NCBI RefSeq assembly: GCF_030400225.1
Contig: NZ_VJYB01000012.1
Span: forward strand, 1 to 51,192
Reading direction: 5' to 3'
Source of the DNA: Lactobacillus sp. UCMA15818
GTDB taxonomy: Bacteria; Bacillota; Bacilli; Lactobacillales; Lactobacillaceae
Length of the DNA: 51,192 nucleotides
The translations under genes and the position numbers were made by a program. Below, in pieces: positions 1-51,192 of this stretch (position 1 is the stretch's first letter; each line of letters opens with the position of its first letter). Below the pieces are notes generated by a model. It was not told where the DNA came from, did no database searches, and saw nothing but the letters and a program-made list of their open reading frames with translations.

Positions 1-1
1 T

Positions 2-205
2 TCTGTTAGAGGTCTTGAAAAGGTAAAAAGAGAAGCTGGAATTGCCTTGATGGCAATGAATATTAGAAAATTGGTAGCGAAGGGCACCAATCATAACTGT
101 TTTATAAACCCAAAGAAGAGATTAGTGAAAATCAAGGAACGATTTTCACTAATCTCTTCTATTTTGAAGGACTTATGGCACAGACCCTTTGTTTTTTCCA
201 TATAA
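2..205 (+). mobile_element. 3' end of an IS1182-like transposase gene (partial)
   Basis: The window opens inside an open frame that encodes 67 residues and stops with TAA at 203-205. The first residues (RGLEKVKREAGIALMAMNIRKL) match the C-terminal end typical of DDE transposases of the IS1182/IS5-like group, where an RG-K-E-G-ALMA-N-RKL pattern closes the catalytic domain. The 5' part lies outside the window. The last 30 codons run through a strong hairpin (114-160), so the functional stop of the intact gene may differ. The family assignment rests on recalled motif similarity only. Confidence 0.55.
114..166 (+). terminator. Strong hairpin at the end of the transposase remnant
   Basis: A perfect 20-bp stem (114-133 with 141-160) encloses the 7-nt loop AAGGAAC and is followed by TATTTT. 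The form is that of a rho-independent terminator. It lies inside the apparent reading frame of the transposase tail, so it is either a terminator used by the IS or part of its end structure. Confidence 0.55.
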
Positions 206-318
206 ACGTGATCCATAAGTCAAAATTTTCCGTCTAACTTCGAATTACTCATAACAAAGTTCTTACTATGTTCGCAATTCTACGTTAGTACTCAAACTTT
301 CTCGACTTATATCACAAC
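202..318 (+). repeat. Dispersed intergenic palindromic repeat, copy A
   Basis: The unit reads: outer arm ATAAGTCAAAATTTTCC, inner arm TCTAACTTCGAATTACTCAT, short centre, then a partly complementary inner arm (GTTCGCAATTCTACGTTAG) and outer arm (CTCGACTTAT). It is nearly the same as the copies at 7904-8018, 16482-16576 and 21791-21905. It has no coding potential and lies between the IS remnant and hflX. Confidence 0.7.
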
Positions 319-357
319 TCCCTTTTTTATCAGATAGGATTTTTTGAGATGATATCC

Positions 358-1611
358 TTATTCAGAATAAGTAAATTTAGAGAAATATTGTGCTTGAATG
401 GGGGAAACTTCGGCTGTTACGATGCTACCATCAACAGTGTATTCAGTGTTGAGCACATTCGCCTGTGAATTTAGCTGTTCAAGATAGCTACCTGAAGTGA
501 AAGGTATTAAAAATCTCATTTTCTGATAGCCAGGAAAAAGAAGCTTTTTTATCAGACCAGCAAGTTCTTTCAAAGATGCTTCATCTCGGGCACTATAAGT
601 AAGATTCATTCCTTCAATAGTGGGATAATCTAATTTGGCCTTGTCAGCTTTGTTATAAGCAAAAATCATCTTTTTATTGCTGATACCTAATTCTTCGAGC
701 GTTTGATTTGTTGTGGCAATCATTTCTTTAGCATGTGGGTCGGAAATATCAATTACTTGGATTAACAAATCGGCTTCCCTAACCTCAGCGAGTGTTGACT
801 TGAACGCTTCAACCAAATTATGAGGTAGTTTGCTTACAAATCCAACTGTATCACTTAGGAGAAACTTCTTATTGTCTGGGAAGCTCAAGTTTCTTACAGA
901 AGTATCTAGGGTTGCAAAAAGCATATCTTTTTCAAAAACTTGCTTGGTCTCTTCTTCTGAGAATAACGAGAGCAATCCATTCATTGTAGTTGACTTACCA
1001 GCATTCGTATAGCCAACAAGTGCAACGCTAGGCAGATTTGATTTACGCCTAGACTTACTTTTTATTTCGAATTCTTTGTCAATTTCTTTTAATTCTCGTG
1101 ACAGAAATGAAATTTTATCTTGAAGAGTTCGTTTGTTTAATTCAAGTTTTGTTTCACCAGCACCACGATTTGCTAAAGCACCACTTGCACTTTGCTGATC
1201 TAACTTAATATCTGGTGCAACTCTTAGCCGGGGCATTTTATATTTTAGTCGGGCAATTTCAACTTGAATCTGAGCTTCTTTTGAGCGGGCACGATTTGAG
1301 AAGATTTCTAAAATAAGTTCTGTACGATCTAAAACAGCGATATCTATACTCTTTTCAAGATTACGAATTTGCGTTGGGGACAGCTCATCATTTAGAACTA
1401 GAAATTGTGCACCAGTTTCTTGAGCAATTTCTGCAATTTCTGTAACTTTTCCCTTTCCGAGATAGGTTGCGCCTACTGGTTTTTGGAGTCGTTGGCGGAC
1501 ATCGGCAACAACTGTCATATTATTTGCTTTTACTAATTCTGTTAATTCATCCATTAAATAATCAAAATTTTCTTGCTGTGCTTCGATACCTGCAGTAATA
1601 ACTGGAATCAT
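358..1611 (-). CDS. hflX: GTPase HflX (ribosome-splitting / ribosome rescue GTPase)
   Basis: This 417-residue protein has the full HflX layout. An N-terminal nucleotide-binding-like domain carries GKGKVTEI (about residues 52-59), followed by the glycine-rich linker GAGETKLE and a coiled helix. The TRAFAC G domain has G1 GYTNAGKST (about 199-207), G3 DTVGF and G4 NKAD (about 319). Family members bind the 50S subunit and split stalled or hibernating ribosomes, notably under heat or antibiotic stress. The ATG at 1609-1611 follows a good AGAGGAGG site. It is a stand-alone gene, divergent from oppA with a 386-bp gap. Length and motifs are normal. Confidence 0.95.
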   Translation of the reverse strand: MIPVITAGIEAQQENFDYLMDELTELVKANNMTVVADVRQRLQKPVGATYLGKGKVTEIAEIAQETGAQFLVLNDELSPTQIRNLEKSIDIAVLDRTELILEIFSNRARSKEAQIQVEIARLKYKMPRLRVAPDIKLDQQSASGALANRGAGETKLELNKRTLQDKISFLSRELKEIDKEFEIKSKSRRKSNLPSVALVGYTNAGKSTTMNGLLSLFSEEETKQVFEKDMLFATLDTSVRNLSFPDNKKFLLSDTVGFVSKLPHNLVEAFKSTLAEVREADLLIQVIDISDPHAKEMIATTNQTLEELGISNKKMIFAYNKADKAKLDYPTIEGMNLTYSARDEASLKELAGLIKKLLFPGYQKMRFLIPFTSGSYLEQLNSQANVLNTEYTVDGSIVTAEVSPIQAQYFSKFTYSE

Positions 1612-1997
1612 TGTAAAAACCTCCTCTAATGGTAATAATTATAACATTTATCACGAATGCCTGCCGGAAGGTAAAAAATACAGGGGAGATAGCGAATGAT
1701 TTTTGAATGTTTTTTGAGTGAGTTAAAAGCGAACATTAGAAAATGCATAGAATTTTCAATTATGTAAGTTTATCGTTTGCTTTCTAAAGCTAAAAGTCGT
1801 TTTTTCTTTGAATAAAAAAAGAGAACCCGGATTTTTTTTTATAAAATTCAAAAAAAGAGCATAAACGATGGTAAAATGTGGGAAAAATATGAATAAAGTA
1901 AGAATTTATACTTGTATTTAATTTAGTTATCATATAAAATTTAATCACTGTTAAAAAATAGTTTCTTTTAGAAACATACAAGGGGAGTAATAGTGCG
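1612..1997. promoter_or_regulatory. Divergent hflX/oppA intergenic region
   Basis: This 386-bp AT-rich gap should hold promoters for both genes. Near oppA, a TTGTAT-like and TATAAA-like pair (about 1912-1938) is a weak candidate because its spacing is only 15 bp. No riboswitch or T-box signature was recognised. The oppA ribosome binding site is AAGGGGAG at about 1980-1987. Confidence 0.35.
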
Positions 1998-3623
1998 ATG
2001 AAAATAAATAAATTCGCAAAGCTTGGTACAGTTGTAGCTTTGTCTTCGGTATTCTTAGTGGCTTGTGGTTCTAAGAGTAGTTCTACAGCTTCAAAACAGG
2101 TACTTAATTGGAACGAGTCAGCAGAATTGCCTACAATGGATTTATCAACGGCAACCGATGTTGTGAGTTTTGATACGTTGAACAATACAAACGAAGGTTT
2201 ATATCGTTTAGGTAAGGATAGTAAAATCGAACCAGGAATTGCTACCAAGACACAAGTTTCTAATGATGGCATGAAATATACATTTACATTGCGTAAAAAT
2301 TCTAAGTGGAGTAATGGACAAAAGGTTACTGCCAAAGATTTCGTTTACAGCTGGCAAAGAACTGTTAATCCTAAGACATCATCACAATATGCTTACTTAT
2401 TTAGTGGGATTGCAAATGCTGATGATATCATGAATGGCAAGAAGGCTGTCTCTACTTTAGGAATCAAGGCAGAAGGCAATTATAAGTTGGTTGTAACATT
2501 AGATAAGAAACTTCCATACTTCAAGTTATTGATGGGCTTCCCTGTATTCTTCCCACAAAATGAAAAAGCAGTTAAGGAATATGGTAGCAAATATGGGACA
2601 GCTTCTAAGTATATGGTATACAATGGACCATTTGAGCTTACAAAATGGACTGGTTCAAACTTAAGCTGGACATTGAAGAAAAATAGCGATTACTGGGATA
2701 AGAAAAATGTTAAGCTTTCAGCAATCAACTTTAAGGTTAACAAGAGTACAACAACTTCATATAACTTATACCAATCTGGTAAGTTAGATGAAACAAATCT
2801 GAGTGCAGAACAAGCTAAGCAGTTATCTAACTCAAAGCAACTTGTAACTCGTAAGGGTGCTTCGACTTTCTATCTACAATATAACCAAACAAAGAAAGAA
2901 TACCAAAATGCTAATATCCGTAAGGCTATTTCATTGGTTATCGATCGCAAGCAATTTGTAAACAAGGTTCTTGGCGATGGTTCAACAGTAGCCAAGGGAT
3001 TAGCATCAACAGGCTTAGCTAAGTTAAATGGTACAGATTTTGCTGATGCAGCTTCAGTTAAGAGTGCTGTTGCAACAAATCGTGCGGAAGCTAAGAAGTT
3101 ATGGGCAAAAGGTTTGAAAGAACTTGGTGTAACATCATTGGATATTCAATTACTTAGTGATGATACAGATAAGGCCAAAGATTCTACAGCGTTCGTACAA
3201 AGTCAGATTGAAGAGAACTTGTCAGGTGCCAAGGTTTCTGTTTCGAATGTGCCATTCAAGACACGTTTAGCACGTTCAGTTAGTGGAGACTTTGGAATTG
3301 TTATTAGTGGTTGGGGCGCTGACTTCTCTGACCCAATTAGTTTCTTGGATCTCTTCACATCGGACAATTCACAAAACAATGGTAAGTGGAAAAACACTGA
3401 ATACGATAAGTTGATTGAAGCTTCTAAGACAACTGATGCTGCTAATACAACAAAACGTTGGAATGACTTAGTTAAGGCTCAAAAGATCTTATTAAACGAT
3501 CAAGGTATTTCCCCATTGTATCAACAAGCAACAGCAACTTTAGTTAAATCAAAAGTTAAGGGTGTTATTTACAATGCTGCTGGGGTTAACTACAACTTTA
3601 AAGATACTTATATTGCAAAATAA
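1998..3623 (+). CDS. oppA: Oligopeptide ABC transporter, substrate-binding lipoprotein OppA
   Basis: This 541-residue SBP_bac_5 family protein has a lipoprotein signal: positive N-terminus, hydrophobic core and lipobox LVAC, with Cys23 as the lipid-modified residue. Thus it is anchored outside the cell membrane. The mature part shows typical OppA features, such as the KNSKWSNGQKVTAKDFVYSWQR segment (about residues 100-121) and a GWGADFSDP stretch in the C-terminal lobe. It captures peptides and hands them to OppBC. It is first in an oppABCDF cluster. A hairpin between oppA and oppB suggests that oppA is made in excess. It could prefer particular peptides; sequence alone does not say. Confidence 0.93.
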   Translation: MKINKFAKLGTVVALSSVFLVACGSKSSSTASKQVLNWNESAELPTMDLSTATDVVSFDTLNNTNEGLYRLGKDSKIEPGIATKTQVSNDGMKYTFTLRKNSKWSNGQKVTAKDFVYSWQRTVNPKTSSQYAYLFSGIANADDIMNGKKAVSTLGIKAEGNYKLVVTLDKKLPYFKLLMGFPVFFPQNEKAVKEYGSKYGTASKYMVYNGPFELTKWTGSNLSWTLKKNSDYWDKKNVKLSAINFKVNKSTTTSYNLYQSGKLDETNLSAEQAKQLSNSKQLVTRKGASTFYLQYNQTKKEYQNANIRKAISLVIDRKQFVNKVLGDGSTVAKGLASTGLAKLNGTDFADAASVKSAVATNRAEAKKLWAKGLKELGVTSLDIQLLSDDTDKAKDSTAFVQSQIEENLSGAKVSVSNVPFKTRLARSVSGDFGIVISGWGADFSDPISFLDLFTSDNSQNNGKWKNTEYDKLIEASKTTDAANTTKRWNDLVKAQKILLNDQGISPLYQQATATLVKSKVKGVIYNAAGVNYNFKDTYIAK

Positions 3624-3650
3624 TTAGTTGAATTAAAATAATATTAAAAG

Positions 3651-3691
3651 CTAATTGGGGGATTAACTGAACATAGTTATCCCCCGATTAG
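3651..3691 (+). terminator. Intercistronic hairpin between oppA and oppB
   Basis: The arms CTAATTGGGGGATTAACT and AGTTATCCCCCGATTAG pair with small bulges around a 5-nt loop. No run of T follows, so it is more likely a partial terminator or an mRNA 3' stabiliser. Such an element would let the binding protein be expressed above the membrane components. Confidence 0.6.
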
Positions 3692-3776
3692 TGTATGGAA
3701 CAAAATTAGATTATAATGTAAAATAGATATTATCTGCCCTAACTTTAGAGTAAGAACTAGAATGTGAGGAAAAAAT

Positions 3777-4706
3777 ATGCGTAAATATCTTTTAAAACGT
3801 GTCTTCTACATGGTATTGACGTTATTCTTGGTAGCAACCATTACTTTCTTTCTAATGAAATTAATGCCAGGAACACCGTACTCTAATCAGGAAAAGATGA
3901 CACCGCAACAGATCCAAATTATGAATGAGCAGTATGGATTGAATAAGCCAATATGGCTGCAATACCTTATTTATCTCGGAGGTATGTTGCATGGAGACTT
4001 AGGAACTTCATTCCAATATAGCAATCAACCAGTTTCGTATTTGATTTCAAGTAGAATTGGTGCTTCAGCTCAGTTGGGTCTTCAAGCAATGATTTTTGGA
4101 GTTGTGATAGGAATTATTATCGGTTCCTTTGCGGCTATTAATAGAAATACTTGGATTGATACTTTATGTACAATTCTTTCTATCATTGGTAAATCTGTGC
4201 CCAACTTTGTTTTGGCTGTTTTATTACAGTTTTATATTGCTCTTAAATTGGGTTGGTTTCCAATTGCTGACTGGGGTGGCTTCAGCTACACAGTATTACC
4301 GACAATTGCTCTAGGAGTCGGGCCACTCGCAGAAACGGCTCGTTTTATCCGAACTGGAATGGTAGATGTTTTGAACTCGGATTATATTGAACTTGCTAGA
4401 GCCAAGGGACTAACAAAATTTGGGATAGTTTATCACCATGCATTGAGGAATAGTTTGATACCCTTAGTAACATTAATCGGGCCATATACGGTTGCTCTTA
4501 TGACAGGTTCAATGGTTATTGAAAATATTTTTTCTATTCCTGGGATTGGTGAACAGTTTGTTAAGTCGATTACAACAAATGATTACCCAACGATTATGGG
4601 TGTGACGATGTTGTTCTCTGCTGGACTGGTTGTTGTGATCTTATTGACAGATATTGTTTATGGAATCATTGACCCAAGGATTCGATTAAGTGGAAATGGA
4701 GATTAA
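3777..4706 (+). CDS. oppB: Oligopeptide ABC transporter permease OppB
   Basis: This 309-residue BPD_transp_1 permease begins with a short cytoplasmic start (MRKYLLKRV) and a first membrane helix (VFYMVLTLFLVATITFFLM). The conserved cytoplasmic EAA loop with ELARAKGLTKFGIVYHHALRN (about residues 205-225) contacts the ATPases. About six membrane segments are visible. It pairs with OppC to form the peptide channel. The ATG follows TGAGGAAAAAAT. The gene ends 4 bp before the likely oppC start, so the two are translationally linked. Confidence 0.92.
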   Translation: MRKYLLKRVFYMVLTLFLVATITFFLMKLMPGTPYSNQEKMTPQQIQIMNEQYGLNKPIWLQYLIYLGGMLHGDLGTSFQYSNQPVSYLISSRIGASAQLGLQAMIFGVVIGIIIGSFAAINRNTWIDTLCTILSIIGKSVPNFVLAVLLQFYIALKLGWFPIADWGGFSYTVLPTIALGVGPLAETARFIRTGMVDVLNSDYIELARAKGLTKFGIVYHHALRNSLIPLVTLIGPYTVALMTGSMVIENIFSIPGIGEQFVKSITTNDYPTIMGVTMLFSAGLVVVILLTDIVYGIIDPRIRLSGNGD

Positions 4707-4710
4707 GCAG

Positions 4711-5736
4711 ATGGAAGAAAAAATTAAATTAAATCCGGACAGCTTTGAGGCTTTACCAAAAGCCGAAGAGTTAGACAACGAAAAAATTGCTGCTCCATCA
4801 TTAACCTTCGTCCAGGATGCTTGGCGCCGTTTGAAAATGAATAAAGGTGCATTCATCTCATTATGGATTATTGTTTTGATGCTGATTGTGGCTTTTGGTT
4901 CATCGTTTTTTATTGACCATGACTCATTGGTCAAGTCAGCACCAAACTATGCCAACTTACCGGCAAAAATACCTGGTGTTCCTATTAATGGTTTTAATGG
5001 GAAGTTAAAAGTTGCGGGTGAATGGGTAGATGAGTATAAGCAAAATAATATTTCTTCAGATAAATATTTTGTTTTAGGAACAGATTACTTAGGACGCTCA
5101 CTTGCTGAAAGAATTATCTATGGTACAAAAGTTTCATTGATAGTAGCACTTGTGGCCACATTCTTTGACTTAACCATTGGTGTTGCATATGGGATTATTT
5201 CCGGTTGGAAAGGGGGACGAGTTGATAATGTAATGCAACGTATTATTGAAATCATCTCGTCCGTTCCAAGTCTAGTCATTGTTGTTTTGATGTTATTGGT
5301 TTTAAAACCAGGGATGACATCAATTATCGCTGCAATTGCGATTTCAAGTTGGACAACAATGGCCAGAATGATTCGTGCGGAAACACTGCAGCTTAAGTCG
5401 CAAGAATATGTGCTGGCTGCGCGGTCACTGGGAGAATCGGCACCTAAGATAGCTTGGAAACATTTGGTACCCAACCTTTCAAGTATTATTATTATTCAGA
5501 CAATGTATACTATCCCAACGGCAATCTTCTTTGAAGCCTTCCTGAGTTTCATTGGGATTGGTATCAGTGCGCCAGAGACTTCACTTGGTGTATTGCTTAA
5601 TGATGGACAGAAGAACTTCCAATTCTTACCATATCAGATGTGGTATCCAGCAATTGTATTGTGTGTATTGATGATTGCCTTTAACTTATTAGGTGATGGT
5701 CTACGTGATGCATTTGATCCAAAGACTAGAAGGTAG
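4711..5736 (+). CDS. oppC: Oligopeptide ABC transporter permease OppC
   Basis: This permease has about 341 residues. The N-terminal cytoplasmic region (about 45 residues) is followed by a first membrane helix (FISLWIIVLMLIVAFGSSFF), a periplasm-like loop containing the LGTDYLGRSL motif of OppC, and the core BPD_transp_1 domain. Its EAA loop is YVLAARSLGESAPKIAWKH. The frame is open from a GTG at 4690, but ATG 4711 sits at proper distance from GGAG (4698-4701) and is preferred. It works as a heterodimer with OppB. Confidence 0.92.
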   Translation: MEEKIKLNPDSFEALPKAEELDNEKIAAPSLTFVQDAWRRLKMNKGAFISLWIIVLMLIVAFGSSFFIDHDSLVKSAPNYANLPAKIPGVPINGFNGKLKVAGEWVDEYKQNNISSDKYFVLGTDYLGRSLAERIIYGTKVSLIVALVATFFDLTIGVAYGIISGWKGGRVDNVMQRIIEIISSVPSLVIVVLMLLVLKPGMTSIIAAIAISSWTTMARMIRAETLQLKSQEYVLAARSLGESAPKIAWKHLVPNLSSIIIIQTMYTIPTAIFFEAFLSFIGIGISAPETSLGVLLNDGQKNFQFLPYQMWYPAIVLCVLMIAFNLLGDGLRDAFDPKTRR

Positions 5737-5744
5737 GTGGCAAA

Positions 5745-6794
5745 ATGGCTGAGAGAATTTTAGATGTGAAGAACTTGGAAATCAATTTCCACACTTATGC
5801 TGGCGATGTCAAAGCCATCCGTGATGTGAGCTTTCATCTAGACAAGGGTGAGACGCTTGCAATAGTTGGCGAATCAGGATCAGGTAAGTCAGTTACAACA
5901 AAGAGTCTAATGGGATTACTTGCAAATAATGCAGAGGTTGTTGGTGGTTCAGTTATGTATCATGGTCAGGATATTTTGAAGAAATCTGAAAAAGAGATGC
6001 AAAATATCCGTGGTAAGGATATCGCAATGATTTTCCAAGATCCAATGACTTCATTAGATCCAACAATGAAAATCGGACAGCAGATTGCTGAACCGCTAAT
6101 GAAACACAAGAAAATGGAGAAGAAGAAAGCTTGGGCACAGGCATTGGATATTTTAAAGCTTGTGGGGATTGTTGATCCTGAAAAGCGGATTAATGAATAT
6201 CCGCATCAATTCTCAGGTGGTATGCGCCAACGAATCGTTATTGCGATTGCATTGGTTTGCTATCCAGAGATACTGATTGCTGATGAACCAACTACTGCTC
6301 TTGATGTGACAATCCAAGCACAAATTCTTGACCTGATGAAGGAACTTCAATCAAAAATCGAGACTTCGATTATCTTTATCACACATGATTTGGGTGTAGT
6401 TGCTGGGATGGCTAATAGAGTTGCCGTAATGTATGCAGGCAAGATTGTTGAATATGGCACGGTTGATGAAATTTTCTATAATCCACAGCATCCGTATACA
6501 TGGGGATTATTGAATTCAATGCCAACTCTTTCAAGTACATTATTAGAGGCAATTCCGGGTACTCCACCTGACTTGTTGGACCCGCCAAAGGGTGATGCTT
6601 TTGCTGCGCGGAGTACTTATGCAATGAAGATTGATGTTGAACAAGAACCACCTTTCTTCAAGGTTTCAGATACACACTACGCTGCTACCTGGTTGTTACA
6701 TCCAGATGCTCCAAAAGTAACCCCACCAACCGAGATTATACGTCGTCAGAAGCTATTTGCTGAGATGAGTGTCAATAAGTCAGTAAAGGCCTAG
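5745..6794 (+). CDS. oppD: Oligopeptide ABC transporter ATP-binding protein OppD
   Basis: This 349-residue ABC ATPase has Walker A GESGSGKS (about residues 42-49), Q-loop MIFQDP, signature FSGGMRQR, Walker B ILIADEP and H-loop ITHD. The C-terminal oligo_HPY domain of peptide ABC ATPases follows (about residues 235-320). This domain often carries an Fe-S cysteine cluster in OppD/DppD proteins, which is not visible here. It powers peptide uptake as a dimer with OppF. It starts 8 bp after oppC with AGGTGG upstream. Confidence 0.93.
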   Translation: MAERILDVKNLEINFHTYAGDVKAIRDVSFHLDKGETLAIVGESGSGKSVTTKSLMGLLANNAEVVGGSVMYHGQDILKKSEKEMQNIRGKDIAMIFQDPMTSLDPTMKIGQQIAEPLMKHKKMEKKKAWAQALDILKLVGIVDPEKRINEYPHQFSGGMRQRIVIAIALVCYPEILIADEPTTALDVTIQAQILDLMKELQSKIETSIIFITHDLGVVAGMANRVAVMYAGKIVEYGTVDEIFYNPQHPYTWGLLNSMPTLSSTLLEAIPGTPPDLLDPPKGDAFAARSTYAMKIDVEQEPPFFKVSDTHYAATWLLHPDAPKVTPPTEIIRRQKLFAEMSVNKSVKA

Positions 6795-6809
6795 GAAGGA
6801 AGAAGACCC

Positions 6810-7763
6810 ATGTCAGAGAAGAAGAAAAAGCTATTAGAAGTTAAGCACCTCAAACAATATTTTAATGTGGGGAAATCTGATTTGGTCAAAGCTGTCGACG
6901 ATGTAAGTTTCGATATCTATGAAGGAGAAACTTTTGGACTTGTGGGTGAATCTGGTTCTGGTAAAACAACGGCCGGTAGAAGTATCATTCACTTATATGA
7001 TCCAACCGATGGTGAGATTATTTTTGATGGACAAGACATTAATAAATTAAAAACACGACAAGAAGAGCATGCATTCAGAAGAGAAATGCAGATGATTTTT
7101 CAAGATCCATATGCCTCATTGAATCCAAGAATGAAGATTAAGGATATTGTCGCAGAGGGAATTGATATTCATCATTTGGCTAAGGATGATGCAGAACGCA
7201 GCAAGATGGTCGAGGATCTTCTAGAAATAGTAGGATTAAACAAGGATCATTCGAGTCGTTATCCGCATGAATTTTCAGGTGGACAACGTCAGCGAATCGG
7301 AATTGCACGTGCTTTAGCTGTGCAGCCTAAGTTCATTATTGCTGATGAGCCAATCTCTGCTTTAGATGTTTCAATTCAAGCTCAGGTTGTTAATTTGTTG
7401 AAGGATTTACAGGAAAAACAAGGTTTAACATATCTCTTTATTGCTCATGACCTTTCAATGGTCAAGTACATCTCTGATCGAATTGGAGTTATGCATTATG
7501 GCAAGCTTTTGGAAGTCGGAACGTCTGATGATGTTTATACAAAACCATTGCACGACTACACAGCAAGCTTAATCTCAGCTGTACCAATTCCTGATCCAGA
7601 ATTTGAAAGGAACCGCAAGCAAATTGTTTATGATTCAGCACAAGAAATTGATGATGAAAATAAGCCGCGTAAGATGCATGAAATTACTCCAGGGCACTTT
7701 GTTCGTTGTTCAGAAGATGAAGTTGCCAAATATAAAAAACGTGCTGCTAGTTACGAGGAATAG
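6810..7763 (+). CDS. oppF: Oligopeptide ABC transporter ATP-binding protein OppF
   Basis: This 317-residue ABC ATPase has Walker A GESGSGKT (about residues 45-52), Q-loop MIFQDPYASLNPR (typical of OppF), signature FSGGQRQR, Walker B FIIADEP and H-loop IAHD. The C-terminal oligo_HPY region ends with the EITPGHFVRC segment. It forms the second ATPase of the Opp complex. It is the last gene of the cluster and is followed by a strong terminator hairpin (7845-7895). Confidence 0.93.
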   Translation: MSEKKKKLLEVKHLKQYFNVGKSDLVKAVDDVSFDIYEGETFGLVGESGSGKTTAGRSIIHLYDPTDGEIIFDGQDINKLKTRQEEHAFRREMQMIFQDPYASLNPRMKIKDIVAEGIDIHHLAKDDAERSKMVEDLLEIVGLNKDHSSRYPHEFSGGQRQRIGIARALAVQPKFIIADEPISALDVSIQAQVVNLLKDLQEKQGLTYLFIAHDLSMVKYISDRIGVMHYGKLLEVGTSDDVYTKPLHDYTASLISAVPIPDPEFERNRKQIVYDSAQEIDDENKPRKMHEITPGHFVRCSEDEVAKYKKRAASYEE

Positions 7764-7844
7764 CAGACACGTGTAAATGGAAGTAAAGCAATAGGTGGTA
7801 AGGTAAAAATACTGACGCGACTATTGTGGTAATGTATGGGTAAC

Positions 7845-7895
7845 AAAAAATAGAGACAAGGTCAAAAGTTAAGTTTTGGCTTGGTCTCTATTTTT
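7845..7895 (+). terminator. Terminator of the opp operon
   Basis: AAAAAATAGAGACAAG pairs with TTGGTCTCTATTTTT, and the inner part TCAAAAGTTAAGTTTTGG also folds. The T run supports rho-independent termination of oppABCDF. The same inner TCAAAAGTTAAGCTTTGA motif flanks repeat copy D, so this hairpin seems to travel with the dispersed repeat. Confidence 0.75.
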
Positions 7896-7903
7896 ATTAC
7901 GGA

Positions 7904-8018
7904 CAAACGTGTTTCATAAATCAAAATATTCCGTCTAACTTCGAATTACTCATAGCAAAGTGCCTGCTATGTTCGTAATTTCGAGTTAGTACTCAAATTT
8001 TCCCGACTTATGTCACAC
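7904..8018 (+). repeat. Dispersed intergenic palindromic repeat, copy B
   Basis: This is a full unit in the same orientation as copy A: an AAACGTGTTTCATAA outer arm, inner arm CCGTCTAACTTCGAATTACT, centre, and complementary arms ending CCCGACTTATGTCAC. It lies directly after the opp terminator hairpin. Confidence 0.75.
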
Positions 8019-8032
8019 TCTATTTTTATTGC

Positions 8033-8092
8033 AGATAAACGTGTTTCATAAGTCAAAATACTCCGTCTAGTTTCGAATTACTTATAGCAAAA
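8033..8092 (+). repeat. Half copy of the dispersed repeat (tandem to copy B)
   Basis: Only the first outer and inner arms are present (AAACGTGTTTCATAAGTC through TTCGAATTACTTATAGC). The half unit stops right at the 3' end of the following phosphatase gene, suggesting deletion or insertion next to that gene. Confidence 0.65.
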
Positions 8093-8094
8093 TA

Positions 8095-8766
8095 TTAATA
8101 GTCTTGTTCATCGGTATAATGATTAAAATATTCAACTGAAATAGCGTCATCTGCAACAATCATTTTTGTTACAGAACCATTTTGTGGGCTGAGAGAGATG
8201 ATGTCAATGTCAGGTGCAAAGCGATGAACAATGCTGCGGATAGTTGTACCGTGGCTGACTACCAATACTTCATCCCCATCTTTTTGCTGACTACGAATAT
8301 AGTCAAAACCAGAATTGACGCGTGTCCAGAATTCATCATTGTTTTCTGCTTCGTGAAATGGGTCAATTTCTTTCATGAAATCACGTGAATCCTCAATTGA
8401 GTATTTTGAGATTATTTCTGGAAATGAGCGACAGTTATGTCTTGCTCCAACCATCAACCATGCTTGATTTGAATCACAGCCTTCAAAATATCCATAACCT
8501 TGTTCTCGGAATTGTGGAAGCGTTGTTGGTTCTGGGATTGATTTTGAATTGTTATTCTCACCCATAATGATATGGCAGGTATTCTTGGCACGTGAAGTAT
8601 CACTATGATACACATTAGTGAAATGCTTTACCGCAAGCCTTTTTCCAGCTTTATGTGCATCAGATGTTCCTTTTTCAGTTAGTGGTGAATCACACCATCC
8701 TTGCATTCGATTATAATGATTGAAGATTGTTTGTCCATGGCGAACAAAATAAATTGTGAAAACCAT
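8095..8766 (-). CDS. Histidine phosphatase family protein (phosphoglycerate mutase-like)
   Basis: This protein has about 223 residues. Near the start is the RHG motif FVRHGQT (His10 is the expected phospho-acceptor). The second catalytic region VVSHGTT lies near residue 170, and an Arg-Glu (FREQGYGYFEG) segment near 85 fits the branch-1 histidine phosphatases. It probably removes phosphate from a small metabolite; the true substrate cannot be read from sequence. The frame is open 15 codons further upstream, but ATG 8764-8766 has an excellent GGAGGAG site and is preferred. It is a single gene, convergent with oppF. Confidence 0.85.
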   Translation of the reverse strand: MVFTIYFVRHGQTIFNHYNRMQGWCDSPLTEKGTSDAHKAGKRLAVKHFTNVYHSDTSRAKNTCHIIMGENNNSKSIPEPTTLPQFREQGYGYFEGCDSNQAWLMVGARHNCRSFPEIISKYSIEDSRDFMKEIDPFHEAENNDEFWTRVNSGFDYIRSQQKDGDEVLVVSHGTTIRSIVHRFAPDIDIISLSPQNGSVTKMIVADDAISVEYFNHYTDEQDY

Positions 8767-8869
8767 TTTTTCTCCTCCTAAATTTATAGCCAATTTACTA
8801 GTTTGGCACATATTAACAGTATACAGATAATTGTGAGACTATGAAAGTTCTTAAGATTGTTATATTATT

Positions 8870-8945
8870 TTCTCAACTTGCTTTGAATTATTCATGGTAG
8901 AGAACACATACTGCGTCTCAGCTATCATTAGTACCAAAATTTTAA
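8870..8945. repeat. Degenerate copy of the dispersed repeat
   Basis: The segments TTTGAATTATTCATGG, AGCTATCATTAGTACC and AAAATTTT echo the inner arms and right arm of the repeat, with many mismatches. I call it a decayed copy, at lower confidence than A to D. Confidence 0.35.
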
Positions 8946-8979
8946 AGGTGGTTGGAAGAATTCCTGCAAGCAGGTAAAC

Positions 8980-9028
8980 AAAAAGAACTTGTTTACGGCA
9001 TTAATTAAACCGAAATCAAGTTCTTTTT
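8980..9028 (-). terminator. Terminator downstream of the dedA-like gene
   Basis: AAAAAGAACTTG pairs with CAAGTTCTTTTT across a 25-nt loop. It lies 25 bp beyond the stop of the dedA-like gene, and T or A runs on both sides would let it work in both directions. Confidence 0.6.
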
Positions 9029-9053
9029 ATAACAAATTTATTTTAAGATTTCT

Positions 9054-9704
9054 TTAAATAACTCGCCTATTTCTGATGAAACGATAAAGTGAGATTGCGA
9101 CTCCTGGTATGATTGATATCAGCCCGAAAGATACTAAGATAACAGAGAAATTATTTTGAACAAAGTTTAATTGGCCAAAGAAGTAACCTAGCGAAGAACC
9201 TAAAACTACCCAAATTAGTACCCCAAGGAGATTGTAGATACAAAAACGCTTGTAATTCATGCGAGCACTTCCTGAAATTAATGGAATAAAAGTTCTGATT
9301 AAGGGAATGAATCTTCCAAACATTACTGTCTTTCCCCCGTGTTTTTCAAAATATGTCTGTGCCTTTGCAAGTTTATCTTCAGAAAGGAACCTTCTAAAAA
9401 ATGGCAGCCTGTGGAGGTTGCAGCCAATCTCATAGTTGACTGTATCACCAATCAAGGCAGCAAAGAAGAATACAGGGACAAGAATTTTGATATCAAGTGA
9501 AGAACCTGTAATCGCCGCTAAGGTACTTGCGAAGAAAACAAGGGATTCTCCAGGAAGGAAGGCGAACACTACGAGTCCAGTCTCCATAAAAACGATTGCG
9601 AAGAGTGCAATGTATACCCAACCGCCTAATGTCTCAACTAGCGGTAACAAGTAGAGTTGGAGATGAGATAAAAAATAGAGTATGTTGCTAATCAAGACAA
9701 TCAC
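9054..9704 (-). CDS. DedA/VTT family membrane protein
   Basis: This membrane protein of about 216 residues has the SNARE-associated (VTT/DedA) domain. The central stretch FMETGLVVFAFLPGESLVF (about residues 40-58) and the GGKTVMFGRFIPLIRTFIPLISG segment (about 121-143) are the family signature, with the conserved Arg and Pro residues. DedA proteins are thought to flip phospholipids or undecaprenyl-phosphate across the membrane and help keep the proton motive force. The start may be GTG 9704 or TTG 9695, the latter better spaced from AAAGGA. It stands alone and is divergent from helD. Confidence 0.88.
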   Translation of the reverse strand: MIVLISNILYFLSHLQLYLLPLVETLGGWVYIALFAIVFMETGLVVFAFLPGESLVFFASTLAAITGSSLDIKILVPVFFFAALIGDTVNYEIGCNLHRLPFFRRFLSEDKLAKAQTYFEKHGGKTVMFGRFIPLIRTFIPLISGSARMNYKRFCIYNLLGVLIWVVLGSSLGYFFGQLNFVQNNFSVILVSFGLISIIPGVAISLYRFIRNRRVI

Positions 9705-9872
9705 TTCCTTTAAGTTAATTTGTAGATAATTTTAACGAAGATTGCACTTAAAAGCTAGTATTTTACACAGGATTTATATTTTTTTAAATAATACTAGATA
9801 TCCTTAATTGTGGGGAGAGGATAAAGGTGTTAAAATTGTATGACAAGAATTTAGGCAATTGGGGGGAAATCT

Positions 9873-12173
9873 ATGAATTCTGATATTAAGGCTCAAGAAC
9901 AAAAGCGTATGGATGCTGTAGTTGGCAAGATTAAGATTGCCCAAAAGAAACATCAAAAAGAGATTGCAAGCGCAAAAAAAGATTCACAAGCTATCAAGAA
10001 AGACTTTTCAAACAATCTGCGAATTAAGACAGAATCTTATTCAGGAATATTTGAGACTGCAATGACAGTTAGACAGCAGCAGCAACTCTTACAAGAACGT
10101 GAGAATAATTGGAAATTAGCTGCCAGAAGACTGGATATTTTAGCAAAACTAGAAAAGAAACCGTACTTTGCAAGAATCGACTTCAAAGAAAAAGGCGAAC
10201 TAAAAAAAGAATCTGTCTATATTGGTTTAGGATCATTTAGTGATCGACCAGATAACTTCTTAATCTATGATTGGCGTGCACCTATCTCAAGTGTCTACTA
10301 TGATGGGGGAATTGGTGAAGTTTCCTACGAGACGCCAGATGGGACGCAAAACGTTGATGTAAGTCTAAAACGTCAATTTTTAGTAGAAGATGCCACAATT
10401 CAGACAGTTTTTGATACTGATGAAGCAGTTGGAGATCAGATGCTCTTAGATGTGTTGGATGATTCTTCAGATACAAAAATGAAGAGCATTGTAACAACTA
10501 TTCAGAAAGAACAAAATCAAATTATTCGTGAGACCAAGGCCAAATTGTTGTTTGTACAAGGAGCAGCTGGTTCTGGGAAAACTTCGGCAGTCTTACAGCG
10601 TATTGCTTACTTGTTGTACCGTTTCAGAGGTAACTTGACTTCGAGCCAAGTGATTCTTTTTTCTCCTAATCAATTGTTCAATGATTATGTTGATCAAGTG
10701 CTACCTGATTTGGGTGAACAAAATATGATTCAAATGACGTATTATCAGTATGCTCAGCGACGACTTCCCAAGCTCAAAGTTGAAACTTTACAGCAACGTT
10801 TTGAACGGACTAGGACAACTGGAGAGAAAAAGATTCAGGGATTAAAGGATGGTCTGCAATTCTTCAATGCAACAACAACATATGGTAATTTTCTTGAAAA
10901 GAAGGGAATGCGTTTTAAAGATATTCGTTTTAGAGGAGAGCTCTTCTTTGATAAGGAACACATTGAGAAAATCTATTATAGTTTCAACGAGAACTATCAT
11001 TTGCGTAATCGGCTGGAAGCTACAAAAGAACGATTGCTGAAACAACTTAGTAGGCGAATTGATCAGACTGCCAAGGAAGAATGGGTGGAAAAGGCAGTTC
11101 AAGAGTTGAGCCCAGAAGAATTAACGCAGCTCTATGGTGACCATGCACGTGATCTTGGAGACGGAGATGCTGAATTGCATTTTTTGACAAGACGGTATGT
11201 GATGGGACAATATAAGCAGATTCAACGAGATATACAACGTAACCGGTTCTTGAATATCAATGCTCAATATATTCATTTTCTAAACAGTGTTCCCGACTTG
11301 TTAGACATTCAGCAAGCCGGAATTACTGAGGAACAATGGAAAAAGAAAATAGGAAGTGTAATCACTGCTGTTAAAGAGAAAAGAATGTTGATGGAGGATG
11401 TCAGCCCATATCTGTACCTCTATGATTTGATTACTGGCAAGCGAGGCGAACTAGAGATTCGGCATGTCTTTATTGATGAAATCCAAGACTACACACCATA
11501 TCAGTTGGCTTGCCTGAAGACGAGCTTTCCAAGAACGCGTTTCACTGTATTGGGCGATTTGAATCAAGCCATATTTACGAAAAAAGAAAGTTATACCTTA
11601 TTAGAAGAAATGAGTAAACTCTTCCCTAAAGATGGAATCAAGGTTGTCCAACTTACGAAATCTTACCGCTCAACCAAGCAAATCACTGAATTTACGAAGC
11701 AGGTCCTACTTAGCGGGGCATCTGTTGAGGCTTTTGAACGTCAAGGTAAATTGCCTGAATTACAAGTATTCAGTAACGCAGAACAAATGGTTCAAAAGGT
11801 CGCAGAACAATTGCAAAAAAATGATGAAGCACAGCTAACGACAGCGATTATTGGCAAGACCTTAGCACAATGTCAACAATTGACCGTTGATTTACAAGCA
11901 CAAGGAGTCAAGGTCACATTGATTAAGACTGAAAATCAACGTCTGGCTGCTGGCAACATCATCGTTCCTGCTTTCTTGGCAAAGGGTCTGGAATTTGATG
12001 CAGTAATAATGTGGGATGCTAGTGAACAAAATTATCACGATGAGGATGAACGTCAGCTAGTGTATACAATTTGTTCAAGGGCAATGCATCAGCTAAACGT
12101 TGTTGCGCTAAATGAATTATCACGTTTATTTAAGCGAATTTCTACCGATTCTTATGAATTGATTACGGACTAA
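9873..12173 (+). CDS. helD: RNA polymerase recycling motor ATPase HelD (UvrD-like)
   Basis: This 766-residue protein starts with a long charged coiled-coil arm (about residues 1-90). The UvrD/Rep-type core follows, with Walker A GAAGSGKT (about 230-237), Walker B FIDEIQD, motif III LGDLNQAIF and motif VI-like region near the C-terminus (VYTICSRAMHQL). This layout is that of HelD rather than true DNA helicases. HelD prises stalled RNA polymerase off DNA. The ATG at 9873 has a GGGGGGAAA site. It is monocistronic, with a terminator at 12195-12233. Confidence 0.9.
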   Translation: MNSDIKAQEQKRMDAVVGKIKIAQKKHQKEIASAKKDSQAIKKDFSNNLRIKTESYSGIFETAMTVRQQQQLLQERENNWKLAARRLDILAKLEKKPYFARIDFKEKGELKKESVYIGLGSFSDRPDNFLIYDWRAPISSVYYDGGIGEVSYETPDGTQNVDVSLKRQFLVEDATIQTVFDTDEAVGDQMLLDVLDDSSDTKMKSIVTTIQKEQNQIIRETKAKLLFVQGAAGSGKTSAVLQRIAYLLYRFRGNLTSSQVILFSPNQLFNDYVDQVLPDLGEQNMIQMTYYQYAQRRLPKLKVETLQQRFERTRTTGEKKIQGLKDGLQFFNATTTYGNFLEKKGMRFKDIRFRGELFFDKEHIEKIYYSFNENYHLRNRLEATKERLLKQLSRRIDQTAKEEWVEKAVQELSPEELTQLYGDHARDLGDGDAELHFLTRRYVMGQYKQIQRDIQRNRFLNINAQYIHFLNSVPDLLDIQQAGITEEQWKKKIGSVITAVKEKRMLMEDVSPYLYLYDLITGKRGELEIRHVFIDEIQDYTPYQLACLKTSFPRTRFTVLGDLNQAIFTKKESYTLLEEMSKLFPKDGIKVVQLTKSYRSTKQITEFTKQVLLSGASVEAFERQGKLPELQVFSNAEQMVQKVAEQLQKNDEAQLTTAIIGKTLAQCQQLTVDLQAQGVKVTLIKTENQRLAAGNIIVPAFLAKGLEFDAVIMWDASEQNYHDEDERQLVYTICSRAMHQLNVVALNELSRLFKRISTDSYELITD

Positions 12174-12194
12174 GCGTTAGCGATTAATATTATG

Positions 12195-12233
12195 GGCTAC
12201 TGCAAAACTAATCTTTTGTGGTAGTCTTTTTTT
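12195..12233 (+). terminator. Terminator of helD
   Basis: GGCTACTGCAAAA pairs with TTTTGTGGTAGTC (G-U pairs allowed) around CTAATC, followed by seven T. It lies 20 bp after the helD stop. Confidence 0.75.
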
Positions 12234-12385
12234 AAGTGCCTGACTTCACTTACTCTTAGCAGAGTGGTTTTATCAATTTGGAAAATCGTATAGTTATGCT
12301 GACCAACTTTAAAATTATTGAGTAAGATATCTTGAACTTCTTTAAGAATATTAGAATTTTTGATTGGCAAGATAATTTGTTGCAA
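12197..12385 (-). pseudogene. N-terminal remnant of a small tyrosine recombinase
   Basis: A 62-codon open frame reads through LPIKNSNILKEVQDILL and NYTIFQIDKTTLLRVSEV, which resembles the start of the small (about 190-residue) phage-type integrases common in lactobacilli. There the family continues with a LKKxD segment and the catalytic domain. Here the frame degenerates after LKKDY and ends in the helD terminator. No catalytic residues remain. It is probably a decayed fragment; family recognition is from memory of the conserved N-terminus. Confidence 0.45.
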
Positions 12386-12523
12386 TATTTTAACCGTTAC
12401 CTCTGGGGCATTAGGAACGTATTAATCGGAAAATTAAGTAAAGAAGGAGCACTGCATAAGGGGGAAATTTATTCAAATTTTTACACCCAAATTAGTATTG
12501 AATTCATGATTTAAACAAGAAAA

Positions 12524-12552
12524 AAAGCCAATTCGAAGATGAATTGGTTTTC
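12524..12552. terminator. Bidirectional hairpin
   Basis: AAAGCCAATTC pairs with GAATTGGTTTTC around GAAGAT, with A and T runs on both sides. It lies between the recombinase remnant and the YbaK gene, and may end transcription from either side. Confidence 0.5.
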
Positions 12553-12648
12553 TCATCACAGTCACGGGAAAAGGAACTTTAATGATTATAAGGAACTTTA
12601 TCTACTCTATATTTCATCTTAAAAAATATCATAAAATTTTTTAAAGAC

Positions 12649-13128
12649 CTACTCGTTCACAATCCAACCTTTGCCAACATCTATCCAATTTATAGGTTGA
12701 GCGTACTTTTCGAGTTCTTTAAGGGATAATTTGATAGTACTATTAAGACTTCCACCAGCAGTATAAATAGTTTCAAAGCGTTTTAGAGAAATGTCTAAGT
12801 AAACTTTGACATCATCATTCAAAGCAAAGGGACAAACAGCACCTGGAATATGTCCTATGATTTGTTCTACTTCATTACCAGGTATCATTTTAGCTTTAGC
12901 TTGAAATACGGCTTTAAATTTTTTATTATCTACTTTAGCATCACCTGCCATTGAAATTAGAATAGGAGCATCATGCACAAAGAAGGTCATTGTTTTAGCA
13001 ATTTGAGCCTCTTTACAGTTTAAAGTTTGGGCAGCATGGGCAACAGTATCACCGATACTATCATGTTCAACAATTCGATCTTGTAATCCGTATTCGGAGA
13101 AAAAATTTTTAACATTTTCTAAAGACAT
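12649..13128 (-). CDS. YbaK/EbsC family aminoacyl-tRNA deacylase-like protein
   Basis: The 159-residue single-domain YbaK/ProX-type fold includes the conserved lysine Lys45 in IAKTMTFFV, the GDAKVDNKKFK segment (about 82-92) and the GHIPGAVCPFAL loop (about 112-123). Members clear misacylated tRNAs (often Cys-tRNAPro or Ala-tRNAPro) in the cytoplasm. It is divergent from a LysR gene, with about 100 bp between them holding inverted repeats, so the LysR protein may control it. Confidence 0.85.
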   Translation of the reverse strand: MSLENVKNFFSEYGLQDRIVEHDSIGDTVAHAAQTLNCKEAQIAKTMTFFVHDAPILISMAGDAKVDNKKFKAVFQAKAKMIPGNEVEQIIGHIPGAVCPFALNDDVKVYLDISLKRFETIYTAGGSLNSTIKLSLKELEKYAQPINWIDVGKGWIVNE

Positions 13129-13179
13129 TTTATACTCACCTTTTTCTTGATAATTATTATATTAATTGTAGAATAAATT

Positions 13180-13220
13180 ATTAGATAAGTAAAATTAATT
13201 TATCTAATTCAAGAATTAGA
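13180..13220. promoter_or_regulatory. Overlapping inverted repeats between ybaK-like and lysR-like genes
   Basis: ATTAGATAA (13180-13188) mirrors TTATCTAAT (13200-13208). A second, perfect 18-bp palindrome TCTAATTCAAGAATTAGA spans 13203-13220. The spacing fits LysR-type boxes in a divergent promoter, so this is the likely autoregulatory site. Confidence 0.55.
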
Positions 13221-13232
13221 AAAGGTGATATA

Positions 13233-14102
13233 TTGAAAAAACTAATAGCCCTAAGAAAAGTTGTTGAGACAGGAAGTTTTACTAGAGCTGCGGAAGCTTT
13301 AGGCTACACACAATCTTCACTTAGTCAAATGATTGCTTCTTTGGAAAATGAGTTTTCTATAAAACTGCTTAAAAGATCCAGAAAAGGGATAACTTTAACT
13401 CAAGAAGGAATAAAGTTATATCCTTATATTCAGCGATCAATTCAACAGTTTGAGGCAATGGAAGGTATGGCTACCGAAATAAAGGGTTTAAAAACTGGAA
13501 TTATTAGAATAGGTGCAATTGCCAGTATTAGTCGCTACTGGCTTCCTAGTATGATCAAAGAATTCCAAGAGCAATATCCAAAGATTAATTTTATTTTAAA
13601 GCAAGGAGACTATACATCTATATATAAGTTGATCAAAGAAGGTCAAGTAGATTTTGGTTTTTTAACACCTAAAACGAGTGGAAATTTAAAAATGAAAATT
13701 ATAAAAAGTGGTGAAATGGGAGCTATTGTTTCATCTAGTCATAAGATGGCCAACAAAAAAATAGTTCGTATTGAGGATTTAGTAAAGGATCCATTTATTC
13801 TTTTAGAAGAAGGTAGCTATAGTGAACCCTTAGAAGCGTTTAAGAAAGCTTTATGTTATCCAAGTATTAAATATAGAATTCATGATGATAATACTATTAT
13901 GACAATGGTAGAAGAAAATTTAGGAATTAGCATTTTATCAAAATTAATAATGAAAAAAACTAATTTTAATATTGTCTATTTACCTATCCAGCCCAAAATA
14001 GAGAGAATAATTGGAATAGCTTATCAAGATGAATTTAGCTTACCAATAGCAAGCAAATATTTTATTAACTTCATACTTGCTAGAAAAGAAAAATTAAAAT
14101 AA
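13233..14102 (+). CDS. LysR-type transcriptional regulator
   Basis: This 289-residue protein has an N-terminal winged HTH (GSFTRAAEALGYTQSSLSQMI, about residues 13-33), a linker helix and a periplasmic-binding-like effector domain (about 85-285). The start is TTG at 13233, supported by AAAGGTGATA just upstream and by the usual LysR N-terminus. It is divergent from the YbaK-family gene, which is its most likely target. The effector is unknown. Confidence 0.88.
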   Translation: MKKLIALRKVVETGSFTRAAEALGYTQSSLSQMIASLENEFSIKLLKRSRKGITLTQEGIKLYPYIQRSIQQFEAMEGMATEIKGLKTGIIRIGAIASISRYWLPSMIKEFQEQYPKINFILKQGDYTSIYKLIKEGQVDFGFLTPKTSGNLKMKIIKSGEMGAIVSSSHKMANKKIVRIEDLVKDPFILLEEGSYSEPLEAFKKALCYPSIKYRIHDDNTIMTMVEENLGISILSKLIMKKTNFNIVYLPIQPKIERIIGIAYQDEFSLPIASKYFINFILARKEKLK

Positions 14103-15014
14103 TTTTTAGTTACCATTAGAAAAGGAAATATATGAAAGCTTCTGAATTAAGAGTCGATTATCCTATATAATGTTTGATAACTAAGGTGTTCCTATGTCAA
14201 GTTTTGACACTAAAATATTTAGATTTCAACGCTGATTATTTTTGTATTGTACTAGTTAATATAATTCTCGACCCTGAAAACTAGATTCTTAAAGTCAGTA
14301 AAACGTGTTTGAAAAATAAACTCATGTTTGAGTAGTGGATGAACCTTTATATTCAAGAAAATTTACAAATTAATCAATTGGCTTATCAGTTTGTGGCAAA
14401 AAAGTCCAGATTAAATTTGCAATCTACCATTTTCCAAAGTATTATGTTCAATAACTAAGTGGTAAAGTATATTTTTTTTGTAATGACTACCAGTAGAATA
14501 CCAGTGACCTATCCAAAAGTAATGTGCAGCCAATTAGAATTTATCAAAAACAGGTAATCTATGCATACTTTCACTAGCTTTATTAGTATAAGAAATTAAT
14601 ATAATTTGCTTTTTACAGACTAATTTTTAAGCTTACCTGGAATTGTCTATTTGAAAGTGTGTCGACGTCTATCCGATTATCAGTGAGTTTAAATATTTGG
14701 AGCAAATTTTCGGCTTAGCCTTATTAGTGTTTGCTGGCATACAACCAATAGAAAATTTTTTGTTTGGGTAATTAATTGATGTTATGGGTCTCAGAACTTA
14801 TCAAATTTTAAATATAACTATGATTGTATCATTTTTTATGTTTATTAAAGCTGAGCAACAAATATCCTAGGTCACTATTAAGTTAATATTGATAGTGAAT
14901 AATCAAAAAAACTTGCTATATGAACATAATAAGAAAAGTCTCGTTAAAACGGGTTTTTCGGTAAGATTGGTCATTTTTTCGATAATCATAATTTAATCTA
15001 CTTGGAGGCTTGAT
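14103..15014. pseudogene. Decayed intergenic region with gene scraps
   Basis: No intact gene is visible in these 912 bp. Two translated scraps look like former genes on the + strand. At about 14338-14450 a frame reads WMNLYIQENLQINQLAYQF, which resembles the HTH of AraC-type regulators. At about 14690-14870 a frame reads GLALLVFAGIQPIENFLFG, stop, LIDVMGLRTYQILN, which resembles the end of an MFS permease. Both are broken by stops. A degraded regulator plus transporter is the simplest reading, at low certainty. Confidence 0.35.
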
Positions 15015-15596
15015 ATGACAAAAGTTTTACTATTTCTTAATAAGGGATTTGAGACCATGGAGTTTAGTCCGTTCATAGATGTTTGTGGTTGGGCCAGGAA
15101 TGACTATGGGGTTGATATTAATGTCACCACCGCCGGATTTACTTCTGTCGTACAAAGTACTTTTAATGTTAATATTATGGTTGATAAAGTCATCAATGAA
15201 ATTAACATTGATGACTTTGATGCTTTAGCTATTCCTGGGGGATTTGAGGAATACGGGTTTTATGAAGAAGCTTATAGTGAACATTTCTTAAATCTAATTC
15301 GAAAATTCCATGCCGCTAATAAATTAATTGTCACAATATGTGTTGGGGCTTTACCCGTTGGTAAAAGTGGCATTTTGAAAGGTAAAAATGCGACTACCTA
15401 TAATTTAAAAAATAGTTATCGACAAACAGAACTCATGAAGTTTGGTGTAAATGTTTTAAATGAACCAATAGTTTTTGACAGTAATGTTATTACCTCATAC
15501 TGTCCGCAAACCGCTGTTCACGTTGCTTTTAAAATGTTGGGTGTTCTAATCAATACAACAACCGAACAGATTGTCAAACACGCAATGGGATATTAA
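15015..15596 (+). CDS. DJ-1/PfpI family protein
   Basis: This 193-residue protein has the ThiJ/PfpI fold: N-terminal KVLLFLNKGFETMEF, the acidic nucleophile-elbow partner region PGGFEEYGFYEE (about 74-85) and the nucleophile Cys near residue 110 in TICVGALPVGKSG. Relatives include deglycase/chaperone proteins and amidase-like enzymes; the exact role is unknown. The ATG follows TTGGAGGCTTGAT. It sits between a decayed region and a DUF1349-like gene, without a clear operon. Confidence 0.85.
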   Translation: MTKVLLFLNKGFETMEFSPFIDVCGWARNDYGVDINVTTAGFTSVVQSTFNVNIMVDKVINEINIDDFDALAIPGGFEEYGFYEEAYSEHFLNLIRKFHAANKLIVTICVGALPVGKSGILKGKNATTYNLKNSYRQTELMKFGVNVLNEPIVFDSNVITSYCPQTAVHVAFKMLGVLINTTTEQIVKHAMGY

Positions 15597-15747
15597 TTAT
15601 TATTTAATAAATAAGATTCATTGAATTCTGGCAAAGGATGCTAGGAGATATACCTTTTTTACAGTTAGTGAGGTACTTCAAGCTAGAGTAACAGAGTATT
15701 CTGGATTATATCGATTCTGTATTTACCAAGTGAATGGAGGGATAAAT

Positions 15748-16332
15748 ATGAACCTAAATTTCAAAAAAGGTCAATTATTTTGGATAAATAAGCCTCAAAA
15801 ATATTATATTGATACCAAAAAAGTTGAAATAACTACAGAACCAAGAACAGATTTTTGGCAAAATACGTATTATAATTTTCAACATGATAATGCTCCTGCC
15901 TTATTGACAAAAATTAGTGATATGAACTTTTCGTTTCTAGTCAAAACGGAATTTAATAGCAAAAAACAATTTGATCAATGTGGTGTAATTATTTATCAAA
16001 ATAGTGAGAATTGGCTAAAAGCGTCTATTGAATATGAGAATGAGGAGTTTCAACGACTTGGAAGTGTCGTAACTAATCAAGGATTTTCTGATTGGGCTAC
16101 GACAGATATTCCCATGAAACAAAGATTTATGTACTATCGATTAAGTAGGCATAATAATGATTTTTGCATTGAGAATTCCTATGATGGCATTCACTATAAG
16201 CAAATGCGAATTACTCACTTATTTGATGGAAACAAGAAAATTCAAATAGGAATATATGCTTGTAGTCCTAGTGAATCTTCATTTACTGCCATATTCAGTA
16301 AGATTGCGTTCACAGAATGTCAATGGAAGTAG
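15748..16332 (+). CDS. DUF1349 (concanavalin-like) domain protein
   Basis: This cytoplasmic protein has about 194 residues and no signal peptide or membrane helix. The pattern DFWQNTYYNFQHDNAPALL, FSFLVKTEF, QFDQCGVIIYQNSENWLKASIEYEN and CIENSYDGIHYKQMRI matches the DUF1349 family, a beta-sandwich lectin-like fold sometimes annotated as regulation of enolase protein. The frame extends 6 codons upstream, but ATG 15748 follows GGAGGGATAAAT and is preferred. The function is not known; a sugar-binding role would be a guess. Confidence 0.75.
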   Translation: MNLNFKKGQLFWINKPQKYYIDTKKVEITTEPRTDFWQNTYYNFQHDNAPALLTKISDMNFSFLVKTEFNSKKQFDQCGVIIYQNSENWLKASIEYENEEFQRLGSVVTNQGFSDWATTDIPMKQRFMYYRLSRHNNDFCIENSYDGIHYKQMRITHLFDGNKKIQIGIYACSPSESSFTAIFSKIAFTECQWK

Positions 16333-16417
16333 TTAATGCCTATCAATTAGTTCAACAAACACAAGCTAAGTACAAAAGGAGTGCATGTTTGGCTTCTTTA
16401 TGTGTACATAAAAAATT

Positions 16418-16468
16418 AAAAAAGTAGTTCTGAGAAACGTGTTTTTAATTTCTCAGAACTACTTTTTT
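16418..16468. terminator. Strong bidirectional terminator
   Basis: AAAAAAGTAGTTCTGAGAAA pairs with TTTCTCAGAACTACTTTTTT (20 bp) around an 11-nt loop. It lies about 85 bp after the DUF1349 gene and is the obvious transcription stop. Confidence 0.8.
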
Positions 16469-16481
16469 AGAATCTGTGGGA

Positions 16482-16616
16482 GTGTACCATAAGTCGGGAA
16501 AATTTGAGTACTAACTCGAAATTACGAACATAGCGAGTACTTTGCTATGAGCAATTCGAAATTAGACGGAATAAATAGAGGAACTGAATCAAAATATAAC
16601 TTTTGACCCAGTTCCA
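16482..16616 (-). repeat. Dispersed intergenic repeat, copy C (inverted), with attached hairpin
   Basis: This copy is the reverse complement of copies A and B: ACCATAAGTCGGGAAAATTT, ACTAACTCGAAATTACGAAC, the centre, GCTATGAGCAATTCGAAATT, then AGACGGA. It lacks one outer arm (TTTTGACTTATGGAACACG) found in copy D. A further hairpin with GGAACTGAATCAAAA and CTTTTGACCCAGTTCC (16580-16616) completes the module. The rest of the gap to 16954 shows nothing else. Confidence 0.7.
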
Positions 16617-16954
16617 TTTACTTTATACCTGTTAGCTCATACTGGCTGTGGTTAAGTAACACATTTCAGTGTAGATGTTAGAATGGATAGTTATTATTAA
16701 AATTCACTAACGTTTCATGCTTTAATTTGGCGCATCTGTTTTAACTAAACGCTAGTTGATATAAATCTCTTAGTGAGATTACTTTACTTGTTTTTTTAGA
16801 ACCATTGTTTTTAAAGTTTAATATTTCAGAACTAATTATGAATAAAATATTTTGGGAACTTCTATGTGCGGTGTAATAGTATCTCAGAATATAGAGGCCT
16901 TATATGTCTGTTTAGGGAGTAATGAATCTAAATATACTAGAAGATTATAATTTT

Positions 16955-17539
16955 TTACTCAAACAATCCGTTAATAAAACTTTTGATGTTGTTTTGTAAA
17001 AAATATGTTAGATCAAAAGATAACCCAGGTGTGTTAAATCTCTGCCCAGTTAAAAAATAACCAAAATTAAGCCAAATAAAATTCATTGACTGAGCTTCAA
17101 CGTTTAAATTATGATCGATAACGCCATTAGTTTGCATTTTTTTGAAATAGTCCATCAAAAATTGTTTGAAATATAATGGAATTTTTTGAATTGCAGCATT
17201 TAAACTAGGAATGTCAAATGCATCACGAAATCCCGCTAATATAATAGCTTTATGATCATTAAAGAAGCTCTGGCATTGCTGACTTAACATAGTTAAATCT
17301 GTTTCAACGTTACCTGATAGCTGAATGTTGTTAGTAAGTTCATTCACATCATTCAAATAATCATTAACAGCAGCGTTAAGTAAACCTTCTTTGTCTTTAA
17401 AGTTGTTGAAAATAGTAAGTTCATTTACTTCGGCCAAATTAGCGATTTTGCGAGTAGTAGTTTTAGTATAACCATTTTCTATTAATAGTTGTTTGAAGGC
17501 AGTCAAAATTCTTTCTTGAGTATCAGTCAAAGATATCAT
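16955..17539 (-). CDS. TetR/AcrR family repressor of the divergent YhgE/Pip-like gene
   Basis: This 194-residue protein has an N-terminal TetR HTH (NGYTKTTTRKIANLAEVNELTIFNNFKDKEGLL, about residues 22-54) and a helical ligand-binding C-terminal domain. The start may be ATG 17539, which touches AAAGGA, or TTG 17530, which is better spaced. It is divergent from a membrane protein gene, with a 56-bp palindrome between the two that is the evident operator. The ligand is probably a compound handled by the neighbouring protein. Confidence 0.88.
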   Translation of the reverse strand: MISLTDTQERILTAFKQLLIENGYTKTTTRKIANLAEVNELTIFNNFKDKEGLLNAAVNDYLNDVNELTNNIQLSGNVETDLTMLSQQCQSFFNDHKAIILAGFRDAFDIPSLNAAIQKIPLYFKQFLMDYFKKMQTNGVIDHNLNVEAQSMNFIWLNFGYFLTGQRFNTPGLSFDLTYFLQNNIKSFINGLFE

Positions 17540-17564
17540 TCCTTTCTTAAAAGATATTTTAATT

Positions 17565-17620
17565 ATAACACCACCATTTCAATAAAGTAAGTACTTGCTT
17601 TATTGAAATGGTGGTGTTAT
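17565..17620. promoter_or_regulatory. 56-bp palindromic operator between tetR-like and yhgE-like genes
   Basis: The arms 17565-17587 and 17598-17620 are exact reverse complements (23 bp). The 10-bp centre TAAGTACTTG is itself almost symmetric (one mismatched pair). The core AAGTAAGTACTTGCTT is a plausible TetR-family site. The full palindrome is much longer than one TetR dimer needs (15-20 bp), so it may bind two dimers or form a cruciform/hairpin. Confidence 0.75.
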
Positions 17621-17661
17621 GTTATTAGACGTAAAATATAAGTAGAGGTTGGAGGATTCTT

Positions 17662-18903
17662 ATGAAAAGTATTGGAAAGTTTTTATGTAATAAATGGACT
17701 ATTGGATCATTATTAATAGTGTTATTCTATGGTATGTGTATGGTGGGAATCTACTTTTCAGGATACAAAGTAGTTCCAAGTCACCTAAAAGATTTACCAA
17801 TAGCTGTGGTTAGTCAAGATTCAGATAGTCATGCATTAAAAAAGCAATTGGTACGACAATTACCGTTTAAACATATTAAGTACAATTATTCTCTAAAAAC
17901 GGCAAAAACAAAATTAAAAAATAAGAAAATTTACTTGATTGTTAATATTCCGACTAATTTTCAAAAGAAGATTATAAATGGCAAAAAAACAAATCTGCAC
18001 TTTTATGTGAATGAAGCTAATCCAATGACTGCTGTCAGTGGTATGGAAAGTGTAGCCAAAACAGTAGGAGCTACTGTTGAAAATAAAATTACTAAAAAAC
18101 GTGGAGAGGCTATTTTTACTACTGTTCAATTAAAGCAACTAAAAGCACAACTTGCAAAAGCAATTAAAGAAGCTCCACAGCAGGCTAAGGCTATTCAAGC
18201 TCAGGGTACGGTAGCAGAGAGAAAGTTAAAAAAACAAGCTGATAGTCTTTATAATCCTAAAGATGGTGGAGTCTCTTACAAGCTGCACAAAATGAATAAA
18301 GTTAAAAGTGGTATGAATCATACCATGGCTCCTTTCTTTCTTGCATTAGCATTCTATATTGGGTCGATGATTGGTGCATTAGTGCTATATCTTGCTTTCT
18401 CTGAGTTCTCTCAAAAAATTGGTAAGTTTAAGGCATACGGAATGTCGGAATTAGCTATTCTTTTAATTTCTGTTATAGCGCCTGTTTGTATTTTAGGAAT
18501 TGCAACTTGGCTTAATAATTTTAGTAGTACGGAATTTATGAAACTTTGGTTAAACCATGGTTTGGAACTATTTGCTGCAATGAATTTTAATTTCATTTTC
18601 AATCTACTTTTTGGTCAATTAGGTATCATGTTCAATGTACCAATTATGATGATTCAAATTGTTTCTGGAGCTGGATTAATTCCTAAACTTATTTTACCTG
18701 GATTTTTTAAGTTTATGAGCTTTATTTCACCAACTTATTATGCAATTCAAGCTGATTTTGGAGTTTTAGGGAATCAAGTGGGGATAGGGCAACACTTAAT
18801 GTCTTTAATTTACCTGTCAGTAGTCATCGTAATTATTAATTTGTTCATTGTTATGATGAAAAAATACAGTAAAGCAGTAATTTCGGAGCAAAGCTTACTT
18901 TAA
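17662..18903 (+). CDS. YhgE/Pip-like ABC-2 type membrane protein
   Basis: This 413-residue protein has one N-terminal membrane helix (about residues 12-34) and a long extracytoplasmic domain (about 35-215) containing PIAVVSQDSDSHALKKQL. Five or six C-terminal helices (about 220-405) fit the ABC-2/YhgE-Pip (DUF3533-like) fold. Relatives are exporters or phage-infection-type proteins without an ATPase of their own. TetR control suggests induction by a toxic compound. The ATG follows GGTTGGAGGATTCTT. It is shorter than classic Pip (about 900 residues). Confidence 0.78.
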   Translation: MKSIGKFLCNKWTIGSLLIVLFYGMCMVGIYFSGYKVVPSHLKDLPIAVVSQDSDSHALKKQLVRQLPFKHIKYNYSLKTAKTKLKNKKIYLIVNIPTNFQKKIINGKKTNLHFYVNEANPMTAVSGMESVAKTVGATVENKITKKRGEAIFTTVQLKQLKAQLAKAIKEAPQQAKAIQAQGTVAERKLKKQADSLYNPKDGGVSYKLHKMNKVKSGMNHTMAPFFLALAFYIGSMIGALVLYLAFSEFSQKIGKFKAYGMSELAILLISVIAPVCILGIATWLNNFSSTEFMKLWLNHGLELFAAMNFNFIFNLLFGQLGIMFNVPIMMIQIVSGAGLIPKLILPGFFKFMSFISPTYYAIQADFGVLGNQVGIGQHLMSLIYLSVVIVIINLFIVMMKKYSKAVISEQSLL

Positions 18904-18961
18904 TTTTGAAAATTGTTTGTATAGAATAGATTGTAAAATTAACTTCTGTTCGGACAGAAAA

Positions 18962-19021
18962 GATCAACTTCCTTTAAAATGGCGTTTACCGCAAGCCCAT
19001 TTTTAGGTGTTGATTTTTTTG
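18962..19021 (+). terminator. Terminator after the YhgE/Pip-like gene
   Basis: ATCAACTTCCTTTAAAATGG pairs imperfectly with CCATTTTTAGGTGTTGAT, followed by seven T. It lies 60 bp beyond the membrane protein stop. Confidence 0.6.
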
Positions 19022-19125
19022 TCTAATATAACCTATTCTGAATGAATTAAAAATTGAAGCCTTTTGTAATCTAGAATGACCCAATGCTGACATGGTTGAT
19101 TATGAATATCAATTGTGCTATGTGC

Positions 19126-19329
19126 TTATCTCGATGTTCCTTTTATAAAATTCACTACCTTTTGTCCAAATATCAAACGAATAAGAAACAAAATAGTTGA
19201 CAGTACTACTACACAAACAATAAGTGATAATAACATAATCAAAGGAACTAGAAAAAGCTTTGGAAGTTCAGTTCCCCATAAAATTATATTTTTAAATTGT
19301 TCTAAGACGCTTGAAATTAATAAGTTCAT
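19126..19329 (-). CDS. Small membrane peptide C (67 aa)
   Basis: This 67-residue peptide begins MNLLISSVLEQFKNIILWG and has a long hydrophobic helix (about residues 28-55) with a basic tail (GQKVVNFIKGTSR). Its ATG overlaps the stop of the upstream peptide gene (ATGA) and follows AAAAGGGGAAG, so the two are translationally coupled. No known family is recognised. It could be a toxin-like or signalling peptide, or a membrane regulator. Confidence 0.6.
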   Translation of the reverse strand: MNLLISSVLEQFKNIILWGTELPKLFLVPLIMLLSLIVCVVVLSTILFLIRLIFGQKVVNFIKGTSR

Positions 19330-19466
19330 TTAAATCTTCCCCTTTTCTTTATACGTTTGGTGGTTTTTCGATGTTGATATTTATAGATAATTGATAAAAG
19401 TGCAATAGTACCACCTGTAGCACAAGCCATAATAAGTGGAACCATGAAAATATTCATTAAGTTCAT
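19326..19466 (-). CDS. Small membrane peptide B (46 aa)
   Basis: This 46-residue peptide starts at ATG 19466 with an excellent AGGAGGT site. Its hydrophobic N-terminal part contains VPLIMACATGGTIALL (about residues 9-24) and a strongly basic tail follows (about 29-46). The VPxIxxCATxGTI motif is shared with peptide A upstream, so the two are paralogues. It overlaps peptide C by 4 bp. The function is unknown. Confidence 0.6.
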   Translation of the reverse strand: MNLMNIFMVPLIMACATGGTIALLSIIYKYQHRKTTKRIKKRGRFK

Positions 19467-19493
19467 ATAGACCTCCTCGATTCATTGAAAAGT

Positions 19494-19610
19494 TTACTTT
19501 GATGAAAGAATAGAATTCAAATTATTGTCAAAATGAGCAATAGTTTTGATTATTTGAATTGTTCCTACTGTGGCACAGACTATAATAACTGGTACCAATA
19601 AAATTCTCAT
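19494..19610 (-). CDS. Small membrane peptide A (38 aa)
   Basis: This 38-residue peptide starts at ATG 19610 with TAGGAGGAAAA upstream. It reads MRILLVPVIIVCATVGTI followed by IKTIAHFDNNLNSILSSK. The Cys-Ala-Thr-x-Gly-Thr-Ile motif is shared with peptide B. It is first of three tandem genes facing a TetR regulator. The three good ribosome binding sites argue that these short frames are real genes. Confidence 0.6.
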   Translation of the reverse strand: MRILLVPVIIVCATVGTIQIIKTIAHFDNNLNSILSSK

Positions 19611-19720
19611 AAAATTTTCCTCCTAGATATTCTTTTTATGAGTTTAGTCTAACAATATTGATGAAGAGTTCAACCGGCAATAATTTTGATGATGTAATTT
19701 AATAAACACTTTTTTTACAT

Positions 19721-19750
19721 ATGTTTAACACAATGTCATATATTAAACAT
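19721..19750. promoter_or_regulatory. Candidate operator between peptide cluster and TetR gene
   Basis: ATGTTTAA (19721-19728) mirrors TTAAACAT (19743-19750) with 14 bp between. It lies 62 bp before the TetR start and about 110 bp before peptide A, so one site could control both directions. Confidence 0.45.
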
Positions 19751-19811
19751 TTGTTGCTCAAACTTGACTTGTTTTATATAATTAAAAGAAAGAATTTTGA
19801 AAGGATAGTAT

Positions 19812-20342
19812 ATGAAAACAGATGCTCGTGTTCGTTATACAAAAATGATCATTCAGCAGAGCTTTGTCGAACAATTAAAGGTTTACCCACTTAATAAAAT
19901 TACTGTTAAGAAAATTTGTGCAACTGCAGAAATCAACAGAGCTACGTTCTATAAACATTATCATGACTGTTATGATTTGATGAAACAAATGGAAGACAAG
20001 TTGATAATAGATTTGAAAGAGCTGATATTTGAATCGCGAGATCAGAATTTAGAAAATATATTTGGGAAAATTCTTGAGAAGTTTAAAGAAAAAAAAGAAC
20101 TTTATCTTGTTCTTTTTTCAGAAAACGGAGATAGTACATTTCCTGCAAAAATATTTGAACTTTGCTATGATCTTGCTGTTAAAAATAATAAGAAAAAGGA
20201 AATCACTCAAGAGTGGTTATATTACTTTTTGGCTTATGGGTGTAGTGGTGTGCTAAATCGATGGATAAGTAGTGGAATGAAAGAAGATATTTATGAAGTA
20301 TCTGCATTTATCGGAAATATAAGTGAAAAGGTTTTAAAATAA
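19812..20342 (+). CDS. TetR/AcrR family regulator
   Basis: This 176-residue protein has an HTH at about residues 28-55 (ITVKKICATAEINRATFYKHYHD) and a short C-terminal domain of the TetR_C_7 / DhaS-like kind, including LYYFLAYGCSGVLNRWI near 140. The ATG follows GAAAGGATAGT. It is divergent from the three small membrane peptides, its most probable targets. Confidence 0.85.
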   Translation: MKTDARVRYTKMIIQQSFVEQLKVYPLNKITVKKICATAEINRATFYKHYHDCYDLMKQMEDKLIIDLKELIFESRDQNLENIFGKILEKFKEKKELYLVLFSENGDSTFPAKIFELCYDLAVKNNKKKEITQEWLYYFLAYGCSGVLNRWISSGMKEDIYEVSAFIGNISEKVLK

Positions 20343-20644
20343 CAGTTTTATCTCTAACTCACAGTTTATGAATAATTTTAAAACCAAACTGGAAAATTTA
20401 TGATTCCACTAAGTTTCTTAGCTCATACATTAGAAAAAAACATTAATACCTCAACTTCTAGAATACAAGATATTTAGTGTGATTAGAGACGGATTACATT
20501 AGATACTTTGGTTAAATTGGGAAGGCTTTTCAGGGGATTTGATCGATATTTTTAAAACTTATAAAATGATATAGATTTATATAATACTGAAGAAAAGAGT
20601 GAAAAAAATAATCAGGTCCAACAATATCAGTTTAATTAGTAATA

Positions 20645-20681
20645 AAAGAGTACATCTGGTAATACATAGATGTGCTTTTTT
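20645..20681 (+). terminator. Hairpin with T run
   Basis: AAGAGTACATCT pairs with AGATGTGCTTTTTT around GGTAATACAT. It lies 300 bp after the TetR gene; no gene lies directly upstream, so it may end a lost transcript. Confidence 0.55.
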
Positions 20682-20775
20682 ACCTAATTTGTTTGTATTT
20701 TATAGACCACATGTATATTATTCGTAAAAGATTAACATAAGTCAGAATGAGTACTGTCTCTGAGATTATATCTAA

Positions 20776-20875
20776 TTACTTATTAAAACGATTGCGAAAT
20801 TCATCTATGTCTGCCTTATTTGGTTGAACAGTGTTGCCCACAATTAGTTCAATAGATGAAAAAAGGCGTTCACTA
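20776..20875 (-). pseudogene. C-terminal scrap of an unknown gene
   Basis: On the minus strand a frame reads ERLFSSIELIVGNTVQPNK then ADIDEFRNRFNK and a stop (TAA at about 20776). It looks like natural protein sequence but has no start or upstream extension. The remaining DNA from 20343 to 21084 shows only the hairpin above and control sites for deoC. Confidence 0.25.
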
Positions 20876-20940
20876 TATTGATGTGTGAAACTAAATTAAT
20901 TTTTATAATATTATATTCTGCATAATAAGTAATTACTTAA

Positions 20941-20984
20941 TGAAACGAAAATGTGTTTCAAGTTATTATATGTAAACGCAAGCT
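20941..20984 (+). promoter_or_regulatory. Inverted repeat and cre-like site upstream of deoC
   Basis: TGAAAC and GTTTCA form an inverted repeat (20941-20960). TGTAAACGCAAGCT (20971-20984) matches the catabolite-responsive element consensus except one position. Catabolite control of deoxyribose use by CcpA would be expected in this group. Confidence 0.4.
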
Positions 20985-21084
20985 TCTATATTTATAGACA
21001 TCTGTAAAAAGATGAAAAGAAAGTTGACTTTAATAGCAAATGATTTTATTATCATTATGTAATAACCTAATTGGAGGGATTAAA

Positions 21085-21795
21085 ATGTCTGAGTATACTA
21101 TTAATGACTTTGCACAGATGATTGATCATACAAATTTGCACGCATATGCAACGGATGCTGATATGAAAAAACTTTGTAATGAAGCTAAGAAATATCATTT
21201 TAAGATGGTTGCAATTAATCAAGTTCAATCTAAACTTTGCTCGGAATTGCTGAAAGAAACAGATATTGATACTGGTGCTGCAATTGCCTTTCCTCTCGGG
21301 CAAACGACAATTGAAGCTAAGGAATTTGAAACCAAGAATGCCATCGCTAATGGTGCTAATGAAATTGACTATGTTATTAATATCACTGAGTTAAAAGAAA
21401 AAAATTATGACTATATTGAGGATGAGATGACTAGAATTGTTAAGATTTGTCATGATGAAGAGGTTCTTTGCAAGGTTATTTTTGAAAATCCGTATCTTAC
21501 AAAATTCGAGATTAAACAAGTTACACTTATTGCTAAGCGAGTTCGCCCTGATTTTATCAAAACTGCTACCGGATTTGGTCCGAGTGGTGCTACTGTAGAA
21601 GACGTTCAACTTATGAAAGAAATTGTTGGTTCAAGTGTATATGTTAAAGCGGCTGGAGGTGTTCGGAACTCGGACGATTTTCTTGCGATGATTAAAGCTG
21701 GTGCCTGTCGTATTGGTACCAGTTCAGGTATTGAAATCATCGATGCTTTGAAGAAGAGAATGAATGATGATGGTGTAAAAACAATGGAGTTGTGA
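21085..21795 (+). CDS. deoC: Deoxyribose-phosphate aldolase
   Basis: This class I aldolase of about 236 residues cleaves 2-deoxyribose-5-phosphate to acetaldehyde and glyceraldehyde-3-phosphate in nucleoside catabolism. Visible signatures are the start [12 protein letters not shown], the NEIDYVINI acidic segment (about residues 93-101), the Schiff-base lysine in DFIKTATGF (about 159) and the second lysine in YVKAAGGVR (about 187). ATG 21085 follows TTGGAGGGAT; the open frame further upstream is not used. No deoB or phosphorylase gene is near. The stop overlaps the edge of repeat copy D. Confidence 0.92.
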
Positions 21796-21956
21796 CATAA
21801 GTCGGAAAAATTTGAGTACTAACTCGAAATTGCGAACATAGCGGGTACTTTGCTATGAGTAATTCGAAGTTAGACGGAGCATTTTGACTTATGGAACACG
21901 TTTATACGGAATAAATAGAGGAGGTGGCTCAAAAGTTAAGCTTTGACCCACCCCTA
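21791..21956 (-). repeat. Dispersed intergenic repeat, copy D (inverted), with attached hairpin
   Basis: This is the most complete unit: outer arm GACATAAGTCGG, inner arms, outer arm ATTTTGACTTATGGAACACG, then AATAGAGGAGGTGG with a hairpin around TCAAAAGTTAAGCTTTGA ending near 21956. It begins inside the deoC stop codon, so it is the first thing downstream of that gene and may act as its terminator. Confidence 0.75.
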
Positions 21957-22060
21957 AAAGTAAATATTAGTATTAAGATCACGGACATAAAAAGGCTAGT
22001 GGAGATTGTTAAAAAAGTTCTATAATACTATGCTCACAGAACGTAAAAGGATGGTGGCTC

Positions 22061-22795
22061 ATGGCAGTACCTAAGTACAAGTTTATTGAAGATGACATTA
22101 AGAAAAAAATTATTTCTGGGATCTACCCTAAAGACAGCATTATTCCTAAAGAAATGATCTTAGTGTCCCAATATAATGTTAGTAGACCTACTATTCGACA
22201 AGCTATTCAAAATCTTGTAAACGAGGGACTTCTTGAGAAAAAACGTCATCGTGGTACCATGGTACGTCAAAATAAAATTAGTCAGGAATTTACCCACGTT
22301 ATTGAAAGTTATGACAGTGAGATGCAATCTAAAGGACTAACAGCTAAAACTCAAGTTATTGTTTTTCGCAATGAGAATCCAACGCCAGAAGTTGCTGAAA
22401 AACTCGGCCTTGATGCGGACAGCTTGGTGTATAAATTAGTTCGTCTGCGTTTTGCAGGGACTGAACCTGTAGTCCTTGTCACTACTTTTCTTCCTTATGA
22501 ACTCTTGAATAATTTTGATAAGATTGACTTTACAAAACATTCTCTCTATGATGAATTGGCAAAATGTGGTTATCCTATTACTCATGTTCGTCGCAAATTG
22601 GAAGTAATTGCTGCTGGTGAAACCACAAGTACGCTACTCAATGTCAAGATTGCTGAACCTCTTTTTTATTTTCACACTATTGGAGATACAAATGAGAAAA
22701 AGATAGAGTATTCAATTGCTAAGTACCGTGGTGATATAAACTACTTCATGTTTGATATTGATAAATCAGACACAACACGCGATTTGCGTATCTGA
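22061..22795 (+). CDS. GntR family regulator with UTRA domain
   Basis: This 244-residue protein has an N-terminal GntR winged HTH (about residues 8-70, including NVSRPTIRQAIQNLVNEGLLEKK) and a C-terminal UTRA effector domain (about 90-235), the HutC type that binds sugars or sugar phosphates. The ATG at 22061 follows AAAGGATGGTGG. It stands alone between deoC and coaA, so the target is uncertain; deoC is possible. Confidence 0.87.
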   Translation: MAVPKYKFIEDDIKKKIISGIYPKDSIIPKEMILVSQYNVSRPTIRQAIQNLVNEGLLEKKRHRGTMVRQNKISQEFTHVIESYDSEMQSKGLTAKTQVIVFRNENPTPEVAEKLGLDADSLVYKLVRLRFAGTEPVVLVTTFLPYELLNNFDKIDFTKHSLYDELAKCGYPITHVRRKLEVIAAGETTSTLLNVKIAEPLFYFHTIGDTNEKKIEYSIAKYRGDINYFMFDIDKSDTTRDLRI

Positions 22796-22805
22796 TTTTA
22801 TATCT

Positions 22806-22892
22806 ATAATTACGTAATTACTCATAGCCAAAACCGGGCTATGTTCGTAATTTTTCGCTAGTACTTGAAGGCTCTCAACTTGAATCATACTC
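22806..22892 (+). repeat. Degenerate copy E of the dispersed repeat
   Basis: ATTACTCATAGCC, GGGCTATGTTCGTAATTTTTCG and TAGTACTTGAAGG match the centre and right arm of the repeat with changes. It lies between the GntR gene and coaA. Confidence 0.5.
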
Positions 22893-22967
22893 TTATAAAT
22901 AAAGCCTAATATTCAAACCAGTAAAATGCTATAATAATCTTAATTTAATTACAATGTAGGAGTAGCA

Positions 22968-23888
22968 ATGTATAATCAGATGAATTATTACAAGATTCCA
23001 CGTGATGAGTGGCGGAACCTATACCAAAAATATCAAGTCTCCTTATCCTTAGAAGAATTGTCACGGATTAAGTCTGTTAATGACCGTATATCACTAGCTG
23101 ACGTTCAAGATATTTATCAACCATTAGTGCATTTACTAGGAATTCATATGAAATCACGGCAAGAGCTGATGAAGCAGCAGGCAGAGTTTTTAGGGATTGA
23201 AGCACATAAAGTTCCGTTTATTCTAGGAATTGCAGGAAGTGTTGCGGTGGGCAAGAGTACAACTGCTAGGTTGCTGCAAACCCTTTTAAGTACGACATAT
23301 CCAGAAAAAAAGGTGCAGTTAATTACAACTGATGGCTTTTTGTATCCAAATAAGGAATTGAAGAGACGCCAGATAATGCAGCGCAAGGGCTTTCCTGAAA
23401 GTTATGATATGGGACGGTTGTTGACATTTACTAACGACGTGAAGAATGGGTTGCCAGCTAAGGCGCCTAGGTATTCTCATAAGGTCTATGATATAGTTCC
23501 CAACGAGTTTGATGTTGTAGACAACCCCGATATTTTGATTGTTGAAGGAATTAATGTGCTGCAGTTGCCAAGTAATCAGCAGCTATATGTCAGTGACTTC
23601 TTTGACTTTTCTATCTATGTAGATGCACATGAAGATTTGATTCAAGGCTGGTATCTTGAACGGTTTGAAACATTATTGGATACTGCATTTCAAGATCCTA
23701 CCAATTATTATTATCCGTATGCAATTGGGGATCGAACTAAGGCAACCAGAATGGCAAGAGAGGTCTGGCTCACAATTAACAGGCCAAATTTGCGTGAATA
23801 TATATTGCCAACAAGAAATCGCGCAGATTTAATCTTACATAAAATGCAAAATCATCTAGTAAACGAACTTTTTTTGCGTAAGTATTAG
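22968..23888 (+). CDS. coaA: Type I pantothenate kinase
   Basis: This 306-residue enzyme phosphorylates pantothenate, the first step of coenzyme A synthesis. The PRK-like P-loop GSVAVGKST (about residues 90-98) is followed by the typical LITTDGFLYPN (about 112-122), KGFPESYD and YSHKVYDIV segments. Length is normal. The ATG follows TGTAGGAGTAGCA. It sits upstream of guaA, the usual order in lactobacilli. Confidence 0.95.
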   Translation: MYNQMNYYKIPRDEWRNLYQKYQVSLSLEELSRIKSVNDRISLADVQDIYQPLVHLLGIHMKSRQELMKQQAEFLGIEAHKVPFILGIAGSVAVGKSTTARLLQTLLSTTYPEKKVQLITTDGFLYPNKELKRRQIMQRKGFPESYDMGRLLTFTNDVKNGLPAKAPRYSHKVYDIVPNEFDVVDNPDILIVEGINVLQLPSNQQLYVSDFFDFSIYVDAHEDLIQGWYLERFETLLDTAFQDPTNYYYPYAIGDRTKATRMAREVWLTINRPNLREYILPTRNRADLILHKMQNHLVNELFLRKY

Positions 23889-23937
23889 AAAATACTAAAA
23901 ATTGTCCGGAATTTACTGGAAATTGCGTGAAATTGAT

Positions 23938-23966
23938 TTGACCCTTAAAGCTCTAATCGGTAGAAT
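23938..23966 (+). promoter_or_regulatory. Promoter of guaA
   Basis: TTGACC (23938-23943), 17 bp, TAGAAT (23961-23966). It is a near-consensus sigma-A promoter 45 bp before the guaA start. No purine riboswitch fold was recognised between them. Confidence 0.7.
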
Positions 23967-24010
23967 AAAAGTAGTAAATGCTCCAAAATTTGAAGACGAG
24001 GTGAACCTTC

Positions 24011-25564
24011 TTGACTAATGTTGACATGCAGGCTTTTGACAAGATTATTGTGCTTGACTTTGGAAGCCAGTATAATCAATTGATTACCCGCCGAATTCGT
24101 GAGTTCGGTATCTATTCAGAATTGCTATCACATAACCTGACAGCTGCTGAGATTAAGAAAATGGCACCCAAGGGAATTATTTTCTCTGGTGGTCCTAATA
24201 GTGTTTATGATGAGAATGCTTTCCATGTGGATCCTGAGATTTTTGAACTCGGAATCCCTGTTTTAGGAATTTGTTATGGGATGCAGTTAATGGCAAATGA
24301 GCTTAATGGTAAGGTGGAGAGTGCTAATAACAAGGAATATGGCAAGGCTGATATTCATGTGGCATCCGCTGATGAACCAATGTTCAAGGGATTACCAGCT
24401 ACGCAGACGGTATGGATGAGTCATGGTGACTTAGTGACAAGTGTCCCTGAAGGATTCAGAATTGCTGCGACAAGTGCTAATTGTCCAATCTCTGCAATGT
24501 CAAATGATGACAAGAAGTTCTATGGTTTACAGTTCCACCCAGAAGTACGTAACACAGAACATGGTAATGATATTTTGCGTCATTTTGCCTTTGATATCTG
24601 TAAGGCACGTGACAACTGGTCAATGGATGATTTCATTGATATGCAGATTGACAAAATTCGTGAAACTGTTGGTGATAAGAAGGTTCTGCTTGGCTTATCA
24701 GGTGGGGTTGATTCGTCAGTTGTAGGTGTCTTATTGCATAAAGCAATTGGAACGCAGTTGACAAGTATCTTCGTAGATCACGGCCTGTTGCGCAAGGGTG
24801 AAGTTGAACAGGTTATGGCAAGTCTTGAAGGAAAATTTGGGCTGAACATTATTCAAGTAGATGCTAAAAAGCGCTTCATGGATAAGTTAGCTGGTGTTTC
24901 TGATCCTGAAAAGAAACGTAAGATCATTGGTAACGAATTTATTCGTGTCTTTGATGATGAAGCTGCTAAGTTAGATGGAATTGATTATTTAGCACAAGGA
25001 ACACTTTATACCGATGTAATTGAATCGGGAACAGATACAGCACAAACAATCAAGTCGCATCACAATGTTGGTGGTCTGCCAGAAGATGTTCAATTCCAGT
25101 TAATTGAACCCTTAAGGACATTATTCAAAGATGAAGTTCGTGAATTAGGTGAAAGACTTGGAATGTCATCTGACCTTGTCTGGCGTCAACCATTCCCAGG
25201 ACCTGGTCTTGGAATTCGCGTGATTGGTGAAATTACAGAAGAAAAACTTAAAATTGTTCGTGATAGTGACTTGATTCTACGTGAAGAAATCGCTAATCAT
25301 GGTCTTGAAAGGGAAATCTGGCAGTACTTCACGGTACTTCCTGGTATCCGCAGTGTCGGTGTCATGGGTGACGGTCGGACTTATGATTATACGGTTGGAA
25401 TCCGTGCAGTTACTTCGATTGATGGGATGACTGCTGATTTTGCTAAGATTCCATGGGATGTCTTGCAAGCAATCTCAGTTCGAATTGTTAACGAAGTCGA
25501 CCACGTTAACCGCATAGTGTACGATATTACGTCGAAGCCACCGGCAACGATAGAGTGGGAATAG
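24011..25564 (+). CDS. guaA: GMP synthase (glutamine-hydrolysing)
   Basis: This 517-residue enzyme converts XMP to GMP using glutamine nitrogen. The N-terminal class I glutamine amidotransferase has nucleophile Cys near residue 87 in GICYGMQ and His/Glu in FHPEVR (about 176). The ATP pyrophosphatase P-loop GLSGGVDSS lies near 227, and the C-terminal dimer domain ends in PPATIEWE. The start is TTG 24011 with GAGGTG at proper spacing. The last three codons form attL of the inserted element. Because the element joins exactly in this core, the protein is unchanged while the stop is TAG (the att copy at 33643 reads TAA). Confidence 0.95.
25553..25563 (+). repeat. attL core of the integrated element
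   Basis: GAGTGGGAATA overlaps the last codons of guaA (Glu-Trp-Glu and the first two bases of the stop). It is identical to 33643-33653. Confidence 0.85.
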
Positions 25565-25573
25565 TAACAGGTG

Positions 25574-25614
25574 AGCTAGAAACTTTTGTGTAACAAGGGC
25601 TTCTAGCTTTTTTT
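25574..25614. terminator. guaA terminator supplied by the element
   Basis: AGCTAGAA (25574-25581) pairs with TTCTAGCT (25601-25608), followed by seven T. It lies just inside attL, so guaA transcription now ends in element DNA. The integrase stop codon (25603-25605) is inside the stem. Confidence 0.7.
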
Positions 25615-26823
25615 AGTTTTGGATTGCACTTTCATTGCACTTTTTTCTGTTGGACGTCTTAAATAATTGACTGTAAACTGATTCCGTGGGGAATGATCCA
25701 AGTTTTCTTCGGTCGGTTCAAAGTCAATCACGCCATTTAATTTATCCGCCACTTGAAAATTACTGTTGGGATAAAGGTGTCCGTAAGTTCCCAAGGCAGT
25801 TTGTACATCTTCATGACCTAACCGATCTTTAATGATTAGCGGATTTTCCCCCATACTGATCAACAGAGAAGCATGAGAATGACGCAAACCATGGATACGG
25901 ATACGATGCACTCCTGCTTTTTTGGAATAACGATCAATGGCGTGAGCAATGGTATATTTCTGTGGTGGAATCACATTATAGCTCATCACAAAAGAGGTTT
26001 TTACCACTTTTTGTTGAACATTTCGCCATTCTTTTAAGAACTGTAGAGTGGTTTTATCCAGCACAATATGACGTACACTGGCTCTTGTTTTGGGGGATGT
26101 AAAGTAATATTCTTTTTGGTTCTTATAATACAGAGTTTTGTCAATAGATAACATCCCAGTTTCAAAGTCGATATCGTCCCACTGAATCGCAGTGGCTTCA
26201 CCGATACGCATACCAGTCATAAATAACAACCATAAAGACATGAAAAGAAAGTGTTGATAAAAGTCTCCTTTGTAAAATAAAGCAATCACTTTTTCAAATT
26301 CTTCTTTCGTCCAAAAATCGACCACTTGTTTTTGTTTTTTCACATTTCCCACAATTTTAGAAGGATTGGTAGTCGCAAGCTCTAAAACTACAGCCCGATC
26401 CATGGCAACAGAAAACAAACCTTGAATCGAACGAACATAAGACGGTTTTAGCTTTTTTGAAAGCTTTAACTGCCCTTTTTGTACATGAATGGGTTCAATA
26501 TCACTAACCGCCAACTTATTAAAGTAAGGGAAATGTTTGAGAATGGTTTTTAAACGATTTTCGTAGGTTCTTATTTTTACTTTGGTCCGATACCAGGGAA
26601 GAAACAGTTCTTCCACAAACTGTTTAAAACTCATCTTATTTTCAGTTTCCACGAATTCGTCTGGTTTCATCAGTAACATCTTATAATATTCTTCTTTAGC
26701 TTCCTTTTTCGTGCGAAAACCGCTACGATACTTCTGAATCTTTTTATCGTTAGCATCATAGCCTAAATTCGCCCGAAAATAGTAGGTGCCATTTTTGGCA
26801 CGTTTAATGGGATCTTTCGTCAT
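25603..26823 (-). CDS. int: Tyrosine integrase of Tn916/Tn5801 type
   Basis: This recombinase has about 406 residues, the same size as Tn916 Int. The N-terminal arm-binding domain (about 1-60, KNGTYYFRANLGYD) is followed by a SAM-like core-binding domain (about 75-170) and the catalytic domain. The catalytic domain has Arg near 204 (GMRIGEATAIQWDDID), HGLRHSHAS near 309-317 and the nucleophile Tyr near 346 (ALGTYGHLYP). The frame is open 8 codons upstream, but ATG 26823 with AAGGAGCG is the clear start. It cuts and joins DNA at the guaA attachment core. It appears intact. Confidence 0.92.
   Translation of the reverse strand: MTKDPIKRAKNGTYYFRANLGYDANDKKIQKYRSGFRTKKEAKEEYYKMLLMKPDEFVETENKMSFKQFVEELFLPWYRTKVKIRTYENRLKTILKHFPYFNKLAVSDIEPIHVQKGQLKLSKKLKPSYVRSIQGLFSVAMDRAVVLELATTNPSKIVGNVKKQKQVVDFWTKEEFEKVIALFYKGDFYQHFLFMSLWLLFMTGMRIGEATAIQWDDIDFETGMLSIDKTLYYKNQKEYYFTSPKTRASVRHIVLDKTTLQFLKEWRNVQQKVVKTSFVMSYNVIPPQKYTIAHAIDRYSKKAGVHRIRIHGLRHSHASLLISMGENPLIIKDRLGHEDVQTALGTYGHLYPNSNFQVADKLNGVIDFEPTEENLDHSPRNQFTVNYLRRPTEKSAMKVQSKTKKS
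25624..25647 (+). repeat. Left-end arm-type repeats
   Basis: The decamer ATTGCACTTT is present twice in tandem 60-85 bp from attL, and again near the right end (about 33541-33551). Such short repeats near both ends are where the integrase N-terminal domain binds in Tn916-like elements. They overlap the int 3' coding end. Confidence 0.6.
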
Positions 26824-26850
26824 AGTTTTTACGCTCCTTACGTACAAAAA

Positions 26851-27051
26851 CTAATCAGACCTGTTTTCATCTGAAAACTTGATTCCAAGAAGTTCTTCAA
26901 CTGCTTCGCAAGGAACACGATCTAATTTTCGTGACTGATAATAAGTATGTCCTTTTTCGATCATCAGATCTTTCGCTTTTCTGATAATGTCGGCAGCAAA
27001 AGAATTTCCGTATCCTAGCGCAACTAAGTCTTTTTTAGTGACTGTGATCAT
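26851..27051 (-). CDS. DUF3173 protein, probable excisionase-like factor
   Basis: This 66-residue basic protein starts MITVTKKDLVALGYGNSFA and continues AADIIRKAKDLMIEKGHTYYQ, the DUF3173 pattern. It lies 27 bp upstream of int. In Tn5801-like and related ICEs, DUF3173 genes occupy the xis position next to int. ATG 27051 follows AAAGGAGCACAA; a longer frame upstream has no good start. Its likely role is to bias the integrase towards excision, by position. Confidence 0.75.
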   Translation of the reverse strand: MITVTKKDLVALGYGNSFAADIIRKAKDLMIEKGHTYYQSRKLDRVPCEAVEELLGIKFSDENRSD

Positions 27052-27519
27052 TTGTGCTCCTTTCCATTGCAGACTAAGATTTCTCCAATATTCACCTACA
27101 ATTATATCAAAGATGCCAAAATTTAGATGCTCATAGCAATCGAACAGCTCTAGCAAAGCTCACGGAAATTTCACCCCTGCATGGATCGCATGTAGCTGCA
27201 CTCATAACCTGCGACGCTTTTAACGCTCGGATCATGACGACACGGGAGTATCATTGTCACAATAAGAAAGTCTTGGCTGCAATTCGGCTAAAAATTGTTT
27301 TTAGTCATAAACAAGATTCGCTCGCTTTTTTAAAAGGTTATCGCGTGTTTATCTAAAGGCTATTTTCTTATTGCAAAGGATTCGATTGCAGATATTCAGT
27401 TTTCAAAGAACTGAAGGCTGATTAGCCCGGCAAAATTTACCAATGGCTGATAAACTTTGCTGGAATAATAAACACAGAGGGAAGCGCAGAGTGGAAAGGC
27501 ACTTCCCACACCTAAAAAG
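27052..27519. other. Non-coding regulatory stretch of the element with hairpins
   Basis: No gene is visible. Two hairpins stand out. CCGGCAAAATTTA (27427-27439) pairs with TAAACTTTGCTGG (27451-27463) with two wobble pairs. GGGAAG...CTTCCC spans 27479-27507, just after the Orf8-like gene, where it may end transcription of that operon. In Tn916 this interval separates orf8 from xis and takes part in regulated read-through. Confidence 0.45.
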
Positions 27520-27750
27520 TTACCGGATTTCAAAAGATAAAATCATACGCAACAAACGGTCTTCCAAACGACTACGTAAGAATTCGTCGACAACAGTATG
27601 AGAATTTCCAGATTCATCTTTCATCACACGTAGAGAGAGCTTGGGACTATAGGAATGATAGTGGGCACGAATGTCATTAAGAGTGTCCAAATCACCATTT
27701 ATCGCTCTTTCGATCATTTCGTAGGAAATGAGGGGACATTTAGTATTCAT
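27520..27750 (-). CDS. Orf8-like HTH protein of Tn916-type elements
   Basis: This 76-residue protein begins CPLISYEMIERAINGDLD and continues to HTVVDEFLRSRLEDRLLRMIL. The pattern P-L-x-Y-E-x-I-x-A-x-x-G-D with the TVVDE-R-RLE tail matches conjugative transposon Orf8 (HTH_16-type). In Tn916, Orf7 and Orf8 activate transfer and excision functions. It overlaps the Orf7-like gene by 11 bp and is full length. Confidence 0.8.
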   Translation of the reverse strand: MNTKCPLISYEMIERAINGDLDTLNDIRAHYHSYSPKLSLRVMKDESGNSHTVVDEFLRSRLEDRLLRMILSFEIR

Positions 27751-28024
27751 TTTCGTGTTCCTCCATATAATTTCTGATAGCCTTTAATGCTTGATGACGC
27801 TGACGGTTGACCGTGGAGGCAGAAACGTGAAATAAGTCGGCAATTTCATTTTCATTCATGTCTAAAAAATAATAAAGTAGCAGAATGGTGCGCTTTTTAT
27901 CGGACAAACTTTCTTCAATGGCAGTTCCTAACGCTTCATTTTCAATATCAATAGAAAAACCTAACAGTGAAAGATGCAGGAAATCAGACGGATAACGATC
28001 CATAGTTTGAAGTTCATCTGACAT
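27740..28024 (-). pseudogene. Orf7-like sigma-70 family regulator, N-terminally truncated
   Basis: The 94-residue product keeps the C-terminal half of Tn916 Orf7: SDKKRTILLLYYFLDMNENE then IADLFHVSASTVNRQRHQAL, a sigma region 4-like HTH. The usual Orf7 has about 140 residues; roughly 45 N-terminal residues are missing. The frame start (ATG 28024) falls exactly where the preceding DUF961 frame loses its own C-terminus, so a deletion joined the two. It may still be translated, through overlap with the upstream frame. Confidence 0.65.
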
Positions 28025-28379
28025 GTAACTGATAATTCGTAAACCCACGTTCGCCGATCTTATAATCCTCAGCCACAATTTGAGGATGAACTAACTGCAC
28101 ACGGTCTTCAGACTCGAAAGATTTTTCTCCCGCAGCTTGGGGCAAGACCACCACAATATCATCGGCCCGCTGTACATCTGAATAAAGGTTATAACTACGT
28201 GATACAATACTATAACGACCATTGACACGACGCTGTTCGATTTTTCCTTCTCCGGCAAATTCCAGATTACCAAAGGTTTCTTCCATCGAAACGGGTAAGG
28301 TGAACCAGCGACTAATAATTTCACCGATTGCTTCAAATTGACTGAGATTCGTCACATAAATCGCAAGACTGTTATCCAT
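28014..28379 (-). CDS. ArdA N-terminus fused to a DUF961 (Orf23/YdcP) domain
   Basis: The product has 121 residues. Residues 1-33 (SLAIYVTNLSQFEAIGEIIS, then RWFTLPVSMEE) look like the start of the antirestriction protein ArdA (Tn916 Orf18). From about residue 34 it becomes TFGNLEFAGEGKIEQRRVNGRY and then SRSYNLYSDVQRADDIVVVL, which is the DUF961 family (Tn916 Orf23). The junction falls at MEE, a stretch both families share. The DUF961 C-terminus is cut short after FTNYQLHVR. The ATG has GGAGGTG. It is most likely a recombination scar rather than an evolved fusion. Confidence 0.7.
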   Translation of the reverse strand: MDNSLAIYVTNLSQFEAIGEIISRWFTLPVSMEETFGNLEFAGEGKIEQRRVNGRYSIVSRSYNLYSDVQRADDIVVVLPQAAGEKSFESEDRVQLVHPQIVAEDYKIGERGFTNYQLHVR

Positions 28380-28381
28380 CA

Positions 28382-28609
28382 CTACACCTCCAGATAAAGG
28401 TTGCGGATTGTTTCGATTTGACTTTGCACACTGTATAAAGCATCCTCGACCGTCATCAAATCTTCTGCCAAAATTTGACGACCTTTTTCTGAACGACCAT
28501 CCATATGCTGGACAGAACGAAAAGTATAAATCGCATTTGTTAACTGGTGAATGGCATTGTTACACAGCATTTGTTGCGCAGCTTTTAAACTTTCGGTTTC
28601 CTGCATCAA
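28382..28609 (-). CDS. Small helical protein of unknown function
   Basis: This 75-residue, mostly alpha-helical, acidic protein (ESLKAAQQMLCNNAIHQLTN, then SVQSQIETIRNLYLEV) has no recognised domain. Its start overlaps the methyltransferase stop (TGATG), and its stop abuts the next start, so it belongs to the same operon. It may belong to the ICE backbone. Confidence 0.5.
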   Translation of the reverse strand: MMQETESLKAAQQMLCNNAIHQLTNAIYTFRSVQHMDGRSEKGRQILAEDLMTVEDALYSVQSQIETIRNLYLEV

Positions 28610-29697
28610 ACGGGATCCTCCTTTCCATAGACTTTCGCCACATTTCCCAAGATAAATTCCGCACAGGGCAGAACAATCGCATTACCTAATGCCTTGTAAC
28701 GAGCAGAAGGGCTGATTTCTTTATTCTGAAAACCGTACTTCGTCCAGTCTTCTGGGAGTCCCATCAGCCGTTCACATTCTAGTGGGGTCAACTTACGAAT
28801 GTTTCCTTTCTCTACTTCACCTTTGGGCCAGTTGGCAAAGACATTCACGGTTCCCGCTAATAAGGTGGGAAAAGGGTCCCTTGCTTTGCCAAAACTGGAG
28901 CGGAAGCCTTGGAGATTGCCGATTTTAGCATAACTGCGCATGCGTCTTTCTTGAAAGGGAAAGAGACAAAGTGACCGCCTTGTTTTAGCAGAAGTTGATA
29001 AACATTCTTGGGCGGAGAGCCGCCTGCTTTGTGGGCTAGTTTCAGGATCCAATTGCACTCGTTGGGTGTCAAAAAGTATTTCACGGGCACGGAAGTATCT
29101 AAAATCTGCCACGAGAAAGATACGTTTTCTTCGTTAGGGGACTCCCCAATATTGACCGTCGAGGAGTCGCCAGCACAAATCAACTTTTCTCCCTCGCACC
29201 ATTCCCGCATTGGCCCAGAATCCAGAAGCAGGCATTGGAAGCGTGGTTTCTGTGAAAGCTTCCAGCACGGCCTTAAAATCCAGCCGGTCATTTGACGAAA
29301 AAGCTCCCAAGACGTTTTCCCAAATAGCGAGAGTTGGATAGGTTCCATGAGTCTGATTCCTCATTTCTCTGATGATTCGAATTGTTTCAAAAAATAAACT
29401 TGACTTTTCTCCCTGTAAGCCTGTCTGGTTGCCAATATCGGATAAGTTCTGGCAAGGCGAACCGAAGGTAATAATGTCTGTAGGCGGTAAATCCACGCCT
29501 TTGATTTTAGTGATGTCGCCTAAATGTTTCATGGACGGAAAATGACGCTTCGTAATACTCACGGGTGCTTTTTCAATTTCACTCGCCCAGATGGGCTGAA
29601 TGCCGTGCTTTTGAGCGGCAAGGGGGAACACACCAATTCCATCGAATAGACTTCCTAAGGTTAATTTTCTTATTTTAATCAAATCCTTTAAAAACAA
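28606..29697 (-). pseudogene. C5-cytosine DNA methyltransferase interrupted by an in-frame stop
   Basis: A 363-codon frame has all main C5-methyltransferase motifs: I (LTLGSLFDGIGVFPLAA), IV with catalytic Cys (GSPCQNLS, about residue 80), VI (WENVLGAF), VIII (xRRKRIFLVADF) and X (SARYKALGNAIVLPCAEFIL). A TAA at 29134-29136 replaces the first residue of motif VIII, normally Gln (CAA); the frame is open on both sides, so one base change broke it. Both halves stay in the same frame. The start could be TTG 29697 or TTG 29682. No restriction partner is nearby, so it was probably an element-borne protective or orphan enzyme. Confidence 0.85.
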
Positions 29698-29725
29698 AAA
29701 ACACCCTTAAGTCGTAGGGTGTTTT
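29695..29725 (-). terminator. Terminator of the AAA/subtilase cassette
   Basis: On the minus strand ACACCCT pairs with AGGGTGT around ACGACTTA and is followed by a T run. It lies about 95 bp after the subtilase stop and directly before the methyltransferase start, so it separates the two transcription units. Confidence 0.7.
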
Positions 29726-29817
29726 CTAATCAAATTTAATTGTGTAGGTTATTATTTTTCTTTTACATTACAGCCAATAGATAGTCAAGTATCCGTTTGT
29801 TTTTTGTTAAAAGAAAA

Positions 29818-32337
29818 TTAAATATTAGTGTCAATCTCAATCTCTTGTTTATTGGTAATTTGGTTGGTAATCGCAGTATATAAATCGTATTTAGTTTCAG
29901 GTGTCTCAATTGAAACTATTAAAGAATATCTTAAACGATTATTAAACCTTCCTAGATTTGGACGTTCTCTCCACCATCCGATAACAGGATACACAGCAAC
30001 GTAATTAACATCACATAAATCAACAGCAGGTGCTTTACAAAAATCTGAATGGATCGAACCAACGTCTCTATTTGTAGTTCCGAGATACCATTTTCTGCTA
30101 GAACCTGTTATAGTCGTTTCATCACGCATTTTGTAATTAATGCGTTTCTTAAATTCTGCGAGAGTTTCATCGCTATTAATAACGTCAAATCTTAATCCAG
30201 CTGATGAATACCGATATTTATTTTTCCAGCCTCTCTCTCCAGGGCTTGGCTCAATAAAATATGAAAGTGTTACTTTTAATTTTACTTCAGTTTCTCCCAG
30301 AGATTTTAAAATTTCTTTTGGCCATGGAATTTGGTGAATATTCATTTCATTCATTTTTTTCCCTTTTGAAAAAGGTTGCAATTCAGATTCTACAACTAAA
30401 TTAACTGAGTTACTTTTACATTCTAGCGCTTTATTTAAATTAGGAATACCGTAGCCACAAGTTCTTAGCAAATCCCTTCTCCCAGTTGTTTTTTTATCAT
30501 CACTACAGAACTGTTGAATCATTCGATTACTCCAATTTGCCGAATGAATCATTAACGCTCTAACCGTTTCTGGCCATATTCCTGGATATTCATCATAAAT
30601 TTGTGCAGCCATCCAAGAAGCTTGTGCTGTTGCTGAACTTGTACCTCCTAAAGTAGAAAAAGGTCTATTAAAAAAGTTTCTATTAGTAGTTAGTAATTCC
30701 AAATCTTCACATTCAGAAATGTCGTCACCATTAGTAACCATGTTTCCACCATCTAAAAGTATTTCTGGTTTAATAGGCCATTTGGAATCCCAACTCCTTG
30801 ATGTAGAACTATACGGTGATAGTTCATCCACATCAGCAAGGGGTTTACAGTTGTTATAAACTGAAGATTCAATTTCAATATCATTAGCGTATGCACCAAC
30901 AGTAATGGCATTCCATGATTGTCCAGGATTCTCAACTCCATGTAAAATATTAGAATCTGGATAATTAAGATCCTTTATTTCCTCTCCATATACATTACCA
31001 GCACTGATTAAAAAGAGTCTTTTCCCATTTGAATCACTTGACCCAGAAGTTATATTGTCAATAGCAGCAGACCATGAAGTTGGACTACCATCATCTGTAT
31101 TGAAATCGGACGAAGTAACTGCCATACAAATAGTTCTATCAGCAGTTGGATTTTCAATTTCAGAAAGATAAACTGCATCTTCTGTTACCGCTCCATATAA
31201 TTCAACATTATTTTCACTGTTAGGGGGTAAGATTTTTACTGATTCAATTTTATGGTTAATTTTAATATCATCTTTCTCTAAAAATTTCTTCTTTAAATCG
31301 TTATAAATAGAAATACCAGCCATTTGGGTCCCATGACCTAAGTGATCACTAGTACCCCAATCTTTTTTAACCGCTTGAATTGTTCTTTCGTTTTTAATAG
31401 CAGGTGAAATAAGCGGGTGTCTTGAAGCTAGTCCTGTATCTAAAAGACAAATTGATGCATTACCTTGACCAAATTCGGTACGGTTTAACAACTCATCGAC
31501 CCATTCCTGTTGATCTTGTCCAGACAATTCATCAAAAAAATTAGTGCTTTCAGGAGCTCTACGAAACTCTGCGATATAATCGCACATTTCTATCAGTTCT
31601 CTTAATTGCTTTTTATTTGCAAATATTAATCTAACTATACGTTCTGGGAAAATAATTTTCTTACTATCAAAAACTATTCCTAAATCTTGACAGCTTTGTA
31701 TAAAATTATTAGTAGCTTCTTCAAGATTAGTTTTACTTTTTGTTTCATCTTCTACTGCTAAATATCTTAACCAAACCTCACACCATTCTGGTTTCTCTAA
31801 TGGCATATTTGATTCTGAGCCCACCCAAAAAGAATCTAGCATTGCTAAGTGAATGTCCTCTATACTGTTAATCAAATCATTGTTTTTTGGTTTCCCAGTT
31901 TTAGTTTTTTTATCGGTATTCAAAAAATTGTCTATTTTATTCAAAAAGAAACTTTCTTTGCCCTCAGGTACGTAAACTGTTGCTTTAATCGTCTTTGGAC
32001 TGTCATTATCAATGTCAGAATTTTCAACTTTATTAGATTCTTCTCTAACATTAAGAAGTTTGATACCTTGTCTAAGATCCTCTAAACTATTTAAAGATAA
32101 GTCATAATCAGGAGCACTGGTAAATTCTAAATAAGTTCCTTCCTTGTATCTTATAGCTGCAGCTTGTTTTTGTTTCGAAGACCGTTCATAACTTTCTTTT
32201 AATTTTCTTTGGATGAACGCTCCATGACCATATGCATTGGCTCTATGTGGAAATTTGTCTCCGTTCATACCTGGTTTACCACCATACTCTATTGATGCTT
32301 CAGTTCCTTGCAAAAAAATATTTCTTTTTTCTACCAC
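29818..32337 (-). CDS. ietS: Subtilisin-like serine protease, IetS-type defence component
   Basis: This 839-residue S8 family protease has no signal peptide and so is cytoplasmic. An N-terminal extension (about residues 1-285) of no known fold precedes the catalytic domain. The triad is visible: Asp near 299 (ICLLDTGLASRHP), His near 334 (DHLGHGTQMAGI) and Ser near 564 (LGGTSSATAQASWMAA). A beta-rich C-terminal region of about 200 residues follows. The gene begins with GTG 4 bp after the AAA+ ATPase gene, so the pair is translationally coupled. Such AAA + S8 pairs are catalogued as IetAS systems in defence surveys. Base composition is more AT-rich than the ICE backbone genes beside it. Confidence 0.8.
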   Translation of the reverse strand: MVEKRNIFLQGTEASIEYGGKPGMNGDKFPHRANAYGHGAFIQRKLKESYERSSKQKQAAAIRYKEGTYLEFTSAPDYDLSLNSLEDLRQGIKLLNVREESNKVENSDIDNDSPKTIKATVYVPEGKESFFLNKIDNFLNTDKKTKTGKPKNNDLINSIEDIHLAMLDSFWVGSESNMPLEKPEWCEVWLRYLAVEDETKSKTNLEEATNNFIQSCQDLGIVFDSKKIIFPERIVRLIFANKKQLRELIEMCDYIAEFRRAPESTNFFDELSGQDQQEWVDELLNRTEFGQGNASICLLDTGLASRHPLISPAIKNERTIQAVKKDWGTSDHLGHGTQMAGISIYNDLKKKFLEKDDIKINHKIESVKILPPNSENNVELYGAVTEDAVYLSEIENPTADRTICMAVTSSDFNTDDGSPTSWSAAIDNITSGSSDSNGKRLFLISAGNVYGEEIKDLNYPDSNILHGVENPGQSWNAITVGAYANDIEIESSVYNNCKPLADVDELSPYSSTSRSWDSKWPIKPEILLDGGNMVTNGDDISECEDLELLTTNRNFFNRPFSTLGGTSSATAQASWMAAQIYDEYPGIWPETVRALMIHSANWSNRMIQQFCSDDKKTTGRRDLLRTCGYGIPNLNKALECKSNSVNLVVESELQPFSKGKKMNEMNIHQIPWPKEILKSLGETEVKLKVTLSYFIEPSPGERGWKNKYRYSSAGLRFDVINSDETLAEFKKRINYKMRDETTITGSSRKWYLGTTNRDVGSIHSDFCKAPAVDLCDVNYVAVYPVIGWWRERPNLGRFNNRLRYSLIVSIETPETKYDLYTAITNQITNKQEIEIDTNI

Positions 32338-32341
32338 CTGT

Positions 32342-33301
32342 TTATGCCTCCCTATCAGAGTAGATATTTACTCTTTCATCCACTAAGGTCAGAAGCTGTT
32401 TTTCGGTGATTTCGTTACCGCTTAAAATAGACTCTTTTATTGCATCGTCACAAATTTTAACAAGTTCTGCCTGACTTAGTACTTTCGCCATAGTAATTAA
32501 TTTATCAGTCGGGTTAAATCCTTTTTGAAAGACTGATAATCTGTTAGTAAATATTGTACTAACTTCTTTTGTAGTGGGTAAAGTGTAATGTAATATATCA
32601 TCAAATCGTCTAAACAGTGCTTGATCGAGTAATTTTTGATTGTTAGTAGCCGCAATAATTAGACTTTCTGAAGTATCCTGTTCAAAAAACTGCAAAAAAG
32701 AATTTAAAATTCTTCTCATTTCTCCTACTTCATTATCCATACTTCTATCTGTACCAATTGCATCAAATTCATCAAAAAAATACACTCCAACGTTGTTTTC
32801 AATAGATTCAAAAATCTGACGTAATTTTATACTTGTTTCACCCATAAACTTCGTTATTAACTTATCAACTTGTACAGTATACAAAGGAAGAGAGAGCTCA
32901 GAAGCAATCACCGAAGCAGTAAATGTTTTTCCTGTTCCTGGAGGTCCTTCAATCAATATTTTTCTTCTGTTTTGTAACCCAAATTGTTGTAACTTGTGTT
33001 TGTTTTTATATTCATTTAAAATGCGAAAAATACGATCCTTTATTTCATCAGAGACTATCAAGTCTTCCAATTGGAAATCAGGAAAAATCATTTGTAGTGT
33101 GGGATTAGTTTTATTTAGAGAGATGACATTTGGTTTAGCAGGCCTTTTGGTTTCAATCAAAGTTTTCAATTCTCGAGCAAAATTAACATGATTCTTTTTT
33201 GCTTCATATGCAGCTATTTGTAGAACTGTAGTTTTAAATCTTTCATCATTGCCTTCTGCATATGACTTAACTAAACTTTTTATTTGATCCGCTGTTGCCA
33301 T
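32342..33301 (-). CDS. ietA: AAA+ ATPase, IetA-type defence component
   Basis: This 319-residue protein has a small N-terminal helical part (about 1-85) and one AAA+ module of the FtsH/Vps4-like type. Motifs are Walker A EGPPGTGKTFTA (about residues 117-128), Walker B YFFDEFDAIG (about 173-182), sensor 1 IIAATNN and the arginine finger/box VII ALFRRFDD. A short lid domain ends the protein. It may remodel or deliver proteins to the partner protease; what triggers it is unknown. ATG 33301 follows AGGGGGTG, and a good promoter lies at 33338-33366. It looks intact. Confidence 0.82.
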   Translation of the reverse strand: MATADQIKSLVKSYAEGNDERFKTTVLQIAAYEAKKNHVNFARELKTLIETKRPAKPNVISLNKTNPTLQMIFPDFQLEDLIVSDEIKDRIFRILNEYKNKHKLQQFGLQNRRKILIEGPPGTGKTFTASVIASELSLPLYTVQVDKLITKFMGETSIKLRQIFESIENNVGVYFFDEFDAIGTDRSMDNEVGEMRRILNSFLQFFEQDTSESLIIAATNNQKLLDQALFRRFDDILHYTLPTTKEVSTIFTNRLSVFQKGFNPTDKLITMAKVLSQAELVKICDDAIKESILSGNEITEKQLLTLVDERVNIYSDREA

Positions 33302-33337
33302 AAAAAACACCCCCTAAAATTTAGTTAACTCTACTGT

Positions 33338-33366
33338 ATTATAATGATATTTTTCAAAATTATCAA
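33338..33366 (-). promoter_or_regulatory. Promoter of the AAA/subtilase cassette
   Basis: On the minus strand TTGATA (33361-33366), 17 bp, TATAAT (33338-33343). It lies 37 bp before the ATPase start. With the terminator at 29695-29725 it defines a self-contained two-gene cassette. Confidence 0.7.
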
Positions 33367-33531
33367 AAGAAATCCTTTTATTTGTGCAATCATTTAGGCT
33401 TTCGCAAACTCAATATATATATATTCTGAAAGTAAGAAAAGACGTTCGATGAACGCCTTTAATAATCGAATATTGAAATAAAAATTGAATCTTTTATAAA
33501 GATAAAAACAGTGTCTGATTTAGTTAGATAC

Positions 33532-33556
33532 TGCACTGAAATTGCACTTTTTTTCT
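33532..33556 (+). repeat. Right-end arm-type repeats
   Basis: TGCACTGAAATTGCACTTTT holds two half-matching copies of the ATTGCACTTT repeat found at the left end, about 90-110 bp from attR. The shared decamer at both ends supports the element boundaries. Between 33367 and 33642 I see no gene. Confidence 0.55.
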
Positions 33557-33642
33557 TATTTTTGGTGTTTTATACGTCTTTATACTTTTCCATATTGCTT
33601 GATATTACTGCATTTTACCTTATATGCTTAACCCAAAGTCCA

Positions 33643-33653
33643 GAGTGGGAATA
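33643..33653 (+). repeat. attR core of the integrated element
   Basis: GAGTGGGAATA is identical to 25553-25563. It is followed by ATCC, so an empty site would read GAG TGG GAA TAA and restore a guaA stop. Confidence 0.82.
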
Positions 33654-33781
33654 ATCCTATCAGAAAGGGATAACCAACAAATGCTGATTTTACTGCGTTT
33701 TGTTTGTTCTTAAACTACTTAAAATGGCTAAATTGGAGACAAAGTGTCGCCAAAAATATCTAATATAATTATGTATACAAC

Positions 33782-33816
33782 AAAAACCTGCTTACAATGT
33801 GTGACAGGTTTTTTGT
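33782..33816 (+). terminator. Terminator, probably the original guaA terminator
   Basis: AAAACCTG pairs with CAGGTTTT in a hairpin ending in a T run. It is 130 bp after attR, where the guaA terminator would have been before the element inserted. Confidence 0.6.
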
Positions 33817-33842
33817 TCTTAAGTTTTAAAATTGGGGAAGAT

Positions 33843-33920
33843 TTATAAAATGGTTAATTCTGTAAAATCATTATCCAATGCAATTTGATCTAATTGCTTG
33901 ACTGCTTTTTTCTTTGCCAT
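33843..33920 (-). pseudogene. N-terminal stub of a gene (25 codons)
   Basis: ATG 33920 has AGAGGTG at good distance and reads MAKKKAVKQLDQIALDNDFT then ELTIL and a stop. It begins directly after the end of a methyltransferase-like remnant. This is the place of res in a mod-res (type III restriction) operon, so it may be the first codons of a deleted res gene. That is an inference from order only. Confidence 0.3.
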
Positions 33921-33923
33921 GCC

Positions 33924-34195
33924 TTATTCACCTCTATTCGCATAAAAGCTTTGATTAAATTCATAATCAGTATCAGAAATAAGATCTCGTACGTTTTCAT
34001 CGTCAATTTCTGAATAATTGTAATACAGCTGATTTTTATCAATAATTTTAATCAAAATCCTTTTTTGATTGTCAAGAGATTGTTTCCACAAATCAGTTGT
34101 TTGAAGGGTTTGTAAATCAAGACGAAAATCAAAATCAGCTGTCGCTAACATTCGCTTAAAAATAAAGACGATCTCAGCACCGTAAGATTGTCTTT
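33924..34195 (-). pseudogene. C-terminal remnant of a probable type III DNA methyltransferase (Mod)
   Basis: The frame is open from a stop near 34195 and covers about 90 codons, with an internal ATG at 34151. It ends RILIKIIDKNQLYYNYSEID, then a short stretch and FNQSFYANRGE. The NQLYxNYSEIDD...FNxSFY ending resembles the C-terminus of type III Mod subunits. All catalytic motifs (DPPY, FxGxG) are missing. A gene fragment is left; the family call is from memory of the tail motif. Confidence 0.4.
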
Positions 34196-34243
34196 ATACT
34201 AATATCCTAGTTTCCCAATTTGTTCATCCATAACTCTCAACTA

Positions 34244-35368
34244 TTAAGTTTGTTTTCTTACTCTCTCAAACTCCAATTGAAACTTTTGCAATCTTTGTAA
34301 ATGATTTTTTGCAAACTGAATATAGTTTGCTAATACATCAATTTTAATTTCTCTTACTTCTCCTACATCACTATAATCAGGATAAAAATTTCCTTCCTCA
34401 TCTATGCACCAGTCTTCAGGTCTATAGGATTCAATAGTTATATACGAAAAGTCAGCCTGTTCATTAGCTAACTCTCCTTCTAACAGTTCCTTCATATAAT
34501 TGTATGCCTGAATACCAAATGAATTATGTTTTGGTAGCTTATCAGCCGTTAGTCTGGACATAAACTCTAATAAAAAAAAATCAAATTTTTGGTTGAATTT
34601 TTGTAGTCGTTTCCCGCTAAAAACTGCTAAAAATTCATTTTTTAACTTTCTGATAATTGCTGATTTTTCTTTTAAATATACCCAATCAATCGCCTTACGT
34701 TTATTATCTTCTAACTGGTTGAAAATTTCATCTCCAAATACAAGATCGTTTTCAATTTCTAATTTACCAGTAAGAAGTGACTCAACTTCGATTGGAGCAT
34801 AAACAGGTGGTTTAGCAAGAAAAAAATTAGAAAACGGATTACTGTCAGAAATTTCATAGTCGGCATAGTCAATTGAATAAGGAACATAATCCAACAATGA
34901 TTGCTCAAATACTTTATGCAATTCATCATCAGAATCCAATGCTTGAATATCTTCCATTATACAAAGAAAAAGTTTCTCCCAGTCAATATGTCCCCACAAC
35001 ATATTATCGTAGTTATTCGGATCGAAAAATTTCTTTTTCTTAATCGTTTTCATTTTCCCAGTTTTTTTATCCCGTCCAAATTCTTTAACCTCCTTAATGA
35101 ATTCATTATGATTTAATCCTTGTTTTGAAACTTCTTCTTTTGTGTTAAATTTAAAAATGTTGTAAATTTTGCTGTATTCACGTTCTCCTATCAAATAGGG
35201 ATGGTTTTTATTTCGACGATTTTTCACAATATCTGTCACTCGTGTTGGATCTGAATGTAATACATCCTCCCTGGTTACACCTAATTGCTTGATTCGTTTA
35301 CCAATCGAGTCCGCCAAAGAATTATAAAAATATTCAATCGTTTTCTTAAACTTAATATCTTGACGCAT
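34244..35368 (-). CDS. Unknown 374-residue protein with N-terminal HTH-like region
   Basis: The N-terminus (about residues 12-60: YFYNSLADSIGKRIKQLGVT, then REDVLHSDPTRVTDIVKNRR) looks like an XRE-type HTH with a variant second helix. The remaining 300 residues are charged and helical, with no motif I recognise. There is no signal peptide or membrane helix. The ATG follows AAAGGAGAAGTCG. It is divergent from a small ICE-type gene at 35513. Its place in a mobile/defence remnant makes a regulator, replication-control or abortive-infection protein possible, but none is shown. Confidence 0.6.
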   Translation of the reverse strand: MRQDIKFKKTIEYFYNSLADSIGKRIKQLGVTREDVLHSDPTRVTDIVKNRRNKNHPYLIGEREYSKIYNIFKFNTKEEVSKQGLNHNEFIKEVKEFGRDKKTGKMKTIKKKKFFDPNNYDNMLWGHIDWEKLFLCIMEDIQALDSDDELHKVFEQSLLDYVPYSIDYADYEISDSNPFSNFFLAKPPVYAPIEVESLLTGKLEIENDLVFGDEIFNQLEDNKRKAIDWVYLKEKSAIIRKLKNEFLAVFSGKRLQKFNQKFDFFLLEFMSRLTADKLPKHNSFGIQAYNYMKELLEGELANEQADFSYITIESYRPEDWCIDEEGNFYPDYSDVGEVREIKIDVLANYIQFAKNHLQRLQKFQLEFERVRKQT

Positions 35369-35512
35369 ATAATCGACTTCTCCTTTTAAAAAGAGGGATA
35401 AAAACCACTAATAAAAAATGTTAAGCTCCCTTTTAACTCCCTCTTTACATATGATACCATAAATTTAGTAAGTAATGCAGGCTTGCACAATAAGATAAAA
35501 GGGAGAAACAAA

Positions 35513-35686
35513 ATGATAAGTCAAATCGAAAAAACAATTGAAGTAAAAATGAATGAGATTCTGAATAATCCTTCACTACGAACATCACTAGTTATTCACT
35601 TAGACGCATATCTACAAATTTTAGACCTAATTGATTCTAACAACGACGAACTGAAATCAAAAATTGAACAATTGATTGTTAAATGA
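35513..35686 (+). CDS. Small ICE-associated protein (57 aa)
   Basis: This 57-residue helical acidic protein (MISQIEKTIEVKMNEILNNP then HLDAYLQILDLIDSNNDELK) starts at ATG 35513, with AAAAGGGAGAAAC upstream. It is first in a + strand series leading to an FtsK-type gene. No known domain. Confidence 0.5.
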   Translation: MISQIEKTIEVKMNEILNNPSLRTSLVIHLDAYLQILDLIDSNNDELKSKIEQLIVK

Positions 35687-35831
35687 AAACAGTCACACAT
35701 CAAAGCAATGCATTAGTTTTTGTGACCCAAGTGGTTATGTCGCTAAACTGTCCACCCCCCTCTCAAAAAAAGGAGGGTTCAACATCACAAATGTTTTAGC
35801 AACTTAAAAAGTTGCGAAAGGAGAAAGAACT

Positions 35832-36176
35832 ATGGCTCAACCAAATTGGAATCTACGCTTAAAAGATGTGCTCGGTCATGACACACGGGAAGTATCCATG
35901 ATTAGTCCCCGCACAGGTAACGAATACAAAGCGGAAGTTATTTCTGAACTTAAAGTTGTATCGACTGGTTCTATCGAAGAAACAGACGATGGTAAGTATC
36001 GTTACCCAATTGTAGATACAACCAAAACCCTTGAGTACGCAATCAAAGTTGAAAACATGCTTGACGTAAAATTCGGTATGGTTTTGTTGTTCAAAAACGT
36101 GCGTGGTGGTGCAACAAATCGTGGCGGGTGGTATAATGCTGATTTCGTAGAGGTGGTGAACCGCAATGCAACGTAA
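35832..36176 (+). CDS. Small conserved ICE-type protein, possibly Orf23-position
   Basis: This 114-residue protein (NWNLRLKDVLGHDTREVSMI, RYPIVDTTKTLEYAIKVENM, GGWYNADFVEVV) has no membrane helix and is rich in beta strands. By position it corresponds to the Orf23 gene before Orf22 and Orf21 of Tn916-like elements, though it does not show the DUF961 motif. The ATG follows GAAAGGAGAAAGAACT. It overlaps the next gene by 11 bp. Confidence 0.55.
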   Translation: MAQPNWNLRLKDVLGHDTREVSMISPRTGNEYKAEVISELKVVSTGSIEETDDGKYRYPIVDTTKTLEYAIKVENMLDVKFGMVLLFKNVRGGATNRGGWYNADFVEVVNRNAT

Positions 36177-36336
36177 ATATCGGCGAATCAACCGTAATTC
36201 AACAAGTGTTCTGCAAGCCTATCAGATAGTTCTGATGGCTTGTGGCTTTGCCACATTATTGTTGGCATTGAGTTTTATTCTATGGAAAGCAAGTCTACAA
36301 GTCGCTTTTCTTAATTTTACAACTGATTTTTTTTAA
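36166..36336 (+). CDS. Small single-helix membrane protein (Orf22 position)
   Basis: This 56-residue protein has a basic N-terminus (MQRKYRRINRNS) and one membrane helix (AYQIVLMACGFATLLLALSF). It overlaps the preceding gene and lies directly before the FtsK-like gene, as Orf22 does in Tn916-like elements. Confidence 0.6.
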   Translation: MQRKYRRINRNSTSVLQAYQIVLMACGFATLLLALSFILWKASLQVAFLNFTTDFF

Positions 36337-36348
36337 AAAATAATAATT

Positions 36349-37518
36349 GTGCTTCCAATTTTTAACGTATTATCTACTATGTTATTCATAATTTTTTATG
36401 TTAAGCGTGAACAACTAACAATTTTTGAAATTGAAGCAATGACAAAACAAGCAAATAGATTAGCTAATCGCTTACTAAAATTATTCAGCGACAAACAAAT
36501 TACCGATGTTTTAAAGTTATCAAATTCAAACAGATACGATGAAGAAATCCCCATTTTATACGTTTGGGTCGCCGATAACTTAAATGAAGGTTACGTTGCA
36601 ATCGAGAATATAGCTAATTTCTCAAAAATGGATAAAGATAAGTTTGAACAAAATATCAGTAGTTTATTCGGTGGGAAATACAAACGTTTCGCTGTCATTT
36701 CCTCTGAATTGGTATTGGTGCAAGGTGATAGTTCCATGTTGTTCCATTTTGAAGACGTAACTACCTCTAATAGCCTAATAGTCAACGATTCTGAAAGTTC
36801 TCTGATACCGTTTGTCAGTGAAGACAAACATGTTATTAAATTGGCTAATAATTTAGTATGGCAGGCAGATAAAACACCTCACTTAAGTATCATTGCAAGA
36901 ATGAGAGCTGGAAAATCAGTATTAGCTGGGCGTTACATGGCTCAACTAATGATTATGCAAGGTTGGACTGTTGAGTATAATTCAGCCAAATTTGACCGCT
37001 ATGTCAAAAAATTAAATGGTAAAAGCACTGCAATCGAAATTATTGAAAGAGCTGAATATTGGTTAGAAATTATGCAAAAACGTTTAAATGAAATCAACGA
37101 AGCAAATAAAGAGAAGCATCTTGATATGTCAAATATGAATGATATTGCTATTTTCTTTGATGAACTTGGTAACTTAAATGCGGAATTAGAACTAGACAAA
37201 CCATTAAAAAAGCGTTGGGAAACTGCGATTAATCGACTTTCCGCAACTGGTGCTAGTGCAGACATTCATATTATAGCTATCTCTCAATTTGTCACTAAAG
37301 AAGGGTTCTTACCTTAGGTAGCTCGTGTGAATTGTTCTGATGCCGTAATTATGCTTGGAGGTGCTGCTGATAGTGGCGATGAACGTCGGTATCTAATGTC
37401 TGGTTTTTCAGATCTACCGAAACGTAGCTATGGCGTTGGTCAAGGAATAGCCCGAATTAACGCAAGTGATCGTAAATGGGAAAAACCTCATTTATATGAA
37501 ACACCATTGTTTCTATAA
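36349..37518 (+). pseudogene. FtsK/Orf21-like coupling ATPase broken by in-frame TAG
   Basis: The 389-codon frame begins with GTG 36349 (no good ribosome site) and a membrane helix (VLPIFNVLSTMLFIIFYV). The FtsK/SpoIIIE-type ATPase core has a P-loop-like RMRAGKSVLAGRY (about residues 184-196) and Walker B IAIFFDEL. A TAG at 37315-37317 cuts the last 66 codons, which continue in the same frame (VARVNCSDAVIMLGGAADSG to PLFL). The first Gly of the Walker A motif is replaced. Orf21 is the coupling protein of Tn916-type transfer. It is shorter than the usual 450-470 residues and likely dead. Confidence 0.65.
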
Positions 37519-37542
37519 TAATTAATTGGAAAAAAAGAATAT

Positions 37543-37575
37543 AGTGACTGAGAATGCTCGCCTTGTCAGTCACTA
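37543..37575 (+). terminator. Hairpin after the FtsK-like pseudogene
   Basis: AGTGACTGA pairs with TCAGTCACT around GAATGCTCGCCTTG. There is no T run, so it may be part of a transfer-origin structure rather than a terminator. Confidence 0.4.
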
Positions 37576-37612
37576 AAGTTAATAATTCTAATTCTATCTA
37601 TGCAACGACTAC

Positions 37613-37639
37613 ACGGCACAGGGCTTGTCGATGTGCCGT
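37613..37639 (+). other. Candidate oriT-type hairpin downstream of the FtsK-like gene
   Basis: ACGGCACA (37613-37620) pairs exactly with TGTGCCGT (37632-37639) around GGGCTTGTCGA. In Tn916-like elements oriT lies between orf21 and the relaxase gene orf20. Here the relaxase is gone, but a hairpin of the right kind stands in the right place. No nick site is shown. From 37640 to 38101 I see no gene. Confidence 0.4.
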
Positions 37640-38101
37640 AAAACCACGAAAAAGTGCAGAAAACAATGTACTAATTGAAAGAATAATTAAATAAACTATT
37701 ATTATAACTAAATATAACTAGGATATTTAGCGGTGCAATAGTGGCAAACTTGACACATAAAAAAACAGGGTGAGAGGCGCAAGTTTTTTCTTTCAGTATT
37801 CACAGTACCCTCAACGAATATGAATTTCAAAACACCACAATCACATTTGGATAACTTGTCCTAAATATGGGCACTTGAGTCCAAATTGTATGTTTAAACA
37901 CGTTTTGGATTGTTCATAGTTCATCATCATTCAGTAAGCAGTAATGAATTTATCCAAAGAAATTCGAGGGAGGCACCCAATCGATTGATATGCTTAGGTC
38001 AACAAACCAATTATATGATTTCAGCTTTTAACGAACGTTTTTCAGAAAAAACTTACGAAGAATTTTTTTTTATGTTATGCTAACCCACTGTATTAAGGAA
38101 A

Positions 38102-39553
38102 GTGAGTGTGAATAATATAATGAATTCAGTACAAAGTAACCCGCAAATCAAACAACAAGCACGGGTTCCTGTTGCCCATCCAATGTTAGCCATGATGGGA
38201 ATGTTAATTGGTGGTTTCGTTGGGATGTTCAGTGAAACTTCACTGAACATCGCCTTGCCTCAATTGATGGCACAGCTGCATGTTTCTACTGGTACTATTC
38301 AATGGTTGGTAACCGGTTATATGTTGATGATAGGGATTGTTTTACCGCTATCTAGTCTGATAACAAAGTGGTTTACAACCCGGCAGGTGGTCTTATTTGC
38401 TTTAATTGACTTTGCTGTTGGGGCTGTCATTTCAGCTTCAGCTCCTAGTTTTGGTATTTTGCTATTCGGACGGATGATTCAAGGTATCGCAACCGGTCTA
38501 ATCTTACCCCTCATGTTTACGGTCGCTATGCAAATTTTTCCACCCTATAAATTAGGTGCGGCCATGGGAATGGTTGGGTTAGTCATCATGTTTGCACCAG
38601 CAGTTGGTCCTACTATTGCTGGGGCCATCTTGGGTTTTTCTTCATGGCGGTGGATTTTTTGGTTGTTCATCCCATTTTTAATCATTGCTTTTATTTTTGC
38701 CGTGACTTCACTTAAAAACATTGCTAAAGTCACTCAGCCTAAAATTGATTTTTTGTCAATCTTATTATCAATGGTCGGTTTCGGTAGTCTAGTTGTTGGA
38801 GTTAGTCTTGCAAGTGACCAAGGTTGGGGATCACCTGTTGTATTGGTCATCTTAGCTTTAGGTTTTATTATCTTGGCTTGGTATGCACACCGTCAATTGA
38901 CCATGACAACACCAATTTTGAATCTCAAAGCATTTGCTGTTTCTGATTTTCGAGTTGGAGCCTGTCTAGTTATGATTAACTTTGCCATTATTCTGTCAGC
39001 CATGTATTTACTTCCAATGTATATTCAAAAAGGCTTGCTAATTCCCGTTGCGCTAACAGGGGTCATTATGTTGCCTGGTGGGTTAACAAATGCCATTGTT
39101 TCAGCTGTCTCTGGTCGTTTATATGATTCAATTGGGGCACGTAAACCAGCCATGTTGGGCTTTTTAATCTCAATGATTGGTGCTTTGATGCTGGCTCTTA
39201 CAACGACTAACACCGCAGTGTGGTATATCATTTTCGCCCATGTCGTCTTAATGATTGGTGCGCCACTGGCAATGTCTCCGTCCCAAACACATGGTTTGAA
39301 TGCCTTAACGGGGCCAATTGCGGCTGATGGTAGCACTATTATGAATACATTACAGCAAGTCGTTGGTGCCATTTCAACAGCAATTGCCACTAGTCTACTA
39401 AGCATAGGCCAGGCATCTTACTATGCTAATGATGGCCATCAAGCTGCCAACGCATTTGTGAACGGCACTCATTATGGCTTCTATTTTACGTTTATTTTAG
39501 CTCTTGTCGGTTTATTACTTGCAACGCAATTATCAAAGAAAACTATTAAATAA
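38102..39553 (+). CDS. MFS drug exporter, DHA2 family (14 TM, EmrB/QacA/LmrB type)
   Basis: This protein of about 483 residues has 14 predicted membrane helices. Motif A-like and motif C signatures are visible: LNIALPQLMAQLHVSTGTIQ then WLVTGYMLMIGIVLPLSSLI (TM1-TM2) and GLVIMFAPAVGPTIAGAIL (motif C, about residues 155-173). DHA2 pumps export lincosamides, biocides or dyes with protons. Possible starts are GTG 38102, GTG 38108 or ATG 38120; AAGGAAAG fits 38108 best. No regulator is adjacent, and an upstream gene may have been lost. It looks intact. Confidence 0.87.
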   Translation: MSVNNIMNSVQSNPQIKQQARVPVAHPMLAMMGMLIGGFVGMFSETSLNIALPQLMAQLHVSTGTIQWLVTGYMLMIGIVLPLSSLITKWFTTRQVVLFALIDFAVGAVISASAPSFGILLFGRMIQGIATGLILPLMFTVAMQIFPPYKLGAAMGMVGLVIMFAPAVGPTIAGAILGFSSWRWIFWLFIPFLIIAFIFAVTSLKNIAKVTQPKIDFLSILLSMVGFGSLVVGVSLASDQGWGSPVVLVILALGFIILAWYAHRQLTMTTPILNLKAFAVSDFRVGACLVMINFAIILSAMYLLPMYIQKGLLIPVALTGVIMLPGGLTNAIVSAVSGRLYDSIGARKPAMLGFLISMIGALMLALTTTNTAVWYIIFAHVVLMIGAPLAMSPSQTHGLNALTGPIAADGSTIMNTLQQVVGAISTAIATSLLSIGQASYYANDGHQAANAFVNGTHYGFYFTFILALVGLLLATQLSKKTIK

Positions 39554-39838
39554 TCTTTAATCAATGTTAATATTGCTAGGTATTCCCCGTCCCAGTTGTT
39601 AAATTTTTTAATGGGCCATATGAGTGATTACAACCCGGTTATTAATGATCATTTGCGACCTACCATTTAAGCCCATTTTTTGTATTACCCATTTTGTTGC
39701 ACAAATAAACCTATATATCGTTGAATATACCTTATTTAGCTTCTATTCACTGCTAAAATGTTGCCAAAATTCAATCTGTTGGCTTGTATAATCTCTAAGA
39801 GAAAGCATTTACAGATAGATGATAAGGCAGGTAGGGTA

Positions 39839-40450
39839 ATGTTTGAAAGAAGGATTTATTGGGCAATTAGTGCATATTTTTTCTTTTTCTTTGTTAGCTT
39901 TGCAGCATGTTATTCTTTATATTCAATTTGGTTAAGCAAATCCCTTGGTCTAAATGGGACGGATTCAGGGATTGTGTTTGGTCTTAATGCGGCAGTAACC
40001 TTAGTTGCTCAGCCACTTTATGGGTATATTCTTGATAAGTTGGGATTGAAGAAAAATGTCCTAATTTTCCTAGGTGTTTTACTAGCATTTTCAGGTCCAT
40101 TTTTTATTTATGTTTATGGCACTTTGTTGACTAATAATCTGATAATTGGTTCTTTGGTTGGTGGAGTGTACTTAGGGATTGGATTTCAAGCAGGTTCAAG
40201 TGCACTCGAATCTTATGCACAAAAACTTAGTTTGAAGTATGGATTTGAATATGGACGGGCTAGAATGTGGGGGTCACTAGGTTGGGCTGCAATTACTTTT
40301 TTTGCTGGGAAATTATTCACTATTAATCCAGACTACAATTATTGGATTGCCTCAGGTGCAGCCATAATCATGTTAGTTATTATTTTAGCGACTAAAGTTG
40401 ATACCAAATATTATAGGGGTGCTCTGCTTTTTAATACGATTTGTAATTAA
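39839..40450 (+). pseudogene. Truncated LacY/oligosaccharide:H+ symporter
   Basis: This 203-codon frame resembles the N-terminal half of OHS-family permeases: YFFFFFVSFAACYSLYSIWL, LNAAVTLVAQPLYGYILDKLG (motif A-like) and YGRARMWGSLGWA. Full-length members have about 420 residues with 12 helices; only about six remain. The end (YRGALLFNTICN) is unlike a natural protein end. Transport is unlikely. ATG 39839 has GCAGGTAGGGTA. It lies before a PTS operon and may be a relic of an earlier sugar locus. Confidence 0.65.
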
Positions 40451-40507
40451 ATGTTGATAAACATAGAAAAGCTATGAATTATTTTAGTAACTAATGAACA
40501 TTAAAGA

Positions 40508-40549
40508 TTGACATGCTATAGTACTAATTATATAATGTAAGCGTAAACA
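40508..40549 (+). promoter_or_regulatory. Strong promoter and cre-like site of the beta-glucoside operon
   Basis: Perfect TTGACA (40508-40513), 17 bp, TATAAT (40531-40536). It overlaps TGTAAGCGTAAACA (40536-40549), which is a cre-like site with one mismatch. A repressor such as CcpA bound at the start point would block transcription when glucose is present. Confidence 0.8.
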
Positions 40550-40555
40550 GGAATA

Positions 40556-40648
40556 GGATTTGTTACAGATTGTGCTGGCATAACCTACTAAATTTTGTGA
40601 ATTCTTTTTTAGGAATTTTCACATTATTTAGTAGGTTTTTTGTTTTTT
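40556..40648 (+). promoter_or_regulatory. RAT antiterminator and overlapping terminator of the beta-glucoside operon
   Basis: The RAT-type sequence GGATTTGTTACAGA...GGCATAACC (40556-40585) overlaps the left arm of the terminator: AACCTACTAAAT (40582-40593) with ATTTAGTAGGTT (40626-40637) and a long T run. When the LicT/BglG-type protein encoded downstream binds RAT, the terminator cannot form. This is the classic BglG-family control. Confidence 0.85.
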
Positions 40649-40715
40649 TAAAGTAAAGAAGGTGAAAGCTTAAAATGTATATTAAAAAGTTTAATACAAT
40701 GGAAGGAGGACATTT

Positions 40716-41558
40716 ATGATTGTCAAAAAAAAGTTGAATAATAATGCAATTTTGGCAATAAACAAAAATGGAATTGATATTATTTTGACTGGGAATGGGA
40801 TTGGATTCAATGTAAAAAGGGGACAAGAAGTTAACAAATTAAAGATTGAAAGGACCTACAAATTAGATACTCAAGATAATCAAAATAAATTGATTCAAGT
40901 TGCTACTGAAGTTCCTTATGAATATTTGAAATTTACGGATAGCATAGTCCGAGAACTAAAAAGTAATTTAAAAATAAAACTAGATGACAACATCTACATT
41001 GCCTTAACGGATCATATTTATTTTGCAGTATCTCGTTTTAAAAAAGACAATGATAATATTAATACTTCACTTCTATGGGAAGTTGAAGATATCTATCCAG
41101 ATGAATATAAAGAAGCAGTCAAAACACTTAAAAAGATAAATGCCTTTTTTAACATAACACTTCCAATAGAAGAAGCTAGAATGCTTACATTCCATATAGT
41201 AGACAACTTGAAAAAGAATTACCAAAAGATTGATACAGGGACTGCAATCAAGACAATTACAGATATTTTAAATATAGTAAAATATTTTTTTAATATTGAA
41301 TATAACGTGAATTCTTTTAATTATGTAAGATTTGTAATTCATCTTCGTTTTTTAACTAGACGGATTTTATACGGGGAAAAAGAAGATGAAAATACGTTAT
41401 TTTTTTATGATCAACTATCTCAAAAAATGCCACAAGCCTTTAAATGTACATTGAAAATAGTTGATTACATTAGAAAGACACGTAAAGTTGAATTATCAAA
41501 AAGTGAACAGGCATATTTAACAATTCACATTCAAAGAATTATTTTAAATAATAACTGA
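40716..41558 (+). CDS. licT: BglG/LicT family transcription antiterminator
   Basis: This 280-residue protein has an N-terminal CAT RNA-binding domain (about 1-55, VKKKLNNNAILAINKNGIDI) and two PTS regulation domains. The four conserved PRD histidines are visible near 100 (LTDHIYF), 160 (LTFHIVDN), 208 (VIHLRFL) and 270 (TIHIQR). They take phosphate from HPr and the IIB unit, so activity depends on sugar. It binds the RAT at 40556-40585. ATG 40716 follows GGAAGGAGGACATTT. Confidence 0.92.
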   Translation: MIVKKKLNNNAILAINKNGIDIILTGNGIGFNVKRGQEVNKLKIERTYKLDTQDNQNKLIQVATEVPYEYLKFTDSIVRELKSNLKIKLDDNIYIALTDHIYFAVSRFKKDNDNINTSLLWEVEDIYPDEYKEAVKTLKKINAFFNITLPIEEARMLTFHIVDNLKKNYQKIDTGTAIKTITDILNIVKYFFNIEYNVNSFNYVRFVIHLRFLTRRILYGEKEDENTLFFYDQLSQKMPQAFKCTLKIVDYIRKTRKVELSKSEQAYLTIHIQRIILNNN

Positions 41559-41572
41559 GAGAGGGATAAATA

Positions 41573-43456
41573 ATGAATGATAAAGAAATTGTTCAAAATT
41601 TGATTGAAAGATTAGGTGGTCAAAAGAATATTAAGTCTTTTACACACTGTGCAACTAGGTTACGATTTCAGCTTAAAAATGAAGATAAAGCAGATAAGGA
41701 TAATATTGAACGTATACCAAGCGTGATTTCTGTAGTTAAAGCTGCTGGACAATATCAAGTTGTTTTCGGTCCGAAAGTAGTTGATATTTTTAATGAAATG
41801 AACGACCTAATAACTATTAAGGATCAAGACGTTGACATCAATGGGGAAAACACAGGTAAGAAAAACCCATTTAACGCATTAATTGATTTTGTTTCTAGCG
41901 TTTTTACACCAATACTTTACGTATTAATTGGTTCTGGTATTATTAAAGGGCTATTAGCAATTTTTATATCTGTTGGTTGGATGACCGCAACATCGGGGAC
42001 ATATGCGATTTTAAATGCCGCGGGGGATAGTCTATATTATTTTCTACCCATGTTTTTGGCAGTTACTTGTGCACGAAAATTAAAAACAAATCTTTTTGTT
42101 TCACTAGCGATAGGCGGTTCCTTGGTTTATCCAGGCATGGCTACTTTATATGGTAAGACAATAGATTTTATGCATATTCCTATTGAAATTGCTACATTTA
42201 AGAGCAGTGTTTTTCCGATAATTTTTGCAATTTTTTCATTAAAATATCTTGAAAAAATTATAAAAAAAATCATTCCTTCTGCAGTTGAAAATATTTTTTC
42301 TCCATTAATTTCTTTGATTGTGCTTGTTCCCTTGACGATTATCTTATTTGGACCTCTAGGATCAGGTTTAAGTAATGGTATTGCAAGCGTATATATGAAT
42401 TTATATAGTTTAAATAAAATGGTAGCCGGGGCATTTATAGGCTTTTTTGCACAAGCAATGGTTGTCTTTGGAATTCATTGGGGATTGTTCCCAATTATCT
42501 TTTCTAATATTCAAAAATATGGGTATGATACAATTTTAGCTGTTTTTGGTCCAAGTATCATTTCACAATCAGGAGCCGCTTTAGGTATTTTATTGCGTAC
42601 TAAAAGCTCTGCAATGAAAAAAGTTGCTTCTTCTGCAACAATTATGGGTTTCTTCGGAATTTCAGAAGCAGCTATTTATGGTGTTACTCTAAAGTATAAA
42701 CGTGCTTTTTTGATGGCTATGATTGGAGGAGGCATAGGAGGAGCAATAGCAGGTGCAGCTGGTTCTCGTGCAACTGCTGTAGCAGTTGCCAGTGTACCAA
42801 GCTTTCCTGTTTACTTTGGACATGGGTTTATTCAATTTATTGTTGGGTACTTTGTAGCATTTATGGTGGCAGCAGTTTTAACCTACTTCTTTGGCTTTGA
42901 TAAAAAAGTTGAGATAAATAATGCTTCTTTAACTGCCACAATTCCAGTAAAGCCAGAAATAAAATCTATCAAAGAGGGAGAGATTGAAAATTGGAAACCA
43001 CTAATAGTCTATGCTCCAGTAAATGGTGAGGCTGTAAGTTTATCCACAGTTGCTGATAATGTATTTGCTTCCGGTTCCTTAGGTAAGGGAATTGCAGTTA
43101 AGCCAAGTAAAGTTAGGCAAAGTGTTTTATCTCCAGTAAATGGCATTATTACGGTAACTTATTCTACTAAACACGCATATGGGATTACTGCAGATGATGG
43201 ACGACAATTTTTAATTCACATTGGAATTAATACTGTTGATTTAAAAGGAGAATTATTTAGTGAAGCTATTCAAAAAGGTAAGAAAATTAAAAAGGGAGAG
43301 CAGCTTTGTGTTGCTGATTTTGAAAGTATAGCAACTAGGGGATACGATGGTACGGTAATTGTAACACTGGTTAATTCTACTCCGACTACAGATATTGTTG
43401 ATACTAAACTAGGGGAAATTTCGGCTGGAGCTATTTTAGGGCAATTTATTAGTTAG
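41573..43456 (+). CDS. bglP: PTS beta-glucoside-type IIBCA permease
   Basis: This 627-residue fused enzyme has IIB (about 1-85) with phospho-Cys26 in FTHCATRLRF, IIC (about 100-450) with about ten membrane helices and a GFFGISEAAIYGVTL segment, and IIA (about 480-627) with active His near 548 (FLIHIGINTVDLKG). It takes up and phosphorylates beta-glucosides or a related sugar (the trehalose/sucrose group shares the layout). The antiterminator next door supports a beta-glucoside type. ATG 41573 follows GAGAGAGGGATAAATA. Intact. Confidence 0.92.
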   Translation: MNDKEIVQNLIERLGGQKNIKSFTHCATRLRFQLKNEDKADKDNIERIPSVISVVKAAGQYQVVFGPKVVDIFNEMNDLITIKDQDVDINGENTGKKNPFNALIDFVSSVFTPILYVLIGSGIIKGLLAIFISVGWMTATSGTYAILNAAGDSLYYFLPMFLAVTCARKLKTNLFVSLAIGGSLVYPGMATLYGKTIDFMHIPIEIATFKSSVFPIIFAIFSLKYLEKIIKKIIPSAVENIFSPLISLIVLVPLTIILFGPLGSGLSNGIASVYMNLYSLNKMVAGAFIGFFAQAMVVFGIHWGLFPIIFSNIQKYGYDTILAVFGPSIISQSGAALGILLRTKSSAMKKVASSATIMGFFGISEAAIYGVTLKYKRAFLMAMIGGGIGGAIAGAAGSRATAVAVASVPSFPVYFGHGFIQFIVGYFVAFMVAAVLTYFFGFDKKVEINNASLTATIPVKPEIKSIKEGEIENWKPLIVYAPVNGEAVSLSTVADNVFASGSLGKGIAVKPSKVRQSVLSPVNGIITVTYSTKHAYGITADDGRQFLIHIGINTVDLKGELFSEAIQKGKKIKKGEQLCVADFESIATRGYDGTVIVTLVNSTPTTDIVDTKLGEISAGAILGQFIS

Positions 43457-43470
43457 AAAGTGGGTCGAAT

Positions 43471-44475
43471 ATGATTATTAAAAATTCAGCGTATGGAGAA
43501 AAATGGGGTTTCTTAGACCCACAGGTTTTAGAGCGTACAAAGAGGAAAGCACTTATCTTTGATAAAGTTGTTGATAAAAAAATAGTCATTGAAGATATTC
43601 AACTTAATATTTTAAGAGAGAATATGGGGTCTTACAACAGGGATCTAAGTGAGGAGAATGTGAAGATTAATAATTTCTTGATACCTTGTTTAGGTCGTTA
43701 TATTCCGGCTAGAAAATATACACCGAATATTAATGGGAATAGTACTAAATGTCTCGTTTATTTACATGGTGGTGGCTTTATTGGAGGATCTATAGATACA
43801 GTAAATAATCAATGCAAGTTAATAGCTGAAAGAGGCCATTGTGTTGTTATTTCTATTGGATATCGGCTAGCTCCGGAGACACCATATCCAGGAGCCTACC
43901 TTGATGTTGTAGAATCATTAGAATGGATTAGTAATAATAAAGCAGTTTTAGGTTTTAATGATTCACAAATATATATTGCAGGTGATAGTGCAGGAGGTAA
44001 TTTAGCAATTATTTGTGGCTTGAAAAATAAAAATAATTTTATCCGTAGGGTTATTTCTATTTATGGAGCACTTGATATGACAGAAAAGAGTAAGACACTT
44101 TATAAGTGGAATTACTCTAAATATAATATTGCCAAAAAACATGAAATTTATATTCATACGAGATTAAACAAATTTGCTCTACTAACCAAAATAATCAATG
44201 TTTTATATACCAACTTTGAGCAAGTGGAAAATCCACTGATTAGTCCCGTATATATAAATAATTTTGAAAATTTTCCTGACATAACACTTATTGAAGCTGA
44301 ATTTGACTATTTTCTTCAAAGCAACATCTTTTTTGCTGAAAAAGCAAAAGCATTAGGAGCAAATGTCGATGTAGTTATGTACAAAGGTCTTGATCATGGC
44401 TTTTTTGACAGGCTAGGTTTTTTAAAACAGGCTGAAGATTTAGTAAATACGATCGTTGATACTATGGAAAATTAG
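43471..44475 (+). CDS. Alpha/beta hydrolase, HSL-type esterase
   Basis: This 334-residue enzyme of the hormone-sensitive-lipase family has the oxyanion loop HGGGF near residue 98 and nucleophile Ser near 173 in GDSAGG. The acid is probably Asp in AEFDY (about 276), and the His in GLDHGFF lies near 308. There is no signal peptide, so it is cytoplasmic. It starts 15 bp after bglP with AAAGTGGG and shares the operon. It may remove acyl groups from imported sugar esters; this is inference from context. A phospho-beta-glucosidase, the expected partner, is absent here. Confidence 0.85.
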   Translation: MIIKNSAYGEKWGFLDPQVLERTKRKALIFDKVVDKKIVIEDIQLNILRENMGSYNRDLSEENVKINNFLIPCLGRYIPARKYTPNINGNSTKCLVYLHGGGFIGGSIDTVNNQCKLIAERGHCVVISIGYRLAPETPYPGAYLDVVESLEWISNNKAVLGFNDSQIYIAGDSAGGNLAIICGLKNKNNFIRRVISIYGALDMTEKSKTLYKWNYSKYNIAKKHEIYIHTRLNKFALLTKIINVLYTNFEQVENPLISPVYINNFENFPDITLIEAEFDYFLQSNIFFAEKAKALGANVDVVMYKGLDHGFFDRLGFLKQAEDLVNTIVDTMEN

Positions 44476-45095
44476 ATAGTAATAGTTCCTGAAATCAAAA
44501 ACGATTCTTTGAACTTACCATGATGTCTTGTATTGCTTCGTACGTATTCTCAAGTGTGTGTATTTAGTTGAAGATATCTTTGTTAAGACAACTGTTTTTT
44601 AAAATGGTGGTCATGGGCATCTAATAATAGTAAAAAAGGTTTCAGCTTTCCAATTTCTAAAAAGTTTCCATATGCATAGTTATGAAGAATTACAATATTG
44701 AGCAAAAAATTTATAGAATTGTCTAAGAAACTCATAAGTTTCCAATCATCTTAAAAATAATGTTGTATGTGGACTTTTTAATGACAAAGACGTATATACC
44801 TTTTGGTATGAAAAAAATTCGCTGACAGATTGTAAATGTGGCAATCTATCAACGGATTTTTTCTGTCAGCTGTAAATAAAAATGGTTAAGTAATTCTTTC
44901 TAAAAAAGTTTAATTCTGATACCCTATTATCCCAAAATCTCATTTTGCTCAAAAAAGTCATTTTTCGAGAGGGTGCTACATTCGTTTCAAAAATATATAT
45001 ATGATGTTTCAAAGGTGCTACATTGCCAATTCATAGCATACTCTCTATATTAAGCTAGAATTAGAAGAATATTACGAGAAATTCTTTCGTCTTAA
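44476..45095. other. Intergenic region with hairpin and direct repeats
   Basis: No gene is visible in this 620 bp. GCTGACAGA (about 44821) pairs with TCTGTCAGC (about 44864) in a large hairpin. The direct repeats GGTGCTACATT occur at about 44973 and 45016, each next to a TTTCAAA copy. The latter look like IS or MITE ends, but no transposase lies between them. Confidence 0.35.
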
Positions 45096-45614
45096 TTAAG
45101 CCTCACTTGTTAGTATTTTGCGAATTCTTGCATTTATAGAAGCAATGTTCTCTTCTTGAACAATATTGATTATTGACAAAAAGTCTGCCTTAAATGAACT
45201 GTTTTGTTTTGATAATTCATAGAGTGATTGAATAGCATTCACTCGAACAATCCTGCTTTCTTTAGGATTGATTGCCCATTTTTTCAATATATTGAATGCA
45301 ATTGCTTGCTCTGAAACCAACAAAGAAGAGCGCGATATTAATAAGGCTAGATGCCATTTTAATTCAATGTCAGTCGCTGATGAACATAAATTTATGATAT
45401 CAACCTTATGTGAATATAGATATTCAGAATGTGTTAAAGAAATTTTTTCAATCGCATCTGCTGCTCTCATCACAATCAAGCGTTCATTATCATATAAATA
45501 TTGAAAAAGAATATCAAATTCACTCTGATTTTTTATGTCACCAATGACTAGATTTGCTTCTCCGATAGAGCGCAAATCACTGCCACTAAGCTTTTCCCTT
45601 AGACTTTTACCCAT
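45096..45614 (-). CDS. HEAT/ARM-like helical repeat protein
   Basis: This protein has about 172 residues. It is composed of helix pairs such as FDILFQYLYDNERLIVMRAA, LKWHLALLISRSSLLVSEQA and RIVRVNAIQSLYELSKQ, with the regular Asp/Arg/Ala placement of HEAT repeats. ATG 45614 (MGKSLREKLSGSDLRSIGEA) has AGGGAG at good spacing; the longer frame upstream does not. HEAT proteins mediate protein or DNA binding; the partner is unknown. A stand-alone gene. Confidence 0.6.
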   Translation of the reverse strand: MGKSLREKLSGSDLRSIGEANLVIGDIKNQSEFDILFQYLYDNERLIVMRAADAIEKISLTHSEYLYSHKVDIINLCSSATDIELKWHLALLISRSSLLVSEQAIAFNILKKWAINPKESRIVRVNAIQSLYELSKQNSSFKADFLSIINIVQEENIASINARIRKILTSEA

Positions 45615-45770
45615 GTTCATCTCCCTAAGCTCCATGACATTGTGATAATACTGCATCTGCATCATGTTTCAAAATGGTTTTTAGTATTCGATAACTAGTT
45701 TTGAAAAGTGACGAATAATTTTAATAATAGTGGCGTATTTATAATTAAAATACAATTCAAATAACCACAA

Positions 45771-46442
45771 CTAATAATTTGAAAAATAGTCTGGAAAAGC
45801 TTGTATTAATGTCTTCTCCTCATCAAGCATTAAATGAAGATGATTAGATATCAGGGTCGTTGCGACATCTACATTGTGTGTTTCGACAGCACTTAAGAGA
45901 TCTTCATGTTCTTGTATCAGGGTCTCCCAAGGAAGCTTTGCAACTTTTAATCGTAGAATTCTGAAACGATTCAATTGTGTATTGATAGTTTGTAGCCATT
46001 CCCAAACTTGACTGTGTCCAGATAGAACATAAAATTCACGATGAAAGTCTTCATCCTCGGTAAAAAATTTTTCAAATTGCTTTTGTTTGGAAAAATACCT
46101 CTGATTATCAATAATTATGTGCAATTGATCGGTCGTAATATCTTTTTTTAATGCGATTTCCCTTATTACATTGGTTTCAATGCTTTCACGAATGAAACGC
46201 GCACTGGTAGCAACTTTTAAATCAATTTTTGTGACATATGTTCCAGATTGAGGGATAACATTAATTAATCCTTCTTGGCGTAAGCGTAAAATAGCTTCTC
46301 TTACAGGAGTTCTACCAATTCCCAGCTCTTCGCTAATTTCTTTTTCAGATATTTTCTGACCGGGCTCATAGTCAGCAGTCAGAATTTTTTCAAGTATAAT
46401 CTTGTAGGCTTGGTCATGGAGGTTCAAGGATGTGTTAAGCAA
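45771..46442 (-). CDS. GntR family regulator (FCD domain), probable hexuronate regulator
   Basis: This 223-residue protein has a winged HTH (about residues 8-75, including EISEELGIGRTPVREAILRL) and an all-helical FCD effector domain (about 85-220). FCD regulators of the UxuR/ExuR type control hexuronate genes. The start is TTG 46442. It lies downstream of kdgK in the same direction, with a palindrome before it (46465-46500), so it probably controls itself and the flanking uxu/kdg genes. Confidence 0.85.
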   Translation of the reverse strand: MLNTSLNLHDQAYKIILEKILTADYEPGQKISEKEISEELGIGRTPVREAILRLRQEGLINVIPQSGTYVTKIDLKVATSARFIRESIETNVIREIALKKDITTDQLHIIIDNQRYFSKQKQFEKFFTEDEDFHREFYVLSGHSQVWEWLQTINTQLNRFRILRLKVAKLPWETLIQEHEDLLSAVETHNVDVATTLISNHLHLMLDEEKTLIQAFPDYFSNY

Positions 46443-46464
46443 GGTACCAACTCTTCTCTATCGT

Positions 46465-46508
46465 CTAATGTATTAATTAATAATGATAATTATACATTAG
46501 TATATCAG
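46465..46508. promoter_or_regulatory. Candidate operator upstream of the GntR gene
   Basis: CTAATGTAT (46465-46473) mirrors ATACATTAG (46492-46500). TTAGTATATCAG at its right side (46497-46508) repeats almost exactly at the kdg/uxu divergent promoter (TTAGTACATCAG). It is probably bound by the GntR protein. Confidence 0.55.
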
Positions 46509-46511
46509 TTA

Positions 46512-47465
46512 TTAGAGGGTTGGTAAATTATTAATAACAAATGAATCCAGTTGTTCCCGTGTAGGATAGCCATCACTATCTCCTGATGATTGTACTGCTA
46601 AAGCACCAATGGCATTACCACGAAGTATGGCTTTAGATAGTGAGAGATTATCTAATAGACCCGAAATTAAGCCAACAGCAAAACCGTCACCAGCACCAAC
46701 AGTATCAATCACTTTTTTGACATGATACCCGGGAATAAATTCAGTATTATTATTATCTTTCAAGTAAGCACCAGATGCACCCATTTTAATGATGATAGAT
46801 TTACAATCTTTTTGTAAATAGTAATCACTAATTTCAGATTCGTCCGATAAACCGGTTAATAGGTGGGCTTCTTTAATACCTGGAATGAAAATATCAGCTT
46901 TACTTGCTAAGGTATTAACGGTTTCAACCATTTTTGTTTCATTTTGCCATAAAGCAGGACGTAAATTTGGATCGAAAATTATGGTTGTTCCTGCCCTTCT
47001 TGCTTTAAATAACAGCAATTCGGCAACTTTTAATGCGTTGTCTGAAATGGCTGGATAGATACCTGTCAAGTGCAGGTATTTAATCTCACTAAAGTCAATT
47101 TTTTCGACGATTTCAGTAGATAATCTAGTAGCTGCTGAATTTTTTCGAAAGTAGAAAGTATTAGGATCGCCAGCTGTAACTCTTTGTTTCATCTCAAAAC
47201 CGGTCCACGCAGTATAGTCGATTGCGACTTTTTTAGCGCCAACTTTTTTATTTTTTAGTTCACTAATAATAAATTGCCCCAAGGGATCTGACCCTACACG
47301 AGAGAGATATTCTGTTGAAAATCCAAGACGTGCTAAACCAATTGCAACATTTAATTCGGCTCCCGCCAAATATTTATGAAATGTTTTTGCATCTGCTAAT
47401 GATTTATTGGTTTCTGTAGCCGCAAATACTACAAGCGGTTCACCAATCGTTAAAAAATCAATCAT
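46512..47465 (-). CDS. kdgK: 2-keto-3-deoxygluconate kinase
   Basis: This 317-residue PfkB/ribokinase-family sugar kinase has the N-terminal GAELNVAIGLARLG (about residues 35-48) and the C-terminal anion-hole/catalytic motif DTVGAGDGFAVG (about 250-261). With kdgA beside it and uxuBA opposite, the substrate should be KDG, phosphorylated to KDPG. It starts 35 bp after kdgA, with a short spacer. Intact. Confidence 0.88.
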   Translation of the reverse strand: MIDFLTIGEPLVVFAATETNKSLADAKTFHKYLAGAELNVAIGLARLGFSTEYLSRVGSDPLGQFIISELKNKKVGAKKVAIDYTAWTGFEMKQRVTAGDPNTFYFRKNSAATRLSTEIVEKIDFSEIKYLHLTGIYPAISDNALKVAELLLFKARRAGTTIIFDPNLRPALWQNETKMVETVNTLASKADIFIPGIKEAHLLTGLSDESEISDYYLQKDCKSIIIKMGASGAYLKDNNNTEFIPGYHVKKVIDTVGAGDGFAVGLISGLLDNLSLSKAILRGNAIGALAVQSSGDSDGYPTREQLDSFVINNLPTL

Positions 47466-47500
47466 GTTTAAAATACCTCGCTTAAAAAGATTTTTAACAA

Positions 47501-48145
47501 TTAATTCCGAATTTGATTCAACTTTTCCATATATTTTTTGGCAGTAGCTGTTACACCAGCAAGATCTCCATTTTCTGCAGGTTTTAGCAAATTACTACCT
47601 GCTCCGACGGCAATTACACCAGCCTTAAACCAATCAGTCATATTTTCAAGATTTACACCACCTGTAGGCATCAGATTAAGTTGCGGCAATGGAGCTAAAG
47701 CGGCCTTAACCATTTGCGGGCCAGCAATTGCACCTGGAAATAATTTGATAATGTCTACACCAGCTTTAAGAGCAGTTTGCATCTCGGTTAGAGTCTGACA
47801 CCCTGGAGTATAAGGTATTTGATAAAGATTACAAATTTCAGCGACAGAAGAATCAAAACTAGGACTAACAATGAATTGTGCCCCAGCTAAGATAGCCAAT
47901 CGTGCTGAAACGGAATCCAGAACTGTACCGGCTCCAATTACAACATCAGTATCTTGGTACTTTGATGATAGTTCGGTAATTACTTGATCTGCTTGAGGTA
48001 CAGTAAAGGTTATTTCAATTCCTGTAAGCCCACCAGCTATTACAGCTTCAGATATATCAACTGCTTTTTTTGCTGATTTGGCTCTGATAACAGCGATTAC
48101 GCCAGATTTTTTAATTTTCTGGGTAGTTACTATTTTTTTAAGCAT
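47501..48145 (-). CDS. kdgA: KDPG aldolase (2-keto-3-deoxy-6-phosphogluconate aldolase)
   Basis: This 214-residue class I aldolase has IEITFTVPQAD with the base Glu near 45, GAGTVLD (about 81-87) and the Schiff-base Lys near 135 in DIIKLFPG. It splits KDPG to pyruvate and glyceraldehyde-3-phosphate, the last step of hexuronate breakdown. ATG 48145 follows TTAGGAGGTAGACAT. It is first gene of the minus-strand kdgA-kdgK transcript. Confidence 0.92.
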   Translation of the reverse strand: MLKKIVTTQKIKKSGVIAVIRAKSAKKAVDISEAVIAGGLTGIEITFTVPQADQVITELSSKYQDTDVVIGAGTVLDSVSARLAILAGAQFIVSPSFDSSVAEICNLYQIPYTPGCQTLTEMQTALKAGVDIIKLFPGAIAGPQMVKAALAPLPQLNLMPTGGVNLENMTDWFKAGVIAVGAGSNLLKPAENGDLAGVTATAKKYMEKLNQIRN

Positions 48146-48190
48146 TATGTCTACCTCCTAATTTTTTGTGAAAATAATTTCAAAGATGTA

Positions 48191-48252
48191 TTGACTTTTT
48201 TGTAGAAAACGATTACATTGTATTTTGTGAACTGATATATTAGTACATCAGT
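48191..48252. promoter_or_regulatory. Divergent uxuB/kdgA promoter with cre-like site and GntR operator
   Basis: TTGACT (48191-48196), 17 bp, TACATT (48214-48219) forms a + strand promoter. AGAAAACGATTACA (48204-48217) inside it matches the cre consensus at 13 of 14 positions. ACTGAT...ATCAGT (48231-48252) with TTAGTACATCAG is a palindrome shared in part with the site before the GntR gene. CcpA repression and hexuronate induction are expected. Confidence 0.65.
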
Positions 48253-48314
48253 ATGATAAAACAATTTTTTGGAAATTACAACCGTAACTTGGTTGAAAAA
48301 TGGAGGGGATACAA

Positions 48315-49934
48315 ATGGTTAAACTTACAGATGATTATGTAGGTAAACAAAGAGATTTCAGTTTGGCGGATATTGAAGTGCCAAAATATTCTCAAGAAGA
48401 AGTTAGTATGGAAACTGATAAAACACCTTTGTGGGTACATTTTGGAGGAGGAAATTTATTTCGTTGCTTCCATGCGGTGATTGCTCAAGAATTACTTAAT
48501 AAGGAAATTATGAAGAGTGGAGTCATTGTTGCGGAAACATATGATGACCAAGTGATTGAAGAAATCTATCATGCTTATAATAATCGAATTCTTAGTGTGA
48601 CAATGAATGCGGATGGATCATTACAAAAGAAATTAGTGGCCAGTGTTGCTCACAGTGTTTATTTTAACGATGCAAATCCTACTGGATGGCAGTACTTGAC
48701 AAGAGTATTTGAAAATCCTTCGTTACAATTTGCAACATTCTCAATTACTGAAAAAGGTTACAGTTTACGGGATAGTTCAGGTAACTTAACACAACTTGCG
48801 ATTGATGATATTACAGATGGGCCATCGCATCCTAAGACAAATATGGGAGCAGTTGCACATCTTCTATATGCACGTTATTTAGAAAATCAAGCGCCTATCG
48901 CAATGGTAAGCACGGATAATTTCTCAGAAAATGGTGCAAAACTAGAAAATGCAATTTTAACAATTGTAAATGGATGGGTTGAAAATGGGTTTGTTGAGAG
49001 TGGATTTTTGGATTATTTAAAAGATACAAACAAAGTTACATTTCCATGGAGTATGATTGATCGAATCACACCTAACCCAGCAGAAACGGTTGCTGAGAAA
49101 CTAAGAAAAATAGGATTTGAAGATAGCAGAATTGTGCACACTGCTAAGCATACTAATATTGCTCCATTTGGTAATACTGAAGAGACACACTATCTAGTAA
49201 TTGAAGATAGCTTCCCAAATGGACGACCGGATTTAGAAAAGGCAGGTGTAATCCTGACAGATAGGGATACTGTTAACGATGCAGATCAAATGAAGGTGAC
49301 GGCCTGCCTCAACCCGTTACACACCGCCCTTGCAATTTTTGGTAATTTACTTGGGTACAAATCAATTTGGCAAGAAGTTGAAAATCCTGATTTGCTTGAT
49401 TTAATTAAGAATCTTGGATATAAGGAAAGCCTGCCAGTAGTCAAAGACCCTAAAATTATTAATCCAAAACTATTTATTGATCAGTTAATTGAAAAGAGGT
49501 TACCTAATCGTAATATCCCTGATACGCCTCAACGGATTGCAACAGATACATCACAAAAATTAAAAATTCGTTATGGAGTAACAATTCAACATTATCTGAA
49601 TAATCCCGCTTTTGATGTTACAGATTTGGAATTTATTCCATTTGTTATTGCCGGTTGGTGTCGTTACTTGATGGGGATTGATGATCAGGGTCAAAAATTT
49701 GAATTAAGCTCAGATCCGATGTTGACAGAATTAACACCAAAAGTTGCAGATATTAAGTTGAGTGCACCGGTTGACGTACATGAGCATCTTAAAACTATTT
49801 TGAGTAATAAAGAAATATTTGGTTTTGACTTGTATCAGATTGGTCTCGGAGAAAAAGTGGAAGAGTATTTTAAAGAATTAATTAATGGGAAGCAAGCAGT
49901 AGCTAAAACAATCAAAAGAATTGTTGCAGATTAA
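48315..49934 (+). CDS. uxuB: D-mannonate oxidoreductase (fructuronate reductase)
   Basis: This polyol-specific long-chain dehydrogenase of about 539 residues has the N-terminal nucleotide-binding start [16 protein letters not shown] (about residues 36-51), the DRITPNP motif (about 250) and the C-terminal catalytic Lys region [15 protein letters not shown]. It reduces D-fructuronate to D-mannonate with NADH. ATG 48315 with TGGAGGGGAT is preferred over the longer frame. It overlaps or abuts uxuA. Confidence 0.9.
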
Positions 49935-49966
49935 TGAGCAACTTTCGCATAGGGAGATTAATAATT

Positions 49967-51052
49967 ATGAAAAATATGGGTTTTCGTTGGTATGGATCAA
50001 ATGATGATCCAATTAAATTACAAGATATTCGTCAAATCCCAGGAACTACACAAGTTGTAGGAGCGCTCTTTGATGTACCTGTTGGTGATGTTTGGCCAAT
50101 GGAAAAAATTCAATCTCTTAAAACGGAGGTTGAAGCAGCAGGATTAAATCTTGAAGTGATTGAATCCGTAAATATTCATGATGATATTAAGATTGGATTA
50201 CCAACAAGAGATAAGTACATTGAAAACTATAAGCAAACGATTAGGAATCTTGCTAAAGCAGGAATAAAGGTAATTTGCTATAATTTTATGCCAATATTTG
50301 ATTGGGTAAGAACAGATCTTCACTTTAAATTAGAAGATGGGTCGAACGATTTAGCGTTTGAACATAAAAAAGTTGAGGGTGATCCAAAAGATATTTTGAA
50401 AGCGGTTCAAGAAGACTCTAATGGATATATTCTACCTGGTTGGGAACCAGAAAGACTTTCTGAAGTAAAAAGTCTATTTGAAGCATACGCGGATGTTGAT
50501 GAGAATAAATTGCGTGAGAATTTGAAATACTTCTTGGATGCAATTATTCCTGTATGTGAAGAAGTTGACATTAGAATGGCAATTCATCCAGATGATCCGC
50601 CACGTCCATTATTTGGTTTACCAAGAATTTGTAAGAATCGTGATGATATGTTTGTGATTGAGGAACTACACGAGTCAAGATACAACGGCTTTACGATTTG
50701 TACGGGTAGTTTGGGGGAGAACCCTGATAATGATGTTCCAGCAATTATCAGAGAGTTTGTTGGAAAAGATCGAGCACCATTTATCCATGCACGAAACATT
50801 AAATTTATGGGTAATGAAGGAGATTTTCATGAATCAGCGCATCTATCTTCAGAAGGTTCATTGGATATGTACGAGATCATGAAGGCCCTCTCTGATACAA
50901 ACTTTGATGGCTATATCAGACCTGATCACGGACGGAATATTTGGGGTGAAGATGGACGACCTGGGTATGGTTTGTATGATCGTGCTTTAGGAATTTCATA
51001 TTTGAATGGGTTATGGGAAGCAATAAGAAAAGAAAATCAAAAAGAAGAATAA
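49967..51052 (+). CDS. uxuA: Mannonate dehydratase
   Basis: This TIM-barrel enzyme of about 361 residues converts D-mannonate to 2-keto-3-deoxygluconate and needs Mn2+ or Fe2+. Family segments are [20 protein letters not shown] at the start, the metal-ligand region [17 protein letters not shown] (about residues 204-220), FIHARNIKF (about 270) and IRPDHGR near 317. A frame opens at ATG 49934, but ATG 49967 with AGGGAGATTAAT matches the normal N-terminus. It is last gene of the uxuBA pair in this window. Confidence 0.92.
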
Positions 51053-51072
51053 AGGAGTGAACACATAAAGTG

Positions 51073-51113
51073 AACCCCCAAGATTGGACGTAAATCCAAT
51101 CTTGGGGGTTTTA
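51073..51113 (+). terminator. Hairpin after uxuA (terminator or IS end)
   Basis: AACCCCCAAGATTGGA (51073-51088) pairs exactly with TCCAATCTTGGGGGTT (51095-51110) around CGTAAA, followed by TTTT. It fits a rho-independent terminator. The left arm beginning TGAACCCCC may also be the terminal inverted repeat of the IS that follows. Confidence 0.7.
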
Positions 51114-51118
51114 CTATA

Positions 51119-51192
51119 ATGAAATTTAATTTGAACTTCAAAATAAAAGTTGTAACCGAATATTTAAGTGGTATCGGTTCTACCACATTAGC
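51119..51192 (+). mobile_element. 5' end of an IS3-like transposase OrfA (partial)
   Basis: The ATG at 51119 opens a frame [20 protein letters not shown] that runs to the window edge. The pattern FKxKVVxEYLxG is the start of IS3-family OrfA helix-turn-helix proteins (IS150-like group). The gene continues outside the window. Confidence 0.6.

Follow-up and report, generated by a model that had tools for sequence, protein, structure and literature searches.

A compact guaA-integrated island of Lactobacillus sp. UCMA15818, a probable internal-deletion derivative of a guaA-specific ICE

Gene content and ends of the island

The window, by which we mean the whole analysed stretch of 51,192 bases, holds a compact island at the 3' end of guaA. 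Its features are given below with coordinates, strand and basis.

24011..25564, plus: guaA, the target gene; ORF undamaged by the insertion
25552..25563, no strand: core repeat at the guaA end, AGAGTGGGAATA (sequence search)
25603..26847, minus: tyrosine integrase of the guaA type (Pfam Arm-DNA-bind_4, Phage_int_SAM_3, Phage_integrase)
25623..25641, no strand: ATTGCACT as a direct pair, 11 bp apart; likely arm sites of the integrase
26851..27051, minus: DUF3173, from the ATG at 27051 (ORF 26851-27156), at the place of xis (Pfam)
27160..27257, minus: pemK RNA (RF02913), upstream of DUF3173-int (47.6 bits, cut-off 34.8)
27520..27750, minus: HTH_16 regulator (Pfam; 54% to the Oceanobacillus indicireducens ICE)
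27740..28027, minus: sigma-70 family gene, first ~48 codons missing (Pfam and ICE comparison)
28014..28382, minus: DUF961 gene, last ~7 codons missing (Pfam and ICE comparison)
28023..28027, no strand: putative deletion join, DUF961 to sigma-70 (comparison with two full ICEs)
28382..28609, minus: 75-aa ORF (ORF list)
28606..29697, minus: C5 DNA methyltransferase gene with an in-frame stop (Pfam and ICE comparison)
29818..32337, minus: IetS-type S8 protease (Pfam Peptidase_S8, PADLOC IetS)
32342..33310, minus: IetA-type AAA ATPase (Pfam AAA, PADLOC IetA)
33530..33548, no strand: TGCACT pair, 11 bp apart; likely far-end arm sites
33642..33653, no strand: core repeat at the far end (sequence search)

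The HTH_16 regulator, which we take to be Tn916 orf8-like, the truncated sigma-70 and DUF961 genes and the stop-interrupted methyltransferase had been overlooked in an earlier note on this DNA. That note had described the integrase and DUF3173 genes and the AAA/protease pair as intact, and indeed all are open reading frames with matches in Pfam (the former two) or to PADLOC IetA and IetS (the pair); they carry the motifs expected of such proteins.

The island is enclosed by a direct repeat whose copies, at 25552-25563 and 33642-33653, are 8,090 bp apart. The repeat had been reported as 11 bp long with one copy in the end of guaA; it is real and so placed, and its actual length is 12 bp. The guaA-end copy covers GAG TGG GAA of guaA, two bases of the stop codon and one base before. 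No further copy of the core, or of the inner GAGTGGGA, was found on either strand of the window; for the 12-mer, base composition predicts about 0.006 additional copies. The TGCACT pairs just inside both ends are, to judge from sequence, likely integrase arm sites: the ATTGCACT pair recurs at the int end in Marinilactibacillus piezotolerans, O. indicireducens, E. florum and E. ratti, and a pair similar to the far-end one is present at the far end of the E. ratti element.

Integration module and guaA site

The integrase is 73% identical to one that likewise adjoins DUF3173 and is encoded on tet(M)-bearing plasmids; one of these plasmid records contains MobT and ArdA as well. In a quick tree, the island integrase fell in the same six-row set as the tet(M)-plasmid integrase (support 93) and was sister to that of E. 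ratti (support 97), the nearest to it in identity (81%). An integration module of the Tn5801 kind is thus probable, the comparison being with an integrase from a tet(M)/MobT/ArdA context. DUF3173 is possibly the directionality factor. A fold search with its predicted model (mean pLDDT 80.8) returned no match with E ≤ 0.001 and therefore gave a role as excisionase no support, the best PDB match (calmodulins) having an E value of 1.5.

Compact elements of this sort are not unusual at guaA. An int gene lies at or close to guaA in 5 of 13 congeners, and in two of these it belongs to an element (8.5 and 10.3 kb) that has the core twice; in the other eight the core is single and the 2.2-17.3 kb past guaA gave no match to int. 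The GuaA protein itself is 97-99% identical in three congeners. An empty site, with the sequence following 33653 adjoining guaA, had been proposed as a check on the insertion, and such an arrangement was seen in none of the 13 congeners (blastn, query 33601-51192). The check cannot succeed here, because the flank to the right of 33653 is itself variable: the whole query produced a single match, 39749-40402, in one congener (G006) and away from guaA.

A remnant of a second element, likewise absent from the earlier note, possibly lies directly to the right, from 33654. The 374-aa, 114-aa and 322-aa proteins encoded there had no Pfam or NCBIfam match; for the 374-aa protein, 2 of 394 other genomes gave matches that were weak and partial. 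A reading of the 322-aa protein as coupling ATPase, prompted by a P-loop seen by eye, was set aside; no match to it was obtained with the genome's own coupling protein.

Truncated genes, related elements and origin

At about 28,023-28,027, DUF961 is fused near its codon 97 to sigma-70 near its codon 49. The same two points are 20,380 bp apart in the guaA ICE of O. indicireducens JCM 17251 and 20,510 bp apart in that of M. piezotolerans DSM 16108, and in both the intervening 20.4-20.5 kb is occupied by the conjugation module and oriT. We therefore consider it very probable, on this sequence comparison, that the conjugation genes were lost by an internal deletion of about 20 kb, a deletion read across genera because no same-species reference shows the ancestor. 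Next to DUF961, the O. indicireducens ICE carries an intact methyltransferase gene, with which the interrupted one shares 63% identity.

The two comparison ICEs resemble the island in integrase (71-75%), DUF961 (65-73%), HTH_16 and gene order. Unlike the island, they retain a full conjugation module, with profile matches to relaxase, coupling ATPase and VirB4 families, and an oriT, and they show no IetAS in the stretch read. A far core was not found in either; in O. indicireducens the integrase is split in two ORFs and the guaA ORF is short. Another contig of that genome encodes an IetA (74%) and a further methyltransferase.

In the island, no relaxase, coupling or VirB4 family was detected by Pfam in nine proteins (all but the 75-aa ORF at 28382-28609), in agreement with the absence of transfer genes claimed earlier. 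Between the cores there is no ORF of tet(M) size or family. The Tn916-type oriT core TAACAGGGGGGT, present upstream of mobT in O. indicireducens, M. piezotolerans, an E. faecium element and a resident region on another contig (C1), is found nowhere in the island or the window; the ICEBs1 oriT, quoted in PMC10233336, contains it.

The element of E. ratti DSM 15687 (G128:C23 77201-105416, on the contig of locus L039) measures 28,215 bp between cores at 77201 and 105416. Like the island, it has a core of the guaA kind at both ends, the HTH_16/sigma-70 pair and IetAS adjoining the far core, with identities of 81% and 75% for the integrase, 89% for DUF3173, 72% for IetA and 64% over 685 aa for IetS. 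It differs in keeping VirB4-like, orf13-15-like, ArdA and partial MobT genes and a peptide-type cargo, in its split integrase, and in lying behind a second int-DUF3173 element (8.3 kb) at guaA. It is itself decayed, and no DUF961 or coupling gene was seen in it.

Tn5801 and Tn5801-like islands are described in PMC4844618 as inserting at the guaA 3' end with 11-bp direct repeats and as having Tn916-family regulators and their own kind of integrase. The present island shares with them the insertion at this site with a direct repeat of this kind and the Tn916-family regulators; unlike them (they span about 20-27 kb and carry both conjugation genes and tet(M)), it has neither a Tn916-type conjugation module and oriT nor tet(M). 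The Tn6254 family of lactobacilli, as described in PMC4377027, also has its integrase beside guaA, with the direct repeat GAGTGGGAATA in lactic acid bacteria; it differs, set against the island by description rather than by sequence, in its size (about 52 kb) and heavy-metal cargo. Decayed ICEs and mobile genomic islands of Streptococcus salivarius, as defined in PMC7563491, are ICE-derived and have their own integrase and ends, the signature transfer proteins being lost, although their sites and cargo are different.

Our island likewise combines signature-gene loss relative to a related ICE with retained recombination sites and integrase. An integrative mobilizable element would have its own relaxase or oriT, and none appeared among the relaxase families and Tn916-type oriT core searched; a CIME would have no recombination gene of its own, whereas here the integrase is open. 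With high confidence, we regard the island as a decayed ICE that arose by internal deletion from a guaA-specific member of the Tn916 superfamily, one of the Tn5801 kind.

The earlier note had instead proposed a compact design in which IetAS was inserted in place of the conjugation module. The guaA-specific island, its probably Tn5801-kind integration module, the defence-type cargo and the lack of transfer genes are supported, and IetAS is indeed the largest intact cargo. However, the DUF961/sigma-70 join that marks the ~20-kb deletion is 1.8 kb from IetS, with the methyltransferase in between, and in E. ratti conjugation genes coexist with an IetAS pair at the corresponding end, so that replacement by the cargo is very improbable. 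It is also unlikely, if somewhat less so, that this is a living mobile genomic island moved in trans by a conjugative element through an unrecognised oriT. The integrase is open, both ends are present, and many islands consisting of an integration module only may be mobilised in this manner, according to an IME review (PMC5704250). The genome's only Rep_trans (MobT-type) relaxase match lies in the Tn916-like region of C1, together with a coupling ATPase and VirB4. Yet the regulators and methyltransferase of the island are decayed, and the position of oriT fell within the deleted part. The earlier suggestion that a resident ICE sharing the att type could mobilise the island is unsupported: the island has no Tn916-type oriT core and no integrase was seen in the C1 region (nor is one there among the four listed of the genome's six integrase matches).

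As a decayed ICE, the island would be unable to transfer itself. Its integrase would still recombine the cores and could excise it, and DUF3173 may steer that recombination. The island would then move only with chromosomal DNA, by phage or transformation, or in cis, should an ICE of the same core specificity land beside it.

IetAS cargo and pemK RNA leader

The adjacent AAA ATPase and S8 protease, with their catalytic motifs, match the IetAS family in PADLOC; the NCBIfam models IteS and IteA match them far under the curated cut-offs (49.8 of 900 bits and 197 of 510 bits, respectively). The pair probably represents anti-phage defence genes. IetS was found in 5 of 395 genomes of the host's order, this one included; among the other four, only E. 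ratti has a guaA-core element around it, and the remaining three stretches gave no int-DUF3173 match. IetA occurs in 4 of the 49 genomes behind 50 given loci, two of the matches being strong. Among plasmids, the 491 records with IetS are all below 60% identity, offering no close source, and a search of plasmids with the island gave no near DNA match. Nor is IetAS a fixed cargo of guaA ICEs, since neither the M. piezotolerans stretch nor any of 79 named int loci contained it. Its common position in E. ratti suggests that the att-proximal place was inherited from ICEs; in this lineage IetAS would be an att-proximal ICE cargo acting as a defence module, a stability module or both.

It is conceivable, though we lean against it, that the pair works chiefly as a toxin-antitoxin system stabilising the island and not in anti-phage defence. 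PMC5006074 traces the first description of a homologous pair to pTiC58 and gives sgiAT of SGI1 (50% and 36% identity to IetA and IetS) as a demonstrated toxin-antitoxin system that helps retain the integrated island. On the other hand, the family is catalogued as anti-phage in both PADLOC and NCBIfam, and the pairs that have been tested are related to the island pair only in the 36-50% class. Defence and stability roles are compatible with each other.

The pemK RNA heads the DUF3173-int operon and had been missed before. At 27 of 30 inspected pemK RNA loci an integrase follows, and in E. ratti (L039) the RNA was reported at 41.1 bits in one scan and went unreported in two others. As a tentative proposal, RF02913 could be a switch of Tn916-superfamily ICE recombination modules, through which the crippled island may still answer its ancestor's excision signal; in this proposal the switch would have the sigma-70/HTH_16 pair on one side and the xis-int (or DUF3173-int) operon on the other. 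If the observation holds, an RNA family so far known by name only would gain a testable role in excision.

The base-level join shows how a guaA-specific ICE becomes a compact island that keeps its integrase and a defence/stability pair, and it cautions that a compact 'defence island' lacking transfer genes may be a deletion product.

Ends, gene content and lost middle of the guaA island

The features on which the argument turns are as follows.

24011-25564: guaA, whose 3' end holds the core AGAGTGGGAATA
Minus-strand genes from one core to the other: integrase, DUF3173, HTH_16, truncated sigma-70, truncated DUF961, 75-aa ORF, methyltransferase, IetS (S8 protease), IetA (AAA ATPase)
27160-27257, minus strand: pemK RNA (RF02913), between HTH_16 and DUF3173-int
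33642-33653: second copy of the core AGAGTGGGAATA, with no further copy in the whole window

The methyltransferase gene, of the C5 DNA type, is broken by an in-frame stop. Inside the guaA-side core, at a distance of 71 bp, there is a pair of TGCACT motifs with 11-bp spacing, and a second pair precedes the far core. The integrase-end pair recurs in Marinilactibacillus piezotolerans, Oceanobacillus indicireducens, E. florum and Enterococcus ratti, and a similar pair is present at the far end of the E. ratti element. We infer that these pairs are integrase arm sites; because they lie inside both island ends and are matched in relatives, it is credible that both are ends of one element.

The Tn916-type ICEs adjoining guaA in M. 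piezotolerans and O. indicireducens carry integrases 71-75% identical to that of the window. Their gene families were checked, and the labels orf13-orf17 follow Tn916 numbering. The order is:

first part: int - HTH_16 - sigma-70 - cargo - orf13 - orf14 - orf15 - VirB4 - orf17
after orf17: ArdA - MobT - coupling ATPase - DUF961b - DUF961a
after DUF961a, in O. indicireducens only: 75-aa ORF and methyltransferase

Of this order the window keeps the two outer parts, and the middle is wholly missing. The alignment of the island DUF961 ends at residue 97 of 104 and meets, at 28,023-28,027, that of the island sigma-70, which begins only at residue 49 of 140. The same two points are separated by 20,380 bp in the O. 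indicireducens ICE and by 20,510 bp in the M. piezotolerans ICE. The earlier observation that core repeats enclose the integrase, DUF3173 and IetA/IetS, with no relaxase, coupling protein or secretion genes, was confirmed. We conclude that the island is a guaA ICE that has decayed but still has its integrase and IetAS.

To the right of the far core, at 33924-37317, there is a possible remnant of a second element. Its 374-aa protein has almost no relatives, its 114-aa protein is 52% identical to a Streptococcus thoraltensis protein encoded 2.2 kb before a DUF3173-int pair, and its 322-aa ORF shows, by eye, a P-loop; none of the three gave a Pfam or NCBIfam match.

Kinship of the integrase module and its pemK RNA

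Relatives of the integrase were sought in 84,980 species genomes, and the best 80 of 87 stretches were kept, giving 79 named loci. Within this set, guaA lies in the stretch at 41 of the 79 loci and the integrase gene abuts it (within 150 bp) at 34, of which 31 also have DUF3173; IetA and IetS were found at none of the 79. Five of 13 other species of the genus have an integrase gene at or near guaA, and in three of them the core recurs, at distances of 8.5, 10.3 and 14.7 kb. A quick tree (76 rows) places the window integrase and that of E. ratti as sisters (support 97), and a six-row set (support 93) adds Sporolactobacillus, Marinilactibacillus, Ornithinibacillus and a tet(M)-linked plasmid integrase. 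Since the integrases of the congeners' guaA elements are not the closest kin of the window integrase in this tree, the island was probably acquired from outside the genus.

The 8.5-kb (congener G011, locus L128, 2283-10775) and 10.3-kb (congener G012, L139, 1914-12206) elements have an inverted order, with DUF3173-int at the far end. The former encodes an FtsK-family protein and a rolling-circle Rep-type (REP_ORF2-G2P) protein, so compact guaA elements with mobilisation-type genes exist nearby. The G012 element has transposase-like genes inserted (by eye). At L134, in a third congener (G009), int-DUF3173 at guaA is followed by an arsenic-resistance-like operon (gene names by eye), and a second core was not found within 17 kb.

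The scan of int loci took in 16 sources, two of which gave the same place; of the 15 distinct loci, 8 have a pemK RNA ahead of DUF3173-int. It leads such operons at L022, L023, L024, L034, L037, L038, L055 and L003, and in E. ratti at G128:C23:78829-78896. At E <= 0.001, the family matches in 100 of 395 genomes of the order and in none of 14 control genomes. Among the 30 best-scoring loci, 27 have an integrase-profile match, always downstream and on the RNA's strand, accompanied by DUF3173 in nine; two of the other three have an HTH_16/sigma-70 pair upstream. No literature tying pemK RNA to ICEs or integrases was found among titles and abstract openings, the family's original description not being among the papers searched.

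Prospects of transfer

An oriT core, TAACAGGGGGGT, printed as part of the ICEBs1 oriT (PMC10233336), lies upstream of mobT in the O. indicireducens and M. piezotolerans ICEs, in an E. faecium element and in a region of contig C1 of the same genome. It is absent from the window, where the one two-mismatch match (35754) compares with 1.5 expected by chance. The earlier note had suggested that a resident ICE with a matching att type may mobilise the island in trans. Such an ICE is not supported: the sole Rep_trans relaxase match in the genome is in C1, and no C1 ORF between 110 and 150 kb was seen to encode an integrase, nor do any of the four integrase matches listed, of six in the genome, fall in that region. 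Moreover, with no oriT of known kind in the island, mobilisation in trans would have no substrate. Cis-mobilisation by accretion, described for CIMEs (PMC7563491, PMC5704250), is possible by analogy.

The C1 region itself (~125-144 kb; L125, L126) is Tn916-like, with MobT, FtsK-family and VirB4-like genes and the oriT core; around the Rep_trans match (~125-141 kb) there are DUF961-like, FtsK-family, VirB4-like and lysozyme-type genes. Adjoining it are SMODS and S_4TM genes, a CBASS-like pair (142050-143921).

IetAS at the far end

In E. ratti the core occurs three times in tandem: at guaA (68864), at 77201 and at 105416. This tandem (G128:C23, 66-106 kb; L146, L147) consists of two elements: the one at guaA, of 8.3 kb, has int-DUF3173 and a MobT-like relaxase, and the one behind it is the IetAS element of 28 kb. 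The outer element (28,215 bp) resembles the island in its two ends: one carries kin of the window integrase and DUF3173, and at the opposite end IetS-IetA stand 0.4 kb from the core. Unlike the island, it has VirB4-like, orf13-15-like, ArdA and partial MobT genes in between. It is itself decayed, with the integrase split into two ORFs and one stop reported within IetS, and neither DUF961 nor a coupling gene was detected in it. Far-end IetAS is thus common to the window and a relative in which conjugation genes were kept.

In the window, IetAS lies 1.8 kb from the deletion join. A separate 5.5-kb contig of O. indicireducens (L157, C63) carries the ICE-type methyltransferase in a second copy, next to an IetA (74% identical) and the start of an IetS; no IetAS was found in the 36 kb of M. 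piezotolerans examined.

A homologous pair, sgiAT of SGI1, has been shown to act as a toxin-antitoxin system aiding upkeep of an integrated island (PMC5006074), and a catalogue of defence systems lists ietAS as borne by an ICE in Salmonella (PMC9958689). By analogy, a role in stability, in defence or in both would fit the IetAS of the island.
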